Part shown: piece by piece, positions 1 through 64,000 of the stretch
Layout of the letters: the number at the start of each line of letters is the position of its first letter
Position numbering within the stretch: the first letter of the stretch is position 1
Assembly: GCF_021295095.1 (NCBI RefSeq)
Contig: NZ_JAJLQX010000005.1
Span: 1-64,000 of the forward strand
Direction: 5' to 3'
DNA: 64,000 bases
Source of the DNA: Phocaeicola oris
GTDB lineage: Bacteria; Bacteroidota; Bacteroidia; Bacteroidales; Bacteroidaceae
Translations under genes and position numbers: made by a program
The notes under the pieces: model-generated
What the model was told of the DNA's origin: nothing
The model's database searches: none
Seen by the model: only the letters and a program-made list of their open reading frames with translations

Positions 1-52
1 CCATTCTTTTTAACATTTGAACTGTTACAGAATATACAGTTTTTTTATTCAT
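1..52 (-). CDS. start of an unidentified gene running off the left edge (partial)
   Basis: Reading the minus strand from the ATG at 52, an open frame runs to the window edge and gives 17 codons beginning MNKKTVYSVTVQ. A Bacteroidota-type -7 box lies 16 bases upstream (76..69), which is why this is taken as a real start rather than chance. Too little is visible to assign a function. It is divergent from the truncated oxidoreductase that begins near 96. Confidence 0.4.
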   Translation of the reverse strand, partial: MNKKTVYSVTVQMLKRM

Positions 53-68
53 AAGCTTTCAAATGCTG

Positions 69-76
69 CAAAGGTA
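69..76 (-). promoter_or_regulatory. -7 promoter box (TACCTTTG) for the gene leaving the left edge
   Basis: On the minus strand the octamer TACCTTTG matches the Bacteroidota TAnnTTTG -7 element exactly and precedes the ATG at 52 by 16 bases. No convincing TTG -33 element is visible at the usual distance. Confidence 0.4.
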
Positions 77-95
77 ATGAATAAAGGACATTTGA

Positions 96-2123
96 GAGGT
101 TTCAGCCTACCAAATGTCCATTACGCCTCCTTTTCCTGTAAAGGCAGCCGAACTTTTGGATTGGAAATCGTTAGCTTCGGTTAGCGATCCTATTTATTTA
201 GAATATAAAAAAGATAACGACAATAAGACAACAGAAGGTTTAACAGCAATCCTTACAGAGACAAGAGCAAGTTCTGTAGAAGAACTACAGCGAAATATCT
301 CTGCCATTCAAAAGGTGTTACAAAACCACGAGACCTATATACCTGTTCATTTCACCGATAAACCGGAAGAATACTCCAAGTTTTGGGCTATCCGTTCGGG
401 CATCTTCCCTGCCGTTGGAGGGACTCGCAAGCCGGGAACAACCTGTTTGATAGAGGATGTAGCATTTCATATAGAAGATTTACCGAACGCAACAGCCGAC
501 TTACAGCAACTACTCACCCGACATGGCTATGATGATGCATGTATCTATGGACATTCCTTAGAAGGGAACTATCATTTCATTATCAATCAGTCTTTTGAAT
601 CGGAAGATGAGGTTAACCGCTATGAAAAGCTAATGACAGAAGTAAAAACGTTAGTGGTCGACAAGTACGATGGCTCTTTGAAAGCAGAACATGGAACTGG
701 ACGTAATATGGCTCCTTTTGTTCGTTATGAATGGGGAGATGACGCATTCGAGATAATGAAAGAAGTAAAACATTTGTTCGATCCGAATAACTTGTTGAAT
801 CCCGGAGTCATATTCAATGACGATCCGAAGTGTTATGTCAAAAACTTCAAACCGTTACCACTTATTCCACTTCCACAAGATAATCCTGTATCAAAAGTAA
901 ATCGTTGCATCGAATGCGGATTCTGTGAAGTCAACTGTGTATCATGCGGATTTACCCTATCATCTCGTCAACGAATTGTTATTCAAAGAGAAATTTCTCG
1001 GTTAAAACAAAGTGGGGAGAATCCGGACCGAGTTACGCTACTGGAGAAACAATTTGATTACTCGGGCAATCAGACTTGTGCAGGAGACGGTCTATGCTCT
1101 ATGTCTTGTCCAATGGGCATTAATGTAGGCGACCTAACACACCTGATTCGAGAACAGCATCTGCCAAAGAATAGTTTCGGATATAAGATAGGTAATTATT
1201 TTGGAGTTCATCTATCCGAAATAAAAGGAGCACTACGCCCGATTCTTTCGTTGGCCAATTTCGGACATACTGTCATCGGGACGAAAACCATGACAGATAT
1301 TACCAAAGGAATGCATCATTTAATAGGTATTCCCCTTTGGACTTCTGCCATGCCGAAAGCCTATTATAAAAAAGAAATCCCTGTTTCAAAAACAGAACCA
1401 AATAAAGTAGTATATTTCCCAAGTTGTATTAATCAGACAATGGGATTAGCTAAAAACTCCCCTGTAAAAGAACCTCTTATTAATAAGATGGTCACCTTAT
1501 TGGAAAAAGGCGGATACGAAGTTGTTTATCCAAAAGGAATGCAAAATTTATGTTGCGGAACCATTTGGGAGAGCAAAGGTATGCCGGACATAGCCGACCG
1601 CAAGACTAAAGAATTGGAAGATGCTCTTTGGACGGCCAGTGAACATGGCAAGTATCCGATACTGTGCGATCAAAGTCCATGCTTGCACCGTATGCGTAAG
1701 AAGATTACAAAAATGAAACTATATGAACCGGTAGAATTCATTTATGTCTATTTAAAAGATAAATTGGAATTCACCCAGACCAACCGACCGGTAGCTATTC
1801 ATATTACTTGCTCAACTCGTGAAATGGGATTAGCCGATATGCTTATCAATCTGGCAAAACTTTGCTCAACAAAAGTTCTTATCCCCGAGGGAGTCGGTTG
1901 CTGCGCATTCGCCGGAGATAAAGGTTTTACACATCCGGAACTCAATGCATACGCTCTTCGAAAGCTCCGTCCACAAATTGAAAAAGAAAAAATTAAAATA
2001 GGCTATTCAAACAGTCGGACTTGTGAGATAGGCTTAACTACTCATTCCGGAATACCTTATATATCTATAGCTTATCTTGTAGATGAATGTACTAAAACTA
2101 AAAATAAAAATAATATATCATGA
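96..2123 (+). pseudogene. FAD/Fe-S D-lactate dehydrogenase-like oxidoreductase, 5'-truncated
   Basis: The frame opens after a stop at 93-95; the first ATG is at 114 (669 aa). The protein starts inside the C-terminal cap of an FAD-linked oxidase (AELLDWKSL, then EHGTGRN near residue 198). It continues into a ferredoxin-like region with CIECGFCEVNC and CAGDGLCSMSCP, and ends with two CCG-type cysteine domains (NLCCGT, GVGCCAFAGD). Family members of this glycolate/lactate oxidase type are about 900 aa or more and carry an N-terminal FAD-binding domain of roughly 250 aa. That domain is absent here, and the sequence just upstream reads as a promoter region of a divergent gene. No other forward frame in 1-95 supplies the missing part. 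It is therefore a remnant created by deletion or rearrangement, or an assembly join. Its stop overlaps the start of the arabinofuranosidase gene. Confidence 0.7.
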
Positions 2124-4081
2124 AGATTTTCCAACCTTTTTTAACCTTAATGCTATCTGTAGACTTAACCGCCCAATCGCAAAATCACAATCTTGTGGTA
2201 CAAGCCAATAAGATAAACGGACCAATCCAATCTACCATGTATGGGCTCTTCTTTGAAGACATTAATTATGCGGCTGATGGTGGTATGTATGCCGAATTAG
2301 TAAAGAACCGCTCTTTTGAATTCCCACAGAACTTTATGGGTTGGGTAACCTATGGAAATGTAAAACTAATGGATGACGGTCCGTTTGAACGTAATCCACA
2401 TTACATTCGCCTTGGCAATCCTGGACATCGTGAAAAATGGACCGGTGTAGAGAATGAAGGCTTCTTCGGCATTGGAATAAAGAAAGATAACGATTATCGT
2501 TTCTCTGTCTGGGCTCGTGGAGAGAACCAGAAAATTCGCGTTGAACTGATTAAAAACAACTCTATGGAAGAAAGTCAAGTAGTGGTTCAACAAGAGTTGG
2601 AAATCAATACCACAGAGTGGAAGCAATACGAAGTTATCCTTCACTCTCCTGCCACAGAGCCAAAAGCTCATTTGAGAATCTTTATGTTAAGCCGAGAAAG
2701 TACGCTCGATTTGGAACATATTTCTCTTTTCCCTGTTGATACATGGAAAAACAGAAAGAATGGATTGCGCAAAGATTTAGTTCAGGTCTTATATGATATG
2801 CATCCGGGAGTTCTCAGATTCCCGGGAGGTTGCATTGTTGAAGGCACAGACTTCAATACTCGCTATCAGTGGAAAAATACAATCGGGCAAGTTGAAAATC
2901 GTCCATTAAATGAGAATCGCTGGCATTACACTTTTCCACATCGTTTCTTCCCTGATTATTTCCAAAGTTACGGACTTGGATTCTTTGAATTCTTTCAGTT
3001 AGCAGAAGACATCGGCGCTGCTCCACTTCCTATTTTAAATGTCGGGCTTATCTGCCAATATCAAAATGAAGAGAGTGCACAACCAACTATAAATCAAATT
3101 CAACCGTTTATTCAAGATGCACTCGACTTAATTGAGTTTGCCAACGGGGATACCAATACAAAGTGGGGTAGATTTCGTGCAGAGATGGGGCACGAAGCTC
3201 CTTTCAATCTAAAATATTTAGGAATCGGGAATGAACAATGGGGGAAAATTTATCCGGAACACCTTAAACCTTTTATCGAAGCTGTTCGTAAATCCTATCC
3301 GGAGATTAAAATTATAGGAAGTTCAGGTCCAGGTTCTGAAGGCGAAGACTTTGAATATCTATGGCCACAAATGCGTAAATTAGGCGCAGACTTGGTTGAT
3401 GAACACTTCTATCGTCCGGAAAAATGGTTTCTTTCTCAAGGAAACCGTTATGATAATTACGATCGTAAAGGTCCGAAAGTATTTGCCGGAGAGTATGCCT
3501 GCCATGGGACAGGGAAAAAATTCAATCACTTCCATGCCTCTTTATTAGAAGCTGCGTTCATGACAAATTTAGAACGTAATGCCGACGTCGTCCACATGGC
3601 TACGTATGCTCCGCTGTTCGCTCATGTTGAGGGCTGGCAGTGGCGTCCCGATCTTATTTGGTTTGATAATCTGAATACGGTCAAATCGTGCAGCTATTAT
3701 GTTCAACAGTTGTACAGCCTGAATAAAGGGACAAATATGGTTCCGTTGACGATGAACAAAAAACCGGTTAGCGGCCAGGAAGGACAAGACGGATTATTTG
3801 CTTCTGCTGTTTGGGATAGCAATGAACATCATTATATCGTAAAAGTAGTTAACACGTCGAATAAACCTCAACAGCTGACAATCAGCTTCAATGGTTTAAA
3901 GAAAGCACAGTTAAGCAATGGCAAAGTCATTACATTCCATTCCGACAATCCGGATATAGATAACTCCTTAGAAACTCCAGATGCCGTAACTCCGAAAGAG
4001 AGCCCTATCAGCATAGAGAATAATATATTGAATACCACAATAAAAGCACAAACTTTTGCTATCTATAAGTTCAAAAAGTAG
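2120..4081 (+). CDS. alpha-L-arabinofuranosidase, GH51
   Basis: 653 aa with an N-terminal signal peptide (about residues 1-20). GH51 enzymes release terminal arabinofuranosyl residues from arabinoxylan and arabinan by a retaining mechanism. The acid/base glutamate is seen in GIGNEQWG (E372) and the nucleophile in FAGEYACHG (E458); RFPGGCIVEG and the C-terminal beta-sandwich are also typical. The ATG overlaps the TGA of the upstream truncated oxidoreductase (ATGA), so it was probably translationally coupled to it. Secretion suggests action in the periplasm or at the surface. It fits with the xylose and uronate operon further downstream. A strong hairpin follows the stop. Confidence 0.9.
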   Translation: MKIFQPFLTLMLSVDLTAQSQNHNLVVQANKINGPIQSTMYGLFFEDINYAADGGMYAELVKNRSFEFPQNFMGWVTYGNVKLMDDGPFERNPHYIRLGNPGHREKWTGVENEGFFGIGIKKDNDYRFSVWARGENQKIRVELIKNNSMEESQVVVQQELEINTTEWKQYEVILHSPATEPKAHLRIFMLSRESTLDLEHISLFPVDTWKNRKNGLRKDLVQVLYDMHPGVLRFPGGCIVEGTDFNTRYQWKNTIGQVENRPLNENRWHYTFPHRFFPDYFQSYGLGFFEFFQLAEDIGAAPLPILNVGLICQYQNEESAQPTINQIQPFIQDALDLIEFANGDTNTKWGRFRAEMGHEAPFNLKYLGIGNEQWGKIYPEHLKPFIEAVRKSYPEIKIIGSSGPGSEGEDFEYLWPQMRKLGADLVDEHFYRPEKWFLSQGNRYDNYDRKGPKVFAGEYACHGTGKKFNHFHASLLEAAFMTNLERNADVVHMATYAPLFAHVEGWQWRPDLIWFDNLNTVKSCSYYVQQLYSLNKGTNMVPLTMNKKPVSGQEGQDGLFASAVWDSNEHHYIVKVVNTSNKPQQLTISFNGLKKAQLSNGKVITFHSDNPDIDNSLETPDAVTPKESPISIENNILNTTIKAQTFAIYKFKK

Positions 4082-4090
4082 TTGGCTACA

Positions 4091-4140
4091 AACGTAAGTA
4101 CATAAAGACATTCTTCATTCTTTGTGTACTTACGTTCCTT
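4091..4140. terminator. bidirectional hairpin terminator
   Basis: Arms 4091-4107 and 4120-4136 pair over 17 positions with one wobble, separated by a 12-base loop. It lies exactly between the convergent GH51 and thioesterase genes and is followed by T-rich sequence on the plus strand. Confidence 0.7.
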
Positions 4141-4593
4141 TTAATCTTCCCACCCCATCTCAATAGCTTTATCGTGCGGATAAGTATAATAGATAGACTG
4201 AGCTGTCGTACAGACCTCGCCTTTACCATTGATTATCTCAGCATCAATAAAGGCAAGATTCCTTTTCATCTCTACCAAATGTGCCCGAATAATAAGCTGT
4301 GGTTCTAACGTAGAAATCGGTTTTAGAAAACGAACATTCAACTGACTCGTCACCCCTGTCGTTTTTAATTTATGAGTTACTACCCAACCACAGCACTCAT
4401 CAAGCAAAGTACTTTCTATACCTCCATGCAAGGTATTAATCCAACCCTGATAATATTCCGAAGAATGCCAAATACAGACTACATTCTCTCCGTCTTCATT
4501 AAACTCCATCTTCAATCCCATCGGATTATCCGGAGAACAGCCAAAACATTTATAACCTTCTTTGTGTAACCAAGGATTCCTAATCTTTTTCAT
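4141..4593 (-). CDS. PaaI-type hotdog-fold thioesterase
   Basis: 150 aa. The N-terminal NPMGLKMEF segment and the LHGGIESTLLDECCGW stretch are the acyl-CoA thioesterase signature of the PaaI/YbgC hotdog family. The catalytic residues lie around the HGG loop and the following helix. Such enzymes hydrolyse small acyl- or aryl-CoA esters in the cytoplasm; the substrate cannot be told from sequence. It is a single gene, convergent with the arabinofuranosidase and sharing its hairpin terminator. No clear -7 box was found upstream. The CFGCSPDNP motif near the N-terminus is a common feature of this subgroup. Confidence 0.8.
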   Translation of the reverse strand: MKKIRNPWLHKEGYKCFGCSPDNPMGLKMEFNEDGENVVCIWHSSEYYQGWINTLHGGIESTLLDECCGWVVTHKLKTTGVTSQLNVRFLKPISTLEPQLIIRAHLVEMKRNLAFIDAEIINGKGEVCTTAQSIYYTYPHDKAIEMGWED

Positions 4594-4758
4594 CTCAAAC
4601 CTTTTTTATTGCGCAAGTTACAAAAAGATTCAATCATCACCAGACTATAAGATTACTTTTGTGTTCATTTGTCCGTTATTCCCACAATCCATATCAATAC
4701 CTGAGGACATTGTTAATTTATCTAAAAACATATTCATATAATCATATTCCAACATGAA

Positions 4759-4854
4759 TTCGATGAAATATATGTAACATCCTGTCAATAATTATTCGTT
4801 GACAGGGTGCCGCAAATTTGTTATCAAAAGATTGTGAAAAGTCAATACGTATAA
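4759..4854 (-). repeat. conserved hairpin flank of composite repeat, copy 1
   Basis: Read on the minus strand, this stretch matches 33492-33569 for roughly 80 bases with a few substitutions. It contains ACATCCTGTCAA at 4777-4788, paired with TTGACAGGGTGc at 4799-4810 around a 10-base loop. The two copies are in opposite orientation and each abuts a 22-bp palindrome array. Confidence 0.75.
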
Positions 4855-4942
4855 ACTGCCCAACTCATACGCATGAACCGAGCAACTCATACGCATGAAC
4901 TGAACAACTCATGCGGATCATTTTAGCAACTCATACGCATCA
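4843..4942. repeat. array of 12-bp palindromes at 22-bp period (TCATnCGnATGA type), copy A
   Basis: Five units begin at 4843, 4865, 4887, 4909 and 4931, each exactly 22 bases apart. The inner ones read TCATACGCATGA; the outer ones are degenerate. Spacers of 10 bases are partly alike (for example ACCGAGCAAC). The spacing equals about two turns of B-DNA. Confidence 0.85.
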
Positions 4943-5078
4943 GTTTTCACATTCATATATATCGAAATGTCGGTCGATATTGATTGGTTTGCCAAAAGGT
5001 ATATATTCGTTTAAAAAGAAGTAATGATAAACAGCTCATACGATTACTATTTTATTTCGCAGGATTTAGACTATATCA

Positions 5079-5109
5079 TTTGAATTATACGCATATATGC
5101 TTAACTTTG
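5079..5109 (+). promoter_or_regulatory. promoter of the ApbE gene
   Basis: TTTG at 5079-5082 and TAACTTTG at 5102-5109 are 19 bases apart, an excellent match to the Bacteroidota -33/-7 pair. It lies 21 bases upstream of the ATG at 5131 and decides that start against an in-frame upstream start at 4984. Confidence 0.7.
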
Positions 5110-5130
5110 TTTAAATTACGTGAAACAAAT

Positions 5131-5952
5131 ATGAATACTATCTTTTCTTACTCCGATTACCACGAGTCGTCCCAACTGTTTTACGGATTGTTAATGAATG
5201 TCATGGGAACTCGCTTGGATGCTATTCTTTTAGGTAAGGATAAAAACAAATCTATTATTTGCTGGAATTCTATAGAACAAGAAATCATACGCTTGTCTAA
5301 GATATTCAATAAATTTGATGAGAATAGTGAGCTTTTTTTTATCAATCATCGTGCCTTTTCCGATCCTCAAAAAATAAGCGATGAACTGTGGGACATATTG
5401 AAAGAATGCCAACATCACCACAAATTAACAGAAGGTTATTTTGATATAACTATAGGACACTTTAACAGCCTGATTTTTGATGATGAACATAAGGCTATCA
5501 GCTTTATGAAAGAGAACATGGAGATAGACTTGGGGGCATTTGGAAAAGGGTATGCACTGGATAAAATTCGGAAAATACTCATTGATAACGGGTTTTCTTC
5601 CTCTTTAATAAATTTCGGCAACAGTTCTGTTCTGGGATTAGGAACACATCCATACGGAAATTGTTGGCCGATAGGAATCAGTAACCCGTTTAATTCAAAA
5701 AAACAAATCGGTGTAGTGGAACTGAACAACAGTACAATGTCCACTTCGGGCAATATGCCATCACATAAAAAGCATATCATCAATCCACACACCGGAGCAT
5801 ATAATGAACAACGTAAATTAGTAACTGTCAGAGCAGTAAGTCCCATTGAAGCTGAAATAATTTCCACTACGCTGATGGTACTCCCTCTTGAAATGGAAGA
5901 AAAAGTTCTTTCAAATTACCATATTGACAAGTATTGGAAATACAACTTATAA
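5131..5952 (+). CDS. apbE: FAD:protein FMN transferase (ApbE family)
   Basis: 273 aa from the ATG at 5131; the open frame reaches back to 4984, but the promoter lies inside that extension. ApbE attaches FMN covalently to threonine in flavoproteins such as Nqr and Rnf subunits, using FAD. Seen here are a degenerate N-terminal block, the EIDLGAFGKGYALDKI motif, INFGNSSVLGLG, and the C-terminal STSGN and HIINPHTG motifs. The family is usually about 300-340 aa with a lipoprotein signal; this copy is short and lacks a signal peptide, so it looks cytoplasmic. No flavoprotein partner is adjacent. It is a single gene between a repeat and a Gfo/Idh gene. Confidence 0.85.
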   Translation: MNTIFSYSDYHESSQLFYGLLMNVMGTRLDAILLGKDKNKSIICWNSIEQEIIRLSKIFNKFDENSELFFINHRAFSDPQKISDELWDILKECQHHHKLTEGYFDITIGHFNSLIFDDEHKAISFMKENMEIDLGAFGKGYALDKIRKILIDNGFSSSLINFGNSSVLGLGTHPYGNCWPIGISNPFNSKKQIGVVELNNSTMSTSGNMPSHKKHIINPHTGAYNEQRKLVTVRAVSPIEAEIISTTLMVLPLEMEEKVLSNYHIDKYWKYNL

Positions 5953-5983
5953 AAATAATTAATTATCGGTGTTTTAATGATAG

Positions 5984-5999
5984 TACTTTTGTATTTTTG
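5984..5999 (+). promoter_or_regulatory. -7 boxes upstream of the first Gfo/Idh gene
   Basis: Two overlapping matches to TAnnTTTG, TACTTTTG (5984-5991) and TATTTTTG (5992-5999), lie 45-60 bases before the ATG at 6045. Which one is used cannot be told. Confidence 0.5.
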
Positions 6000-6044
6000 C
6001 AATCTAATAAAAATAATTATCGAATAAAAACATAACAGGAGACC

Positions 6045-7352
6045 ATGAACACTCAGAAGTTATCCAGAAGAGAATTCCTGAGGGATGTAGGAATTAGTGG
6101 AGGAGTTGTCTTATCATCTTTGCCCCTGTTCAGCGCATTCGCAAAGAAACTTTCGGAAGAAGCTAAAGGAGGTAAAGCTAAAATAGCAATCATTGGAACA
6201 GGATCAAGAGGTATGTATCATATCAATCACCTTCTGCAAATTCCACAAGCCGATGTTGTTGCTATTTGTGACATTTATCAGCCTCATCTTGATGATGCCG
6301 CAAAAGCATATCCGAAAGCAAAACAATATAAGAATTATATAGACGCTATTAACGACCCGAATGTGGAAGGCGTCTTGATAGCTACTCCTTTAAATATGCA
6401 TGCGCCCATCACTTTAGCCGCACTCCATGCAGGTAAACACGCATTCTGCGAAAAAGCCATGGCACGCACCATCGACGAATGCAAGGAAATATACGATACG
6501 TATAAAGAATCGGGGAAAGTTCTTTATATCGGGCTGCAGCGACTATTCGATAAAAAGTATCTGAAAGCTATCGACATCATTAATAGAGGTGAAATAGGTG
6601 AAGTGGTGGATATCCGTAATTTCTGGTATCGGAACAATGATTGGCGACGCCCTGTTCCTGAGCCTTCGCTGGAGAAACTCATCAACTGGCGATTATATAA
6701 AGAATCTTCCGGTGGACTAATGACCGAGTTAGCAGCCCATCAATTGCAATTAGGAACCTGGATTTATAAAACTCTGCCTGATTATATTTGTGGATTCGGA
6801 GACATCATCTTCTGGAAAGACGGGCGTGAAGTCCCTGACAGCGTAAGTGTTATCTATCATTATCCGAACGGGAAACGAATGACATTCGAATCTATCATCT
6901 CGAACAAACGTTATGGAATGGATGAAGAAATACTCGGACATAAAGGAACAATAGAATTGGCAAAGGGCTTGCTTTACAAGGAAGAACCTGCGCCTGCCCC
7001 CGGAATTCAGCAACTCATCAATCAGATAGAGCATAAAGTGTTTGATAATGTCTCTTTTGCCGGACCAAGTTGGGTACCGGAAACAGCATCCAATACTAAG
7101 GGAGAACCTATTATGAAACATTTACAAGTCCATGATGGTTCAAATACTACAGGTGCCGATGTCGATGATGGATCAAAAGAATTAGTCGAAGCCTATTGCA
7201 ATGCAGTTATTACCGGCAAATCGATGCCGATGTTGGTTGAAGAAGCATATTATTCAGGAATACTGGCATTATTGGGTAATCAGGCAATGGAACAGCGGCA
7301 GATAATAGAGTTCCCACAAGAATACAAAATCCCATATAATCACATTAAATAA
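6045..7352 (+). CDS. Tat-exported Gfo/Idh/MocA-family oxidoreductase
   Basis: 435 aa. The N-terminus carries a twin-arginine signal (LSRREFLRDVG followed by a hydrophobic stretch), so the protein is folded with its nucleotide and exported. A Rossmann fold follows (IAIIGTGSRGM, about residues 46-57), with ATPLNMHAP and the catalytic-lysine region AFCEKAMARTIDEC. The usual EKP is EKA here. Members oxidise or reduce sugars and inositols with a bound NAD(P). In Bacteroidota, Tat-exported members take part in periplasmic conversion of glycosides through 3-keto intermediates. The exact sugar is not predictable. The next genes run the same way. Confidence 0.85.
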   Translation: MNTQKLSRREFLRDVGISGGVVLSSLPLFSAFAKKLSEEAKGGKAKIAIIGTGSRGMYHINHLLQIPQADVVAICDIYQPHLDDAAKAYPKAKQYKNYIDAINDPNVEGVLIATPLNMHAPITLAALHAGKHAFCEKAMARTIDECKEIYDTYKESGKVLYIGLQRLFDKKYLKAIDIINRGEIGEVVDIRNFWYRNNDWRRPVPEPSLEKLINWRLYKESSGGLMTELAAHQLQLGTWIYKTLPDYICGFGDIIFWKDGREVPDSVSVIYHYPNGKRMTFESIISNKRYGMDEEILGHKGTIELAKGLLYKEEPAPAPGIQQLINQIEHKVFDNVSFAGPSWVPETASNTKGEPIMKHLQVHDGSNTTGADVDDGSKELVEAYCNAVITGKSMPMLVEEAYYSGILALLGNQAMEQRQIIEFPQEYKIPYNHIK

Positions 7353-7359
7353 TGAAAAG

Positions 7360-7605
7360 GTGAAAGATATAAATATAAGATTAACAGTTAAAAGACAAAG
7401 AACAGAGCTTTTTATATGGTTTGTCTGTCTTGCCCTTGCTTTCGGATTGAACATATTCTCCATCATATATTATAAAACAGAATGGAAAGAATTGTTTACA
7501 CAGATTTTCTGGGTCTTGGCACTCAGCTTTCTGTTTTATTTCATTTTCCTCGCATTCCGTTTAATCTTCTTTGGCATTCGCTATCTGCTCAAGAAGAAAA
7601 AGTAA
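7360..7605 (+). CDS. small membrane protein, unknown
   Basis: 81 aa starting from GTG at 7360, 7 bases after the preceding stop; the ATG at 7352 closes at once. Two hydrophobic stretches (about residues 20-40 and 46-75) are followed by a lysine-rich tail, so a two-pass inner-membrane protein is likely. No family is recognised. Its position directly behind the Gfo/Idh gene suggests co-transcription. Confidence 0.55.
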   Translation: MKDINIRLTVKRQRTELFIWFVCLALAFGLNIFSIIYYKTEWKELFTQIFWVLALSFLFYFIFLAFRLIFFGIRYLLKKKK

Positions 7606-7634
7606 ATCGCATTTATAAAAGAAGAAAATATTTG

Positions 7635-7642
7635 TATCTTTG
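7635..7642 (+). promoter_or_regulatory. -7 box (TATCTTTG) for the serine hydrolase gene
   Basis: Exact TAnnTTTG match 42 bases upstream of the ATG at 7684. No clear -33 element. Confidence 0.5.
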
Positions 7643-7683
7643 AGCCAATTAAATTCAAGTTAAAACCTTAAAAAGAATAGCAC

Positions 7684-8799
7684 ATGACAGTTAAATTCAA
7701 GTTGAGTTTGATGGGATGCATCCTATTAATGCTTTTTGCCGGATGCAAGAATCAGACGAATACGAAAGATCAAAAAACAAAAAAGAAACCAAAAGAAGAA
7801 GTCACCATCAGTTTGCCACGCAAACAGCCGAGTGAGAAATTCTCCCATGCCATGGAAGAGTATCTCAAAGCAGTTAAGAATATGGATGGCATGGACATTC
7901 ATAGCATCATGGTACTTAAGAAAGGTAACGTGATGTATGAGAAATGGATGAGCGAAGGCAGTCCCAATAAACCACATGTACTCTGGTCGGTAAGTAAAAC
8001 TTTTACTTCTATTGCTGTTGGAATGGCTATTGACGAAGGGAAACTCAATTTGAAGGATAAACTGGTTTCTTTCTTTCCTGAGGATCTTCCTGAGAATCCG
8101 AGTGAATATTTAAAAGAGATTACCGTTCGCGATTTGCTTACGATGAGCTGCGGACATGACACCGACCCAACAGGTAGTATTCTTAACGGCAAATCAGAAA
8201 TAACTCAATGGAAAAAACATTTCCTTGCATATCCTGTGAAACATAAGCCGGGTACGTTCTTCTGTTATAATACGTTGGGCACATATATGCTTTCTGCTAT
8301 TGTTCAGAAAGTTACCGGTATGACCATTCTCGATTATCTGGCTCCTCGTCTGTTCCTTCCGTTAGGAATAGAAAAGCCTAAGTGGGAACTTAGTCCGGAA
8401 GGCATTAACTGTGGTGGCTTTGGTCTATATTTAAAGACAGAAGATATGGCTAAGGTAGGGCAACTGCTATTACAAAAAGGAAAATGGAACGGCGAGCGCA
8501 TTCTCTCCAAGAAATATATCAAAGCCATGAGCGGTAATCAAGTAAAATCTTGTCCTGCCGGAACAAGGCAAGACGAAATAGATAAAAACAGCCGAATTCA
8601 AGAAAACAGCGATTGGTTTCGAGGCTATGGATATCAGATGTGGCAATGTCGCCATGATGCATTCCGTGCTGATGGTATGCTCGGACAGTACATCATTGTC
8701 CTCCCAAAGAAAGACGCAGTTATCGTAGTTACCGCTAACGTAAACGACATGCAGAAAGAACTCAATATGATTTGGGATTATATTCTCCCTGTACTATAA
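7684..8799 (+). CDS. lipoprotein serine hydrolase, beta-lactamase/PBP4-like fold
   Basis: 371 aa. The signal peptide ends in a lipobox (LFAGC, Cys21), so it is a membrane-anchored periplasmic lipoprotein followed by a lysine-rich linker. The SxxK nucleophile motif is seen in LWSVSKTFTS (Ser102, Lys105). The second motif reads CYNTLG, giving Y-N-T where class C enzymes have Y-x-N; the third region is around RADGMLGQ. This family includes esterases, D-aminopeptidases and transpeptidase-like proteins as well as beta-lactamases. With two exported sugar oxidoreductases as neighbours, a deacylating esterase is as likely as a cell-wall role. It has its own -7 box. Confidence 0.8.
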   Translation: MTVKFKLSLMGCILLMLFAGCKNQTNTKDQKTKKKPKEEVTISLPRKQPSEKFSHAMEEYLKAVKNMDGMDIHSIMVLKKGNVMYEKWMSEGSPNKPHVLWSVSKTFTSIAVGMAIDEGKLNLKDKLVSFFPEDLPENPSEYLKEITVRDLLTMSCGHDTDPTGSILNGKSEITQWKKHFLAYPVKHKPGTFFCYNTLGTYMLSAIVQKVTGMTILDYLAPRLFLPLGIEKPKWELSPEGINCGGFGLYLKTEDMAKVGQLLLQKGKWNGERILSKKYIKAMSGNQVKSCPAGTRQDEIDKNSRIQENSDWFRGYGYQMWQCRHDAFRADGMLGQYIIVLPKKDAVIVVTANVNDMQKELNMIWDYILPVL

Positions 8800-8853
8800 C
8801 TTTCAGGTATGATAAAAATATTACATTTCGCGAATAATCAAAAAAATATTTTC

Positions 8854-8861
8854 TATCTTTG
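8854..8861 (+). promoter_or_regulatory. -7 box (TATCTTTG) for the second Gfo/Idh gene
   Basis: Exact TAnnTTTG match 33 bases upstream of the ATG at 8895. Confidence 0.5.
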
Positions 8862-8894
8862 GAAAATGAAAAACCTAATTTAATTTAGAGAACC

Positions 8895-10286
8895 ATGGAA
8901 AACGTAAAAGAAATTAAAAAACAAAACCGATTCAAAGGTGATCTATCTCGCAGAGATTTCCTTTCTCTTTCGGCATTAGGATTGGCCAGTTTGACTATCC
9001 TTCCAAGTTGGAAAACAGCAACAGGAGAAAAAATTGCTCCGAGTGATCGAGTTGTAATGGGTTTCATTGGTTTAGGCCAGCAAGGATGTTATGACTTCCG
9101 GAGTTTCTCTGCCTGCCCCGGCATTCAAGTTGCAGCTTGCTGCGATGTTGACTCTATGAAACGCGAACGTTTCCGCCGTCATGTTGCTGCATGGCAACAG
9201 AAGACTAACCAGAACGAGCGATGCGACATGTACGAGTTCTACGAAGATCTTCTGGAGCGTAAAGATATTGATGCTATCGAAGTTGCTACTCCTGACCATT
9301 GGCATGCGCTGATAGCTATTCATGCTTGCGAAGCAGGTAAAGATGTCTATTGTCAAAAACCTCTGGCTTATACTATTACTGAAGGTTTGGCTGTTCAGAA
9401 AGCTGTTCGCGCTAACGACCGCATTCTACAGATGGGCAGTCAGCAACGCTCAAGTGCTGAATTCCAACAGGCTATTAAGTTAGTTCGCGAAAAAGCTATC
9501 GGGCACATTGATAAGGTATACGTACGTGTAGGCGATCCTCCCAAACCATTAGACTTACCGGAAATGCCTGTTCCGGCAAACTTAAACTTCAATCAATGGT
9601 TAGGTCCGTTAAACGATCCGAAGATTCATTATCATCCCGATCTTTGTCCTCCTATTTCTCTTGATCCGGAAGAGAGAGAGAAACTGTGGGGCGCATGGCG
9701 TTGGTATCAGGAAACAGGTAATGGTTATCCTGCCGATTGGGGTGCTCACATGTACGATATTGCACAAGCAGCGCTTGGCATGGATGGTTCAGGTCCTATT
9801 GAATTCATTCCTAAAGGATATGATGGACACGAACACCCAACCATGCTTTACGCTAACGGCGTAGTTATGACCGACCAACCTTTCCGCGAGGATAAACCGG
9901 ACGATAAGGGTATTCAATTCATTGGCGATAAGGGTTGGCTGAAAGTTGCTCGTGGCTATATTGAGTGCTCAGATCCTTCTCTCTTAGCTAAAGAAGAAAA
10001 GAAGGTTGGCAAAGGTCAATACGAAATTAGTTCTCCACACATGCAGAACTTCATTGACGCAGTCCGTGCTCATGTCGATCCTATCGCACCGGTTGAATAT
10101 GGTACAAGTACAAATACCCTTTGCTGTCTGTTCAATATTGCTCGAGAATTAAATCGCCCTGTTAAATGGAATCCGGCACTATTAAGCTTCGAGGGTGATA
10201 AGGAAGCTGCTCATCATCGACTGTACTACTACGAGTACCGTCGTCCATACAAACTCCCTTATCTGGAAACAAGAAACAATCTTTAA
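8895..10286 (+). CDS. Tat-exported Gfo/Idh/MocA-family oxidoreductase, second copy
   Basis: 463 aa with a twin-arginine signal ([13 protein letters not shown]). The Rossmann motif [12 protein letters not shown] is followed by [11 protein letters not shown] and the active-site segment [15 protein letters not shown]. Here the lysine-proline pair is kept with Gln in place of Glu. The QMGSQQRSS and [15 protein letters not shown] segments are typical of the large exported subgroup (PF01408 plus a C-terminal alpha/beta domain). It is not a close paralogue of the copy at 6045, so the two probably act on different substrates or steps. Its own promoter and a strong terminator mark it as a single-gene unit. 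Confidence 0.85.
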
Positions 10287-10300
10287 TCAGCTATTTAAAG

Positions 10301-10336
10301 AAATCCCAAGGCTCAAAAAAGAGTCTTGGGATTTTT
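10301..10336 (+). terminator. intrinsic terminator after the second Gfo/Idh gene
   Basis: AAATCCCAAGgCTC, an A6 loop, and GAGtCTTGGGATTTTT form a 14-pair stem with one G-T wobble and a T tract. Confidence 0.85.
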
Positions 10337-10434
10337 CTATTCATGAAAGATGAAACTCCATAAAAAAAATAGCAATTGAGTACGGCATCAGATATAGAAT
10401 GTCATTATTGGCATGGTTCTTGCCATGATGTGAA

Positions 10435-10961
10435 CTATTCGCCAAACCAAACTTTCTGCTCAATAAGTAACTTATGCAATTTCTCCGGATCAATGTCTCG
10501 CGGCCGAACACCATCCTTAACCGCGATAGCTGCACCGGCACCGGCTCCCTGACCGGTTACTAAGCACGTACCGATAATGCGTGCATCCTCACCAAGCTCA
10601 CGTTCAAAACAGAAACAACGCCCTCCAACAATTAAATTATCAATATGTCTTGGAATAAGAGAACGATACGGAATATGCCAGAAAGGGCGTTCGCCCGGGA
10701 ATACTTTCTTATTGTTATACTTCATCGTACACCACGAGCCGCGGCAATAGAAGCAGCGACTCCTGCAGGTCCGCCACCAACAACTATCACATCAGCCTTT
10801 GCAATTACTTTAATCCTTTTTGCCGGCTCAGTAACAAAATCATTATCGTCAAGAACAAGCTGCGACTGCCCACTCGAAGAATTCTTCTTCAAGTCAAAAC
10901 TGATCAACGGGAATGCTCCTCCCATCATAATCACATTAGAAAGAAATTTACGTCTTTTCAT
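10435..10961 (-). pseudogene. FAD-dependent oxidoreductase with a large internal deletion
   Basis: Two minus-strand fragments belong to one exported FAD-dependent oxidoreductase. The first (10961..10722, 79 aa) holds an RRKFL export signal and the dinucleotide-binding motif VIVVGGGPAGVAAS. The second (10725..10435, 96 aa) holds the C-terminal part of such enzymes (HIPYRSLIPRHIDNL, VGGRC, GQGAGAGAAIA). About 250-350 residues between them are missing and the join changes frame (ATGA overlap at 10722-10725), so no functional enzyme can be made. It resembles the FAD-dependent family of the intact gene at 34775 but is a different protein. Beginning and end are intact, pointing to a recent deletion. 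Confidence 0.8.
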
Positions 10962-11427
10962 CTCTTATTTTTTATCATATTCAAAAATAAAAATAATTCA
11001 AATACAAACAATTAATAACATAACATTTTATAATAAAAATCCACACTATGATGATTTTTCAAGACTTATCGTATTTCTTATAAAATAAAAAAGAAAGGTC
11101 ATGCCGAACTTAATCCTTAGATAAAACGGCCTTGCAGCAGATTTAAACAGTATCTTCTTTATCTTGTCAGGCTAATTAAAGTTATCGTAAAGAGAGTAGA
11201 GAAAGTGATACGCATGAACCGTATAACTCATGCGTATGAATCGATCAACTCATCCGCATGAACCGATCAACTCGTCCGCATGAATCAACCAACTCGTCCG
11301 CATCACTTTAGCAACTCATATATATCACTTCACACATCCTCATAGACAGTTCAGTAGTTGCATACTGTTTGAACTCGTCGAACTCGTTTTCAATAGTATA
11401 ACTTTTGAGAATAAGAAAAATCTTTTT
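10962..11427. other. intergenic region with repeat array
   Basis: 466 bases without a gene between the FAD pseudogene and the dipeptidase gene. Apart from the six-unit array at 11206-11327 it is AT-rich and holds no recognised feature. Confidence 0.6.
11206..11327. repeat. array of 12-bp palindromes at 22-bp period (TCATnCGnATGA type), copy B
   Basis: Six units begin at 11206, 11228, 11250, 11272, 11294 and 11316. Examples are TCATGCGTATGA and TCATCCGCATGA. Spacers read AACCGATCAAC or close variants. The first unit opens with AAGTGATACGC and the fifth closes with GCATCACTTT, so the core array is capped by an inverted repeat. The hairpin flank of copies A and C is not seen here. Confidence 0.85.
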
Positions 11428-11435
11428 TACTTTTG
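11428..11435 (+). promoter_or_regulatory. -7 box (TACTTTTG) for the dipeptidase gene
   Basis: Exact TAnnTTTG match 17 bases upstream of the ATG at 11453. Confidence 0.5.
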
Positions 11436-11452
11436 ATCGCAAATAGAAAAAT

Positions 11453-12130
11453 ATGTTTAGATACCTCATTATAATCATTGCGCTCTTCACCATCAATGTT
11501 GGTTCATCCCAAAAGCGAAATAAAAGTCAAACAGCATTGCAGATGGAGAAGCTTGGCTTCCAAAACATCGCAGATAAGGACAGTACTATCGCCATCCGAC
11601 TTATGTATGCCCGCTCCGATAATTTCACCGGAAAGGTGCTGTACACCGATTTACATGAAGCATATTTGCATCCGTATGCGATGAAAAGTCTGTTACAGGC
11701 TCAAAAGCTGCTAAAGAAATATCATCCCGGCTATCGATTAGTAGTATACGATGCTTCTCGCCCGATGCATATCCAACAAGTTATGTGGAATACGGTGAAA
11801 GGAACAAAGAAATCTCCTTATGTTTCAAACCCAAAGAATGGTGGAGGAATGCATAATTACGGATTAGCTGTTGATGTAAGTATTCTCAATGAAAAGGGGG
11901 ATTCCATTCCAATGGGAACGAAAGTGGACTATATGGGTTCCGTTGCGCATATCGATAAGGAGGCATCTTTAGTACAACAAGGAAAAATTACCGGTCAAGC
12001 AAAAAAGAATCGTGAGTTACTACGTCGGGTAATGACCGAAGCCGGATTCCGTCCGCTCAGAACGGAATGGTGGCACTTCAACAGAGTAACCCGACCAGTC
12101 GCTAAAAAATACTACAAACCTATTCCTTAA
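11453..12130 (+). CDS. D-alanyl-D-alanine dipeptidase, VanX/DdpX-like (M15D)
   Basis: 225 aa with an N-terminal signal peptide (about residues 1-19). VanX-type zinc dipeptidases split D-Ala-D-Ala. The zinc and catalytic residues are visible: DASRPMHIQQ, GGMHNYGLAVDVS (His and Asp ligands) and EWWHFNR (Glu and His). The YARSDNFTGK and YTDLHEAYL segments are also typical. Because it is exported and no vanA or vanH is near, the likely role is cell-wall dipeptide salvage or turnover, not glycopeptide resistance. It is a single gene with its own promoter. Confidence 0.85.
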   Translation: MFRYLIIIIALFTINVGSSQKRNKSQTALQMEKLGFQNIADKDSTIAIRLMYARSDNFTGKVLYTDLHEAYLHPYAMKSLLQAQKLLKKYHPGYRLVVYDASRPMHIQQVMWNTVKGTKKSPYVSNPKNGGGMHNYGLAVDVSILNEKGDSIPMGTKVDYMGSVAHIDKEASLVQQGKITGQAKKNRELLRRVMTEAGFRPLRTEWWHFNRVTRPVAKKYYKPIP

Positions 12131-12204
12131 ACTTTAGCTGTCGAAATTTGTATTATACGCTCAAATTATAATTAACTTCATTTCTTATTATCAACAAACT
12201 TAAG

Positions 12205-12212
12205 TATATTTG
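12205..12212 (+). promoter_or_regulatory. -7 box (TATATTTG) for the xylose-uronate operon
   Basis: Exact TAnnTTTG match 30 bases upstream of the xylB ATG at 12242. No clear -33 element and no obvious operator palindrome. Confidence 0.5.
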
Positions 12213-12241
12213 CCTAATAAGAATCTATTATCACGAAAGAT

Positions 12242-13723
12242 ATGTATTTATTAGGCTATGATGTAGGTAGCTCATCGGTCAAAGCAAGTCTTGTCCATGA
12301 AGAAACAGGTATATGTGTCGCTTCTGAATTCTATCCCAAACAGGAAGCACCTATTAAAGCGCCACAACCGGGTTGGGCAGAACAAGACCCTGAAACTTGG
12401 TGGAGTTACTTAAAATCGGCCACACAATCGGTACTTAACAACAGCAACGTAAAGGGTGATGAGATTGACGCAATAGGCATATCCTATCAAATGCACGGTT
12501 TAGTTTGTATAGATCAGCATCGCAACATCCTTCGTCCATCTATTATCTGGTGTGATTCGCGTGCAGTCTCTTACGGAGAAAAAGCATTTCAAACTTTAGG
12601 AAAAGAACGATGCCTAAATCATTTACTTAATTCTCCCGGCAATTTCACCGCTTCAAAATTAGCATGGGTGAAAAAGAATGAACCGAGAATTTTTGATAAA
12701 ATAGACAAAATCATGTTGCCCGGCGACTACATAGGAATGAAGTTGACCAATGAGGTATGTACTACGATAGAAGGTCTTTCAGAAGGAATGTTCTGGGATT
12801 TCAAAGAGAATCGTATAGCTAAGTTCCTTTTAGATTACTATGAGTTCAATCCAGAAATACTCCCTTCTATCCGCCCCACGTTCGGCGAACAAGGCAAAGT
12901 AAGCAAAGACGCAGCGAAAGAACTCGGAATAAGAGAAGGGATTCCTATCACATATCGTGCGGGTGATCAACCCAACAATGCATTATCACTTAATGTATTT
13001 AATCCCGGAGAGATTGCCTCAACAGCAGGAACATCGGGAGTAGTATATGGAGTACTCGGTGCTATCAATTATGATCCTAAATCGAGAATAAATACTTTCG
13101 CGCACGTTAACTACGGTACCGGCCAAACTCGTTTGGGCGTACTCCTCTGTATCAATGGTACAGGTATCCTGAATTCATGGATAAAACACAATATTGCCTC
13201 AGAGGAAGTATCGTATAATGAAATGAATGATGAAGCTGCAAAGATTCCTATCGGCTCGGAAGGGTTATCCATACTACCTTTCGGGAACGGTACCGAAAGA
13301 ATGTTAGAGAACAAAGAGATAGCATGCTCCATTCATGGACTGAATTTTAATATACACAAAAAAGCACATTTGATGCGAGCAGCACAGGAAGGGATTGTTT
13401 TTTCTTTCCGTTACGGAATAGATATTATGAGACAAATGGGTATGAACATCAATAAGATACATGCAGGTAATGCCAACATGTTCTTAAGTCCTGTTTTTCG
13501 TGATGCATTGGCCGGTATAACCGGAGCAACTATCGAATTATATAACACAGACGGTTCGGTAGGAGCAGCCAAAGGCGCAGGCATAGGAGCCGGTATTTAT
13601 AAAAACCATGAAGAGGCTTTTGCTACGCTCGAAAGAATAGCGGTCATAAAACCTAATCTTTCCGACCAGCCCAAATATGAAGAAGCATATACTCTTTGGA
13701 AAAGACATTTAAACATGTCCTAA
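12242..13723 (+). CDS. xylB: xylulokinase (FGGY family)
   Basis: 493 aa. Phosphorylates D-xylulose with ATP to xylulose 5-phosphate in the cytoplasm. The FGGY N-terminal phosphate-binding loop is seen as LGYDVGSSSVKAS. IGISYQMHGLV, the catalytic region YRAGDQPNNALS, STAGTSGVVYG and the C-terminal GNANMFLSPVFRD follow. The neighbouring xylose isomerase makes the substrate assignment strong. It is the first gene of a run of nine genes on one strand with gaps under 80 bases. No LacI- or GntR-type regulator is adjacent. Confidence 0.92.
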   Translation: MYLLGYDVGSSSVKASLVHEETGICVASEFYPKQEAPIKAPQPGWAEQDPETWWSYLKSATQSVLNNSNVKGDEIDAIGISYQMHGLVCIDQHRNILRPSIIWCDSRAVSYGEKAFQTLGKERCLNHLLNSPGNFTASKLAWVKKNEPRIFDKIDKIMLPGDYIGMKLTNEVCTTIEGLSEGMFWDFKENRIAKFLLDYYEFNPEILPSIRPTFGEQGKVSKDAAKELGIREGIPITYRAGDQPNNALSLNVFNPGEIASTAGTSGVVYGVLGAINYDPKSRINTFAHVNYGTGQTRLGVLLCINGTGILNSWIKHNIASEEVSYNEMNDEAAKIPIGSEGLSILPFGNGTERMLENKEIACSIHGLNFNIHKKAHLMRAAQEGIVFSFRYGIDIMRQMGMNINKIHAGNANMFLSPVFRDALAGITGATIELYNTDGSVGAAKGAGIGAGIYKNHEEAFATLERIAVIKPNLSDQPKYEEAYTLWKRHLNMS

Positions 13724-13781
13724 TGATACAAAATTAAAAGCAAGAACATAATAGAAATTGATAACTAAAATATATAAAATT

Positions 13782-15098
13782 ATGGAAAGAAAAGAATATT
13801 TCCCTACAATCGGCAAGATTCAATTCGAAGGCAATAGAAGTAAGAATCCCATGGCGTTCCATTATTATGACGCTAACAAAGAGATTATAGGTAAACCCAT
13901 GAAAGAATGGCTTAAGTTTGCGATGGCATGGTGGCATACACTCGGTCAGGCAAGTGGAGACCAATTTGGAGGTCAGACTCGTACTTACGAATGGGATAAA
14001 AAGAAAAATGCACTTGATCGGGCAAAAGACAAAATGGATGCCGGATTCGAGATCATGGAGAAGTTAGGCATTGAATATTTCTGCTTCCATGATGTAGACT
14101 TAATTGATCCTTCAGATGACATTGAAGAATATGAAGCCAATATGAAAGCTATCACCGACTATGCATTAGAGAAGATGAAAAGCACCAACATCAAATTACT
14201 CTGGGGGACAGCCAATGTCTTCAGCCATAAACGATACATGAACGGTGCTGCTACCAATCCGGATTTTGATGTTGTAGCACGTGCAGCTGTTCAAATTAAA
14301 AATGCGATTGACGCCACCATTAAATTAGGTGGAACCAACTACGTATTCTGGGGAGGTCGTGAAGGCTATTCTTCTATATTAAATACGGATCAAAAACGTG
14401 AGAAAGAACATTTGGCACAAATGCTTCGTATGGCTCGTGACTATGGAAGAGCTCATGGATTTAAAGGCATATTCTTGATTGAGCCAAAGCCAATGGAGCC
14501 GACAAAACATCAGTATGACGTTGATACCGAAACTGTTATTGGCTTCTTAAAAACCCATGGATTGGACAAAGACTTCAAAGTTAATATAGAAGTTAATCAT
14601 GCTACTTTAGCCGGTCATACATTTGAACATGAGTTGGCTGTAGCAGTTGACAATGGAATGTTAGGGTCTATTGACGCCAACCGTGGAGATTATCAAAACG
14701 GCTGGGATACAGACCAGTTCCCCATCGACAATTTCGACCTCATTCAGGCAATGATGCAAATTATACGTAACGGAGGATTAGGCAATGGAGGAAGTAACTT
14801 CGATGCGAAGCTACGCCGTAACTCAACTGATCCGGAAGATATTTTTATCGCTCACATCTGTGGAATGGATGCTATGGCACGAGCATTAGAAAATGCAGCC
14901 GACCTGTTAGAGAATTCGCCCATAAAAGAGATGCTTGAAAAACGTTATGCTTCGTTTGATAAAGGAATAGGCAGGCAATTTGAAGATGGTAAGCTCACTA
15001 TGGATGAATTAGTTGAATACGCCAAACAACATGGAGAGCCCAAACAAATAAGTGCGCAACAAGAACTCTACGAACGTATCGTAAGTTTGTATTGCTAA
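13782..15098 (+). CDS. xylA: xylose isomerase
   Basis: 438 aa from the ATG at 13782, the usual length for Bacteroides-type enzymes; the frame extends eight codons further to a TTG at 13758, which is rejected. Converts D-xylose to D-xylulose with two divalent metals. FCFHDVDL holds the catalytic histidine, and [30 protein letters not shown] and [19 protein letters not shown] carry the metal-ligand Glu, His and Asp residues. The gene lies 58 bases behind xylB and is followed by an intercistronic hairpin. Confidence 0.95.
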
Positions 15099-15111
15099 CA
15101 AATGAACATCC

Positions 15112-15155
15112 TTCATCATCAGCTTCTTTCTTCGACGAAAGGAGTAGATGATGAA
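15112..15155 (+). other. intercistronic hairpin between xylA and exuT
   Basis: TTCATCATC pairs with GATGATGAA and an inner CTTCTTTC with GAAAGGAG (one wobble), with a 6-base loop and a small internal bulge. There is no T tract, so it looks like an mRNA stability or processing element, or a weak attenuator, more than a full terminator. Confidence 0.6.
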
Positions 15156-15176
15156 ATTAAATCTATATCATAAAAC

Positions 15177-16625
15177 ATGGAACCCTTGAGACAAAATGAA
15201 GAAAAGATGACTAATTATCGTTGGATAATCTGCGTCATGCTTTTCTTTGCAACAACAGTGAACTATCTTGATCGCCAAGTTTTATCTTTGACATGGGATG
15301 AATTTATTAAACCTGAATTTCATTGGCGAGATACTGATTACGGAAATATCACCTCAATATTCGCCTTGGTTTATGCATTTACACAATTATTTGCAGGAAG
15401 AGTCGTCGACAAGTTAGGCACAAAAAAAGCGTATGCCATCTCCATTGCGGTCTGGTCGTTAGGTGCTTGTATCCATGCTCTTTGTGGCATTGCTACTGAA
15501 ACCTATGTAGGAGCAACCAATCGTTTAGAACTTGTTCAAGCAACAGGTGATATGGCCGTTATAATTGCTACATTTAGCACTTACGCATTTATTTTTGCCC
15601 GATGCGTATTAGCGATTGGCGAAGGTGGTAACTTCCCCTCTGCCATTAAAGCCACGGCAGAATATTTCCCTAAAAAAGACCGAGCATTTGCAACTGCGAT
15701 TTTCAATTCCGGTTCCTCTATTGGAGCATTAGTGGCTCCGTTAACTGTTCCCGTACTGGCTGCAGAATTTGGTTGGGAGATGGCATTCATCATTATCGGT
15801 GCATTAGGTTTCATTTGGATGTTTATCTGGATATTTGTATACAAGAAACCGAATGAAAACAATCTTGTCAATGCTGCAGAATTAAAATATATTGAGCAAG
15901 ACAAACAAAGAGATGCTGTATTTGTCAAAGAAGTACAACAAAAGACATCCAACAAAAAAGTATCCATCCTTCACTTCTTCAAATACCGTCAGACTTGGGC
16001 TTTTGTCATGGGCAGATTTCTTACCGATGGTGTCTGGTGGTTCTTCCTTTTCTGGACTCCTTCTTATTTAAATACCCAGTTTGGGATCAAAACATCAGAG
16101 CCTCTCGGTATAGCTCTAATTTTTACTCTTTATCTTATATCCATGTTATCCATCATAGGAGGTAAATTGCCGGGATATTTCATGGATAGAACAGGTAAAG
16201 ACCCGTATTCATGCCGTATGCGAGCAATGCTAATATACGCATTTATTCCTCTACTCGTTTTATTAGCTCAGCCACTCGGAGAATTCTCCCCTTGGTTAAC
16301 CGTCATCTGCATCGGCATGGGCTGCGCAGCTCACCAATCATGGTCAGCTAACATGTATACAGTAGGTACAGATATGTTTCCCAAGCATGCCTCAGCAACT
16401 ATTACAGGGATTTGCGGTATGGCCGCCGGAATCAGTTCTTTCATTTTTCAGCAAGTAGCAGGTCGTCTATTTGATTATTCTTCAGAAATCAATCTTTCTT
16501 TTATGGGATTTGAAGGCAAACCAGCCGGCTATTTCATCATCTTTTGTGTCTGTGCAGTGGCGTATTTAGTTGGTTGGACAGTAATGAAACTTTTAGTACC
16601 AAAATATAAATTAGTAGAAATATAA
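15177..16625 (+). CDS. exuT: hexuronate transporter, MFS (ACS family)
   Basis: 482 aa from 15177; a start at 15207, preceded by a purine run (GAAGAAAAG), would give 472 aa and puts MTNYRW at the N-terminus. About twelve membrane segments, with NYLDRQVLS after the first helix and the RVVDKLGTKKAY loop. The anion:cation symporter family includes glucuronate/galacturonate carriers. The following uxaC, uxuA and KDG genes make a hexuronate substrate likely. The stop overlaps the uxaC start by one base. Confidence 0.85.
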   Translation: MEPLRQNEEKMTNYRWIICVMLFFATTVNYLDRQVLSLTWDEFIKPEFHWRDTDYGNITSIFALVYAFTQLFAGRVVDKLGTKKAYAISIAVWSLGACIHALCGIATETYVGATNRLELVQATGDMAVIIATFSTYAFIFARCVLAIGEGGNFPSAIKATAEYFPKKDRAFATAIFNSGSSIGALVAPLTVPVLAAEFGWEMAFIIIGALGFIWMFIWIFVYKKPNENNLVNAAELKYIEQDKQRDAVFVKEVQQKTSNKKVSILHFFKYRQTWAFVMGRFLTDGVWWFFLFWTPSYLNTQFGIKTSEPLGIALIFTLYLISMLSIIGGKLPGYFMDRTGKDPYSCRMRAMLIYAFIPLLVLLAQPLGEFSPWLTVICIGMGCAAHQSWSANMYTVGTDMFPKHASATITGICGMAAGISSFIFQQVAGRLFDYSSEINLSFMGFEGKPAGYFIIFCVCAVAYLVGWTVMKLLVPKYKLVEI

Positions 16626-18037
16626 TGAGTAGAATAAAACCTTTTATGGATGAGAATTTTCTCCTTCAAACAGAAACAGCAAGAATTCTTTATCATGAAC
16701 ATGCCAAAAACATGCCCATTATAGATTATCATTGCCATCTCGAACCCAAAATGATAGCTGAAGACTACCGATTCCGTTCCATAACTGAGCTTTGGTTAGG
16801 TGGCGATCATTATAAGTGGAGAGCAGAACGAACAAACGGCATAGATGAAAAATATATCACAGGTGATGCAAGTGATTGGGAGAAATTTGAAAAATGGGCG
16901 GAAACCGTTCCATACACTTTAAGAAATCCTCTTTATCATTGGACTCATTTGGAATTAAAAACAGCTTTCGGCATTTCCAAACCTCTTAATCCTATTTCTG
17001 CCAAAGAAATTTACGATGCATGTAATGAAAAATTAGCAACTAAAGAATTCAGCGCAAGAGGATTAATGCGCCATTATCATGTAGAAATAGTCTGTACAAC
17101 TGACGACCCTGCTGATACGCTGGAATATCATAAAGCAATTAAAGCCAGTGGATTTGAAATAAAAGTATTACCAACCTGGCGTCCAGATAAGGCTATGGCA
17201 GTAGGAAATAGCAAAAGCTATCGTGCTTATATTGAACGACTTTCAAAAGTGAGCGGAGTTAATATCTCTACTTATAACGATCTGATTGAAGCACTACGCA
17301 AGCGGCAAGAATACTTTGCTTTACAAGGTTGCAAATTAGCTGACCATGGAATCAACTATTTCCCATGGGCAATATGTTCTACTGCAGAAACTAACCAATT
17401 ATTCCAAAGAATATTGGATGGCAAAGCATTAAATAGCGAAGAAATAGAAAAGTTACAAACGTCTTTATTGCTCGACTTTGCTCGAATGAATGCCGAGAAA
17501 GGATGGGTACAACAATTCCACTATGGCGCGCAGCGTAACAACAATACCATCATGTTCAATGCACTCGGACCGGATACAGGATACGATTCGATTTTGTCAT
17601 ATAATTGTTCACAAAGCATGGCTCGTTTCTTGGACACATTGAATACTGAAAGCAGGTTGACAAAAACAATCCTTTACAACTTAAATCCTACAGATAATGC
17701 CGTAGTTGCTACTATGTTAGGTAACTTCCAAGATGGTTCATTCCCTGGTAAGATTCAATTTGGATCAGGATGGTGGTTCAATGATCAAATAGATGGAATG
17801 GAAAAACAAATGAACGATTTGTCGCTATTAGGTCTATTAAGCCGATTCGTCGGCATGTTAACAGATTCACGCTCATTCTTATCGTATCCTCGACACGAGT
17901 ATTTTCGCCGAGTCTTATGTAATTTATTAGGAAATGACATCGAGAACGGATTAATACCGGAGAGTGAAATGCCACGAGTTTATCAAATGGTTGAAGATAT
18001 CAGCTATAATAATGCTAAAAATTATTTTAATTTCTAA
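16625..18037 (+). CDS. uxaC: uronate isomerase
   Basis: 470 aa. Isomerises D-glucuronate to D-fructuronate and D-galacturonate to D-tagaturonate in the cytoplasm. The metal-binding IDYHCHLEP near residue 35, CTTDDPAD, LPTWRPDKAM, the QFHYGAQRNNN segment and GSGWWFNDQ are characteristic of the amidohydrolase-superfamily enzyme. The length is normal. The start codon shares a base with the exuT stop, implying translational coupling of transport and first catabolic step. Confidence 0.93.
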   Translation: MSRIKPFMDENFLLQTETARILYHEHAKNMPIIDYHCHLEPKMIAEDYRFRSITELWLGGDHYKWRAERTNGIDEKYITGDASDWEKFEKWAETVPYTLRNPLYHWTHLELKTAFGISKPLNPISAKEIYDACNEKLATKEFSARGLMRHYHVEIVCTTDDPADTLEYHKAIKASGFEIKVLPTWRPDKAMAVGNSKSYRAYIERLSKVSGVNISTYNDLIEALRKRQEYFALQGCKLADHGINYFPWAICSTAETNQLFQRILDGKALNSEEIEKLQTSLLLDFARMNAEKGWVQQFHYGAQRNNNTIMFNALGPDTGYDSILSYNCSQSMARFLDTLNTESRLTKTILYNLNPTDNAVVATMLGNFQDGSFPGKIQFGSGWWFNDQIDGMEKQMNDLSLLGLLSRFVGMLTDSRSFLSYPRHEYFRRVLCNLLGNDIENGLIPESEMPRVYQMVEDISYNNAKNYFNF

Positions 18038-18051
18038 TACCCAAATAGACA

Positions 18052-19251
18052 ATGGAAAGAACATGGAGATGGTTTGGCAAGAAGGATAAAATAACACTTG
18101 CCATGTTAAAAGAAATAGGCGTGCAAGGAATCGTAACTGCCTTACACGACATCCCCAATGGAAACATTTGGACTAAAGAAAAGATACATGACTTAAAAAC
18201 TTATATAGAGAGTTATGGCATGCGCTGGAGCGTGGTTGAAAGCCTTCCGGTATGCGAGAGCATCAAATATGCCGGACCTGACAGAGATCAGCTGATAGAA
18301 AATTATAAAATCAGTCTGAAAAACTTGTCACAAGAAGGTATTCATACTATATGCTACAATTTCATGCCGGTACTTGACTGGGCTCGCACAGATTTAGCTC
18401 ACCCAAATCCAAATGGGACAACCAATCTATATTTCAGTCATGCAGCATTTGCATACTTCGATATATGTATTCTAAAACGTAAAGACGCAGAAAAGAGCTG
18501 GAATAAAGAAATCTTAGAAGAAGTAGAAAGATTAAAAAATACAATGACTCCTGCAGACGACCACAAGTTAGTTGAGAACATCATTGTTAAGACCCAGGGA
18601 TTTGTCAGTGGCAATATTAAAGAAGATGATCAACATCCTGTTGAATTATTCCGTCAATTATTAAACTTATATAAAGGAAGTACAAAAGAGCAATTACGTG
18701 AAAACATGTGCTACTTCCTCGCAGCCATTATGCCAACTTGTAACGAATATGATATGTACATGTGCATGCATCCTGATGATCCTCCTTTTCAAATCTTGGG
18801 CCTGCCACGTATCGTTACAAACGATGAAGATATTAGCTGGTTCCTCCATGCTGTTGATGATCCACATAATGGATTAACATTTTGCGCAGGCAGTCTTTCT
18901 GCCAGTGTTCAAAATAATGTGGTTGATCTGGCAAGAAAATATGCTTCAAGAACCCATTTCGTTCATCTTCGCTCCTGCCATATCTTCCCTAACGGAGATT
19001 TCACGGAAGCATCTCATTTAGGTGGTCGAGCAGATATCATTGAATTAGCTCGGATATTTGAAAAAACAAATCCCAATCTGCCTATGCGTGTCGACCATGG
19101 TATGACTATGTTAGGTGATACAGAAAGAGGATATAATGCCGGTTACAGTTTCTTAGGAAGAATGTTCGCGATGGGACAGGTACAAGGCATCCTTGCAACC
19201 GTTGATAGGGAATTAGGACTTGAATATAAACAATCCGGTTTTTATGATTAA
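18052..19251 (+). CDS. uxuA: mannonate dehydratase
   Basis: 399 aa. Dehydrates D-mannonate to 2-keto-3-deoxy-D-gluconate. The xylose-isomerase-like TIM barrel begins with WRWFGKKDKITLAMLKEIGVQGIVTALHD, from which the residues HDIPNG and WSVVESLPV are typical. The C-terminal part has FVHLRSCHIF and the metal-binding MRVDHGMTMLGD. It lies 14 bases after uxaC and 25 bases before the reductase gene, in pathway order. Confidence 0.93.
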   Translation: MERTWRWFGKKDKITLAMLKEIGVQGIVTALHDIPNGNIWTKEKIHDLKTYIESYGMRWSVVESLPVCESIKYAGPDRDQLIENYKISLKNLSQEGIHTICYNFMPVLDWARTDLAHPNPNGTTNLYFSHAAFAYFDICILKRKDAEKSWNKEILEEVERLKNTMTPADDHKLVENIIVKTQGFVSGNIKEDDQHPVELFRQLLNLYKGSTKEQLRENMCYFLAAIMPTCNEYDMYMCMHPDDPPFQILGLPRIVTNDEDISWFLHAVDDPHNGLTFCAGSLSASVQNNVVDLARKYASRTHFVHLRSCHIFPNGDFTEASHLGGRADIIELARIFEKTNPNLPMRVDHGMTMLGDTERGYNAGYSFLGRMFAMGQVQGILATVDRELGLEYKQSGFYD

Positions 19252-19276
19252 TCAAAAGTATAAAACATATAAACTT

Positions 19277-20089
19277 ATGAACAATTTATTTAATATTACA
19301 GACAAAGTTGTGGCTATTACCGGTGGGTGTGGAATTTTAGGTACTACCATAGGTAAATATCTCGCAGAGAATGGAGCAACTGTCATCATGCTCGACCGTG
19401 TTCCTGAAGAAGGAATAAAAAGAGTGAAAGCGATTGAAGATACAGGTGGAAAAGCAGATTTCTTATTAACTGACGTTTTAAATACTGACGTCGTAGAAAA
19501 GAATGTTGATGATATCATTGCTAAATATGGTCAAGTTGATGCTCTTTTAAATGCTGCCGGCGGAAACTTGAAAGGTGCTACCATTGCCCCCGATCAGACA
19601 ATCTTCGATTTGAACCCGGAAGATTTTCAAAAAGTCTTAAACTTAAATTTAACCGGAACAGTAATTCCTTCCCAAGCATTCTTAAGGCCAATGGTAAAAC
19701 AAAAGAAAGGTTGCATTGTCAACTTCTCTTCTATGGCTGCATTCCGTCCTTTGACGCGTGTCTGCGGCTATGCGGCAGCTAAAGCAGGCATATCGAACTT
19801 TACAGCCTACTTAGCTGCTGAATGCGCAAAGAAATTTGGTGATGGAATCCGTGTTAATGCCATTGCCCCCGGATTCTTTATTACCAATCAAAACCGTGCA
19901 TTACTGACAAATCCGGATGGCACGTTAACCCCAAGAGGGCAAGATGTTATTCGCCAAACACCATTTGGCAGAATGGGAGAACCTGAAGAACTCTGTGGCA
20001 CTATACATTATTTAATTAGTGATGCCGCTAAATTTGTATCCGGAATTGTTGTTCCTGTTGATGGAGGTTTCAATGCATTTTCTCTTTAA
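19277..20089 (+). CDS. SDR-family fructuronate reductase (D-mannonate oxidoreductase)
   Basis: 270 aa from the ATG at 19277; the frame reaches back to 19220 inside uxuA and that extension is rejected. Short-chain dehydrogenase with TGGCGILG (cofactor loop) and the catalytic Ser and Tyr-Lys in NFSSMAA and GYAAAKAG. Placed between uxuA and kdgK it should interconvert D-fructuronate and D-mannonate with NAD(H). E. coli UxuB, which does this step, belongs to the unrelated long-chain mannitol dehydrogenase family, so this is a non-homologous replacement. Gluconate 5-dehydrogenase-like annotation is common for such proteins. Confidence 0.82.
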   Translation: MNNLFNITDKVVAITGGCGILGTTIGKYLAENGATVIMLDRVPEEGIKRVKAIEDTGGKADFLLTDVLNTDVVEKNVDDIIAKYGQVDALLNAAGGNLKGATIAPDQTIFDLNPEDFQKVLNLNLTGTVIPSQAFLRPMVKQKKGCIVNFSSMAAFRPLTRVCGYAAAKAGISNFTAYLAAECAKKFGDGIRVNAIAPGFFITNQNRALLTNPDGTLTPRGQDVIRQTPFGRMGEPEELCGTIHYLISDAAKFVSGIVVPVDGGFNAFSL

Positions 20090-20100
20090 ATTCTTATGAC

Positions 20101-21123
20101 ATGAGTAAAATAATTACTTTAGGTGAAATCATGCTTCGATTGTCTACTCCGGGCTATACACGTTTTGTCCAAGCTAATACATTTAACGTAACGTATGGTG
20201 GCGGAGAGGCAAACGTTGCCGTAAGTTGTGCCAATTACGGGCATGATACTTATTTTATTTCAAAACTTCCTAAGAATGAAATAGGTCAAGCCGCTCTGAA
20301 TCATCTGAGACGTTTTGGGGTTCATACCGATTTTATTGCTCGAGGTGGAGAACGATTAGGTATTTATTACTTAGAATCAGGAGCTGCCATGCGACCAAGC
20401 AAAGTTATCTATGATCGGACACATTCCGCTATAGCAGAAGCAACCCCCTCTGATTTTGATTTTGATAAGATAATGGAAGGAGCAAACTGGTTTCATTGGT
20501 CGGGTATAACTCCTGCAATATCAGATAATGCTGCAGAATTGACTCGTTTAGCTTGCGAAGCGGCCAAACGTCATCATGTAACTATCTCCGTTGACTTAAA
20601 TTTCCGCAAGAAATTATGGACAAGCGAAAAAGCGCAAACCATTATGCGCCCGTTAATGAAATATGTAGATGTCTGTATTGGTAATGAAGAAGATGCCCAG
20701 CTATGTCTTGGCTTTAAGCCTCAAGCGGATGTCATGAAAGGACAAACCGATGCCGAAGGATATAAAGGCATATTTACAACCATGCAGAAAGAGTTTGGCT
20801 TTAAATATGTCATCTCTACTCTTAGAGAGTCTTTTTCTGCCAGCCATAACGGTTGGAAGGCGATGATTTATGACGGTAAAGATTTCTATATCTCTAAACG
20901 ATATGACATTGAACCTATTATAGATAGAGTAGGTGGAGGAGATTCTTTTTCAGGTGGTATTATTCATGGCTTTCTAACAAAGAAACCAATGGATGAGGCT
21001 CTGGAATTCGCAGTGGCTGCTTCTGCATTAAAACATACTATCAATGGCGACTTTAATATGGTTTCAGCTGAAGAAGTAGAAGCTTTGGCAGAAGGTAATG
21101 TTAGCGGTCGCGTTCAACGTTAA
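20101..21123 (+). CDS. kdgK: 2-dehydro-3-deoxygluconokinase
   Basis: 340 aa. PfkB-family kinase that makes KDPG from KDG and ATP. N-terminal GEIMLRLSTPGYTRF and YGGGEANVAVS are typical of KDG kinases. The PfkB signature 2 with the catalytic Asp is RVGGGDSFSGG. It follows the reductase by 11 bases and precedes the aldolase by 7, consistent with an operon in pathway order. Confidence 0.92.
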   Translation: MSKIITLGEIMLRLSTPGYTRFVQANTFNVTYGGGEANVAVSCANYGHDTYFISKLPKNEIGQAALNHLRRFGVHTDFIARGGERLGIYYLESGAAMRPSKVIYDRTHSAIAEATPSDFDFDKIMEGANWFHWSGITPAISDNAAELTRLACEAAKRHHVTISVDLNFRKKLWTSEKAQTIMRPLMKYVDVCIGNEEDAQLCLGFKPQADVMKGQTDAEGYKGIFTTMQKEFGFKYVISTLRESFSASHNGWKAMIYDGKDFYISKRYDIEPIIDRVGGGDSFSGGIIHGFLTKKPMDEALEFAVAASALKHTINGDFNMVSAEEVEALAEGNVSGRVQR

Positions 21124-21130
21124 AAAATAT

Positions 21131-21802
21131 ATGGCAAAGTTTGATAAAATATCTGTATTGAACAAAATGGGTTCTACAGGAATGGTTCCCGTCTTTTATC
21201 ATGACGATCCTAAAATAGCAAAGAAGGTGGTAAAAGCTTGCTATGACGGTGGAGTTCGAGCTTTTGAATTTACTAATCGTGGAGATTTTGCGCACGAAGT
21301 TTTTGCTGAAGTCATGAAGTTTGCTTGGAAAGAATGTCCGGATTTAGCTTTGGGAGTAGGAACGGTTGTCGACTCGGCAACAGCATCCTTATATATACAG
21401 CAAGGGGCATGCTTTGTGGTCGGTCCTTTACTGAACTCGGAAGTAGCTAAAGTATGTAACCGAAGACTAATTCCATACGCTCCGGGATGCGGAACGGTTT
21501 CCGAAATCGGTTTCGCCCAAGAAATAGGTTGCGATCTGACAAAGGTCTTCCCCGGAGATATATACAGTCCTCGATTTGTAAAAGATTTAATGGCTCCTCT
21601 GCCATGGAGTAAAATCATGGTGACGGGAGGTGTTGAACCGACCCAAGAAAATCTGAGTAGCTGGATTAAAGCGGGAGCTTTCTGTGTCGGGATGGGTTCA
21701 AAACTCTTTCAAGAAGATACCATTCAAGCCGGTAATTGGCAAGCCATTACCGACAAATGCAAAGAAGCATTAGATTATATCGCGAAAGCTAAGAATGCGT
21801 AA
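21131..21802 (+). CDS. kdgA: KDPG aldolase / 4-hydroxy-2-oxoglutarate aldolase
   Basis: 223 aa from the ATG at 21131; the longer frame from 21098 overlaps kdgK and is rejected. Splits 2-keto-3-deoxy-6-phosphogluconate into pyruvate and glyceraldehyde 3-phosphate. FEFTNRGD carries the conserved Glu, LTKVFPGD the Schiff-base lysine, and VTGGVEPTQENL the phosphate-binding loop. It closes the uronate pathway encoded by the preceding five genes. Confidence 0.92.
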   Translation: MAKFDKISVLNKMGSTGMVPVFYHDDPKIAKKVVKACYDGGVRAFEFTNRGDFAHEVFAEVMKFAWKECPDLALGVGTVVDSATASLYIQQGACFVVGPLLNSEVAKVCNRRLIPYAPGCGTVSEIGFAQEIGCDLTKVFPGDIYSPRFVKDLMAPLPWSKIMVTGGVEPTQENLSSWIKAGAFCVGMGSKLFQEDTIQAGNWQAITDKCKEALDYIAKAKNA

Positions 21803-22304
21803 AATACTCCCATCTATCATCATACGAAAAGCGACCATAGAAGATTTGTCTTCTATCATGCCGCTTTTTGAACATGCTCGGCAGTACATGGTCGAAACAG
21901 GTAATTCTCATCAGTGGGTTGATGGCTATCCATCAGAGATTCTGGTAAAAGAAGAAATCAATGCCGAGCACTGTTTCGTTTGTCTAAACGAGGCACACAA
22001 AATAGTCTGTACCTTCTGCTTCATTATCGGAAAAGACCCAACCTATACGGTGATAGAAAACGGACAATGGCTAAATGACTTACCCTATGGCACTATTCAC
22101 CGCATTGCTTCGGATGGAACAATAAAAAGAATGACTGATAGGTGTATAGACTGGTGCCTGAAAATAATCCCGAATATCCGAATTGATACACATGAAGACA
22201 ATAAGGTAATGCAACATGTTTTGATAAGAAATGGATTTAAGCGGTGTGGTATTATCTATACTCATAATGGAACGCAAAGAATAGCGTTCCAACTTACTAA
22301 ATGA
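21795..22304 (+). CDS. GNAT-family N-acetyltransferase
   Basis: 169 aa, starting 8 bases inside kdgA, so co-translated with it. The N-terminal IIIRKATIEDLSSIMPLFEHAR is typical of GNAT proteins. IHRIASDG replaces the usual acetyl-CoA-binding beta strand, and IDTHEDNKVMQHVLIRNGFK is the C-terminal motif. The substrate is unknown and no link to sugar breakdown is evident beyond position. It is the last gene of the operon. Confidence 0.75.
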   Translation: MRKILPSIIIRKATIEDLSSIMPLFEHARQYMVETGNSHQWVDGYPSEILVKEEINAEHCFVCLNEAHKIVCTFCFIIGKDPTYTVIENGQWLNDLPYGTIHRIASDGTIKRMTDRCIDWCLKIIPNIRIDTHEDNKVMQHVLIRNGFKRCGIIYTHNGTQRIAFQLTK

Positions 22305-22344
22305 TATATGGTATTAAAAACATAAACAAAGCTGATAAAAGAAA

Positions 22345-23004
22345 TCATTTCCTTCCAAAGTCGGCAGGAATCTCGCCCCACTTATTAGTCTCCCATTTCA
22401 GAAGTTGTGTGGTATATTCATTATCATTCAGCCAGTTTTCTGCTCGTTCTATAAGTTGGAACAACTTCTCTGTCTTTGCGTTCCGCGCTAATTTTGTTTT
22501 GCATTTCTTGTTCTTCACCCAAAGTAGCGCATTCCGACTATCGGAATAAATGGGCATATCCAGATTCTTTTGCTTCAATAATGCCAATCCGTGAACAATA
22601 GCAAGAAACTCTCCTATATTATTTGTTCCGAATATCGGACCGAAATGAAAAATCTCCCGTTCAGACCCTAAATACACTCCCCGATACTCCATTTGTCCGG
22701 GATTGCCACTGCATGCTGCATCCACGGCTAAGCTATTAAAATTAAAATCTTTAGGCAAACGTTTGGATAGCTCTTTCGATGTTGGAACTATTCGCTTTCC
22801 TTTTGCTGCTCGTTTCGCGGCTTGTTCTTTTAAATAAACCGCCGCGGGAATAGAAAAAGCGCGCTCCGCCTCCTCCTTTGAATTAAAAGATTGATAAAGC
22901 GCGCCTTTATAGCCTTTTACTTGGAGTTGGCAATCTGTCCACGAATCATATATCCCTGAACTAACCCCCTTCCAAACAACATAATATTTTTGTTTCCTCG
23001 CCAT
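22345..23004 (-). CDS. rnhA: ribonuclease H1 with N-terminal hybrid-binding domain
   Basis: 219 aa. The first 50 residues (YYVVWKGVSSGIYDSWTDC) form the RNA/DNA hybrid-binding (caulimovirus VI-like) domain. The RNase H domain follows with the acidic active-site set at D95 (VDAACSGNPG), E132 (GEFLAIVHG), D155 (IYSDSRNAL) and D215 near the C-terminus. It removes RNA from RNA-DNA hybrids. This two-domain, low-divergence form is common in Bacteroidota. It lies 3 bases behind argS and is probably co-transcribed. Confidence 0.9.
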   Translation of the reverse strand: MARKQKYYVVWKGVSSGIYDSWTDCQLQVKGYKGALYQSFNSKEEAERAFSIPAAVYLKEQAAKRAAKGKRIVPTSKELSKRLPKDFNFNSLAVDAACSGNPGQMEYRGVYLGSEREIFHFGPIFGTNNIGEFLAIVHGLALLKQKNLDMPIYSDSRNALLWVKNKKCKTKLARNAKTEKLFQLIERAENWLNDNEYTTQLLKWETNKWGEIPADFGRK

Positions 23005-23007
23005 TAA

Positions 23008-24831
23008 TCACATTCTGTCAGGGACTTCTATGCCTAACAGTCCCATAGCCGATTTGACAATCTTCGCAACATTGGCACTCAATGCTAAACGGAAAATCTT
23101 CTTTTGCTCATCTTTCTCATGCAATATGCTGTAATCATGATAGAACTGATTATATTCCTTCACCAAACTATACACATAATTAGCTATATCCGATGGGTTA
23201 TAGTCTGTTCCCGCTTCCTCAACAACAGTTTTATAATCTGCTAAGAGTTGAATTAAAGCTTCTTCTTTACTGCTAAGCTCCACACCGGTAGGAATTACAT
23301 CGGGAATCTGAATACTTTCTTCTGCAGCTTTACGTAAAACAGATTGAATACGAGCATGTGTATACTGAATAAACGGACCGGTATTACCATTAAAATCTAT
23401 GGACTCCTGAGGATTAAACAACATATTCTTACGAGCATCCACTTTCAAAATGAAATATTTCAATGCGCCCAGACCAATAATTCTCGAAATGCCATCAGCC
23501 TCTTCTTGATCTAAACCGTCTAACTTACCCAATTCTGAACTGGTCTCTTTTGCTGTCTGAATCATATCAGCAATCAAATCATCAGCGTCAACAACCGTCC
23601 CTTCACGACTCTTCATCTTACCATTGGGCAACTCAACCATTCCGTATGAGAAGTGAACCAACTCTTTTCCCCACTTAAAGCCCAACTTATCTAATAGAAT
23701 AGACAACACTTGGAAATGATAATTCTGTTCATTACCAACTACATAAATCATCTTATCAATTGGATAATCCTCGAAACGAAGTTTGGCGGTACCAATATCC
23801 TGAGTCATATACACAGAAGTGCCATCACTACGAAGCAATAGTTTTTGGTCGAGCCCTTCCGGAGCCAAATCACACCAAACAGAGCTATCTTCCTTCTGAT
23901 AGAACAGCCCTTTCTTCAAGCCTTCAATCACCATCTTCTTGCCTTCCAAGTAAGTTTGCGATTCGTAATATATCTTATCGAAGTAGACGCCCATCATCTT
24001 ATAAGTCTCATCAAATCCGGCATAAACCCATTCGTTCATTTTCGCCCAAAGAGCACGAACTTCCGAATCACCGGTCTCCCACTTACGAAGCATCGCATGT
24101 GCTTCTTTCATTAACGGAGCTTCATCTTCGGCCTTTGCCTGAGCCTGCTCCTCAGTCATACCGGCAGCTATATTCTTTGCTTTCAGTTCTGCGACTTCCG
24201 CTTTATAATGCTTATCGAACGCGACATAGAAATCACCAATCAAATGATCTCCTTTCTTTCCTGTCGATTCCGGAGTGGCCCCGTTTCCCCACTTCTGCCA
24301 AGCAAGCATGGATTTGCAAATGTGAATACCACGATCATTCACAATATTAGTACGAACAACTCTATTTCCATTAGCAGCAATAATATTGGCTAACGCATTA
24401 CCTAACAAATTATTGCGAACATGACCGAGGTGCAAAGGTTTGTTTGTATTCGGCGAAGAATACTCTATCATCACCAACGGAGAATCAGCTTTCACCTCTT
24501 TCTTACCAAAATTCGAATCCGCCTGAATGCTATTCAACAATTCAATCCAATAGTCAGAAGCAATAGTCAGATTAAGAAATCCTTTAACCACATTATAGTT
24601 AGCTATCAGATTCGGTTCATTCGACTTTAAATACTCACCTATCACTTCCGCTGTCTCTTCCGGCTTCTTCTTTGTGATTTTAAGAAATGGAAAAACAACC
24701 AATGTAAGATGACCTTCAAATTCTTTTTTTGTCTTCTGCAACTGAACCATCTTAACCGGAACTTCTTGACCGAACAGTTCCTTTATGGCATTGATAACCG
24801 ACGCAGTCAGCCTTTCTTCTATATTAACCAT
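23008..24831 (-). CDS. argS: arginyl-tRNA synthetase
   Basis: 607 aa from the ATG at 24831. The frame extends to 24888 but a -7 box at 24862..24855 lies inside that extension, so the shorter start is right. Class I synthetase with an N-terminal tRNA-recognition domain, the HIGH-type motif KPLHLGHVRNN, a KMSKS-type KMKSREGTV and a C-terminal anticodon-binding DALR domain. It charges tRNA-Arg. Housekeeping gene, expected single copy. Confidence 0.95.
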   Translation of the reverse strand: MVNIEERLTASVINAIKELFGQEVPVKMVQLQKTKKEFEGHLTLVVFPFLKITKKKPEETAEVIGEYLKSNEPNLIANYNVVKGFLNLTIASDYWIELLNSIQADSNFGKKEVKADSPLVMIEYSSPNTNKPLHLGHVRNNLLGNALANIIAANGNRVVRTNIVNDRGIHICKSMLAWQKWGNGATPESTGKKGDHLIGDFYVAFDKHYKAEVAELKAKNIAAGMTEEQAQAKAEDEAPLMKEAHAMLRKWETGDSEVRALWAKMNEWVYAGFDETYKMMGVYFDKIYYESQTYLEGKKMVIEGLKKGLFYQKEDSSVWCDLAPEGLDQKLLLRSDGTSVYMTQDIGTAKLRFEDYPIDKMIYVVGNEQNYHFQVLSILLDKLGFKWGKELVHFSYGMVELPNGKMKSREGTVVDADDLIADMIQTAKETSSELGKLDGLDQEEADGISRIIGLGALKYFILKVDARKNMLFNPQESIDFNGNTGPFIQYTHARIQSVLRKAAEESIQIPDVIPTGVELSSKEEALIQLLADYKTVVEEAGTDYNPSDIANYVYSLVKEYNQFYHDYSILHEKDEQKKIFRLALSANVAKIVKSAMGLLGIEVPDRM

Positions 24832-24854
24832 ATCTTTTTCTATTAATTGAATCG

Positions 24855-24862
24855 CAAAGTTA
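24855..24862 (-). promoter_or_regulatory. -7 box (TAACTTTG) for argS
   Basis: Exact match to TAnnTTTG on the minus strand, 23 bases upstream of the chosen ATG; it decides the argS start. Confidence 0.6.
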
Positions 24863-25413
24863 AAAAAAATAGCTGAATTTATCAGCAAAGCTTTTTAATT
24901 ACTTCTTTTTCAACATAAAACCGTCCAAGCCGAAAGCCGAGTAATAAAGGCTTCTCCTTTTGCAATTTTCCTTGATCGATTACTATCAACTCATTGCTTT
25001 TCAATAAACTGATAAATTAAATGCTGTTTTTACAAAGATAAGTATTTCGATTTATAATAAAAGAATATCATCCTTTCTTTAAATAACCTGCTAAACTCAT
25101 CTGCGAAAGATACTTTTTTCACCGGTTCTTTTTCTGACTTTTGCTTTGTCTTCCCGAAAATTTATACATAGAAACCTTGTGCCTCACGCACGTGATACAC
25201 ATGATTCACGCACGTGGTGCACGTGCACCACGCAGGTGAGCCACGTGCACCACATGCGTGAACCACCTAATTTCTCCGGATGATTATACTAACTCTTTTG
25301 ATGAAACATATTCATCATAAAGAGATTACGCAAAAACATCTTAATCGATCGAGAATTTCATTTCTAAAAAACTCACTATTACCTTCTTACTATTAAATAT
25401 AAATAGATTTGCC
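24863..25413. other. intergenic region between argS and the radical SAM gene
   Basis: 551 bases between divergent genes. It contains the CACGTG-type array at 25184-25261 and a short hairpin-like ATGAAACATATTCAT stretch near 25299. Otherwise AT-rich, with nothing else recognised. Confidence 0.6.
25184..25261. repeat. array of 12-bp palindromes at 22-bp period (TCACGnnCGTGA type)
   Basis: Four units begin at 25184, 25206, 25228 and 25250: TCACGCACGTGA, TCACGCACGTGG, CCACGCAGGTGA and CCACATGCGTGA, each exactly 22 bases apart. The spacers contain further CACGTG hexamers. The architecture is the same as the TCATnCGnATGA arrays but with another core. Confidence 0.8.
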
Positions 25414-25421
25414 TATATTTG
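25414..25421 (+). promoter_or_regulatory. -7 box (TATATTTG) for the radical SAM gene
   Basis: Exact TAnnTTTG match 17 bases before the ATG at 25439; it rules out the TTG start at 25409. Confidence 0.5.
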
Positions 25422-25438
25422 TACAAAATATCATTGGA

Positions 25439-26662
25439 ATGAATACACTCTCACCTTTTGCAAAACCACTGTATGTAATGCTGAAGCCTGTTGGAGCACA
25501 CTGTAATTTAGCATGCGACTACTGCTATTATCTGGAGAAATTGAACCTGTATCCAAATGCGCAACACGTCATGAACGATGAACTCCTTGAGAAATTCACA
25601 CAAGAATACATTGAGTCGCAGATGATGCCGGACGTTCTTTTTACATGGCATGGCGGTGAAACGCTGATGCGACCTCTTTCCTTTTATAAAAAAGCATTGG
25701 AATTTCAGAAAAAGTACGCAAAAGGAAGGAAAATAGACAACTGTATTCAAACGAACGGAACGCTTCTCACCGATGAATGGTGCCGTTTTTTTCATGACAA
25801 CAACTGGCTGGTTGGAATCTCTATCGACGGACCACAGGAATTCCATGATGAATATCGAAGAACACGGCACGGACTGCCTTCGTTCCGAAAAGTAATGCAT
25901 GGAATAGAGCTATTGAACAAATATCAAGTGGAATGGAACGCTATGGCAGTAGTGAATGATTTTAATGGTGACTATCCGCTTGATTTCTATCATTTCTTTA
26001 AACAGATTGGTTGTCATTATATTCAATTTACCCCAATTGTAGAACGAATCGCCAAACATTCCGACGGACGACATTTAGCTGCAGTAGAAGAAGAAAATGA
26101 TGAAACAGCCGACTTCTCCGTTGCTCCTGAACAATGGGGCAGCTTTACTTGTGCTATCTTTGATGAGTGGGTGAAGAATGATGTTGGAGATTACTTTATC
26201 CAACTGTTCGACAGTACGTTGGCCAACTGGATGGGCGAGCAACCGGGAGTTTGCTCGTTGGCTAAAACCTGCGGACATGCCGGCGTAATGGAATACAACG
26301 GTGATGTGTACTCGTGCGATCACTTTGTCTTCCCACAATATAAATTAGGGAATATCTATAGGGAAACATTAGTAGAAATGATGTACAGCAGTAAACAGCA
26401 GGCATTCGGTCAAGCAAAATATACCTCACTCCCCAAGCAGTGCAAACAGTGTCCATATCTGTTTGCTTGCAACGGTGAATGTCCGAAGAATCGGTTCTGT
26501 AAAACGAAAGATGGAGAAGTAGGGCTAAACTATCTCTGCAAAGGATACCAACAATTCTTTAATCATGTGGCACCATACATGGACTTCATGAAAAACGAAT
26601 TGCTGAATCAACGAGCTCCTGCCAATATTATGCAGGCCGTTAAAGAAGGAAAAATAAAATAA
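25439..26662 (+). CDS. anaerobic sulfatase-maturating enzyme-like radical SAM/SPASM protein
   Basis: 407 aa from the ATG at 25439. CNLACDYC near residues 22-29 is the CxxxCxxC motif holding the radical SAM [4Fe-4S] cluster. A cysteine-rich SPASM region follows (CSLAKTCGHAG, YSCDHFVFP, CKQCPYLFACNGECPKNRFC). It should oxidise a cysteine or serine of a sulfatase to formylglycine without oxygen, in the cytoplasm. No sulfatase with a CxPxR motif is encoded nearby, so its clients are elsewhere in the genome. Confidence 0.88.
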   Translation: MNTLSPFAKPLYVMLKPVGAHCNLACDYCYYLEKLNLYPNAQHVMNDELLEKFTQEYIESQMMPDVLFTWHGGETLMRPLSFYKKALEFQKKYAKGRKIDNCIQTNGTLLTDEWCRFFHDNNWLVGISIDGPQEFHDEYRRTRHGLPSFRKVMHGIELLNKYQVEWNAMAVVNDFNGDYPLDFYHFFKQIGCHYIQFTPIVERIAKHSDGRHLAAVEEENDETADFSVAPEQWGSFTCAIFDEWVKNDVGDYFIQLFDSTLANWMGEQPGVCSLAKTCGHAGVMEYNGDVYSCDHFVFPQYKLGNIYRETLVEMMYSSKQQAFGQAKYTSLPKQCKQCPYLFACNGECPKNRFCKTKDGEVGLNYLCKGYQQFFNHVAPYMDFMKNELLNQRAPANIMQAVKEGKIK

Positions 26663-26761
26663 TCAATATCCGCAGCTGCCCAGCTATCGAGATGAGCGCT
26701 GGACGTTTATCTCTGATAAAGAATAAAAGGTAACAGAAGTTTTCTCTTTTCATAGAAAATT

Positions 26762-26995
26762 GAGTAATATTGCAAATAAATAGAGAAAGTATGAAAAAAG
26801 AAACTCAGATTCTTGGCAAATGAACTGACGGTTCATCAGGTGAAGGCTATATGAGGATAGAGAATCATGAAACTGTTAGGCTTCGATCTTGGGGCAAACC
26901 GCATTCCATTTCAAAACATGACCGATGAAGAAGAAATGGGCATGAAGAAAGAACTGGAAGAAATCAGTTTCTTTAAACGCTGTAATAACTTTTAA
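26762..26995 (+). pseudogene. possible small decayed gene
   Basis: An ATG at 26791 opens a frame (MKKETQILGK) that closes after ten codons. A shift of frame allows NELTVHQVKAI, and a third frame from 26867 to 26995 encodes 42 aa (beginning MKLLGFDLGANRIPF and ending in KRCNNF). Read together these suggest one small gene broken by two frameshifts. A weak TAATATTG box at about 26765 precedes it. No family is recognised; the 42-aa part could also be a genuine small gene placed 3 bases before the epimerase. Confidence 0.3.
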
Positions 26996-26998
26996 ACA

Positions 26999-28180
26999 AT
27001 GAATATAAAAGCATATCTACAAAATTGGGCTGATACTTATAAAGAAGAATTGGTTACGAATATCATGCCCTTCTGGTTAAAACATGGTTTGGACAGAGTA
27101 AACGGCGGTGTTTATACTTGCCTCAATCGTGACGGTTCTTTAATGGATAGTACTAAATCTGTTTGGTTTCAAGGGAGGTTTGGGTTCATCGCAGCTTTTG
27201 CCTATAATAATATAAAAAAGAACCCTGAATGGCTCGAAGCATCAAAGAGTTGCTGCGATTTTATTATTAACCACTGTACTGACACAGACGGAAGAATGTT
27301 TTTTGAAGTAACAGCCGGCGGTACTCCGCTGCGTAAGCGTCGTTATCTTTTTTCAGAAAGTTTTGCGGCCATCGCCATGTCAGAGTATTCCATCGCTTCA
27401 GGTAATAAAAGTTATGCTTTGAAAGCATTGAAAATCTTTAAGCTGATGGTTAAGTATTTGGATACTCCGGGACTCTTGGAACCGAAATACTTACCTTCAC
27501 TAAAAAGCATCAGCCATTCCATTACAATGATTTTAATTAATACCGCTTCACGCATCCGTGCAGCTATCGACGATGATTCTTTGGATGAGCAAATTGAAAA
27601 ATCTCTGAAGGCTTTACACTTATTTATGCATCCGGAATTCAAAGCATTGCTTGAAATGGTCGGTCCGGAAGGAGAATTCATTGATACATGCAATGGACGG
27701 ATTATTAATCCGGGACATTGCATAGAAACTTCTTGGTTTATTATGGAAGAAGCCAAACATCGCAAGTGGGATGCCGATTTAATGGTAATGGCTCTCCAAA
27801 TCTTTGATTGGTCTTTCGAATGGGGTTGGGATAAAGAATATGGAGGTATTATCAACTTCCGCGACTGTCGTAATCTGCCCTCACAAGACTACTCCCAAGA
27901 TATGAAGTTCTGGTGGCCACAGACGGAGACAATTATTGCCAGCCTATATGCTTATCTGGCAACGAAAGATGAGAAATATCTGGAAATTCATAAGAAAATA
28001 AGCGATTGGACTTTTGCTCACTTCCCCGATAAGGAATATGGAGAATGGTACGGCTACCTACATCGCGATGGAACTGTCGCTCAGCCGGCCAAAGGGAATA
28101 TATTCAAAGGGCCTTTTCACATTCCACGCATGTTAATTAAAGGTTATATGCTATGTAACGAAATTCTAAACAATCAATAA
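26999..28180 (+). CDS. N-acylglucosamine 2-epimerase family (AGE) protein
   Basis: 393 aa. The alpha/alpha barrel family includes GlcNAc/ManNAc 2-epimerase and cellobiose or mannobiose 2-epimerases. Visible family features are HGLDRVNGGVYTCLNRDG, KSVWFQGRFGFIAAFAY, NPGHCIETSWFIMEEA with the catalytic histidine, and KFWWPQTETI. The partner YhcH gene one base downstream points towards acetylated amino sugars such as ManNAc. No NanA lyase or NanE is nearby, so the substrate stays open. Confidence 0.85.
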   Translation: MNIKAYLQNWADTYKEELVTNIMPFWLKHGLDRVNGGVYTCLNRDGSLMDSTKSVWFQGRFGFIAAFAYNNIKKNPEWLEASKSCCDFIINHCTDTDGRMFFEVTAGGTPLRKRRYLFSESFAAIAMSEYSIASGNKSYALKALKIFKLMVKYLDTPGLLEPKYLPSLKSISHSITMILINTASRIRAAIDDDSLDEQIEKSLKALHLFMHPEFKALLEMVGPEGEFIDTCNGRIINPGHCIETSWFIMEEAKHRKWDADLMVMALQIFDWSFEWGWDKEYGGIINFRDCRNLPSQDYSQDMKFWWPQTETIIASLYAYLATKDEKYLEIHKKISDWTFAHFPDKEYGEWYGYLHRDGTVAQPAKGNIFKGPFHIPRMLIKGYMLCNEILNNQ

Positions 28181-28181
28181 T

Positions 28182-28625
28182 ATGATATTCTGCAGTTTAC
28201 AAGACAGTGGACGAATTGAGCCACTTAATCCGTTATTTCAAAAGTTGTTCGATTATGTTAAATCACATGATTTCTCAAAGATTCCATACGGACGAATAAA
28301 CATTGAAGGTGATAATCTATATATCAATTGGTCAATAGTGTCGGCAAAAACAAAAGAAGAGGCTGTTTTGGAATTCCATCACAAATATTTAGACATTCAT
28401 ATTCCTTTGGGACACGAGCTCTTCGGATGGAAAGCTACACGCGATATTAAACACATTTCTACTCCTTTTGATGAAGAAAAGGATTATGGCTTGTCAGATG
28501 ATAAACCTACGGCATTTATTGATATTGAACCGGGACAATTCGTTATTGTTTATCCGGAGGATGCGCATGCTCCGAATATTGCTACAAAAGAATTTCCTAA
28601 GATTGTCGCGAAAGTAAGAATTTAA
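28182..28625 (+). CDS. YhcH/YjgK/YiaL (DUF386) family protein
   Basis: 147 aa. Cupin-like fold with conserved LEFHHKYLDIHIPLGHELFGW and a C-terminal EDAHAPNIA segment bearing probable metal-binding histidines. Members such as YhcH (NanQ) speed anomer conversion of sialic acid or related sugars. It starts one base after the epimerase stop and so is co-transcribed with it. A hairpin with a T run follows. Confidence 0.85.
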   Translation: MIFCSLQDSGRIEPLNPLFQKLFDYVKSHDFSKIPYGRINIEGDNLYINWSIVSAKTKEEAVLEFHHKYLDIHIPLGHELFGWKATRDIKHISTPFDEEKDYGLSDDKPTAFIDIEPGQFVIVYPEDAHAPNIATKEFPKIVAKVRI

Positions 28626-28650
28626 TTTCTTATCACATATTACATTAAAT

Positions 28651-28682
28651 AGCTTTGCTATTGAGCAACGAAGCTGTTTTTT
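28651..28682 (+). terminator. terminator after the epimerase-YhcH pair
   Basis: AGCTTTGCT pairs with AGCA and AAGCT through a 4-base loop and a 3-base bulge, then a run of seven T. It lies just before the promoter of the next gene. Confidence 0.65.
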
Positions 28683-28685
28683 TAT

Positions 28686-28693
28686 TACTTTTG
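28686..28693 (+). promoter_or_regulatory. -7 box (TACTTTTG) for the LTA-synthase-like gene
   Basis: Exact TAnnTTTG match 18 bases before the ATG at 28712; it excludes the longer start at 28655. Confidence 0.55.
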
Positions 28694-28711
28694 CAACAAT
28701 ATATAGTTAAA

Positions 28712-30541
28712 ATGAAAAAACGATTTACATTCCTAAGCCTGCTCTTTGCAACTCTCTGGCTTATCTACATCTTTCAGAAGCCCTTGTTTATGCTTTATAA
28801 CGGTGCACTATCTATGAGTGCATCGTCATCGTTAAAAGACTTTCTACAAGTCATGCAACATGGAGCGTCAATGGACGCTGCAATGGTCGGCTATATTATC
28901 GGACTTCCTTTCATCTGCGTACTTATCAGTATTTGGCGCAAACGATTTCCCCTAAAAAAGATTCTCATACCTTATTATATTATAGCAGCATTGCTCATTA
29001 CAATAACTTTTGTGGTGGACATGGCACTCTATTCTTTTTGGGAATTCAAACTGGACGCAACCATCTTTGCTTATATAGATTCACCAAAAAATGCAGCAGC
29101 AAGCGTATCGTTAGGCTTTATCTTAATAAGAGTATTCCTGATTCTGTTACTAACGGCATTTAATTTCAAACTCATGTTGATGGTGACTCCAAAAATGTTG
29201 GAGAAAACAAAACATCGTGTCATAGGAACTATAGGAATGTTATTGATCGCCGGTATCCTTGTTCTGGTTATTCGTGGTGGCGTTGGACGATCTACTACAA
29301 ATGTAGGACAGGCTTACTATTGCGAAAATCAATTCCTTAATCATTCAGCCGTAAATCCAACATTCAGTCTGCTGGCTTCAATGAGTAAATCTAAAGATTA
29401 CAGCAAACAATTCAATTTCTTTGATGAAGAGAAACGTGCAGAATTATTTAACGGACTCTACTATACGTTAGACGGAGATTCTGTTCTCCAACTTTTAAAT
29501 ACAAAAACTCCGAATGTATTAATTCTTTTATTAGAAGGCTATGGAGCGCAGTTCATCGGAACATTGGGAGGTTATAAGGATGTAGCTCCCAATCTAAATA
29601 AATTATCAGAAGAAGGAATCTTCTTTACCAACTGTTATGCTGACAGCTATCGAACAGATAGAGGAATGGTTTGTGCTTTTAGTGGATATTTAGGACTTCC
29701 AACAGTCTCCCTCACGAAACTTCCGACAAAATGCAGTAAACTGCCTTCCATAGCAAAAGAATTAGAACAGAAAGGCTATTTTACTGATTTCATCTATGGC
29801 GGAGATATTGATTTTGCGAATATGAAAGGTTATTTAAAATCAACCGGCTTCCAACGTCTAACCTCTGCCGGTAACTTCTCTCTAAAAGAACAAACAAGTA
29901 ATGCTTGGGGCGTAAACGATGAGTACACGTTCAATTATCTGTATAATGAATTAAAAAACAGAAAGTCCGGTTCATGGCATACTGCATTCCTTACACTTAG
30001 CAGTCACGAACCTTTTGAAGTTCCTTTTAATAAATTTGAAGATAAAGTAAAGAATGCATACGCATATACCGACGACTGCATAGGAAAATTCATTAATCAA
30101 TTGAAAACTTCTCCTCTGTGGGATAATCTGTTGGTGGTTATTGTCCCTGACCACGGGCGCCATTACCCGGCAAATGAATATCCGAATGGTCCGAAATTCT
30201 TTCGTATCCCTATGATTTGGGTAGGCGGAGCGATAAAGCAACCGGTTAAAGTAGATAAAATCATGAATCAAAGCGATTTGCCCGCAACTCTGCTTGGGCA
30301 ATTGGACATTGATCATTCCGAATTTACATTTAGTCGAAACATTTTAAGCAGTGAATATAAATATCCGTTCGCTTTCTACAGTTATAATAACGGATTTGCT
30401 TTCACTGACAGTACGGGAATCACTTTGTTTGATAATAATGCCAATGAAGTAATCATCAATCAACCATCAGCAAACGAGAATCGATTAGACCGTGGAAAAG
30501 CAATTCTCCAAAGTGTATTCGATCATCTTGCAGGAATTTAA
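28712..30541 (+). CDS. LTA synthase-like membrane sulfatase-fold enzyme
   Basis: 609 aa from the ATG at 28712. Five membrane helices occupy roughly the first 200 residues, followed by an external alkaline phosphatase/sulfatase-fold domain. NVLILLLEGYG holds the first metal-binding acid. The Thr in SYRTDRGMVC is the likely phospho-group nucleophile, as in LtaS, and VPDHGRHYP gives the Asp-His metal pair. Gram-negative members transfer phosphoglycerol or similar groups to envelope glycans or lipids; Bacteroidota have no lipoteichoic acid, so the acceptor is unknown. A glycosyltransferase follows. Confidence 0.85.
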   Translation: MKKRFTFLSLLFATLWLIYIFQKPLFMLYNGALSMSASSSLKDFLQVMQHGASMDAAMVGYIIGLPFICVLISIWRKRFPLKKILIPYYIIAALLITITFVVDMALYSFWEFKLDATIFAYIDSPKNAAASVSLGFILIRVFLILLLTAFNFKLMLMVTPKMLEKTKHRVIGTIGMLLIAGILVLVIRGGVGRSTTNVGQAYYCENQFLNHSAVNPTFSLLASMSKSKDYSKQFNFFDEEKRAELFNGLYYTLDGDSVLQLLNTKTPNVLILLLEGYGAQFIGTLGGYKDVAPNLNKLSEEGIFFTNCYADSYRTDRGMVCAFSGYLGLPTVSLTKLPTKCSKLPSIAKELEQKGYFTDFIYGGDIDFANMKGYLKSTGFQRLTSAGNFSLKEQTSNAWGVNDEYTFNYLYNELKNRKSGSWHTAFLTLSSHEPFEVPFNKFEDKVKNAYAYTDDCIGKFINQLKTSPLWDNLLVVIVPDHGRHYPANEYPNGPKFFRIPMIWVGGAIKQPVKVDKIMNQSDLPATLLGQLDIDHSEFTFSRNILSSEYKYPFAFYSYNNGFAFTDSTGITLFDNNANEVIINQPSANENRLDRGKAILQSVFDHLAGI

Positions 30542-30613
30542 ATCTTTCAATTTGTAATCATTCACCACCTATGGAACTGCAACGACACCACAAATTCCTC
30601 TTCCCCAACCTCA

Positions 30614-31786
30614 ATGAGTTCTACAAAATTTATCTCAATGATCAAGAAAACAAATCTCATTCCACCAATAAATAACCTGAAAACCATTGCCGTATATCTC
30701 TACGACTTGCGCAATCCGTATGTGGGTCTCGGAGAATTTGATCATCACTTAGCTGAAGAGTTGAGTTCGCGTGCTAAACAGTTGCAAAACGAACACCACA
30801 TCCGCCTTTGTTTTCTGCTTCCGCCTCATAAAGTAGGCATTTATGGCAATGACGTGGACTACCTTTCATTAACGAAAATAAAAATCTATCTGCTTAATCT
30901 CTTACCCAAATGGGCTGTTTATCGCTGGTTAATGCCAAAAGTTGCTTTACTGCACCTCACACAACAGCGTGCAAAAATCACTCGTTCATTAGGCGAAAAC
31001 ACCTTACTCACCATTCATGACGTGAACTTTTTTCACAATAACATCAGTGTTGCGAAAATAAAAAAGAAGCAACGCAAGGTGCAACAAATGCTTAACATCG
31101 CGCACTTCGTTTCGTTTATCTCGCAATTCACACGCGATGATGTACATCAACACTTTCATGTTGCACAAACAGAACGTGTGATTCACAACGGAGCCACTAA
31201 CCAAAACACACTTGAAAGCCATGCTCCTAAAGGCTTACCAACAAACAATTTCGATCTTGTACTTTCGAGCTGGGATCGCAAAAAGAATGTGGACAATATT
31301 GTTGAAATGATGCGCTTTCTTCCGGAACGTCACCTTATTGTGGCAGGAAGAGGCAAAAAACAAGATAGAAAACGCTTAGAGAATATCATTCGCACATACC
31401 ATTTAAACAACGTAACGCTTTTAGGAACAGTCGGTGTGGCAGAAAAAGCTTATCTTTATCAACATTGCAAAGCTTTTTATTTTGCCTCACGCAGCGAAGG
31501 ATTCGGCTTGCCAGTGATTGAAGCAATGAGTTGCGGTAAGCCTGTTTTTCTATCGCAACTCACATCTTTGCCCGAGGTAGGCGGCAACAAAGCTTATTAC
31601 TTTAATAGTTTAGAACCGCAGGCTATGGCGCAAACCGTAATAAATGATATCGCTCATTGGCAACAATCGCCCAACGAAAACATACAACTCACCATGAAGC
31701 ACGCCGCCCAATTCAGTTGGAAAAACATGGCTGACAAATACATTGAATATTATCTTTCAATTCTTACTGATTCTGATAAGACTTGA
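30614..31786 (+). CDS. glycosyltransferase, GT4-like family 1
   Basis: 390 aa from 30614; an ATG at 30638 is an alternative start. GT-B fold protein with IAVYLYDLRNPYVGLGEFDHHLA near the N-terminus, VLSSWDRKKNVDNIVEMMRFL, and the nucleotide-sugar-binding GFGLPVIEAMSCGKPVF. It transfers a hexose from a nucleotide sugar, probably onto an envelope glycan, on the cytoplasmic side of the membrane. A 34-codon frame at 30571-30675 overlaps its start and may be an upstream peptide or noise. Its position behind the LTA-synthase-like gene suggests a shared surface-glycan task. Confidence 0.85.
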   Translation: MSSTKFISMIKKTNLIPPINNLKTIAVYLYDLRNPYVGLGEFDHHLAEELSSRAKQLQNEHHIRLCFLLPPHKVGIYGNDVDYLSLTKIKIYLLNLLPKWAVYRWLMPKVALLHLTQQRAKITRSLGENTLLTIHDVNFFHNNISVAKIKKKQRKVQQMLNIAHFVSFISQFTRDDVHQHFHVAQTERVIHNGATNQNTLESHAPKGLPTNNFDLVLSSWDRKKNVDNIVEMMRFLPERHLIVAGRGKKQDRKRLENIIRTYHLNNVTLLGTVGVAEKAYLYQHCKAFYFASRSEGFGLPVIEAMSCGKPVFLSQLTSLPEVGGNKAYYFNSLEPQAMAQTVINDIAHWQQSPNENIQLTMKHAAQFSWKNMADKYIEYYLSILTDSDKT

Positions 31787-31872
31787 TTTTGGGGAATACT
31801 TCTTTTCCTCTTTCAGGAAATTAAATAATTTAATTTGTAATCTTTCTTCTTAATCCAAATTAAATTAATAAT

Positions 31873-31905
31873 TTTGTCAATAGAGCTAAAACACTCTTAT
31901 CTTTA
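31873..31905 (+). promoter_or_regulatory. promoter of the Fe-S aldo/keto reductase gene
   Basis: TTTG at 31873-31876, 21 bases, then TATCTTTA at 31898-31905 (one mismatch to TAnnTTTG). The ATG at 31906 touches the box, so the start at 31930 is preferred. Confidence 0.5.
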
Positions 31906-31929
31906 ATGGTTTACGTAAACTCTGTGATA

Positions 31930-33345
31930 ATGGTAAAGAACAAAATTAACCGCCGAAAATTCTTAGAACTGTTTAGCACTGCAACAGCCTCTACCGCAGC
32001 ATTGCTGACCGGCTGTAAACAAAAGCCAAATGAACAGCAACTGATAGAAGACGAATACAAGACGCAAATTGAGCCCCCAACCAATAAGATGACTTATCGC
32101 ATTAATCCCAATACAAATGACAAAGTTTCCTTATTGGGTTATGGGATGATGCGACTGCCAACTACTGATGGAAAGGCAGGACGAGAAAGTAGAGCTCCTT
32201 TAGATCAAGAAGCTATCAACCATTTAGTCGATTACGCTATAGAACATGGTGTCAACTACTTTGACACATCACCTGCCTATTGCCAAGGAAGGTCGGAAGC
32301 CGCAACGGGTATCGCTTTACATCGACATCCTCGCGAAAGTTATTTTATAGCCACAAAAATGTCTAACTTTGCACCGGCAACTTTCCCACACGATGAATCT
32401 GTCCGCCTTTTCCAAAACTCATTGAAAAACTTACAAGTTGACTATCTTGACTATTACTTGTTGCATGGTATCGGGATGGGAGGCGGAATGGAAGTTTTTA
32501 ATGCCCGTTTCATTGATAACGGGATACTGGATTACTTGTTAGAGCAACGTAAAGCAGGGAAAATTCGCAACTTAGGTTTCTCTTACCACGGTGACATTAA
32601 AGTTTTCGATTTCTTATTGGAAAACCATGACAAATATCATTGGGACTTTGTTCAGATAGAGATGAACTACTTGGATTGGAGGCATGCACATGAAATAAAC
32701 GAACGAAATACGAATGCAGAATACTTGTATGGCGAACTGCTGAAGCGAAATATCCCGGCGGTTATTATGGAACCTCTTTTGGGAGGCCGTCTTTCAAATA
32801 TTCCTCAATATATTGTCGCGGAAATGAAACAGCGTAATCCGGAGCGTTCGGCTGCCTCATGGGCTTTCCGTTATGTAGGATCAAAGCCGAATGTTCTTAC
32901 AGCTTTAAGTGGTATGACTTATATGGAACATTTAAAGGATAACTTACTTTCTTATTGTCCTTTGAAGCCATTGACCGATGAAGAAGAAAATTTTTTATAT
33001 GACATTGCCCGTAAATTGGTTGGTTTGCAAACCATCCCTTGTAATGACTGCAAATATTGCATGCCATGCCCATACGGACTGGATATTCCGGGAATATTTG
33101 TCTATTATAATAAGTGTAAGAACGAAGGAACGCTTCCACAAGATACCGAAGATAAAGTATACGCAAAACTTCGCCGAAACTATTTGTTGGGAATGGACCG
33201 TAGCATCCCTAAACTACGTCAAGCAAACCACTGTGTAGGATGTAAACAATGTGAGCCACATTGTCCACAGAACATACGCATCCCCGATGAAATGCAGAAA
33301 ATTGACGCACAAATAGAGACTTTAAAGCAAGAAATGTTGAAGTGA
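31930..33345 (+). CDS. Tat-exported aldo/keto reductase with two [4Fe-4S] motifs
   Basis: 471 aa from the ATG at 31930. A twin-arginine motif (NRRKFLELFS) is followed by a hydrophobic stretch ending in LLTGC, which reads as a lipobox, so the protein may be a Tat-exported lipoprotein. The aldo/keto reductase barrel has YFDTSPAYCQGRSE, the YLDYYLLHG strand and KIRNLGFSYHG. The C-terminal part carries CNDCKYCMPCPYG and CVGCKQCEPHCP, two ferredoxin-like sets. Such proteins are common in anaerobes. The redox partner and substrate are unknown. Confidence 0.85.
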   Translation: MVKNKINRRKFLELFSTATASTAALLTGCKQKPNEQQLIEDEYKTQIEPPTNKMTYRINPNTNDKVSLLGYGMMRLPTTDGKAGRESRAPLDQEAINHLVDYAIEHGVNYFDTSPAYCQGRSEAATGIALHRHPRESYFIATKMSNFAPATFPHDESVRLFQNSLKNLQVDYLDYYLLHGIGMGGGMEVFNARFIDNGILDYLLEQRKAGKIRNLGFSYHGDIKVFDFLLENHDKYHWDFVQIEMNYLDWRHAHEINERNTNAEYLYGELLKRNIPAVIMEPLLGGRLSNIPQYIVAEMKQRNPERSAASWAFRYVGSKPNVLTALSGMTYMEHLKDNLLSYCPLKPLTDEEENFLYDIARKLVGLQTIPCNDCKYCMPCPYGLDIPGIFVYYNKCKNEGTLPQDTEDKVYAKLRRNYLLGMDRSIPKLRQANHCVGCKQCEPHCPQNIRIPDEMQKIDAQIETLKQEMLK

Positions 33346-33394
33346 TACAAATGAGTTGCCATATTTATCAGAAGATTTTTTTGTTTCATCTAAG

Positions 33395-33485
33395 TGAAAC
33401 GAATGATTCATCCGCATGAGTTGCCAAAGTCATCCGCATGAGTTGATCGGTTCATCCGCATGAGTTGACCGGTTCATGCGTATCA
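33395..33485. repeat. array of 12-bp palindromes at 22-bp period (TCATnCGnATGA type), copy C
   Basis: Units begin at 33408, 33430, 33452 and 33474, exactly 22 bases apart, three reading TCATCCGCATGA. A degenerate half-phase unit lies at 33395. The whole is capped by AAGTGA at 33393 and TCACTT at 33483, an inverted repeat. Confidence 0.85.
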
Positions 33486-33491
33486 CTTTTC

Positions 33492-33569
33492 TTCGACCTC
33501 TTGATGACAAATTCGCGACATCCTGTCAACGAATAATTATTGACAGGATGTTACTTATATTTCATCGAA
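33492..33569 (+). repeat. conserved hairpin flank of composite repeat, copy 2
   Basis: Homologous to the reverse complement of 4759-4840. It contains ACATCCTGTCAA (33518-33529) and its exact complement TTGACAGGATGT (33540-33551) around a 10-base loop, followed by a TATATTTCATCGA stretch shared with copy 1. It lies between convergent genes and could also terminate transcription. Confidence 0.75.
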
Positions 33570-33601
33570 GTCACACTAAAATAGCACTTTATGTCTGAAG
33601 T

Positions 33602-34753
<1,152 letters not shown>

Positions 34754-34774
34754 TTAATATCATCATAATAGATC

Positions 34775-36652
34775 TCACTTCTGCATATTCTCCTCTTTCC
34801 AATCACCTAACGTACCACCCTCATTATAGGTCTGATTATTAGGAAGTTCCTTATTTCCAACACCTTCTGTCATCTTAACCTTCAGATCATCTAAATAATG
34901 TTGATATACCCCACGCGGAGTTGTATGATGTTCCTTACAAATAGAAGCAGCCATACCGACTACCTCCCCCATTTCTCCTGTAGTTCGCATGACGCGAACA
35001 GTACCAAGAGCCACATGAGTTACACTAATATTCCTACCTGCCATAAACAAGTTGTCCACATTTCTGGAATACAAACAACGATAAGGAACAGAATAATAAT
35101 GAATTACATTATGTGTAGTGGTTGCTTTAAAGGCTTTATCACCAGGGAATTTCTTCTCGTTTTCCGGATCCGGCCAATGAAGGTCAATACTCCATGTAGT
35201 AGTAAACGAAGCATCCTCATGCGATACATTTTTCATTAAGTCATCTTCCTTCAGTATGTAATCACCCATCAAGCGTCTTGACTCACGCTTACCCGCGATA
35301 TAAGCTACCCAAGCCAATTTCCTATTCTTATACTGACTATTTTCTTTCAAATGATTCTTCAAGAAACTCCAATTTGAATAAACAACAAGCATTCCATAGT
35401 CACGGATACGCTCAAAATCAGTTATCTGATTTAAATTCATACCTGTTTCCCAAGTCCATTCTCCATTCATCACCTTTTCACAATTCTGCTCATTGAAATG
35501 TATGCCATAATCGAATTCCGGAAATCCGCATGACTTCTTATTATCTACCGAATACCATTGAACAGAAGAGCCCATTGTCATCTTATCCGCTTTATCCGGA
35601 GCAATATTTTCATTAAATTCTTCTTTGCTTTCACGTCCCATACGATAATCAGCTCCGGACAAATAACCGACCGTTCCATCTCCGGTACAATCGGAGAAAA
35701 GCGGAGCTTTGAATTCCATTTCTTCTCCTGTTTCAATATGTTTTGCAATAACAGAAGCTATCTTTGAATCCTCCTTCGTTACCTTAATAACCCGATAATT
35801 GGCAAAAAGTGTCACATTCTTCTCATTAGCGAGCCAATTCATCTTTTTCTGATCTTCATAAACAGCAGCCGGCTGAGCATTACCTCCTTTTGAAGGGGCA
35901 AACTCTTTTTGCAAATTCCCCAAATTCTTATATTTCCCTTCATTGATTCTTCCACCCAAATGAACACGAATCTCGGAACTGTTATTGCCTCCGATAATCG
36001 GACGATCGTTTATTAAAGCAACCCGGCAACCAAGACGCCCCGCACTGACAGCGGCACTTATTCCGGCTATACCAGCCCCAACTACAACCAAATCGTATCC
36101 CTTCTTTGTTAAAGGAGAGTCCGGAATATTCAGTTTCTTATGTCGAAAAGCCTCCAGATCTTTCACATCTGAAGGTGGAACAGCATGCCTATCTGTCGTG
36201 AAATAGATAGCATCGCAACGCCCATCAAATCCGCTCAGATCACGGAGCCGAAGTGTAACATTTACATCCTTTACAGTTACTTCTCCTGCAGCCTGCCATT
36301 CCCACGAACTTCCATCTGTTCCAAGAGGAGAAACAGTCTTCTGGTTGTCTACATATAAAGTAAACTTTCCGGGACCTTCTCCCTTATCCCAAGGAGAAGT
36401 CCAATTGTAAGTACGGACATACACATAATATCTGCCTTTCTCAGGAAATATCACCTGAGTAGTAGCATCAGCTACAGGCATTCCCAAGCCATGAGCAATC
36501 AAATAAGAAGACCCCATCAAGTCCATAAATTGTTGATCAACAGCCCAACCACCTTTATTCGAGAAACTTTCTGCTTCAACTAACAAATCAGCAGCATTCA
36601 TAAAGCCCATGCTTACTGCCATCCATATTATTGATAAGATTAATCGTCTCAT
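34775..36652 (-). CDS. secreted FAD-dependent oxidoreductase with N-terminal beta-sandwich
   Basis: 625 aa from the ATG at 36652 (MRRLILSII); a second in-frame ATG lies five codons upstream. After a signal peptide ending near NAADLL, residues about 25-155 (VEAESFSNKGGW, YYVYVRTYNW) resemble a carbohydrate-binding or golvesin-like sandwich. The FAD domain follows: DLVVVGAGIAGISAA, PIIGGNNSSEIR and a C-terminal RNISVTHVALGTVRVM. Members of the FAD_oxidored (PF12831) family in polysaccharide loci are largely uncharacterised. An oxidation of a sugar in the periplasm is inferred. Confidence 0.8.
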   Translation of the reverse strand: MRRLILSIIWMAVSMGFMNAADLLVEAESFSNKGGWAVDQQFMDLMGSSYLIAHGLGMPVADATTQVIFPEKGRYYVYVRTYNWTSPWDKGEGPGKFTLYVDNQKTVSPLGTDGSSWEWQAAGEVTVKDVNVTLRLRDLSGFDGRCDAIYFTTDRHAVPPSDVKDLEAFRHKKLNIPDSPLTKKGYDLVVVGAGIAGISAAVSAGRLGCRVALINDRPIIGGNNSSEIRVHLGGRINEGKYKNLGNLQKEFAPSKGGNAQPAAVYEDQKKMNWLANEKNVTLFANYRVIKVTKEDSKIASVIAKHIETGEEMEFKAPLFSDCTGDGTVGYLSGADYRMGRESKEEFNENIAPDKADKMTMGSSVQWYSVDNKKSCGFPEFDYGIHFNEQNCEKVMNGEWTWETGMNLNQITDFERIRDYGMLVVYSNWSFLKNHLKENSQYKNRKLAWVAYIAGKRESRRLMGDYILKEDDLMKNVSHEDASFTTTWSIDLHWPDPENEKKFPGDKAFKATTTHNVIHYYSVPYRCLYSRNVDNLFMAGRNISVTHVALGTVRVMRTTGEMGEVVGMAASICKEHHTTPRGVYQHYLDDLKVKMTEGVGNKELPNNQTYNEGGTLGDWKEENMQK

Positions 36653-36763
36653 TTTAAAAATAATCATTTTGCTAAGTTAAATATTATCTTTCAGTAACCC
36701 CGCGTTTTCCAACACCTTTTTTTCATCAGTTCCATCGAAAATCAGTTAAAAACAATAATTTTT

Positions 36764-39202
36764 TTATTCATATTCTAACCATACAGTAGCCTTTGTCGGC
36801 TTATCTACTATAAAGCGAATCCACCGACCCAGATAATTCTTTGGAAGGATTTTATTAAAGCTCTTACCTGCAGATACTTTATAATCAGCAAATTTCATCC
36901 AAGTACCATCTCCTGTCGGATCTATTTCTATAGTAAATGTTACAGCATAAGCTCCTTCATTTTTAAGCATCAATTTCTTATTCTGATAATGACTAATTAA
37001 ATAAGCATCAGATGGAATTCCAGCCTTAACATCCTCATTTATCCATGGACCGCCATGCCCTACAGGACGACCAAGTTTCCACAAGTCTTCAATCACTCCA
37101 CACCAGACTTTACAATTGCCATCCTTAGACGTAACTATATGGTCATCAGCCTTTACTTCTTTTTTTAGACCTGTCATGACAAGCATTCCACGAAAAGAGG
37201 CATAGTCATTTATTTGGAGATGATGAGTACAGATTGGACGAATCTTAGCATACCCATCAGCATTTTCCGCAGGTAATTCAAAAAAGGTTCCACCTAAATC
37301 AAATAAGTCACGTTCAGTTGAAACTTCACGACAGATACGCAAAGTACCTTTTTTTATCATATTATTATATTGTTCATTATTCAAAGGCAAACGCCAACGA
37401 CGACCTCTGTCATCAACAATTAAATAACTGCCTTTATCAATTATTACCATATTCTTAGGAATATTCATACGAGTCTTAATAAAAGTCTCATAAGCCTCAT
37501 CTTCAACCGGTAAGAGATTTATTTCCCCATCAAGTTCATAATATCCTTTATTAATAGCAATACCATCCTTAATGACATTCGCAACAATCCCTAATTTTCT
37601 ACGATTACCACCTAACCCATATAAAATACCCCCTCTCATTTCCGTATCATTAACAGATGCTATTCCTTCAAAAATAGTATCATTTTTTACTGAACGTACA
37701 TTAACATCACCATATACAAAAGCAACAGTCGTCTTCGTATTCTCATCAACTGTAACCCGAATCCATTCTCCTAAAAGTTTATCTAAAGATACCATTCTCG
37801 AAGAATGCGAGGGAACACTTACTTTTATTGATTTTTCCCAATGATTATTGCCAGCTTTATCTATCTCAAAAGAATATACAACTTTACTGCTTCCGCTATT
37901 AGAAATCCATAACAAGCGACTTTTCCACCCTGCCAATAAAAATGGATCAGATGTAGTTCCTGCCGAAATTTGTTCATTTTCCCAAACCGCACCTACAGCA
38001 TCACTTGTCCCGTTATGTTTCGGCTGATCAAGAGAAGTAAACCAAAGATTACTATTCGACTGTCCAGGCGCAGCAATGTTTCCTTTAGCTTTACGTATAT
38101 TCAGGAATTCACTTCTTGCACTATCATCACAACCGAAAACAAGTTTACCATTCCACTCACAAAAATCACCAATTACTTTCAAATAATTAGTATAAGGACG
38201 AATTCCTGCTGTGTTATCCCATGAAAAAGTCCCTGGAAAATGCCAAAACATTCCATGCATCGTCATCAAATATTCATTACCAATACTGCGGATCCGTGGC
38301 CATTCCGTATTCCATCCATGAGCACCGTCGTAGCTATTGCTTGCTTTTGGAGCGCGGAAGAATTTCCATCCATGCTCTGCATCACGAACAGCTATAATGA
38401 TAGATTTATAGTCCCATCCCAACGCCCAAATAGGGTCAATTTCAGGATTTGAATTCCCATAAATGCCTCCAGGACCTGTAACTTCTGTAAACTGATTCCG
38501 GCGAATAGTCTTCCATTCTTTCCCATCGAATTCAGACAAAGATCCTGCTTCTATCTTCGGATCATACATAGCTTTTGGAGAATCTTCGCCATTATTAGAA
38601 TAAACATAGACTCCCTGACCAGAATAAAACCCTTTTCCATGTACACCTTTACAAAGAGTACGCTGATAATTCTTCGCCCCTTCATTCTTCAACAGATTCC
38701 CATCTTTAAATAAAGTCTTTACGTCAAGAGAATTAACATCTATTTCATAAAAGCCCTGCTCCATTGTTGCAATATTAATTTTATGAGTCGGATCAATTAA
38801 ATTACGGGCGCACCCGGTTAATCTTCCCGGCATCTGTTCAACTCCAATGACATGAACTTTTCCTAAAGAATCAATAATATAAGGACCAATAAATAATTGG
38901 TTGCTTTCCTTATGAATCATTCTATTTGCTGGTGTTCCTCCTATACTTTCAGAACGAGTTATCTTGACAATATCGGAAGTAATCTGATATAGTTTATCCG
39001 ACGATCCGAAAGGCAAATGCGGACCATAACTAATAGTCCATAGACTTCCATTCCAGGGCACCACAGCACCAGTTCCACATTCATCCTCATTATTATAATT
39101 AGCTATATATGGATAAATGCCACTGAAGCATCTATTCGTCTGTGCATAAATAGAAACTGCGAAAAGCAATGTTCCTACCAAACTATAAAATTTCTTATTC
39201 AT
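36764..39202 (-). CDS. large secreted protein with duplicated C-terminal domain, unknown
   Basis: 812 aa with a signal peptide (MNKKFYSLVG to about residue 20). Residues 30-400 have a repetitive W/G-rich pattern (IWALGWDYKSII, TMHGMFWHFPG) that may be a beta-propeller. Two copies of a domain of about 96 residues are visible at 404-499 and 717-812. They share W-x-N-E, SD-x-(F/Y)-L, an EID-x-x-G turn, and LG-x-WIR-x-x-VD-x-x-TK. No catalytic motif or named family was recognised. It sits between SusD and the oxidoreductase, so it is probably a binding protein or enzyme acting on the substrate imported by the SusCD pair. Confidence 0.7.
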   Translation of the reverse strand: MNKKFYSLVGTLLFAVSIYAQTNRCFSGIYPYIANYNNEDECGTGAVVPWNGSLWTISYGPHLPFGSSDKLYQITSDIVKITRSESIGGTPANRMIHKESNQLFIGPYIIDSLGKVHVIGVEQMPGRLTGCARNLIDPTHKINIATMEQGFYEIDVNSLDVKTLFKDGNLLKNEGAKNYQRTLCKGVHGKGFYSGQGVYVYSNNGEDSPKAMYDPKIEAGSLSEFDGKEWKTIRRNQFTEVTGPGGIYGNSNPEIDPIWALGWDYKSIIIAVRDAEHGWKFFRAPKASNSYDGAHGWNTEWPRIRSIGNEYLMTMHGMFWHFPGTFSWDNTAGIRPYTNYLKVIGDFCEWNGKLVFGCDDSARSEFLNIRKAKGNIAAPGQSNSNLWFTSLDQPKHNGTSDAVGAVWENEQISAGTTSDPFLLAGWKSRLLWISNSGSSKVVYSFEIDKAGNNHWEKSIKVSVPSHSSRMVSLDKLLGEWIRVTVDENTKTTVAFVYGDVNVRSVKNDTIFEGIASVNDTEMRGGILYGLGGNRRKLGIVANVIKDGIAINKGYYELDGEINLLPVEDEAYETFIKTRMNIPKNMVIIDKGSYLIVDDRGRRWRLPLNNEQYNNMIKKGTLRICREVSTERDLFDLGGTFFELPAENADGYAKIRPICTHHLQINDYASFRGMLVMTGLKKEVKADDHIVTSKDGNCKVWCGVIEDLWKLGRPVGHGGPWINEDVKAGIPSDAYLISHYQNKKLMLKNEGAYAVTFTIEIDPTGDGTWMKFADYKVSAGKSFNKILPKNYLGRWIRFIVDKPTKATVWLEYE

Positions 39203-39222
39203 GATTAGGTATAATAATATAT

Positions 39223-39273
39223 TTTAAAAAAAGAACGGGTTCAAAGTTATTTTACACAATAATCCCGTTCTTT
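39223..39273 (-). terminator. terminator after susD with a -7 box in its loop
   Basis: On the minus strand AAAGAACGGG (39273..39264) pairs perfectly with CCCGTTCTTT (39239..39230), followed by a T run. The 24-base loop contains TAACTTTG (39249..39242), a full -7 consensus aimed at the 812-aa protein gene at 39202. Confidence 0.7.
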
Positions 39274-39324
39274 AAAATACTAAGAAGTTATTACTTTAAA
39301 TAAACATCCACAATGATTCCTAAT

Positions 39325-41049
39325 TTAATAGCCTGGATTCTGTGTCATATTCGAATTAATCTCAATTTCTGTTGTAGGTATTGGCCAAAGGTATTGACAA
39401 TCATCCCACTTACGTTCCGCAGCAGAAACACACATTCCTGCATTCTCCAAAGCAGTAAAATCTGCACACCCATATTCATCAATAGTCGGAGTAATACCCC
39501 AAAACCAGTTACCTGCATCATACAAAGCTTGCATATTACTCGGATCAATCATCATATAAAGTTTACGGCTCAAAACTGTAGAAGCAATCTTCCATCGAAT
39601 AATATCCGGATAGCGAAGACACTCACCAGCCAATTCCATACGACGTTCCACACGCAAATCATAACGCATCTCACTTTGTGGCTTAATTGTGAATGCTGGA
39701 TACATGTCTATCTGGTTTTTATCAACACCATAGGCACGAGCTCTTACTGAATTCATAGCGTCAACTACACTCTGATCAATTTCTCCTAACTCAATCTTTG
39801 CTTCTGCATACATCAACAAAACATCAGCATAACGCATCATAATCTTCACATTATCTGCTTGATAACCATTATCAATCCAACTTTGGTCAACATATTTCCT
39901 CCAAATCAATCCGTTAAACGAAGCATAAAACTTATTAACACGGGTATCATTATTATAGACCTGAATAGTATCTGCTCCATTCAATTTTCCACAAGTCAAT
40001 GCAACAGGAGAAGGATTATACTCATAACCAAGAATATAACTTCCAAATTCACAAATGCTCATTGAACAACGAGGGTCACGATTCTTAAAAGGATTATGAG
40101 GGTCAAACAACGGAGATTCATCAATAGGAAGCCCATCAATACAAGTATAAGCAGCTAATAAATCCCAAGTAGGATCATAGCAGTCCCAACCACCTTGTCC
40201 ACGGATAATCATATTTCTAACATAAGAATTGTTTAAGACATTCAATTTAGCTTCAATAGAACGCGGCATAATAAAGATGAACTCCGGAGACATAGTTGTA
40301 GAAGGCAAGAACAGTTTCTCATAATTATCAGCCAAACCATAAATTCCTAAATCTATACAACTCTTTGCGGCTGCAGCTGCTGTGGCATAATCCCCATTAT
40401 AGAGAGCATAACGAGCTTTGAATGCATACGCTGCACCTTTAGTTACACGCTGATCGCCGGCATAACTTATAGGAAGTAATGAAACTGCCTTATCAAAGTC
40501 TTCATATACATGCTGAAGAACTTCTGCTTTTGCAGTACGCCCCGTAGATTTTGCTGCTTCTATTTCAATATCCTCTGTATAATAAGGTACATCACCCCAA
40601 TGGAAAATCAATTCTCCATAAGCTCTTGCACGGAAAAAATATGCTTCACCAACATAAGGCATAATCTTTGCCTCACTCGCTCCATTATCAATTGCACGTT
40701 GATATTTATTTATAACAGAATTCATCTTAGAAATCAGTTTGTAATTATTGATCCAGCGTTTTGTAACATATCCTGTTTGACCAGTTAATGTCCCATCCTG
40801 GAAAGCATATAGCGTTTGACGATACATGGTGTCATCACTCCAGTCAACCTGACCTTCTTCCATATCACCATCCAACAACAAAAAGTCACTTTGATAAGCC
40901 TTATTGACAGCCATACGAATCTCATCAACATTGGAATACCAGCTCTCTGTTGATCCGCTTGACAGAGGGTTCATATCTAAATCATGACATGAGCCCATAA
41001 AGAAAGCCAGTCCTATTAAGCAGATATATTTTAACATATTATATTTCAT
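39325..41049 (-). CDS. SusD/RagB-family nutrient-binding outer membrane lipoprotein
   Basis: 574 aa. Signal peptide with lipobox FFMGSC followed by HDLDMNPLS, the classic SusD start. TPR-like helices (AKAEVLQHVYEDFDKAVSLL, FKARYALYNGDYATAAAAAK) and the C-terminal LRVERRMELAGECLRYPDIIRW are typical. Together with the upstream SusC it forms a lidded outer-membrane importer for an oligosaccharide. It lies 11 bases behind susC and ends at a strong terminator. Confidence 0.93.
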   Translation of the reverse strand: MKYNMLKYICLIGLAFFMGSCHDLDMNPLSSGSTESWYSNVDEIRMAVNKAYQSDFLLLDGDMEEGQVDWSDDTMYRQTLYAFQDGTLTGQTGYVTKRWINNYKLISKMNSVINKYQRAIDNGASEAKIMPYVGEAYFFRARAYGELIFHWGDVPYYTEDIEIEAAKSTGRTAKAEVLQHVYEDFDKAVSLLPISYAGDQRVTKGAAYAFKARYALYNGDYATAAAAAKSCIDLGIYGLADNYEKLFLPSTTMSPEFIFIMPRSIEAKLNVLNNSYVRNMIIRGQGGWDCYDPTWDLLAAYTCIDGLPIDESPLFDPHNPFKNRDPRCSMSICEFGSYILGYEYNPSPVALTCGKLNGADTIQVYNNDTRVNKFYASFNGLIWRKYVDQSWIDNGYQADNVKIMMRYADVLLMYAEAKIELGEIDQSVVDAMNSVRARAYGVDKNQIDMYPAFTIKPQSEMRYDLRVERRMELAGECLRYPDIIRWKIASTVLSRKLYMMIDPSNMQALYDAGNWFWGITPTIDEYGCADFTALENAGMCVSAAERKWDDCQYLWPIPTTEIEINSNMTQNPGY

Positions 41050-41060
41050 AATTCTCTTTT

Positions 41061-44000
41061 TTAGAAGTTAACATTTACACCAAACATTACTGATCTCATA
41101 ATAGGATAACCTGAAGACGTTGATTCCGGATCAAAGCCTTTAAGACAATTGTTGATAGAGAACAAATCGTTTGCTGCTACATATAAACGCAATTTATTAA
41201 TAAAAAACTTTTTAGTTAATGCTGTTGGCAATGTATAACCTAATGTGATATTCTTACAACGCAGATAATGGTTGTTATATAACCAAAAATCACAACTTGT
41301 ATAATTCGTCTGCATATTTGAATAAGTCAAGCGTGGGAATATGGCCTTAGCATTCTGTGCTTCTGTATTATTCTCACTCCAATATTTACCTACGATGACA
41401 CTTGGGAAATTTAACCAGTTATCACGCAAACCTAATACGGCATAAGAACTTTGGATAGCCCATTGAGATCCAACACCTTGGAATGTTACACTTGCATCAA
41501 AGTCTTTATAATCAGCATTGAAATTCAAACCATATATGAAATGCGGCTGTGAACTCTTCAAAGGAATACGGTCGTACTCTGCACTAATTTTACCATCCGG
41601 CATCCCATCCGGTCCAGAAATGTCAATAAACTTAATATCACCTACTTTGACATTATTATTAATTTTTGCAGAATTATCTACATCCTCTTGAGTCTGGAAC
41701 AATCCATCAGCCTTATAACCATAGAACTGCTGAAATTCTGTACCTTCTCTTGAAATATAATTACCATTATAGAAGATAGTACCTTTTAAGCCTCCCATCG
41801 TAGAAGTTGCATCTGAAAGATTAAAACGAACACTATAATTGAAATCTTTTACATGATCACGCCATCCGGCTTCAATATCCCAACCTACAGTATGCATATC
41901 ACCCGCATTAACTGATGGATTCTCATACCCTAAGAATTGAGGGATCTGAACGGCTAACAACATATCAGTTGTATTTTTACGATAAACATCAAAAGAGAAA
42001 TTCAAGCGGTTCTTCAAGAACATAGCATCAAGACCGATATCCCATGATGATGTAGATTCCCAAGTTATATCATGTACGGCATAATAAACCTGTGCGGCAG
42101 AAGTAGCCGCAGTCGGTGTACCACCATTCATTAACACAATAGTATTAAAATCGATGGCTGCTTGATAAGGATAATAGCTACCAATACGCTCGTTACCTAA
42201 TTCCCCCCACGAAGCACGGAATTTTAATTGATCTAACCAACCACGAGTACTATGCATGAAGTTTTCTTCTGTAAGAACCCATCCAAGAGAGACAGAAGGA
42301 AAAGTTGCCCAACGGTTATCACTGGCAAAACGAGAAGAACCATCTCTACGAATATTTGCCTCCAATAAATATCTATTTGCATACGAATAGTTGATACGTC
42401 CGAAATAAGAACGATAACTGTACTCTGCAGCATTACCGGATACTGCCTGGTAATCTTTCGGAGCAAGATCCAAAAACGGATAAGTTGTTAACTCATACTG
42501 ATCACCAGAACCAGACATATTATCATACTTATAATAATAGTACTCATAACCTGCCATTAATACCAAATCATGCAAACCGAAAGTCTTATTATAGTTTATT
42601 AGAAACTGAGATGTGATATCCTGAACTTTATTTCTTTTTTCTGTCAAATTAGTTGTTGCATTGATATATCCTTTAATAGTATTAGGGTCTTCAAGATGTG
42701 TATAACCCAATTTCTTCACAAATGTCTTATAATAACTAAAATCGAAATTAGGTGCTGTAACCATAGAAATCTTAAAACCATCGAAAGGCTTAATAACAAT
42801 TTCCCCCTTAAAGCCTAAATGGTTATTATCCACATGATAATCTCCAGCTTCTTTACTCATTCTTAACAAAGAGTTACTTCCATCCTTTACATCGGCATAA
42901 CGGCCGTCACTCCAAATTGCAGGATATATAGCAGGAATACTTCTTCCCTCCCATCCATAAGGATCATAATTAGGACCAACTATCTTCCCTTTTCTGAAAT
43001 TTACATCAACATGAGCTTCAAGATACTTATTAAAATAGAAATCATTATTTGCACGAGCCATGTAATGCTCTCTTTGATAGTTATCATACATCGCGCCCAT
43101 ATTATCGTAACGGAGAGAAACCTTTGACGAGGCTTTCTCACTTCCTGCCATTAAATTGACAATATGAGTCTGACGTGGAGCACTATGATTCATTAATATA
43201 TTCGTCCAATCTGTGTCAGCATATAAATCCGGATTCTGTAAATGAAGACTCGTATAGTTGTCAATAATATCCTGAGTATACGCTTGATTCCATCCTCCCG
43301 ATGGATTGTCATTGTATCTTAACTCATTAACCATCTTCATATAATCAACTGCATTCGTATATTTTGGTTCTGCTGTCGGGCGACTTATAGCATATTCAAA
43401 ATTATAAGTTAATTTCAAATCCCCTTTTTTAGCACGCTTAGTCTGAACAAGGATAACGCCGGCAGCTGCACGTGATCCATAAATAGAAGCTGAAGCTGCA
43501 TCTTTCAAAACAGAAATAGTTTCTACATCTTCTGGAGAAACGGTATTAATATCACCTGGAACACCATCGATGATAACTAATGGATCGGAAGTACTGATGG
43601 TTGTAGTACCGCGCAAACGCATCGTTCCTGTAGTTCCCGGATCACCACTACCACGAGTAACAGTCAAACCGGCAACTGCTCCCTGAAGTGCTGTACTAAT
43701 ATTTGTAGCATGACGCTCAGAAATTGCTTTATCATTAATTCCTGCTACAGAGCCTGTCAAATCCTTTTTCTTCAAGGTTCCGTAACCAATAACAACGACC
43801 TCATCTAAAACTTCATTATCCTCTTGAAGAACAATTGAAAGGGGATGGCTAAAACTAACATTTACCGTCTGTGTCTTATAACCAATGTAGGAAATTTCGA
43901 GAACGGCGCCCGGATTAACATTCAACGTGAAGTTTCCGTCAATATCGGTAATAATGCCATTGGTAGTACTTTTCTCAACTACTGAAGCGCCGATAACAGG

Positions 44001-44417
44001 TTCTCCTTTACCATCTTTAACTGATCCTTTTACCGGTTGTTTATCCAATTGCTGAGGAGCAATCTCATTCCCTCTCATCAAAGTAATCTGGCGGTCATCT
44101 ATCCGATATATCACAGAACTACCGGAAAGGATCTCATTAAGAACTTGCTCTATACTTTCCCTTTTCGCTTTTACAGAAATCTTTTTAGAAGTATCAAGCA
44201 AATCATTACGATACATAAACACAAACTCACTATTATTCTCGATATACTGGAATATCGATTTAATAGAAACTTGCTCAAATGAAAAAGTAAACTTTTGCTG
44301 TTGAGCATAAGCAAGGTCATCAGCAAGACCTCCCGATGAGATTAATAAGAATCCCAATACAAGCATCACCCTCATAAAACGACCGATAATACTTGTTTCT
44401 TTTAATTTGTTTCTCAT
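41061..44417 (-). CDS. SusC/RagA TonB-dependent transporter with STN signalling domain
   Basis: 1118 aa. After the signal peptide, an STN domain (about 43-115: FTFSFEQVSIKSIFQYI, VNEILSG-type repeat) faces the periplasm and contacts the FecR anti-sigma factor. Next comes a carboxypeptidase-like beta-sandwich (VKGSVKDGKGEPVIGASVV), a TonB-box region (DEVVVIGYG), the plug with LQGAVAGLTVTRGSGDPG, and the barrel. With SusD it imports a glycan. The STN domain shows that binding of the substrate is signalled to the ECF sigma factor encoded just upstream. Confidence 0.95.
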   Translation of the reverse strand: MRNKLKETSIIGRFMRVMLVLGFLLISSGGLADDLAYAQQQKFTFSFEQVSIKSIFQYIENNSEFVFMYRNDLLDTSKKISVKAKRESIEQVLNEILSGSSVIYRIDDRQITLMRGNEIAPQQLDKQPVKGSVKDGKGEPVIGASVVEKSTTNGIITDIDGNFTLNVNPGAVLEISYIGYKTQTVNVSFSHPLSIVLQEDNEVLDEVVVIGYGTLKKKDLTGSVAGINDKAISERHATNISTALQGAVAGLTVTRGSGDPGTTGTMRLRGTTTISTSDPLVIIDGVPGDINTVSPEDVETISVLKDAASASIYGSRAAAGVILVQTKRAKKGDLKLTYNFEYAISRPTAEPKYTNAVDYMKMVNELRYNDNPSGGWNQAYTQDIIDNYTSLHLQNPDLYADTDWTNILMNHSAPRQTHIVNLMAGSEKASSKVSLRYDNMGAMYDNYQREHYMARANNDFYFNKYLEAHVDVNFRKGKIVGPNYDPYGWEGRSIPAIYPAIWSDGRYADVKDGSNSLLRMSKEAGDYHVDNNHLGFKGEIVIKPFDGFKISMVTAPNFDFSYYKTFVKKLGYTHLEDPNTIKGYINATTNLTEKRNKVQDITSQFLINYNKTFGLHDLVLMAGYEYYYYKYDNMSGSGDQYELTTYPFLDLAPKDYQAVSGNAAEYSYRSYFGRINYSYANRYLLEANIRRDGSSRFASDNRWATFPSVSLGWVLTEENFMHSTRGWLDQLKFRASWGELGNERIGSYYPYQAAIDFNTIVLMNGGTPTAATSAAQVYYAVHDITWESTSSWDIGLDAMFLKNRLNFSFDVYRKNTTDMLLAVQIPQFLGYENPSVNAGDMHTVGWDIEAGWRDHVKDFNYSVRFNLSDATSTMGGLKGTIFYNGNYISREGTEFQQFYGYKADGLFQTQEDVDNSAKINNNVKVGDIKFIDISGPDGMPDGKISAEYDRIPLKSSQPHFIYGLNFNADYKDFDASVTFQGVGSQWAIQSSYAVLGLRDNWLNFPSVIVGKYWSENNTEAQNAKAIFPRLTYSNMQTNYTSCDFWLYNNHYLRCKNITLGYTLPTALTKKFFINKLRLYVAANDLFSINNCLKGFDPESTSSGYPIMRSVMFGVNVNF

Positions 44418-44551
44418 ATTGATAAAAAGGTTGATAATTCAATGAATAGATTTTGACGCGTCTAACCCGACAACATTTTTTAGTTAGACTGATTTGATCT
44501 TCTGATTATGTTTTCATAAGCATTTGTCTTTTTAAGTTATATACATATCAA

Positions 44552-45622
44552 TTACTTCTGTTTCAAATAATAATTATCTCCTAACTTGGAAACCGAAAAC
44601 CTCCCGGTATCGGAAACTCTCTTCAAGGCTTCATCAACACTACATGCCAAATCTATCTTTCCGGCAATTTCAATATCCGAAATACCTTGACTGCAAGTGA
44701 TGTTCACGCCGTAATAACGACTCAATCGTAAAAGAATGTCTCTCAACGGAGCAATGCCCAAGTTCATAATGCCTTGTGTCCAAAGAATATAGTCGTCTGC
44801 TTTAACCGTTGAATTCTTTATCTCACCACTTCGATGAATCTTTGCTTTTTGATTGGGGGAAAGAACAACTTCATTTCCCAAATTGCTCATTACTCGTACT
44901 TTTCCACGAACCAACACTACTTCGCTTGACTCTATAGAATGACTGTAAGCATTTACATCGAACGCCGTACCTAAAACGTTTACTTCAAAATCGGTAGTCT
45001 TAACGACGAAAGGACAATTCTCATTGTGGGCGACATCTAAATAAACCTCGCCATCGACAAAAATCTCCCTCACATTCTTAGCAAACTGTTTCGGATAAGT
45101 AACTGAAGTCCCTGCATTGACAAACATACTGGTCCCATCCGAAAGTATCAATTTGGTATATTTTCCTTTTGGGACAACTATCTTATTGTATTCATCTATA
45201 AGTGAAGATGGCTTATTTTCAGCAATTTGATTACCATCGACATGTATTCCTTCATCAGTATAAGTAACGGTAGAACCTTTATCAACGGTAACCACATCTT
45301 TTGGAGAGACATATAATTGGATTTCTTCCGATACAGAATCGTTTGGCAACTGTTGGGCAATCTGCGAGATATTTACAATTTCTTCCAGTTGAGGCAATGA
45401 TTTCCGGAGATTAAACAGGAATATACATCCTGTTATTATTGCGGCTGCCGAAGTAATCAAACTAAGCATAATAACTCTTCGCCTTTTTTCCTTCTTATTT
45501 ATCCCATCTTCTATGGCATACCAAACCTCTTCCTGCCCGGTAGCAGAAGATACATCACTCATTCTATAGAATAATATAACTCGATAAATAGACTTCCGTA
45601 GAAAAGATATGCGGTTTTTCAT
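44552..45622 (-). CDS. FecR-family anti-sigma factor
   Basis: 356 aa. One membrane helix (about 50-72, MLSLITSAAAIITGCIFLF) separates a short cytoplasmic sigma-binding part from the periplasmic FecR domain. Visible are KYTKLILSDGTSMFVNAGTSVTYP, GEVYLDVAHNENCPFVV and FDVNAYS, and the C-terminal DUF4974-like region (LRDILLRLSRYYGV). It holds the ECF sigma factor inactive until SusC signals. It lies between the sigma factor and susC, the usual order. Confidence 0.92.
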   Translation of the reverse strand: MKNRISFLRKSIYRVILFYRMSDVSSATGQEEVWYAIEDGINKKEKRRRVIMLSLITSAAAIITGCIFLFNLRKSLPQLEEIVNISQIAQQLPNDSVSEEIQLYVSPKDVVTVDKGSTVTYTDEGIHVDGNQIAENKPSSLIDEYNKIVVPKGKYTKLILSDGTSMFVNAGTSVTYPKQFAKNVREIFVDGEVYLDVAHNENCPFVVKTTDFEVNVLGTAFDVNAYSHSIESSEVVLVRGKVRVMSNLGNEVVLSPNQKAKIHRSGEIKNSTVKADDYILWTQGIMNLGIAPLRDILLRLSRYYGVNITCSQGISDIEIAGKIDLACSVDEALKRVSDTGRFSVSKLGDNYYLKQK

Positions 45623-45677
45623 GATTGCTTTTTCTTATATAATAGGAAAAAGAGAAAAACCTACTCTGTTTTTTGAA

Positions 45678-46298
45678 TTATTTTATAAGAAATTTTAAAA
45701 TGGTACAGAAAACAACAGTTAAATAGAAAACATCTCCTCCTGTCTTGTCCATTACATCCCGCAATTTTGACAATGCCCTGTTTAAAAGATTCATGGACGA
45801 CTGTGGGTTTATGTTCATCACTTCCGCAACTTCATTATGCGAAAAACCTTTCACATACCTCAAATACAACACAGATTTTTGATTAGAAGATAACTGACCG
45901 ATAGCTTGAATCAATTTCTTAGCCAATAAAGTTTCTTCATCACTTTTCGGAAACATCCTGTCAAACAAATTCTCATCAATAGGAACATTAAATTCCAAAT
46001 CTTCTAACGAACTAACATTCTTCTCGGATAAAATTTTATAAATCAGATTATTCCGCAATGCCTTTAGAAGATAGGAACGGGCAGAAACCACATGTTCAAT
46101 CTTAATGTGGGAGTTATAAAAAATATTTATAAACAAATCTTGAATACAATCTTTTACCAAGTCCTCGTCAGGACTATATTTCAATCCATAATTATATAGC
46201 AAATCATAATTGTCCTTATATAAGAACTCAAGGGCGTACCTGTCTCCTTTTATCGATTGTCGAAACAACGATAAAGATTCTTTCTCAGATATCTTCAT
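45678..46298 (-). CDS. ECF RNA polymerase sigma-70 factor
   Basis: 206 aa from the ATG at 46298, preceded by an AGAGG purine run; 46316 is an alternative. The open frame reaches 46340 but this overlaps the -7 box and is rejected. Region 2 (LYNYGLKYSPDEDLVKDCIQ) and region 4 helix-turn-helix (VLYLRYVKGFSHNEVAEVM) are both present. It should direct transcription of the SusCD locus behind it. A hydrophobic tail (VFYLTVVFCTILKFLI) ends the protein, as often seen in Bacteroidota ECF factors. Confidence 0.9.
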   Translation of the reverse strand: MKISEKESLSLFRQSIKGDRYALEFLYKDNYDLLYNYGLKYSPDEDLVKDCIQDLFINIFYNSHIKIEHVVSARSYLLKALRNNLIYKILSEKNVSSLEDLEFNVPIDENLFDRMFPKSDEETLLAKKLIQAIGQLSSNQKSVLYLRYVKGFSHNEVAEVMNINPQSSMNLLNRALSKLRDVMDKTGGDVFYLTVVFCTILKFLIK

Positions 46299-46337
46299 TT
46301 GCCTCTTTATCTTCATATACAAAAAATATAGATAATG

Positions 46338-46369
46338 CAAAGATAACGTTTACATTTCATTTTTTACAA
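46338..46369 (-). promoter_or_regulatory. promoter of the ECF sigma gene
   Basis: On the minus strand TTG (46369..46367), 21 bases, then TATCTTTG (46345..46338). A housekeeping-type Bacteroidota promoter, which fits constitutive low expression of the regulator. Confidence 0.65.
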
Positions 46370-46474
46370 TATCATAAAATTTTAAATTGAGAATTATCGC
46401 CCTATTATTTCCTATATACGTTAATAATAAGCATCTTGCTACAAAATATATCTTGTAAAGAACAGATCGTAAAG

Positions 46475-46530
46475 TCATAGTATAAACCAGCAAAGTGATC
46501 CCGTATAAATCATCTAATTCATACGTATCA
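46475..46530. repeat. degenerate TCATnCGnATGA-type array, copy D
   Basis: Units near 46475, 46496 and 46519 (last TCATACGTATCA) with 21-23-base spacing; AAAGTGAT opens and ATCACTTT closes the pair, as in the longer arrays. Confidence 0.6.
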
Positions 46531-46765
46531 CTTTTGTCTTTTCCTCTAACGGAATCATGCTTTTCAATCAATGAATTGACATTTAAAAGCAAATATACAA
46601 TCCTTTAAACAAGCATTGCGAACAGTAATATTTTGTTTTATGCTTTTTATATTCTTCTTGTTTGAAAAGAATGTTGTGTAATAATACAGTAGATGTTATA
46701 AAGAATGTATTGAAAGATATTGAGTTTATAAGGTTAGTTAGGTGTTTTTTACTGTAAATTAGGTA

Positions 46766-46799
46766 TCTCCCGCGTGACTCACGTGCATTACGCTCGTGG
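46766..46799. repeat. short CACGTG-type 22-bp array
   Basis: TCTCCCGCGTGA at 46766 and TTACGCTCGTGG at 46788, exactly 22 bases apart, with a CACGTG between them. A decayed relative of the array at 25184. Confidence 0.5.
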
Positions 46800-46862
46800 T
46801 TTCTTTACTTATAGAACAACTAACATATAAGGAGAAACAGCTAAGCTAATAAATAAAAGAAG

Positions 46863-46907
46863 TTGTCCATCCCTTTAAGAACTATACTCTGTAAATGGGA
46901 TGGACAA
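46863..46907 (-). terminator. terminator after the sialate O-acetylesterase gene
   Basis: TTGTCCATCCC and GGGATGGACAA form a perfect 11-bp stem around a 23-base loop; T-rich sequence follows on the minus strand. Confidence 0.65.
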
Positions 46908-46926
46908 TATTGTTTATTTGGGTGGA

Positions 46927-48339
46927 TTACCATTTATCTGTGCGGAAAGGATAAACCGGTAAGTTTGATTTACTCAACAGATTCCCAAGGATGGCATCGC
47001 CGAAACAATAGCGGACAGCAACGATTTTGTCCACTTTTAGAGAGGTAACTTCAACCTGTTTACCGTTAATAATCTCTGCTGTGGCCGGATGAAATACTTT
47101 ATCTGAGCCGGCTACTTCAAATCCTGTGATATTCGGATTGGCGATGAAGCCTTTTTCATTATGTGAGAAAGAAAGGATAGCTTTATTGCCGTTAACCTTC
47201 ATCGACAGATACATCGGTCCCCATGGGTCGCTGCCTTTCCAAGTATCGACCATTGACATGGCAGCTAAACGACGGCCGATGTTCAGTTTATCTCCCGGAT
47301 GGATATTATAAGAAACTTCATCCGGAGAAACCAAATCGTTGGTACATATCATTCCTGCATTCGTTGATTCCAAAGCTGCTGCCAATTGTTGTTCACGCAA
47401 CTTGGCTGTTTGGTCGGTATTGCTATAATTAAATGGGGCAATCTCTACAAAGTAGAAAGGCATACTGTCGTTTCCCCAATCTTTACGCCAGCCGGTAATT
47501 AAATCTTTCATTTTGTTGGCGTAATATTTATCACCTACATTTGATTCACCTTGATACCAGAGGAAGCCATAAGCGGTGTAATTCTTAATAGGATAAATCA
47601 TAGCGTTATAAAGCAGACTACCTGTTTTGTTGTTCCACTTATCCTGTGATTCATAGCTAACATTATCATATTTCTTGGTGTATTCAGGAGCCAGCCATGT
47701 GTCTATGTTAGTACCTCCCCAGCAAGTGACAAGAATACCGATGGGACGACCGGTCCAGCCTGAACGATACATCGCGAAGGTGTAGGCGGTGGCACTGAAG
47801 TACGGAGTATTTTCCGGAGAAGCGACTTTCCAGTCACCATGGCATTCCTCTCGAGGAGAACCGGCACGTTCTTCTTTCACCATCAAACAGTTAACATGAA
47901 ACCTGCCGGACTGTTGAATTAATGATTCAGAATGCTTGATAGGACAATCGGGTAACCATCCGCGAACAGGCATTTCCATATTGCTTTGGCCGGAGCAGAT
48001 CCAAACCTCACCAATTAATACGTTATGGATGGTGTAAGCACCGTCATTGGGTTGGGAAATGGTAATGGTGTACGGAGTATAACTCGGATCGATGGTGCTG
48101 AGTTCAGTCAGCCATTTTCCTTCATTATCACTTTGCGTCTGGACCGTTTCATTATTCCATGAGCCGGTAACGGTAACAGTTACATTTTTTGAGGCGTGTC
48201 CCCAAATCTTCACTTTTGTATTGTGCTGCAAAACGCAGTTGTCACTGAATACATTCGGTACAGAAATCTGTGCAGAAATATTTATTGGGGCAAATAGAAT
48301 GATCACCCCTAAAAGAATAGAATTAAAAATTCCTTTCAT
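46927..48339 (-). CDS. sialate O-acetylesterase-like SGNH hydrolase
   Basis: 470 aa with a signal peptide (to about residue 23). An N-terminal jelly-roll-like region (VPNVFSDNCVLQHNTKVKIWG) precedes the SGNH domain: CSGQSNMEMP with the nucleophilic Ser, TCWGGTNIDTW, WYQGESN and the C-terminal Asp-x-His region NIHPGDK. Such enzymes remove acetyl groups from sialic acids or from plant xylan and pectin. With the xylan theme elsewhere in the window, either is possible. It has its own promoter and terminator. Confidence 0.87.
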   Translation of the reverse strand: MKGIFNSILLGVIILFAPINISAQISVPNVFSDNCVLQHNTKVKIWGHASKNVTVTVTGSWNNETVQTQSDNEGKWLTELSTIDPSYTPYTITISQPNDGAYTIHNVLIGEVWICSGQSNMEMPVRGWLPDCPIKHSESLIQQSGRFHVNCLMVKEERAGSPREECHGDWKVASPENTPYFSATAYTFAMYRSGWTGRPIGILVTCWGGTNIDTWLAPEYTKKYDNVSYESQDKWNNKTGSLLYNAMIYPIKNYTAYGFLWYQGESNVGDKYYANKMKDLITGWRKDWGNDSMPFYFVEIAPFNYSNTDQTAKLREQQLAAALESTNAGMICTNDLVSPDEVSYNIHPGDKLNIGRRLAAMSMVDTWKGSDPWGPMYLSMKVNGNKAILSFSHNEKGFIANPNITGFEVAGSDKVFHPATAEIINGKQVEVTSLKVDKIVAVRYCFGDAILGNLLSKSNLPVYPFRTDKW

Positions 48340-48377
48340 AGTAATATTAATTTGTTGTTAAACTCGTTATTGTTGTA

Positions 48378-48408
48378 CAAAAGTATTTAATCTTTGTACA
48401 ACATGCAA
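48378..48408 (-). promoter_or_regulatory. promoter of the sialate O-acetylesterase gene
   Basis: On the minus strand TTG (48408..48406), 20 bases, then TACTTTTG (48385..48378), a full match to the consensus, 38 bases before the ATG. Confidence 0.65.
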
Positions 48409-49220
48409 TATTATCAGTGCCGAAATAGTTAAATTATTTGGATGCGATGAATCACCCGACTCATACATATAACCGAGTAAATACTATTAATAAATACCGA
48501 AACTCAACTGTATACCGGGCACAGAACGAAGCGTATAAAATGAGTTGAACACAAAAACGGCACATTGCTTTATGTCTCAAATAGTTACGAGCGTAGATAG
48601 ATTATGAGCCAGTAAAACGAAACGTTTATATTGGTTTACTTTTGGTTTACATTTGACGATCATTGGAACTCAAAAAAGGTGGCGAAGGTTTACATGGGGT
48701 TCCGGATGCTTAACATAAAACTGAGATGAATGGAATTGAGGATGGATAATCTGCTCTTTTTTACTGTAAACGGATTGTAATAAAGCAATCTACGCTTATT
48801 TCGGGCGGTTCAGGGGCAATGTATAAGGACTAAGAAAGAAAGGGCGTAGAACGGCCTTAAAACGCCGTTTGAAAGGGTGGTAAAATCTGAATGGTTTTGC
48901 CACCTTTTTTTTCGTGCATTTTGGGGTGATTTTAGGCACTGGTTGTTCAGGTGTTTGTTCAAAGTGGTTGTTCATTTTTCAAAAAGTGGTTGTTCAAAAG
49001 TGGGTTTTGGAGGGGTACGATACAAGGGGGGTAAAATACTACTTTTCCTGCGATATGTTATTTTTTTGTGCCGATAGCCCCCCCCCTAAATGCCACCACT
49101 TTTTTAAGTTTTACCGTTATTAAATAACGGAATATTAGACACTTTTCTACTTTTAGGGGTATAAAAGAGGGGGGGGGGATAGATGCAAGGGGGGAATAAG
49201 GGAGAGGTGAAGTAATCCAT
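48409..49220. other. intergenic region containing the unresolved left end of the prophage
   Basis: About 810 bases without a convincing gene. A degenerate 22-bp-type repeat (TCATACATATAA at 48461) marks host DNA up to about 48560. TTGGTTTAC occurs twice at 48631 and 48642. Four GTTGTTCA-like direct repeats lie at 48939-48996, and runs of G or C at 49026-49194. The join of host and prophage lies somewhere between 48560 and 49100 but the terminal dinucleotides cannot be fixed because the right end is not in view. Confidence 0.5.
48939..48996 (+). repeat. four GTTGTTCA-like direct repeats near the prophage end
   Basis: GGTTGTTCA at 48941, TTGTTCA at 48955, and the identical GTGGTTGTTCA at 48964 and 48986 (22 bases apart). 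Candidates for transposase subterminal sites or repressor binding sites. Confidence 0.6.
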
Positions 49221-49835
49221 TCATTCTTTCTTGGTTATTTCAATAATAATATGAGCAGCATTATTGGGTTTACCATATTTGTCGTAGAAAAGCGATTCCG
49301 TCTGCGAGACAGAGTTGGCAAACTTGCCACCGTTATTTACCGATAAAGCTGCAATTATTATTTTGGCAGTATTAGCAACTTGATTTATCCTTTTTTGTTT
49401 TGCTGTGCTCGTTTTCAGTTTTAATATCTGATTTTCGAGATCGAGACAATATCTTTTGAAAAAGTCCACGTAACAAATCATCAAACTCTCTTGAGTAATA
49501 CACTTAGGATTGCCTATAACCTCTATTTGCCGTTGGGATAAATGCCTGTCTGGATACCTACTCTTGTATTCCTGCTCTGCCTGATTCGCAAATTCGATAT
49601 AATCTTTATCTGTTGGGGGTAACAGTTCTGGCAACAACTTGGATAGAAAATTAATTCGGCTTTTGAACGTCTCAAACTTTGTCGTATTATGCAGAATGTA
49701 CGCAGTCTCAAGCAATTGGAGCAACTTTCCAACATACTGTTTTCTCTTCAGCTCTCTTTGCTTGGAATTGTTCCCTAATGAAAGGAGAAAATAAAAAAGA
49801 ATAACTGCAATTACAATTATATATGTTATAGCCAT
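49221..49835 (-). CDS. phage membrane-anchored protein of unknown function
   Basis: 204 aa from the ATG at 49835, 26 bases after the repressor stop; the frame extends upstream into the repressor gene and that part is rejected. One N-terminal membrane helix (AITYIIVIAVILFYFLLSL) is followed by a charged, helical region (ETFKSRINFLSKLLPELL) and a basic stretch. No family recognised. Because it is expressed with the repressor, it may act in the lysogen, for instance in exclusion of other phages; this is inference only. Confidence 0.6.
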   Translation of the reverse strand: MAITYIIVIAVILFYFLLSLGNNSKQRELKRKQYVGKLLQLLETAYILHNTTKFETFKSRINFLSKLLPELLPPTDKDYIEFANQAEQEYKSRYPDRHLSQRQIEVIGNPKCITQESLMICYVDFFKRYCLDLENQILKLKTSTAKQKRINQVANTAKIIIAALSVNNGGKFANSVSQTESLFYDKYGKPNNAAHIIIEITKKE

Positions 49836-49861
49836 GATAATATAAATATTTAAGAGAAATA

Positions 49862-50596
49862 CTAAACAAGTCGAACAAGACCGATGATGGTACTGAGTGA
49901 ACGAATATCGGACTTGGGAAGTTGGAATGGTTTGAAGCGAGAGTTTTCGGAAACACAGAGGATACACTTATCGTCTTTCTCGCACTCCTCCACACGCTTG
50001 ACGAGGGCACCTTGGCTGGTGTCAAGGACATAGATACTACCCCACTGAAAGAAGAGTATATCGGAAATTTTACGACAGGCAATGATGTCGCCGTTGTTGT
50101 AGAGCGGCACCATGGAGTCTCCAGACACACGGATGAGGAAGTTAGCCCCCTTTGCCTCGAACTCGGGGATGGTGTAGTGGTCGCAGTTCTCCAAATACAC
50201 GCCATCGCTGTCAGCAGCGGGAAAACCTGCTATAGCATCAAGCGGGATAAGCGGGATGCCCTTTGCTGATTTTCGTGCCATCTTTTCTTGCTGAACTGCC
50301 ATATTCTGTGTATCTTTGGAGATAGAAAGAGACTGTTTTTCAGCAGGTGGACTACTTGGAGTACCTTTCGTTTTGAGCATTGATCCCTTACCTGTAAGCA
50401 GCCATTCATGATTGATATCGGGCGCATAGGCAAGAAATCTCGATATATTTTCTTCGCTTATCCCATTGTTTTGCCCAAGGATGCCTCGTGTAGTCCCTGA
50501 AGCTTTATAATATTCATAATCAGAAACACCTTTTTTAGATAAATAAAGCGAGATATTTTGCTTTATTTGTGATTTTTCTTGCTTATTTTCTTGCAT
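49862..50596 (-). CDS. phage repressor, HTH plus S24 (LexA-like) peptidase
   Basis: 244 aa. The N-terminal 70 residues form a Cro/CI-like helix-turn-helix (YYKASGTTRGILGQNNGISEENISRFL). A linker leads to the S24 domain: a probable self-cleavage pair Ala123-Gly124 (DAIAGFP), nucleophile Ser161 in VSGDSMVP and general base Lys200 in GALVKRV. It should repress the early promoter at 50591-50621 and be inactivated by RecA after DNA damage. Mu itself uses a different repressor, so induction by SOS is a real difference. Confidence 0.88.
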   Translation of the reverse strand: MQENKQEKSQIKQNISLYLSKKGVSDYEYYKASGTTRGILGQNNGISEENISRFLAYAPDINHEWLLTGKGSMLKTKGTPSSPPAEKQSLSISKDTQNMAVQQEKMARKSAKGIPLIPLDAIAGFPAADSDGVYLENCDHYTIPEFEAKGANFLIRVSGDSMVPLYNNGDIIACRKISDILFFQWGSIYVLDTSQGALVKRVEECEKDDKCILCVSENSRFKPFQLPKSDIRSLSTIIGLVRLV

Positions 50597-50621
50597 AGTC
50601 GAAATATCTTGTTTACCTTTG
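50591..50621 (+). promoter_or_regulatory. early (lytic) promoter of the prophage
   Basis: TTG at 50591-50593, 20 bases, then TACCTTTG at 50614-50621. It faces the early genes and overlaps the repressor start region. Confidence 0.6.
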
Positions 50622-50626
50622 CAATG

Positions 50627-50642
50627 TGTTCATTAAAGAACA
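50627..50642. promoter_or_regulatory. candidate repressor operator
   Basis: TGTTCATTAAAGAACA has 5-bp inverted arms (TGTTC/GAACA) around 6 bases and lies between the two divergent -7 boxes. The half-site is also present in the direct repeats near the left end. Confidence 0.4.
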
Positions 50643-50648
50643 AGTGGT

Positions 50649-50656
50649 CAAATATA
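50649..50656 (-). promoter_or_regulatory. candidate -7 box (TATATTTG) for the repressor gene
   Basis: Minus-strand TAnnTTTG match 52 bases upstream of the repressor ATG at 50596, divergent from the early promoter. Confidence 0.4.
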
Positions 50657-50697
50657 AGAAAAAAGGCCGAGAAATAAGAATTTAAATATTAAAGATT

Positions 50698-51054
50698 ATG
50701 AAAAAGAAAAATCGCAACCGTTGTAATAACGGCAGAACGGAAGAACTGGTCATCAGTATTGATGTTACCCAAGAATTAAAACAAGCTCTCAGAGAGCGTC
50801 AATCAGAGGAAGCATCGTTTCCTCGGAGTGGTCGGACTGAGCATAGACTTGCTGAGCTTGAGCGGCAGCGTAAGAATCTACTTTTCTTATTATCTCGTGT
50901 TCTTCAAGCCGCCCCTGAATATAGGCTACGTCCATCAGAACTTGCAGTTGATGTCGTCGGCGACTTATCCTGTCTTTCTCAGGAGTCGGAAGCGTATCTG
51001 AGATTTCGAATGATGCGAGATTGTCCCTCTCGAACTTCCAGAGACAATATTTAG
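50698..51054 (+). CDS. possible first early phage protein
   Basis: 118 aa, 76 bases behind the early promoter, with a very basic N-terminus (MKKKNRNRCNNGRTEEL) and ISIDVTQELKQALRER, which looks protein-like. Most of the frame overlaps an opposite-strand frame at 50789-51172 that also looks coding. Both may be real only if they overlap tail to tail; the C-terminal half of this one is less convincing. Confidence 0.35.
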   Translation: MKKKNRNRCNNGRTEELVISIDVTQELKQALRERQSEEASFPRSGRTEHRLAELERQRKNLLFLLSRVLQAAPEYRLRPSELAVDVVGDLSCLSQESEAYLRFRMMRDCPSRTSRDNI

Positions 51055-51172
51055 CGAACCAAACCTTGTCATCCTTTTGTTTGTCATGCTCAAACATGGT
51101 TGGCAGAATGGACATTAACAAGTTTCTAAGGGCATCGAACTGAGCTTTGAGTATGATTAAAGCAGTATCCAT
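50789..51172 (-). CDS. small phage protein on the strand opposite the early genes
   Basis: 127 aa. MDTALIILKAQFDALRNLLM and FEHDKQKDDKVWFAKYCLWK have a natural residue balance and helical pattern. A TATTTTTG box lies 25 bases upstream (51204..51197). No family recognised. It would be transcribed against the early operon, placing it with the lysogenic genes. Confidence 0.5.
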   Translation of the reverse strand: MDTALIILKAQFDALRNLLMSILPTMFEHDKQKDDKVWFAKYCLWKFERDNLASFEISDTLPTPEKDRISRRRHQLQVLMDVAYIQGRLEEHEIIRKVDSYAAAQAQQVYAQSDHSEETMLPLIDAL

Positions 51173-51196
51173 ATTATTCCATTTAGAATTTGGCTA

Positions 51197-51204
51197 CAAA
51201 AATA
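51197..51204 (-). promoter_or_regulatory. candidate -7 box (TATTTTTG) for the opposite-strand phage gene
   Basis: Minus-strand TAnnTTTG match 25 bases upstream of the ATG at 51172; no -33 element seen. Confidence 0.35.
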
Positions 51205-51235
51205 ATGATAATGTTTGAATTAAATAAGTGAGATT

Positions 51236-51592
51236 ATGGAAAAGTACATTCACATCAAGAAAGAAGACCGTGAGTTTATCGCAAAGTCATGTAAGGTTAC
51301 CGAGCGCATGATTTTCTACGCCACTCATTACGAGAAGGACACGGATCTTGCGAAGAAGATACGCACGATTGCCTTACAGCGTGGCGGAATTGTAATGGTG
51401 AAAGCTCCTGAGATAGAAACCCTGCATGATGCAGACGGCTATATGAGACAGTACCTCGGTGATGTTCTGCTGGAATTTTCAAAGACGGAGCCTGTGTGCG
51501 ACGTTTACCAAAAAGGTAAAAAGGTACGCCACTTTGATAACGTAATGACGAGCGACATTCAAAAAATTCAAGACTGGGCAGCAACTTTGTAA
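51236..51592 (+). CDS. early phage regulatory-like protein, unknown
   Basis: 118 aa. The N-terminal IHIKKEDREFIAKSCKVTERMIFYATHYE resembles a winged-helix or helix-turn-helix segment, and the gene sits directly before the transposase, where Mu has ner. A Ner-like DNA-binding role is therefore possible but not shown. It starts in front of muA by 9 bases and is surely co-transcribed with it. Confidence 0.65.
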   Translation: MEKYIHIKKEDREFIAKSCKVTERMIFYATHYEKDTDLAKKIRTIALQRGGIVMVKAPEIETLHDADGYMRQYLGDVLLEFSKTEPVCDVYQKGKKVRHFDNVMTSDIQKIQDWAATL

Positions 51593-51601
51593 GAGGGCGA
51601 T

Positions 51602-53596
51602 ATGGAGTATTACGGTAATAAACTTTGCATATCATACGGAGAACTGATAGACGGTGGCATCGTAAGTGTTTCCAACTATCAGAATTTGACTCGTCGTAAC
51701 AAAGTGGACGTAGTCCGCCGTGGTGGTGGTGCGAGTGGCTGTTGTGCTCTGATTGCTATAGATAGTTTACCATCGAAGTACAAGGAAAAGGTAGAGAAGG
51801 TATATCCCGGAGGCGACGAAGTGAGAGTGCGACACTGGATAATATCAAACTACGAAACAGACCAACAGGCGATAGCTTTTTTCAGTGATCGTGGCAAGGC
51901 TGGCATTGAACTGCCACCAGAAAAAGTAGCTGAATATACACAGAATGCCTCTGTGCTGAATACTTGCATCAAACTCTATGAACGTGCGAAAGACTATCAT
52001 CGTTTGATGGGAGACAAGTACAACTGGGATATGATGGCCAAGACCATTGAAACGCTGCGCGAGAAGTTTGGACATACACTCCCAACCAGCACCCTCCGCT
52101 TCAGAAAGAAGGTGAACGAGTACAAGCGTGGGGGCTACGGCTGCCTTATCAGCGGCAAGTTCGGCAACCAGAGTGCAAGGAAGGTGGACTACAAGACTAA
52201 GAAGCTGGTTCGCAGCTTGGCAGTCCTGTCCAACAAGCCCTTTAACAGTACCGTCCATGAAATGTATATCAGTTTTGTCTGTGGCGAGCTTGACGTTTAT
52301 AACCCGAAGACCGGCGAGCTGTTCAATCCCGATGACTTCACGGATAAGAACGGCGACCCGAAGTTCCTGAGCGAGAGCACCATCAATAACATTCTGAACG
52401 AGCCGGCAACCCGTATGCTGATAGAGAAGTCGCTGTCAAGCTGGAGTACCTTCATGCACGAGCAGATGCCCCACATGCACCGTCATGGCGGCGACTTCTC
52501 ACTTTCGCAGATAACAATGGACGACGTGGACCTGACGCGCAAGCTGAAGGACACGAAGCAGAGAGTACACGCCTACTATGCCTACGATGTGGTAAGCCAG
52601 TGCGTGGTTGGTGCGAGCTATGCGCGTAAGAAAGACGAGAGCCTCGTTGTGGACTGCTTCCGGGATATGTTCCGCCTGATAGAAAGGCACGGCTGGGGAA
52701 TGCCTGCCGGCATAGAGGTGGAGAACCACCTGATGACACAGTACAAAGACGGCTTCCTGCAAGCCGGTGTTGCCTTCCCGTTCGTACGTTTCTGCGCTCC
52801 GCAGAACTCTCAGGAGAAATATGCCGAACCATTGAACGGTGCGAAGAAGCGCAGCATCATCCACAAGAACCACGAGGGCATCGGACGCTTTTACGGCAAG
52901 GGCAAATGGCGTCAGGAGTACAAGAAAATCAGCGACGAGACCAACGAACTGTACGAGGACAAGGAATACTTCAGCTATGAGCAGCTGGTTGCCGACGATA
53001 AAGCGGACACCTACGAATGGAACCACGCCTTGCACCCTAACCAAAAGAAGTTCCCCGGAATGACGAGGTGGGACGTTCTCTGCGAGCGTATCAATCCGAC
53101 GCTGCTGCCTTTGGATAAGCTGACACTGGCCCGCCATATAGGGGAACACGTCGATACGAGCATCCGAAGGAACTCGACCGTAAGGGTTGCCTATGAGGAT
53201 TGGTGGCTAAGCGATACCAGCGTGTTGGAGAAACTTGCCCCTAACAACTATAAGGTAACCGCTTATTGGCTGCCCGACGAGGAAGGCAAAGCCACCGAGG
53301 TGTTCATATTTCAAGGCGACAAGTACATCGACAGGGTGGAGAAGGTGCAGACCTTCAACAGAGTGATGGCCGAGCAGACCGATGAGGACAAGGCTGCCTT
53401 TGTGAAGCAACAGAAGAAGATTGCCAAGTTTAATAAGTACATCGAGGAGAACGCCATTGACAGATTGGGAATATTGAAGCCCGTCCCCCAGACAAAGCAG
53501 GAAGCCTCCCAAGAGCTGATAGCCTCCGCCCCTCAGGAATACGAGCCGGTGATGCCGTTGCCAAGCGCATCGGACAGGGCCGTAGCCGACATATAG
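51602..53596 (+). CDS. MuA-type DDE transposase
   Basis: 664 aa, the usual MuA size. N-terminal DNA-binding region (SYGELIDGGIVSVSNYQNLTR), an inner helical domain, then the retroviral-integrase-like core. ITMDDVDL (D307/D308) is the first catalytic aspartate. The position of the second reads GIEVENHLM, with Glu instead of the usual Asp-Asn, and the third glutamate is near SQEKYAE (E405). The C-terminal beta barrel and a MuB-contact tail follow. It cuts and joins the phage ends for integration and replicative transposition. The next gene is its MuB partner. Confidence 0.92.
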   Translation: MEYYGNKLCISYGELIDGGIVSVSNYQNLTRRNKVDVVRRGGGASGCCALIAIDSLPSKYKEKVEKVYPGGDEVRVRHWIISNYETDQQAIAFFSDRGKAGIELPPEKVAEYTQNASVLNTCIKLYERAKDYHRLMGDKYNWDMMAKTIETLREKFGHTLPTSTLRFRKKVNEYKRGGYGCLISGKFGNQSARKVDYKTKKLVRSLAVLSNKPFNSTVHEMYISFVCGELDVYNPKTGELFNPDDFTDKNGDPKFLSESTINNILNEPATRMLIEKSLSSWSTFMHEQMPHMHRHGGDFSLSQITMDDVDLTRKLKDTKQRVHAYYAYDVVSQCVVGASYARKKDESLVVDCFRDMFRLIERHGWGMPAGIEVENHLMTQYKDGFLQAGVAFPFVRFCAPQNSQEKYAEPLNGAKKRSIIHKNHEGIGRFYGKGKWRQEYKKISDETNELYEDKEYFSYEQLVADDKADTYEWNHALHPNQKKFPGMTRWDVLCERINPTLLPLDKLTLARHIGEHVDTSIRRNSTVRVAYEDWWLSDTSVLEKLAPNNYKVTAYWLPDEEGKATEVFIFQGDKYIDRVEKVQTFNRVMAEQTDEDKAAFVKQQKKIAKFNKYIEENAIDRLGILKPVPQTKQEASQELIASAPQEYEPVMPLPSASDRAVADI

Positions 53597-53691
53597 GAAT
53601 AACATTAACAAAATTGATTATCGGCAGCATTCGGCAAAACAAGCAAGCTTGATTGCGCTCATTTGCACGATAATTAAAATGCCATTAGAAT

Positions 53692-54567
53692 ATGATTACA
53701 ACAGGCAATAAACAGCGGATATTGGATGCGATAGCAGCCAACCGCAAGAACTATCCGAGCGATGCCAAACACGCATCGGCATTAGGCATCTCCGCAAGCG
53801 TTTACAACGGTTTGAAGAAGGGACAGACGGAAAAAGCCCTGAGCGATGCCAACTGGGTGAACATTGCCCGAAAGCTGGACGTGAACCTCCGTGAGACGAT
53901 AGAGTGGAAAGGCGCACAGACGGAAACTTTCAAATACATCAGCCTTCAGATGGCGGCGTGTCAGGAACGCAGCCTTAGCGTGATACTCTGCGACCTGCCG
54001 AACATCGGCAAGACATACACGGCACGCTGGTATGTGAACGAACATCGCAATGCGGTATATATAGACTGCTCACAGGTGAAGACCAAGCGTGCGCTGGTGA
54101 AGAAGATTGCTCAGGAGTTTGGCGTGGGCGTGAGCGGCAAGTATCAGGACACATACGAGGACCTTGTGTATTACCTGCGCTCTATGGAGCGTCCTTTGGT
54201 AGTTCTTGACGAAGCCGGGGACCTACAGTACGAGGCATTCTTGGAGCTCAAGGCACTGTGGAACGCAACCGAGATGTGCTGCGGCTGGTATATGATGGGC
54301 GCTGACGGTCTGCGTGTCAAGATAAACCGGATGGTGGAGCATCAGAAGGTGGGTTATGCCGAGATATTCTCCCGTTATGGTGGTAAATACAGCCGTGTTA
54401 CGCCTGATCAAGACGATGACCGCCGACGCTTCCTTATGGAGCAGGCGCGCGCCGTAGCGACCGTAAATGCCTTGAAAGGAACGGATATTGGTCAGATAGT
54501 ACGCAAGAGCGCAGGAGGACTTAGACGAGTTTACACGGAAATTGAAAAGATAAAAAGAGGAGCATAA
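53692..54567 (+). CDS. MuB-type transposition target ATPase
   Basis: 291 aa. A Cro-like helix-turn-helix (ASALGISASVYNGLKKG, about 28-44) precedes an AAA+ domain with a variant Walker A (CDLPNIGKTYTA, about 100-111) and Walker B (PLVVLDEAGDL, about 168-178). MuB binds target DNA, protects phage DNA from self-insertion and delivers targets to MuA. It follows muA by 95 bases, consistent with one early operon. Confidence 0.9.
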   Translation: MITTGNKQRILDAIAANRKNYPSDAKHASALGISASVYNGLKKGQTEKALSDANWVNIARKLDVNLRETIEWKGAQTETFKYISLQMAACQERSLSVILCDLPNIGKTYTARWYVNEHRNAVYIDCSQVKTKRALVKKIAQEFGVGVSGKYQDTYEDLVYYLRSMERPLVVLDEAGDLQYEAFLELKALWNATEMCCGWYMMGADGLRVKINRMVEHQKVGYAEIFSRYGGKYSRVTPDQDDDRRRFLMEQARAVATVNALKGTDIGQIVRKSAGGLRRVYTEIEKIKRGA

Positions 54568-54569
54568 TT

Positions 54570-54812
54570 ATGATGACGAAGATAGAAATGGAGGCTATGA
54601 ATGCCGTTATCGGTATCCGAAAGGAGATGGAAAAAGGTAACGAGGTAAATTGGGAACAGCGCAGGTATGAAATTGCAAAAGAGTGCCTTCCTATGGTTTA
54701 CAAGCTGGCTTCCGAAATCGCAGTTCACGAACTCACAAGCACTCAACAGGTAGCACAGATTTGCATTTGCCTTGCTGATAATCTCATTAATGAACTGAAA
54801 ACGAAAAAATAG
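54570..54812 (+). CDS. small early phage protein, unknown
   Basis: 80 aa, all-helical by pattern (MEAMNAVIGIRKEMEKGNEV, EIAVHELTSTQQVAQICICL). Starts 2 bases after muB and ends 2 bases before the ATPase gene, so it is part of the early operon. No family recognised. Confidence 0.6.
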   Translation: MMTKIEMEAMNAVIGIRKEMEKGNEVNWEQRRYEIAKECLPMVYKLASEIAVHELTSTQQVAQICICLADNLINELKTKK

Positions 54813-54814
54813 TA

Positions 54815-55450
54815 ATGAGCAAACGAGCGTACAGTCCGAAAGAAATTGCAGCCAAGAAATGGGTGACATTGCCGTGGGGCGAGCGGTGGAGCAAGCCATT
54901 TGGCTTCCCTGCCGAGAATGCCTCGTGGTTCATCAGCGGCGCGAGCGCACAGGGCAAGAGTTCGTTCGTTATGCAGTTGGGCAAGGAACTGTGCAAGTAT
55001 GGTCCTGTTCTCTATATGAGCTACGAGGAAGGCGTGAATCAAAGTTTCCAACGCCGCATGGACTATCTGAATATGAATGAAGTACAAGGGCATTTCAGAG
55101 TTGTAACCGACGAGTCGATAGATGAACTTGCCAAGCGGCTGGCCAAGCCAAAATCGCCAAAATTCATCATTGTGGACTCCTTTCAAGTAGGGTGCTGGGA
55201 CTATGGTTGGAGTTACCCTGCCGCGGTAGCATTGATGAAGAGGTTCAGGCGCAAGTGCTTTATCTTTATCAGCCAAGAGCACAAGAGCGAGCCTTCGGGC
55301 AAGCCGGCAGTGAGCCTGCGGTATATCTGCGACATGAAGGTGCGCGTGATGGGCTACAAGGCTTACTGTTTAGGCAGGTCAATCGGTGAAGCTGGCAACC
55401 ATTATGTGGTCTGGAAAGAAGGTATTTTGAAAACAAGTAACAATTTATAG
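54815..55450 (+). CDS. RecA-superfamily phage ATPase
   Basis: 211 aa. Walker A is SGASAQGKSSF (about 41-51) and Walker B is FIIVDSF (about 117-123). LYMSYEEG and FIFISQEHKSE fit the RecA/DnaB-like P-loop fold. It may load or assist phage DNA replication; there is no DnaB N-terminal domain, so it is not a full helicase. The strand and spacing place it in the early operon. Confidence 0.75.
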   Translation: MSKRAYSPKEIAAKKWVTLPWGERWSKPFGFPAENASWFISGASAQGKSSFVMQLGKELCKYGPVLYMSYEEGVNQSFQRRMDYLNMNEVQGHFRVVTDESIDELAKRLAKPKSPKFIIVDSFQVGCWDYGWSYPAAVALMKRFRRKCFIFISQEHKSEPSGKPAVSLRYICDMKVRVMGYKAYCLGRSIGEAGNHYVVWKEGILKTSNNL

Positions 55451-55452
55451 CT

Positions 55453-55620
55453 ATGGCAAATAAGAGAGACGGCCTGTTGTATCGGTTGAGAAAAAAAGGA
55501 ATAAAGTGCAACACGGGAAAGCGAGAGATTTATTTTCCTTATGGAAAAGATCCGATGGAGGTCGTACAGGTAAGGAGGTTGCATGATGAGTATAAATTCA
55601 ATGTTCAATTTACAATATAG
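55453..55620 (+). CDS. small phage protein, unknown
   Basis: 55 aa (MANKRDGLLYRLRKKG to VQFTI), starting 2 bases after the ATPase stop and ending 3 bases before the next start. Basic N-terminus and a beta-rich remainder. Tight packing supports it as a gene. Confidence 0.55.
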   Translation: MANKRDGLLYRLRKKGIKCNTGKREIYFPYGKDPMEVVQVRRLHDEYKFNVQFTI

Positions 55621-55623
55621 ATA

Positions 55624-55938
55624 ATGGGAAAGAAAGTGTATATCAGTGGCGCGATTGCGCATTACGACATGAATGAGAGAAAGGCGGTATTTAAGGCAGC
55701 CGAAGAGTTTCTGAAGGCAGAAGGTTATCACCCTGTAAATCCTTTCGAAAACGGTCTGCCTCAACCCGGAGACTGGCGAGAGCACATGCGGCGTGACATT
55801 GCGCTGTTACTGGAGTGTGACTACATCTACATGTTGGACGGCTGGTGGCAGAGCAAAGGAGCAAAGTTGGAGCTCGACGTGGCCAGTTCGTGCGGTATTG
55901 CTCCGATGTTTGAGGTCATAGAGATAAATGATGTATAA
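55624..55938 (+). CDS. DUF4406 protein, nucleoside deoxyribosyltransferase-like
   Basis: 104 aa. VYISGAIAHYD, HPVNPFENGLPQ, DIALLLECDYIYMLDGWWQSKGA and the following acidic helix match DUF4406, a short relative of nucleoside 2-deoxyribosyltransferases. It could act on nucleotides or on their derivatives during phage growth. Such genes are frequent in Bacteroides phages and mobile elements. Confidence 0.8.
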   Translation: MGKKVYISGAIAHYDMNERKAVFKAAEEFLKAEGYHPVNPFENGLPQPGDWREHMRRDIALLLECDYIYMLDGWWQSKGAKLELDVASSCGIAPMFEVIEINDV

Positions 55939-55958
55939 ATCAATTAAAAATCAAAGTT

Positions 55959-56426
55959 ATGGGAACAGAACGGAACTATGCGCGTTTTTACACGCTTCTG
56001 AAGAAATTGCCCGATGCGGACAAAGAGACGCTGGTGGCACAATACACGGGCGGGCGGACAACCAGTTTGAGAGAAACCACCCTTCAGGAATACAAGACGA
56101 TGTGCGATGATATGCAGCAGGTGGCAGGTTACGACGAAAGGATGGCAGCTCTGCGTAAGGAACTCAGACGCAGGCGCAGTGTGTGCCTGAAACTGATGCA
56201 GCGGTTGGGCATTGACACTACCGACTGGGCAGCAATCGACAACTTTTGCATGCATCCACGAATAGCGGGCAAACTGTTCCGTCAAATATCTGCCGAAGAG
56301 TTGGATGCGCTCGCCATCAAACTACGTGCGATTGATCGTAAAGGCGGTCTCCGGAAAAAAGAATCAAGGTGTCCGAACACGTCGCTCTATTGGTTGTTGC
56401 AGTCTGACAATGCCCTTAAAAATTGA
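55959..56426 (+). CDS. phage protein, unknown
   Basis: 155 aa, helical and very basic in the middle (ALRKELRRRRSVCLKLMQRL). WAAIDNFCMHPRIAGKLFRQIS and EELDALAIKLRAIDRKGG recall GemA-like regulatory proteins of Mu-type phages in position and length, but the match is not strong enough to name it. Confidence 0.6.
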   Translation: MGTERNYARFYTLLKKLPDADKETLVAQYTGGRTTSLRETTLQEYKTMCDDMQQVAGYDERMAALRKELRRRRSVCLKLMQRLGIDTTDWAAIDNFCMHPRIAGKLFRQISAEELDALAIKLRAIDRKGGLRKKESRCPNTSLYWLLQSDNALKN

Positions 56427-56431
56427 AAAAG

Positions 56432-56575
56432 ATGGAAAAAGAGACAGACAAGATGCTTGTATTGCTTGAAAGGCAGATTTATGAAACAGTCGGGCTGTTG
56501 CCCGCCATCGAACGGGAATCTTTTTTAAAAAGCCTGATCGATTGGATAACGGAACAAACAAAAAGTATCATATAA
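56432..56575 (+). CDS. small phage protein, unknown
   Basis: 47 aa (MEKETDKMLVLLERQIYETV to TKSII), helical, starting 5 bases after the previous stop. Supported by tight packing only. Confidence 0.5.
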   Translation: MEKETDKMLVLLERQIYETVGLLPAIERESFLKSLIDWITEQTKSII

Positions 56576-56588
56576 AAAACAATCAGCT

Positions 56589-56747
56589 ATGAGACAGAAG
56601 ATAAAAGAGGTTATGAGTTATATACGCGAATGCTCGTCCGATATGAACGAGGAAGCGTATGACAGGTTCCTTGAAGAATTGGCATTTGAAATTGAAACGG
56701 AAAGGGAACTGTGTCAATGGAACGATAATACCGAAGATAATAAATAA
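56589..56747 (+). CDS. small acidic phage protein, unknown
   Basis: 52 aa (MRQKIKEVMSYIRECSSDMN to NTEDNK), rich in Glu and predicted helical. It begins 13 bases after the previous stop and ends 17 bases before the DUF3164 gene. Confidence 0.5.
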   Translation: MRQKIKEVMSYIRECSSDMNEEAYDRFLEELAFEIETERELCQWNDNTEDNK

Positions 56748-56764
56748 CTTAAAAAAGAAAAGCA

Positions 56765-57427
56765 ATGGAAGAAAGAAAAATGATGGTGGAAATGACTGCT
56801 GAAGAAAAAGCCCGTTTCGAGGCTTTTCAAGTGTCAGAAGCAAAGAAAGCAGCGGAAGCGAGAGCTAAAGCCGACCGAGAGAAATATAAAGAGCTGGTAG
56901 ATGAGGAGATAGAAAAGAGCATACCGATACTCCTTGATGTGAGTGAAAGCATCAAAGTGAGCAAGCAATGCGTGCAGGATAATTTTAAAACGATTTTGGA
57001 ATTGAAATCGGAATTGTTCCAAACAAAGCGGGACGACCAGAAAAGTCACACGTTTACCAATTCTGACGGCAATAAACGCATAACGCTCGGTGTGTACGTG
57101 ACAGACGGGTATCGGGATACGGTGGAGGAAGGCATTGACATTGTGAAAGAATACATATCATCTCTTGCCAACGACCGGAAAACAAAATCTCTCGTCAAAA
57201 TGATTTTTAGACTGCTAAGCCGGGACGCGAAGGGGACGTTGAAAGCAAGCCGTATCGTGCAACTTAGAAAAATCGCGGAAGAAATTGGCAACGATCGTTT
57301 TTTAGAGGGTGTGCGTATCATTGAGGAAGCCTATCAGCCTGAAGTGAGCAAACAATTTATACGCGCGGAAATCAGAGACAAAAACGGCATGTGGAAAGCA
57401 GTGCCGTTGGGTATGACGGAATCATAA
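56765..57427 (+). CDS. DUF3164 phage protein
   Basis: 220 aa. An N-terminal coiled coil of alternating Ala, Glu and Lys (about 10-60) is followed by TFTNSDGNKRITLGVYVTDGYRDTVEEGI and RLLSRDAKGTLKASRIVQLR, which match DUF3164, a family typical of Mu-like early regions. Biochemical role is not known; a DNA-binding or recombination-related task is suspected from the conserved position. Confidence 0.82.
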   Translation: MEERKMMVEMTAEEKARFEAFQVSEAKKAAEARAKADREKYKELVDEEIEKSIPILLDVSESIKVSKQCVQDNFKTILELKSELFQTKRDDQKSHTFTNSDGNKRITLGVYVTDGYRDTVEEGIDIVKEYISSLANDRKTKSLVKMIFRLLSRDAKGTLKASRIVQLRKIAEEIGNDRFLEGVRIIEEAYQPEVSKQFIRAEIRDKNGMWKAVPLGMTES

Positions 57428-57442
57428 GGAGGAGAAAGGAAT

Positions 57443-57724
57443 ATGTTATATAAAGTACAATTCCAAATACACCGTAGAGGTTATCGAAAGCTCAGGCTCG
57501 AGGGGATATATGTCTTGGATGCGGAAAACGAAATGTCGGTACCCGAAATGAAACAGGACGTTACCAAATTTATCCAACGCCAGCTCATTGACAGGAACAA
57601 AGAATTTGAGAACTTCCAGGTAGAGCTGACTATTTTTAAGAAACTGAAGACCGATTTTCTGTATCGATCGACAGGGAAAGTTATAACAGATAAAAAGGAA
57701 GAAGATAATGGAACAGAGAAGTAA
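57443..57724 (+). CDS. small phage protein, unknown
   Basis: 93 aa. YKVQFQIHRRGYRKLRLEGIYVL begins a beta-rich fold; the end is basic. It overlaps the start of the next gene by 17 bases, which supports both as coding. An AAGGAGG-like purine run precedes the ATG. Confidence 0.55.
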   Translation: MLYKVQFQIHRRGYRKLRLEGIYVLDAENEMSVPEMKQDVTKFIQRQLIDRNKEFENFQVELTIFKKLKTDFLYRSTGKVITDKKEEDNGTEK

Positions 57725-57950
57725 TTCCAAAGCCCGGTATATACCCACCCGTGTGGCGGTGTGCAAGCACTGCTCAGGCAAAGGTGTCGTGTTTGAGTAT
57801 GCCGATGAGGACAAAACAACCGTGTCCGGATCAAGTAAATGTCCCGTATGTCTCGGATCCGGCAGAGTAAAGGTAACCAGTTCGGTGGTAACAACCGTCA
57901 GCCCGTTTATCCCCGGAAAAGATGACAAGGCAGAGGTGATTTCCATGTAA
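57708..57950 (+). CDS. small zinc-finger-like protein with DnaJ-type CxxCxGxG motifs
   Basis: 80 aa. CKHCSGKGVVFEY and CPVCLGSGRVK are two CxxCxGxG motifs, as in the zinc-binding centre of DnaJ, so one zinc ion is probably bound. The rest is short and unstructured. It is the last gene of the long early run and is followed by a terminator. Confidence 0.65.
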   Translation: MEQRSNSKARYIPTRVAVCKHCSGKGVVFEYADEDKTTVSGSSKCPVCLGSGRVKVTSSVVTTVSPFIPGKDDKAEVISM

Positions 57951-58009
57951 GTCACTAAAAAACTGTCAAAGCGTTGGTAGTATCGAGATAAGTCCCTTTT
58001 ATTCATCCT

Positions 58010-58045
58010 AAAAGTCAGCGGAAATTCTATTTTCCTGCTGACTTT
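58010..58045. terminator. terminator at the end of the early run
   Basis: AAAGTCAGCGGAAA pairs with TTTCCTGCTGACTTT (small bulge) around a 6-base loop, with T-rich sequence after it. Confidence 0.7.
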
Positions 58046-58069
58046 CTTCATATTATGCCGCGAATGATA

Positions 58070-58077
58070 TATCTTTG
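58070..58077 (+). promoter_or_regulatory. -7 box (TATCTTTG) for the gene at 58098
   Basis: Exact TAnnTTTG match 20 bases upstream of the ATG; follows the early terminator. Confidence 0.5.
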
Positions 58078-58097
58078 TATCAAGTAATCAACTATAT

Positions 58098-58445
58098 ATG
58101 CAGGAAAAAATCGTGATACCGTTTACTTGTCCTAAAATAGAGAAAGCCGGCAACCGTCGTGGGACACGCAAGGCTGTCTCCTTGGATGTTGCCATCACCT
58201 CCCGTCGTGACCGCCTCAAGAAGCGGAACCGGCTGCTGACTGCCCGGTATTATTATTGGACCGAGGTCAAACGCCGCCGCTTTGACGATGTTTTGAGGAT
58301 CCTTTCCGATAATGAGTTTTTCGTCGAGGAGCGGACCATCAGTAACACGTTGGTTGAGCAGGATGATTTTTACAACGAACTGCTCCAATCCAAGTTATCC
58401 TCCCGCAAGCTCAAGGCGATGTTCCCCGGCTTTGACTGGCGTTAA
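58098..58445 (+). CDS. basic phage protein, unknown
   Basis: 115 aa, strongly basic in the first half (SRRDRLKKRNRLLTARYYYW) and acidic later (RILSDNEFFVEERTISNTLV). It has its own promoter after the early terminator, and its last 4 bases overlap the end of the opposite-strand structural run. A DNA-binding regulator of late genes is possible; the helix around VEERTISNTL could be a recognition element, but this is inference. Confidence 0.65.
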   Translation: MQEKIVIPFTCPKIEKAGNRRGTRKAVSLDVAITSRRDRLKKRNRLLTARYYYWTEVKRRRFDDVLRILSDNEFFVEERTISNTLVEQDDFYNELLQSKLSSRKLKAMFPGFDWR

Positions 58446-58873
58446 TCCATGAACTCGGTCTCGTACATTACGTTATAGACTTTCAGCCCGTCTGCCCGCT
58501 TTTCCGGCGCGCACCGGATACGGCGCATGGGGTTGAAAAGGTTCCCACCGTTCCACCACTGCAGAGCCCTGTGTATCTTCTCCAACGTATCCATGCGGCA
58601 TAAGGCGTGTTCCCTTACAAGCTTCGGTGCCGCCGCATGGGTGCTTCCGGCTTTCTCGAAAGCCACCTTGAGCTGTATTTGCGCATTGATTTTTTGCGTG
58701 CCCCCCGTGTAGGTTTGGCATGACGGATAAGCAATCTCTATCAAACAGCACGGGAAAGCCACGGCAGGGCGTTCCGCTGAATTTAACTGCCCTTCCTCGG
58801 CATCTATCCATCTGAGTTGCGGCACTTCCGTTTTGAGCCGGTCGCAAACGGCCATAAAAATTTCTTTGTTCAT
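58442..58873 (-). CDS. phage structural-type protein, unknown
   Basis: 143 aa. IFMAVCDRLKTEVPQLRWIDAEEGQL and a mixed alpha/beta pattern with LKVYNVMYETEF at the end recall tail-completion or tail-terminator proteins of tailed phages. It lies 2 bases behind the gpG-like gene in the head-to-tail gene cluster, which supports such a role. No family was recognised with certainty. Confidence 0.65.
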   Translation of the reverse strand: MNKEIFMAVCDRLKTEVPQLRWIDAEEGQLNSAERPAVAFPCCLIEIAYPSCQTYTGGTQKINAQIQLKVAFEKAGSTHAAAPKLVREHALCRMDTLEKIHRALQWWNGGNLFNPMRRIRCAPEKRADGLKVYNVMYETEFMD

Positions 58874-58875
58874 AT

Positions 58876-59352
58876 CTATTCTTGATTAAGTGAGTCTATA
58901 TATCCCGCTATCCGGTCGTGAATTTGTTCGTTCAATTCCTTTGAGTCTCCCATGAATTCGCGCCGGGGTATACGGGCATTGCGGGTATGTGCTTTGACAA
59001 ACACCTCTTTTTCCTTGGTTTTTCGGGTATGTGCCGGTACGTGTACCGCGCCCGCGAACCCCTCGTTATGCGCCCGGACATAATCCACCTTTTCGTTTCC
59101 TGCCGAGATGACCACCCGCTGTGGGGTTATCACTGCCGGCCGGATGCTGTTCATCAACGCTCCGGAGTCGATCAGCAGAGAACCGGTCTTTTTGGGTACT
59201 TTGGCCGGAGCCCACGGGTTCCCGTCAAACGCTTTATTTTTAAAGGTTGACTGGTAGTATTCCGTGGCCGTTTCCGCCACGATGTCTGCCGCGTCGGAGA
59301 GGATCTCCTCGGGGAGTGACTGCAGATATTTATTCAGTTCCTTGATGTTCAT
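58876..59352 (-). CDS. phage virion morphogenesis protein (Mu gpG-like)
   Basis: 158 aa. SGALMNSIRP, VDYVRAHNEGFAG and IPRREFMGDSKELN are the conserved motifs of the virion morphogenesis family (PF05069; Mu gpG). The family acts in tail assembly or head-tail joining. It follows the portal fusion gene in the same direction after a 216-base gap that may hold a small coupled frame. Confidence 0.85.
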   Translation of the reverse strand: MNIKELNKYLQSLPEEILSDAADIVAETATEYYQSTFKNKAFDGNPWAPAKVPKKTGSLLIDSGALMNSIRPAVITPQRVVISAGNEKVDYVRAHNEGFAGAVHVPAHTRKTKEKEVFVKAHTRNARIPRREFMGDSKELNEQIHDRIAGYIDSLNQE

Positions 59353-59353
59353 A

Positions 59354-59572
59354 TTAAAATAATTTTATATATTTGCATTTGAAGCATGGTTTGCCGGATA
59401 ATGGAATACGCAGTACCTCGCAGGTGGTGGGTGCGTATAAGACTGAGTACAGCGGCAGTACCATGTTAACCTGAAGCAGAGGCAGGACACCGGCTATCCA
59501 ACCGTATGAAGCGGAACCTCCACGTGTGGATGTTCCAATAATTAGGACGGCGGACGTGAGGACCTGCCTCAC
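59354..59572 (-). CDS. possible small coupled phage protein
   Basis: 72 aa from a GTG at 59572 whose GTGA overlaps the stop of the portal fusion gene, a usual coupling pattern. The protein is hydrophobic (ASYGWIAGVLPLLQVNMVL) and ends with GKPCFKCKYIK. No family recognised. Without the overlap it would be dismissed as chance. Confidence 0.35.
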   Translation of the reverse strand: MRQVLTSAVLIIGTSTRGGSASYGWIAGVLPLLQVNMVLPLYSVLYAPTTCEVLRIPLSGKPCFKCKYIKLF

Positions 59573-62097
59573 GATTTATGTATGAGCAGTCCTCTCCGGT
59601 ATCTCCATACAGGGTCGATCTGTCGGTTCCTCCTGCTTCTTTCTTTGATGTTGGGGTGTTGCTCAATTTCAAACCATGTCAAGACCTGGTACACTATCCC
59701 TTCTTTTACCTCACAGATGACATTGATGGCTTTTCCTTTATAGAACTTGATAAAATTCAGATTTTTGAATTTTTTCTGGTAGTTGTTCAACCAAATTTCA
59801 TCGGGATTTTTAAGCACGTCCGGGATACATTCCAACAGCGGTATGCGAGCTTTCTCGTATTTCTTGGAGGTATGTCGCTCGAATACATCCTCCAAAAGCT
59901 GTACTTTCCGCCCTTGATAGTCTTCCATTGCCTGATGTGTCTGATGCCATTCGTCCGGGTCTCCGGTGAATGTTGGCACTTCCGTAGTGGCCGCTTCTAA
60001 TAGCTTTTTGAAGGAATCCAGCCCGTAATCATTGTAATGCAGGTCGCCCAACAAAGCGGCTGCTTTATCGGCAAACTTGCGAACGTACTGTTGGTCTTTT
60101 GAAAACACCTCGGCGGTTATCCCTCGGTTAGAATCCCATCCTTGCGCCTCGTTCATTTTCCATTCTTTCGTTTTGAAATAGTCATCGACCATGCTTTCCA
60201 TGGCACTAAAATCCACTTCCTTTGCCTCGTGCTTCATGAGTGGCACCACCCTGCACCGGCATCTCCATCCATTCGGCGGCCATATCTTGTTCCACCGCGG
60301 ATTGCTTGAGTGCAAGATGACTCCGTCCAGTTGTTGGTGCTCTTTTCTTACCTTTTCATCACCTGCGGTCACATACTTCCAGTAGGGGAACAGCTTGGTT
60401 TTTCCCATCAGGCGGTGATAATTGGCGGCGGACTCCGCGGTGAGTACGGCCGTATCATACTCCGTCTTTTGCCATACCTTATTGAACTTGCCGCATATCC
60501 GCTCCGCTTTACCGGTAAATTCCTGAAAATTACCGCTTTCCCTGAACGCCTTGTTTAAAGCCTGTATTTCCGCCAGTGTTTTGCCGGCAGAAAAATGAAA
60601 GAGGTTCATTTCCATCGCGGTAATAAACGCGTCATCCTTCAGCCCGTAGGCGAACCTTTCGTCCGCGTTGCTAATTGACCGTCGGTAGGCGTTTCGGATC
60701 CCCTTTATCAAGTCGGTCGAGATAAACGAGAACAATTCGGCATCGAACTTTTTGACTTCCCCGTTGGCAATCCTCGCGGCGAGTTTTTCCGCCATCGTCG
60801 CATCATCCTTCAGCCTGATGGGGGCATTTCCATTGTATGCCCCGATTTTCGGGGCATGCACGAAAAAATCCCACAAGCGCGTTAAGAAATTACGGTCTGT
60901 ATGGTTGATCATTTCCTCTTCCGTGTTCTCGCCCATCTCTGCCTGAGCTTGCGAAGTCGCGTGTCTGGCAACGGGTTCCCCATCCTTGGGCATGGGGATG
61001 GAATATTTCTCGTGCAGGTAACTCTGCGGAATCTCCATGATGTCAGAGAGTTGTACCACCTCCGCCACGGTGAGCTGTTCCGCCGCCTTGGGAAAAATAA
61101 ACTTTCCTCCGGCAACGGGATATCCTCTGGCTTCCAGCATGGGAAGTACTTTCTGGTTGAGCACCCGCTGGACATACCGCAGGTCGGATCTGTTCTTACC
61201 TTCTTCTACCTCCTTGTGTATTTCGCCCAGCGATCGCGCGCCTTTCTCGCCCTGTACGGTGGTCATGGTTTGTCCGAGTATGGTAATCAGCATCTCCTCG
61301 TTGTTGGCCTGTCGGAATTCGTTGTACGATGTTCCCGATCCCGCGCCGCTCTCTTTGGTCTCCACGTCGGCCTCTTTGGGTATCACGACATAGGGCGCTG
61401 AGCCGGCTTTCTCAAAGGCTTCTTCCAACAGCCGGCGGCTCTCCGGATCATACGTGTTATATTTACCAACGCGTTGCGGCATCCCGAACAGCTCCACCCA
61501 TTGGGACCAATCCCCGAAACCTCCCCGCTTGTAAATGGCATAAGGAGCGGCTTTAAGCAGCAGCCCGAAATCCCGGTCTTTACCGAGAATGAGCAGTTGG
61601 GAATCCCCCTCGTAAGGTATGCCTGTCTCATCCGTGTCCATCCGGAGGATGGTGCGGTTTCTCAGGTTGATATGCTTGGCCGGAATCGGCTCCACTTTGA
61701 ACCCATCGTTGAAGGTTATCTCCACTCCGGAGCGGCCGTATATTTTCTTTTTCAGGATTTCGGTGAGCAAATCTTCCCACGCGACGGTATCCATCAGAGC
61801 CGTGATTTCCTCCACTTCTTCCCCGTCCTCGTTTTGGAAGGTAAGTTCCGAATTGGTGACCGCGTCGACGCGCTTTTGAACGGCATCGCTCAAAACACCG
61901 TCAATCATGATGTCGTCGAGCAGGTCGTACAGCTGTTTGGTTCGGCCGTTGTCCGCCGCCATGAGAGCTGTTCGCCAGTTGCCCACATCATATACTTTCC
62001 GCTGGGGAGCCTTGACCACTAACTGATGTATGACCAGCTGTTCTTTGGCTGCTGATGCCCTATTCGTCTTTTCAGCTTTTCTTCTCTTGTTCGCCAT
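59569..62097 (-). CDS. phage portal (DUF935)-MuF head protein fusion with C-terminal nuclease-like domain
   Basis: 842 aa, three parts. Residues about 30-440 are a Mu gp29-like portal (DUF935: KKKIYGRSGVEITF, FGMPQRVGKYN). Residues about 450-630 are the Mu gpF/SPP1 gp7 minor head domain (YWKYVTAGDEKVRKEH, PPNGWRCRCRVVP). Residues about 735-842 (CIPDVLKNPDEIWLNNYQ, FIKFYKGKAINVICEVKEG, YQVLTWFEI) resemble the phage barnase-EndoU-ColicinE5/D-RelE-like nuclease (PBECR2) domain. In Mu these two head proteins are separate genes. Such MuF fusions with toxin domains are known from other phages; here the portal is joined as well. Confidence 0.82.
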   Translation of the reverse strand: MANKRRKAEKTNRASAAKEQLVIHQLVVKAPQRKVYDVGNWRTALMAADNGRTKQLYDLLDDIMIDGVLSDAVQKRVDAVTNSELTFQNEDGEEVEEITALMDTVAWEDLLTEILKKKIYGRSGVEITFNDGFKVEPIPAKHINLRNRTILRMDTDETGIPYEGDSQLLILGKDRDFGLLLKAAPYAIYKRGGFGDWSQWVELFGMPQRVGKYNTYDPESRRLLEEAFEKAGSAPYVVIPKEADVETKESGAGSGTSYNEFRQANNEEMLITILGQTMTTVQGEKGARSLGEIHKEVEEGKNRSDLRYVQRVLNQKVLPMLEARGYPVAGGKFIFPKAAEQLTVAEVVQLSDIMEIPQSYLHEKYSIPMPKDGEPVARHATSQAQAEMGENTEEEMINHTDRNFLTRLWDFFVHAPKIGAYNGNAPIRLKDDATMAEKLAARIANGEVKKFDAELFSFISTDLIKGIRNAYRRSISNADERFAYGLKDDAFITAMEMNLFHFSAGKTLAEIQALNKAFRESGNFQEFTGKAERICGKFNKVWQKTEYDTAVLTAESAANYHRLMGKTKLFPYWKYVTAGDEKVRKEHQQLDGVILHSSNPRWNKIWPPNGWRCRCRVVPLMKHEAKEVDFSAMESMVDDYFKTKEWKMNEAQGWDSNRGITAEVFSKDQQYVRKFADKAAALLGDLHYNDYGLDSFKKLLEAATTEVPTFTGDPDEWHQTHQAMEDYQGRKVQLLEDVFERHTSKKYEKARIPLLECIPDVLKNPDEIWLNNYQKKFKNLNFIKFYKGKAINVICEVKEGIVYQVLTWFEIEQHPNIKERSRRNRQIDPVWRYRRGLLIHKS

Positions 62098-62106
62098 AGT
62101 TATGTA

Positions 62107-62532
62107 TTAAAAATGTTGACTGCGTTTGGGATTGCTCCCATATATATATTCACTTGCGGTATCGGGTTTCCCGTCACCATCCTCGTCTATAACGGGCAGA
62201 TCCGGTTTAATGTCTGATTTTTGCACCTGCCTGAGCCATGCCACCGCACGTTCGTAGCGATCCTGCCGGAGTTGCAGGTCGGTACCCGCGTTGCAGAGGT
62301 TTACAAAATGCCACACGGCGATGTCCTTAATAAAAATGAGGAGCAGGGCGTTTCTTTGGTCTCCCGTGGCCTCGAAAATCTTTTTGCGGTCATAGGCGCC
62401 GAGATAGCCGTATGCTTCCTGCGTGGCAGCGTCAATGGCTGCCGTGAGGATTGTTTCATCCTCTCTGCTGATAACCTCTATGTTTTCTTTGTAGAGGTGC
62501 GTTTCCAATTCTTTGGGTGTGATAAATGCCAT
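62107..62532 (-). CDS. phage DUF1320 protein (Mu gp36-like)
   Basis: 141 aa. FITPKELETHLYKENIEVI, AIDAATQEAYGYLGAYD and a helical core with LLIFIKDIAVWHFVNLCNAG match DUF1320, the gp36 family of Mu-like phages, an adaptor at the head-tail interface. It lies between terminase and portal, both on the minus strand, with gaps of 2 and 9 bases. Confidence 0.85.
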   Translation of the reverse strand: MAFITPKELETHLYKENIEVISREDETILTAAIDAATQEAYGYLGAYDRKKIFEATGDQRNALLLIFIKDIAVWHFVNLCNAGTDLQLRQDRYERAVAWLRQVQKSDIKPDLPVIDEDGDGKPDTASEYIYGSNPKRSQHF

Positions 62533-62534
62533 GG

Positions 62535-64000
62535 TTAAAATCTTTTTTTATTGATTACACGTGTGCCCACGGTGTAGGATCCGACCGAGAGCGTGCTTAT
62601 TTTCTCGTTGATAATCCATACGCCGCCTTCGACGCAGTCCACGCCGTCAGCGGGTGATTTCATCGCCCTGTTGATGAGCAGGAACTGCTCTTCCAGCCTT
62701 TTCATGTGCGGATTATCCTTTTCGTCTATGTTAAGAATGAGTTTGCCCTGCCGGTTCAGCGGCTCAAGGTTTCCCTCGATGCGATCGAACTTTTCCGGTT
62801 TCCTTCTGGTGTCCGGTATAATACCAATAAATCCGAGCTGTTTTCCTTTTTCGTTAAACAGGGGAATGAATACCTGTTCGTAGAAAGGATCCTGCAGCTT
62901 GTTATTTTCGATGTAATTATACACTTGCGTTTTTTGTCCCACGTAATCCCGGAGATAATAATACCAATTCACGTACTCCTCGTTGACCACGTGATCCAGA
63001 TATCCGGTGTAAACATAGAACTTGCCGTCGTAATATCCGATAAGGAAGCAGGCTTTGAACGAGGTGGCTTTGTTTTTCGAGTTGGACGGAGCCGGATCCC
63101 CGTAAGCCACCGCGAACTGCAGTTTCGACAACGGCGGGCATTTGCCCCATGTCATTTCCTTGAACGTGTCCCCCTCGGATAGCGGGTTGTTCATGTATTC
63201 CTGCTGGAATGCCTTGGTGCTTATTTTATTCTGAATACGATTGATGTGCTTTTCCGTGTTCTTCTCCGGCCAGCTGGATTTGCCTTCCATGTCTCGAATG
63301 TTTATGATGTCCCAATGGTCGGCTTTTTCGCCTGCCCGTTTCACGCAGCAGTCAAGGGCAATCAGATTACCGCAGAACACCACCAATAAATCCTCGCTGA
63401 TGGATCGGGTCGGGAACAGTGCCGCTTCGAACCACTCCCATTTTTTCTTCAGGATGTCCGGATTTCGGCAGTCCGCGTCCGTGTCGAAGTCATCCACGAG
63501 GATGGTGTCCGGACGTGCCGCGTCCTTTCTGGTGCCACGGGGGGACTCCAGCGCGCCGATTGCCCGGAACGTAGCCCCGGTAGTGAGGGTGAATTCATCT
63601 TCCGTCCAGCTTCCGAATTCCCTTAAATCGCCATAATACGCCTTGAGGATGGAATTGCCCTCAAAGGCTTTTTTATAGGGGGCTAAGAGACGAACAGCGT
63701 TGTCGTGACTGTTTGATATGAGCAGCACGTTCTTTTTCTTTTGGGTCAGTACAAGATACATGGCGCACATGAATACGATGGTGGATTTAGCCAGCTCACG
63801 TGACCACGAAAGGACTTCGTACCATTCCATATTGGTGGTGATGCGTCTGATTGCCTGTTGATGGAACTTGGTAAAGGGGTACTTGGCAAACTCCGAGAAA
63901 AAGAACAATATCCATTCGATGGCGTTCGCTTCCAGCTTTTTCAGCTTCTTTTTCCGCTCTACCGGCGAGAGGTTGTCGGCTGCTTTGTCTCTTTTAAGTG
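62535..64000 (-). CDS. phage terminase large subunit (partial, runs off the right edge)
   Basis: The frame stays open to the right edge (at least 487 codons). The ATPase part has SRELAKSTIVFMCAMYLVL as a variant Walker A, VLLISNSHDNA, and ILVDDFDTDAD as Walker B. The nuclease part begins at AVAYGDPAPS with its first acidic residue. The enzyme packages DNA into heads and cuts it. A TTG at 63908 was considered as start but the coding pattern continues upstream (ERKKKLKKLEANAIEWI), so the true start is outside the window. Confidence 0.88.
   Translation of the reverse strand, partial: LKRDKAADNLSPVERKKKLKKLEANAIEWILFFFSEFAKYPFTKFHQQAIRRITTNMEWYEVLSWSRELAKSTIVFMCAMYLVLTQKKKNVLLISNSHDNAVRLLAPYKKAFEGNSILKAYYGDLREFGSWTEDEFTLTTGATFRAIGALESPRGTRKDAARPDTILVDDFDTDADCRNPDILKKKWEWFEAALFPTRSISEDLLVVFCGNLIALDCCVKRAGEKADHWDIINIRDMEGKSSWPEKNTEKHINRIQNKISTKAFQQEYMNNPLSEGDTFKEMTWGKCPPLSKLQFAVAYGDPAPSNSKNKATSFKACFLIGYYDGKFYVYTGYLDHVVNEEYVNWYYYLRDYVGQKTQVYNYIENNKLQDPFYEQVFIPLFNEKGKQLGFIGIIPDTRRKPEKFDRIEGNLEPLNRQGKLILNIDEKDNPHMKRLEEQFLLINRAMKSPADGVDCVEGGVWIINEKISTLSVGSYTVGTRVINKKRF

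What the first reader, a model, noticed from the sequence alone, without database searches (positions are those of the whole stretch)
11206..11327. Arrays of 12-bp palindromes phased at exactly 22 bp (TCATnCGnATGA)
Three intergenic arrays (4843-4942, 11206-11327, 33395-33485) and a degenerate one (46475-46530) carry imperfect palindromes TCATnCGnATGA. In the three full arrays the units start exactly 22 bases apart, two turns of DNA, so every palindrome would face the same side of the helix. Arrays B, C and D open with AAGTGA and close with TCACTT. Units vary at n positions but keep the symmetry, which suggests selection on a protein-binding or hairpin-forming site. A similar design is known for the BrickBuilt elements of Porphyromonas, but the sequence here was not compared.
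Basis: partly seen in the sequence, partly recalled or inferred. Interest (0 to 1): 0.75.

Follow-up and report, generated by a model that had tools for sequence, protein, structure and literature searches.

The report
Mobile element carrying 22-base repeat arrays
The repeated palindromes are the inside of a small parasitic DNA element that has spread around this bacterium's genome, and their spacing is kept at 22 bases far more strictly than their sequence, which hints that the spacing itself matters.

Summary
The genome holds 363 TCATnCGnATGA sites against 1 for the reversed control; all 162 pairs with a gap of 0-29 are exactly 22 bp apart. The arrays are internal minisatellites of a MITE family with inverted ends TAACGTGARTTCGAYGAA and, in the best-preserved copies, a 7-bp TANNNTA target duplication. 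The same ends bound an IS982-family insertion sequence whose ends lie in this genome. A second unit, TCACnnnnGTGA, shares the 22-bp phase. Phase is kept although units differ from consensus at 24% of positions, while the non-repeated arm of the same elements carries many indels. A congener has an unrelated dyad family with the same 12+10 layout. A selected RNA hairpin is not supported by covariation. Best reading: a transposon-borne row of operator-like sites in two-turn register; the binding protein is unidentified. New variant of a known kind (MITE with minisatellite).

The parts
4843..4964 (-). Array A: six 12-bp units at 22-bp steps (4843, 4865, 4887, 4909, 4931, 4953; first and last degenerate). 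Strand given is the element's own orientation.
   Evidence: orientation by linkers
4751..4767 (+). Terminal inverted repeat of element A (its right end), 1 mismatch to AACGTGARTTCGAYGAA; the other end of A was not mapped
11206..11327 (-). Array B: six units (11206, 11228, 11250, 11272, 11294, 11316), the last degenerate
11374..11390 (-). Terminal inverted repeat of element B (its left end), 4 mismatches; the other end is degenerate
33386..33485 (+). Array C: five units (33386 of mixed type TCATCTAAGTGA, then 33408, 33430, 33452, 33474)
33561..33577 (-). Terminal inverted repeat of element C (its right end), 3 mismatches
46475..46530 (.). Degenerate array D; only the unit at 46519 is within 1 mismatch; no end with 4 or fewer mismatches found nearby
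25184..25283 (.). Array E: units TCACGCACGTGA, TCACGCACGTGG, CCACGCAGGTGA, CCACATGCGTGA, TTCTCCGGATGA at 22-bp steps; related layout, no element end with 5 or fewer mismatches within the stretch scanned (24950-25500)
33520..33549 (.). Inverted repeat ATCCTGTCAA..TTGACAGGAT in the right part of element C; a near copy lies in element A at about 4779-4808
   Evidence: read by eye

Best explanation
The arrays are the internal minisatellite of a non-autonomous transposable element (MITE; 376-448 bp in the better-bounded copies) whose ends are those of an IS982-family insertion sequence of the same genome, which most likely moves it (this part about 0.9 likely). Shown: inverted ends, 7-bp target duplication in the best-preserved copies, dozens of copies, two unit types in one 22-bp phase. 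Inferred (about 0.4): each 12-bp dyad is a site for a dimeric DNA-binding protein, and the 22-bp step puts neighbouring dimers on about the same face of the helix so that they bind cooperatively, much as initiators do on plasmid iterons. The protein, and whether the element or the host profits, are unknown.
For: Inverted ends 41 times, control 0. TSD 7/7 in L130, L131, L134 and 6/7 in L125, L135, L141 of 30 copies. End within 4 mismatches beside 17 of 27 arrays against 73 of 1000 random places. IS982 kinship. Phase: of 199 successive cores within 70 bp, 189 at 22, 6 at 44, 4 off-phase, while the right arm of the same elements has 42 indels per 561 substitutions (23 distinct events). Arms 94-100% kept, linkers 37-90%. 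Unrelated dyad with the same 12+10 layout in congener G016: 91 of 91 matches at 22 bp, 15 of 15 spacings at 22 in 7 copies.
Against: No binding protein is known. 24 of 30 copies show no TSD (0-4 of 7), many because an end is degenerate or could not be placed. 10 of 27 arrays have no end within 4 mismatches nearby. No complete IS982 copy was recovered from this genome, only ends and 5' frames. n/n' asymmetry is not what a fully symmetric operator would show. Spacing may be inherited or kept by unequal exchange. Most congener arrays did not pass the dyad shuffle test (18 of 23 failed).
Confidence: 0.5

Rival explanations
1. Functionless minisatellite inside a MITE: units arise by tandem duplication and are spread by transposition; spacing stays constant because units are copied whole and misregistered units are lost in unequal exchange.
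For: Unit number varies from 2 to 7. BrickBuilt is a precedent (PMC4596501). The dyad differs between congeners.
Against: Homogenisation should remove substitutions and indels alike, yet units differ from consensus at 768 of 3212 positions with 4 of 199 intervals off-phase. Arms are kept more than linkers: 119 against 502 changes, each of 1460.
Confidence: 0.3
2. The array acts as an RNA (or single-stranded DNA) rod: units pair with each other, and equal unit length keeps the pairing register.
For: Array B on the element strand folds at z -6.7 and array A at z -3.9 against dinucleotide shuffles. The element strand folds better in 31 of 36 arrays because the common linker GTTGATCGAT pairs with itself using G.U. 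[quoted passage not shown]
Against: Real arrays fold no better than column-shuffled ones (mean z +0.25 and +0.03); no covariation inside linkers (514 against 511 expected; distinct linkers 298 against 298). Core centres avoid symmetry. No Rfam match in the window.
Confidence: 0.15
3. Host regulatory element (terminator, insulator or operator of neighbouring genes) kept for the benefit of the adjacent genes.
For: 23 of 27 arrays lie between predicted ORFs (2 overlap ORF predictions, 2 are at contig edges), while 92% of random 80-bp placements fall inside ORFs.
Against: Intergenic placement is usual for MITEs. Flanking genes are 9 co-directional, 8 convergent, 6 divergent. The exact pair is absent from 59 of 59 other genus genomes.
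Confidence: 0.05

Closest known systems
BrickBuilt MITE of Porphyromonas gingivalis (PMC4596501)
   Same: A MITE with an internal minisatellite of about two helical turns, dyad-bearing repeats, variable unit number, intergenic, dozens or fewer copies, ends shared with an insertion sequence
   Different: 23-nt unit, ends GAGACC..GGTCTC assigned there to the IS5 family, TSDs of unequal length; here 22-nt units of two types, ends ACGTGARTTCGA, 7-bp TANNNTA TSD
MITE239 and ISPg3 of P. gingivalis (table in PMC4596501)
   Same: MITE239 left end ACGTGAGTTCGA equals the first 12 bases here; ISPg3 end ACGTCAGTTCGA differs by one base
   Different: That paper reports no mini- or microsatellite in the 236/700-type elements and puts ISPg3 in the IS5 family; sequences were not compared here
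IS982-family insertion sequences
   Same: Same ends; element left end 82-90% identical to the IS 3' end over 42-51 bp in eight places; annotated relatives
   Different: The MITE has no transposase frame and has gained arrays
Plasmid iterons (recalled)
   Same: Direct repeats about 22 bp apart that place bound proteins on one side of the helix; an analogy of working only
   Different: Scattered over the genome inside a MITE; no initiator protein or origin was sought or found

Membership tests
MITE | Terminal inverted repeats | tested here: met
   17 of 27 arrays with an end within 4 mismatches
MITE | Target site duplication | tested here: met
   7 bp, 7/7 in 3 and 6/7 in 3 of 30 copies; 24 of 30 show none, most with degraded ends
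MITE | Many copies, no transposase gene | tested here: met
   36 right-arm matches; lengths 376-448 bp in better-bounded copies; absence of a transposase frame follows from length, not from a family search
Derivative of an IS982-family element | Ends shared with an IS982 element of the same genome | tested here: met
   both ends bound one IS copy in Prevotella nigrescens; DDE_Tnp_1_3
Derivative of an IS982-family element | Mobilised by that transposase | not testable with these tools
   needs a mobility assay
BrickBuilt | 23-nt repeat unit | tested here: not met
   22 bp
BrickBuilt | Ends GAGACC(T/A)T(T/C)GCA | tested here: not met
   ends are TAACGTGARTTCGAYGAA
Iteron array | Bound by a cognate initiator near an origin | not tested
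   no protein or origin was sought
Structured RNA | Covarying base pairs | tested here: not met
   no Rfam match in window

The most novel reading that the evidence does not exclude
Two-turn dyad arrays are a general, lineage-specific operator code spread by MITEs in this genus: each lineage keeps the 12+10 bp geometry but changes the dyad, matched by a co-evolving DNA-binding protein that coats the arrays and thereby silences, insulates or helps mobilise the elements.
Probability: 0.2. Interest if true: 0.8.

Novelty: new variant of a known kind. Interest (0 to 1): 0.5.

Why it matters
It identifies the arrays as cargo of a mobile element and names the likely mover. It gives a measurable sign of selection on spacing, more than on sequence, in a bacterial minisatellite. 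The same 22-bp layout with an unrelated dyad in a second species makes 'why two helical turns?' directly testable by footprinting and spacing mutants.

Tried and rejected
BrickBuilt membership: rejected on period and ends. RNA rod: attractive for array B but not supported over 36 arrays. One conserved host-protein site across the phylum: rejected as main reading, since 0 of 394 other genomes of a phylum sample hold an adjacent exact pair. Orientation relative to genes: no preference seen by eye. Stop codons in every frame as a purpose of the units: considered, not tested. Resemblance of TGTTTCAC half-sites to ParB parS sites: recalled, not tested. The Fisher test has its zero by construction (units were chosen in phase), so I rely on the distance table. 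The dyad test on congener arrays was mixed: 5 of 23 arrays of period 21-22 passed p<0.05, and the three GACT..AGTC arrays did not; G016 and G001 were sampled more after their arrays were seen. Literature: nine searches showed no description of this element in that library, which lacks most subscription papers. An earlier count gave rougher congener totals (25 genomes, about 830 kb, about 62 arrays); the figures here (26, about 926 kb, 54) come.

Full report
What is there. The arrays were read directly and placed unit by unit. The genome (2.98 Mb, 50 contigs, window = start of contig 46) holds 363 exact TCATnCGnATGA cores; the reversed control pattern gives 1. With any gap of 0-29 between two cores there are 162 pairs, with the gap fixed at 10 also 162, so every such pair is at 22 bp. 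A fifth array of related units lies at 25184-25283.

What it belongs to. Comparing array flanks in 456 kb (392 kb of contigs C1-C4 plus the window, 27 arrays) showed a shared right arm and sharp ends. The ends are inverted repeats: left TAACGTGAGTTCGACGAATT, right ATTTCATCGAATTCACGTTA. The pattern AACGTGARTTCGAYGAA with up to one mismatch occurs 41 times (control 0). The 129-bp right arm matches 36 times, of which the 30 with loci were examined. Four of these 30 have perfect ends: L130 (TAAGATA), L131 (TAAATTA) and L134 (TATCTTA) have identical 7-bp flanking repeats and L125 matches at 6 of 7. L135 and L141 also match at 6 of 7; the other 24 match at 0-4, many with an end that is degraded or could not be placed. 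An end with 4 or fewer mismatches lies within 420 bp of 17 of 27 arrays, against 73 of 1000 random places; with 2 or fewer, 11 of 27 against 15 of 1000. Window arrays A, B and C have ends with 1, 4 and 3 mismatches. This is a MITE; for 10 of 27 arrays the link is not shown.

Its likely mover. Eleven contig ends examined break about 110 bp inside repeated sequences with the same ends: seven of one kind, four of another. The first kind is 82-90% identical over 42-51 bp to element left ends in eight places. The second leads into an open frame MITENKVTEIFCMADDF... with relatives in 82 plasmid-collection records; of the 12 listed, four are annotated IS982 family transposase. A hand-typed longer frame gave no Pfam or NCBIfam match. 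In Prevotella nigrescens the two kinds of end bound one copy, the transposase being split in two frames; the C-terminal part matches DDE_Tnp_1_3, the N-terminal part no family. A PF01609 search of this genome gave 6 matches, none shown to be this IS, and no complete copy of it was recovered here. One locus (C1:343-1210, L135) joins an IS982 5' end to the element's right half and is flanked by 6 of 7 matching bases; an assembly error cannot be excluded.

Anatomy. There are two unit kinds, TCATnCGnATGA and TCACnnnnGTGA, both 12 bp with 10-bp linkers, sometimes in one array. The second kind (pattern TTTCACNNNNGTGA twice) gives 123 pairs genome-wide, control 0, and all 100 listed rows are at 22 bp. 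In 515 kb (the 456 kb plus 22 chosen loci), 199 successive cores lie within 70 bp of each other: first kind 110 at 22, 6 at 44, 1 at 14; second kind 58 at 22; unlike neighbours 21 at 22, 3 at 65. In 36 arrays of three or more units, units differ from one consensus at 768 of 3212 positions, linkers at 502 of 1460, core arms at 119 of 1460; the right arm in 30 copies shows 561 substitutions and 42 indels in 3823 columns, 23 of the indels distinct, in 23 of 30 copies. At that ratio I would expect tens of off-phase intervals among 199; 4 are seen. Relatedness of copies and gene conversion make this strong but not proof. The 74 interior units chosen by their neighbours keep arm positions at 94-100%, except position 2 (C 70%, G 27%); linker positions range from 37 to 90%.

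Symmetry. Of 66 exact cores 3 are symmetric at n/n', 21.5 expected. Few founder types (CCGC, GCGT, GCGG) may explain this. It fits half-sites read separately better than a stem.

RNA. Against dinucleotide shuffles array B folds at z -6.7 on the element strand (-3.7 on the other), A at -3.9 (-2.0), C at -2.5 on both. The element strand folds better in 31 of 36 arrays, because the common linker GTTGATCGAT pairs with itself using G.U. But arrays fold no better than column-shuffled ones (mean z +0.25 and +0.03), and pairs inside linkers do not co-vary (514 against 511; distinct linkers 298 against 298). Rfam has no match in the window.

Place. 23 of 27 arrays lie between predicted ORFs, 2 overlap ORF predictions, 2 are at contig edges; 92% of random 80-bp placements fall inside ORFs. 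ORFs were called by a simple length rule, not by a gene finder.

Relatives. The N10 pair is absent from 59 of 59 other same-genus and 40 of 40 same-order genomes, and a pair at any gap 0-29 from 394 of 394 others in a phylum sample. The right arm has no match in 58 of 59 other genus genomes; the one match covers 23 bases. The exact end pattern occurs in 12 of 59 other genus genomes. In about 926 kb from 26 congeners, 23 of 54 tandem arrays (period up to 100) have period 21 or 22; 8 of the 23 come from G016, sampled more after its arrays were seen, and 5 of 23 pass the dyad shuffle test. In this genome 27 of 31 arrays of period 19-25 have period 22. In G016 an unrelated family, GACTGTAYRGTC plus 10, lies in a dispersed element of about 300 bp whose ends I could not define. 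A whole-genome search gives 91 matches counted by strand, all 34 bp long, that is 22-bp steps, control 0. In 7 distinct copies from 17 loci, 15 of 15 spacings are 22 while the flanks carry 7 indels and 123 substitutions.

How it probably works. The element moves by IS982 transposase (inferred). The array is best read as a row of dimer sites held in register at about two helical turns (inferred). Which protein binds, and who profits, is open.

Compared with what is known. MITEs with internal minisatellites are known in P. gingivalis: BrickBuilt (23 nt) and 464/PgRS (41 nt). The same paper mentions 22-nt tandem repeats of unstated place in strain W83 and predicts long stem-loops for BrickBuilt (PMC4596501; abstract, passages 13-14, section 5, section 7 part 1 of 2, section 8). 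Of PMC10969869 and PMC5771137 I saw passages only. The present element shares the design with BrickBuilt but neither period nor ends; its first 12 bases equal the MITE239 left end in that paper's table. I call it a new variant of a known kind.

Noticed in passing
window 48001-64000: G+C rises to 45-49% from 37-41% before; the ORF 59569-62097 matches a Mu-type portal and Phage_Mu_F with a PBECR2 nuclease-like domain at its end, so a Mu-like prophage is likely here.
   Followed up: partly
window 33343-33354: The ORF 31906-33345 (aldo/keto reductase with 4Fe-4S domains) ends in a TGA that lies in TGATACAAATGA, a unit-like stretch at the left of element C; insertion may have shaped the gene's end.
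   Followed up: no
G000 C1:343-1210 (L135): A chimera of an IS982 5' end and the right half of the MITE with 6 of 7 matching flanking bases: a possible intermediate in MITE birth, or an assembly error.
   Followed up: partly
G000 contigs C8, C12, C16, C19, C23, C28, C29, C32, C34: Contigs end about 110 bp inside the IS982-type repeat: the draft assembly breaks at this insertion sequence.
   Followed up: partly
L205 (G044) 13079-13170: A congener array with unit TCACTCCAGTGA + 10 at 22 bp, close to the second unit type here; that genome also has 14 exact end-pattern matches.
   Followed up: no
L146 and L214 (G001, G017): Two congeners share a 21-bp array TGGAATGTATATTCCA + 5.
   Followed up: no
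L022 and L047: TCATACGTATGA arrays with 22-24 bp steps in a Nocardia and in a Spirochaetia MAG, outside Bacteroidota.
   Followed up: no
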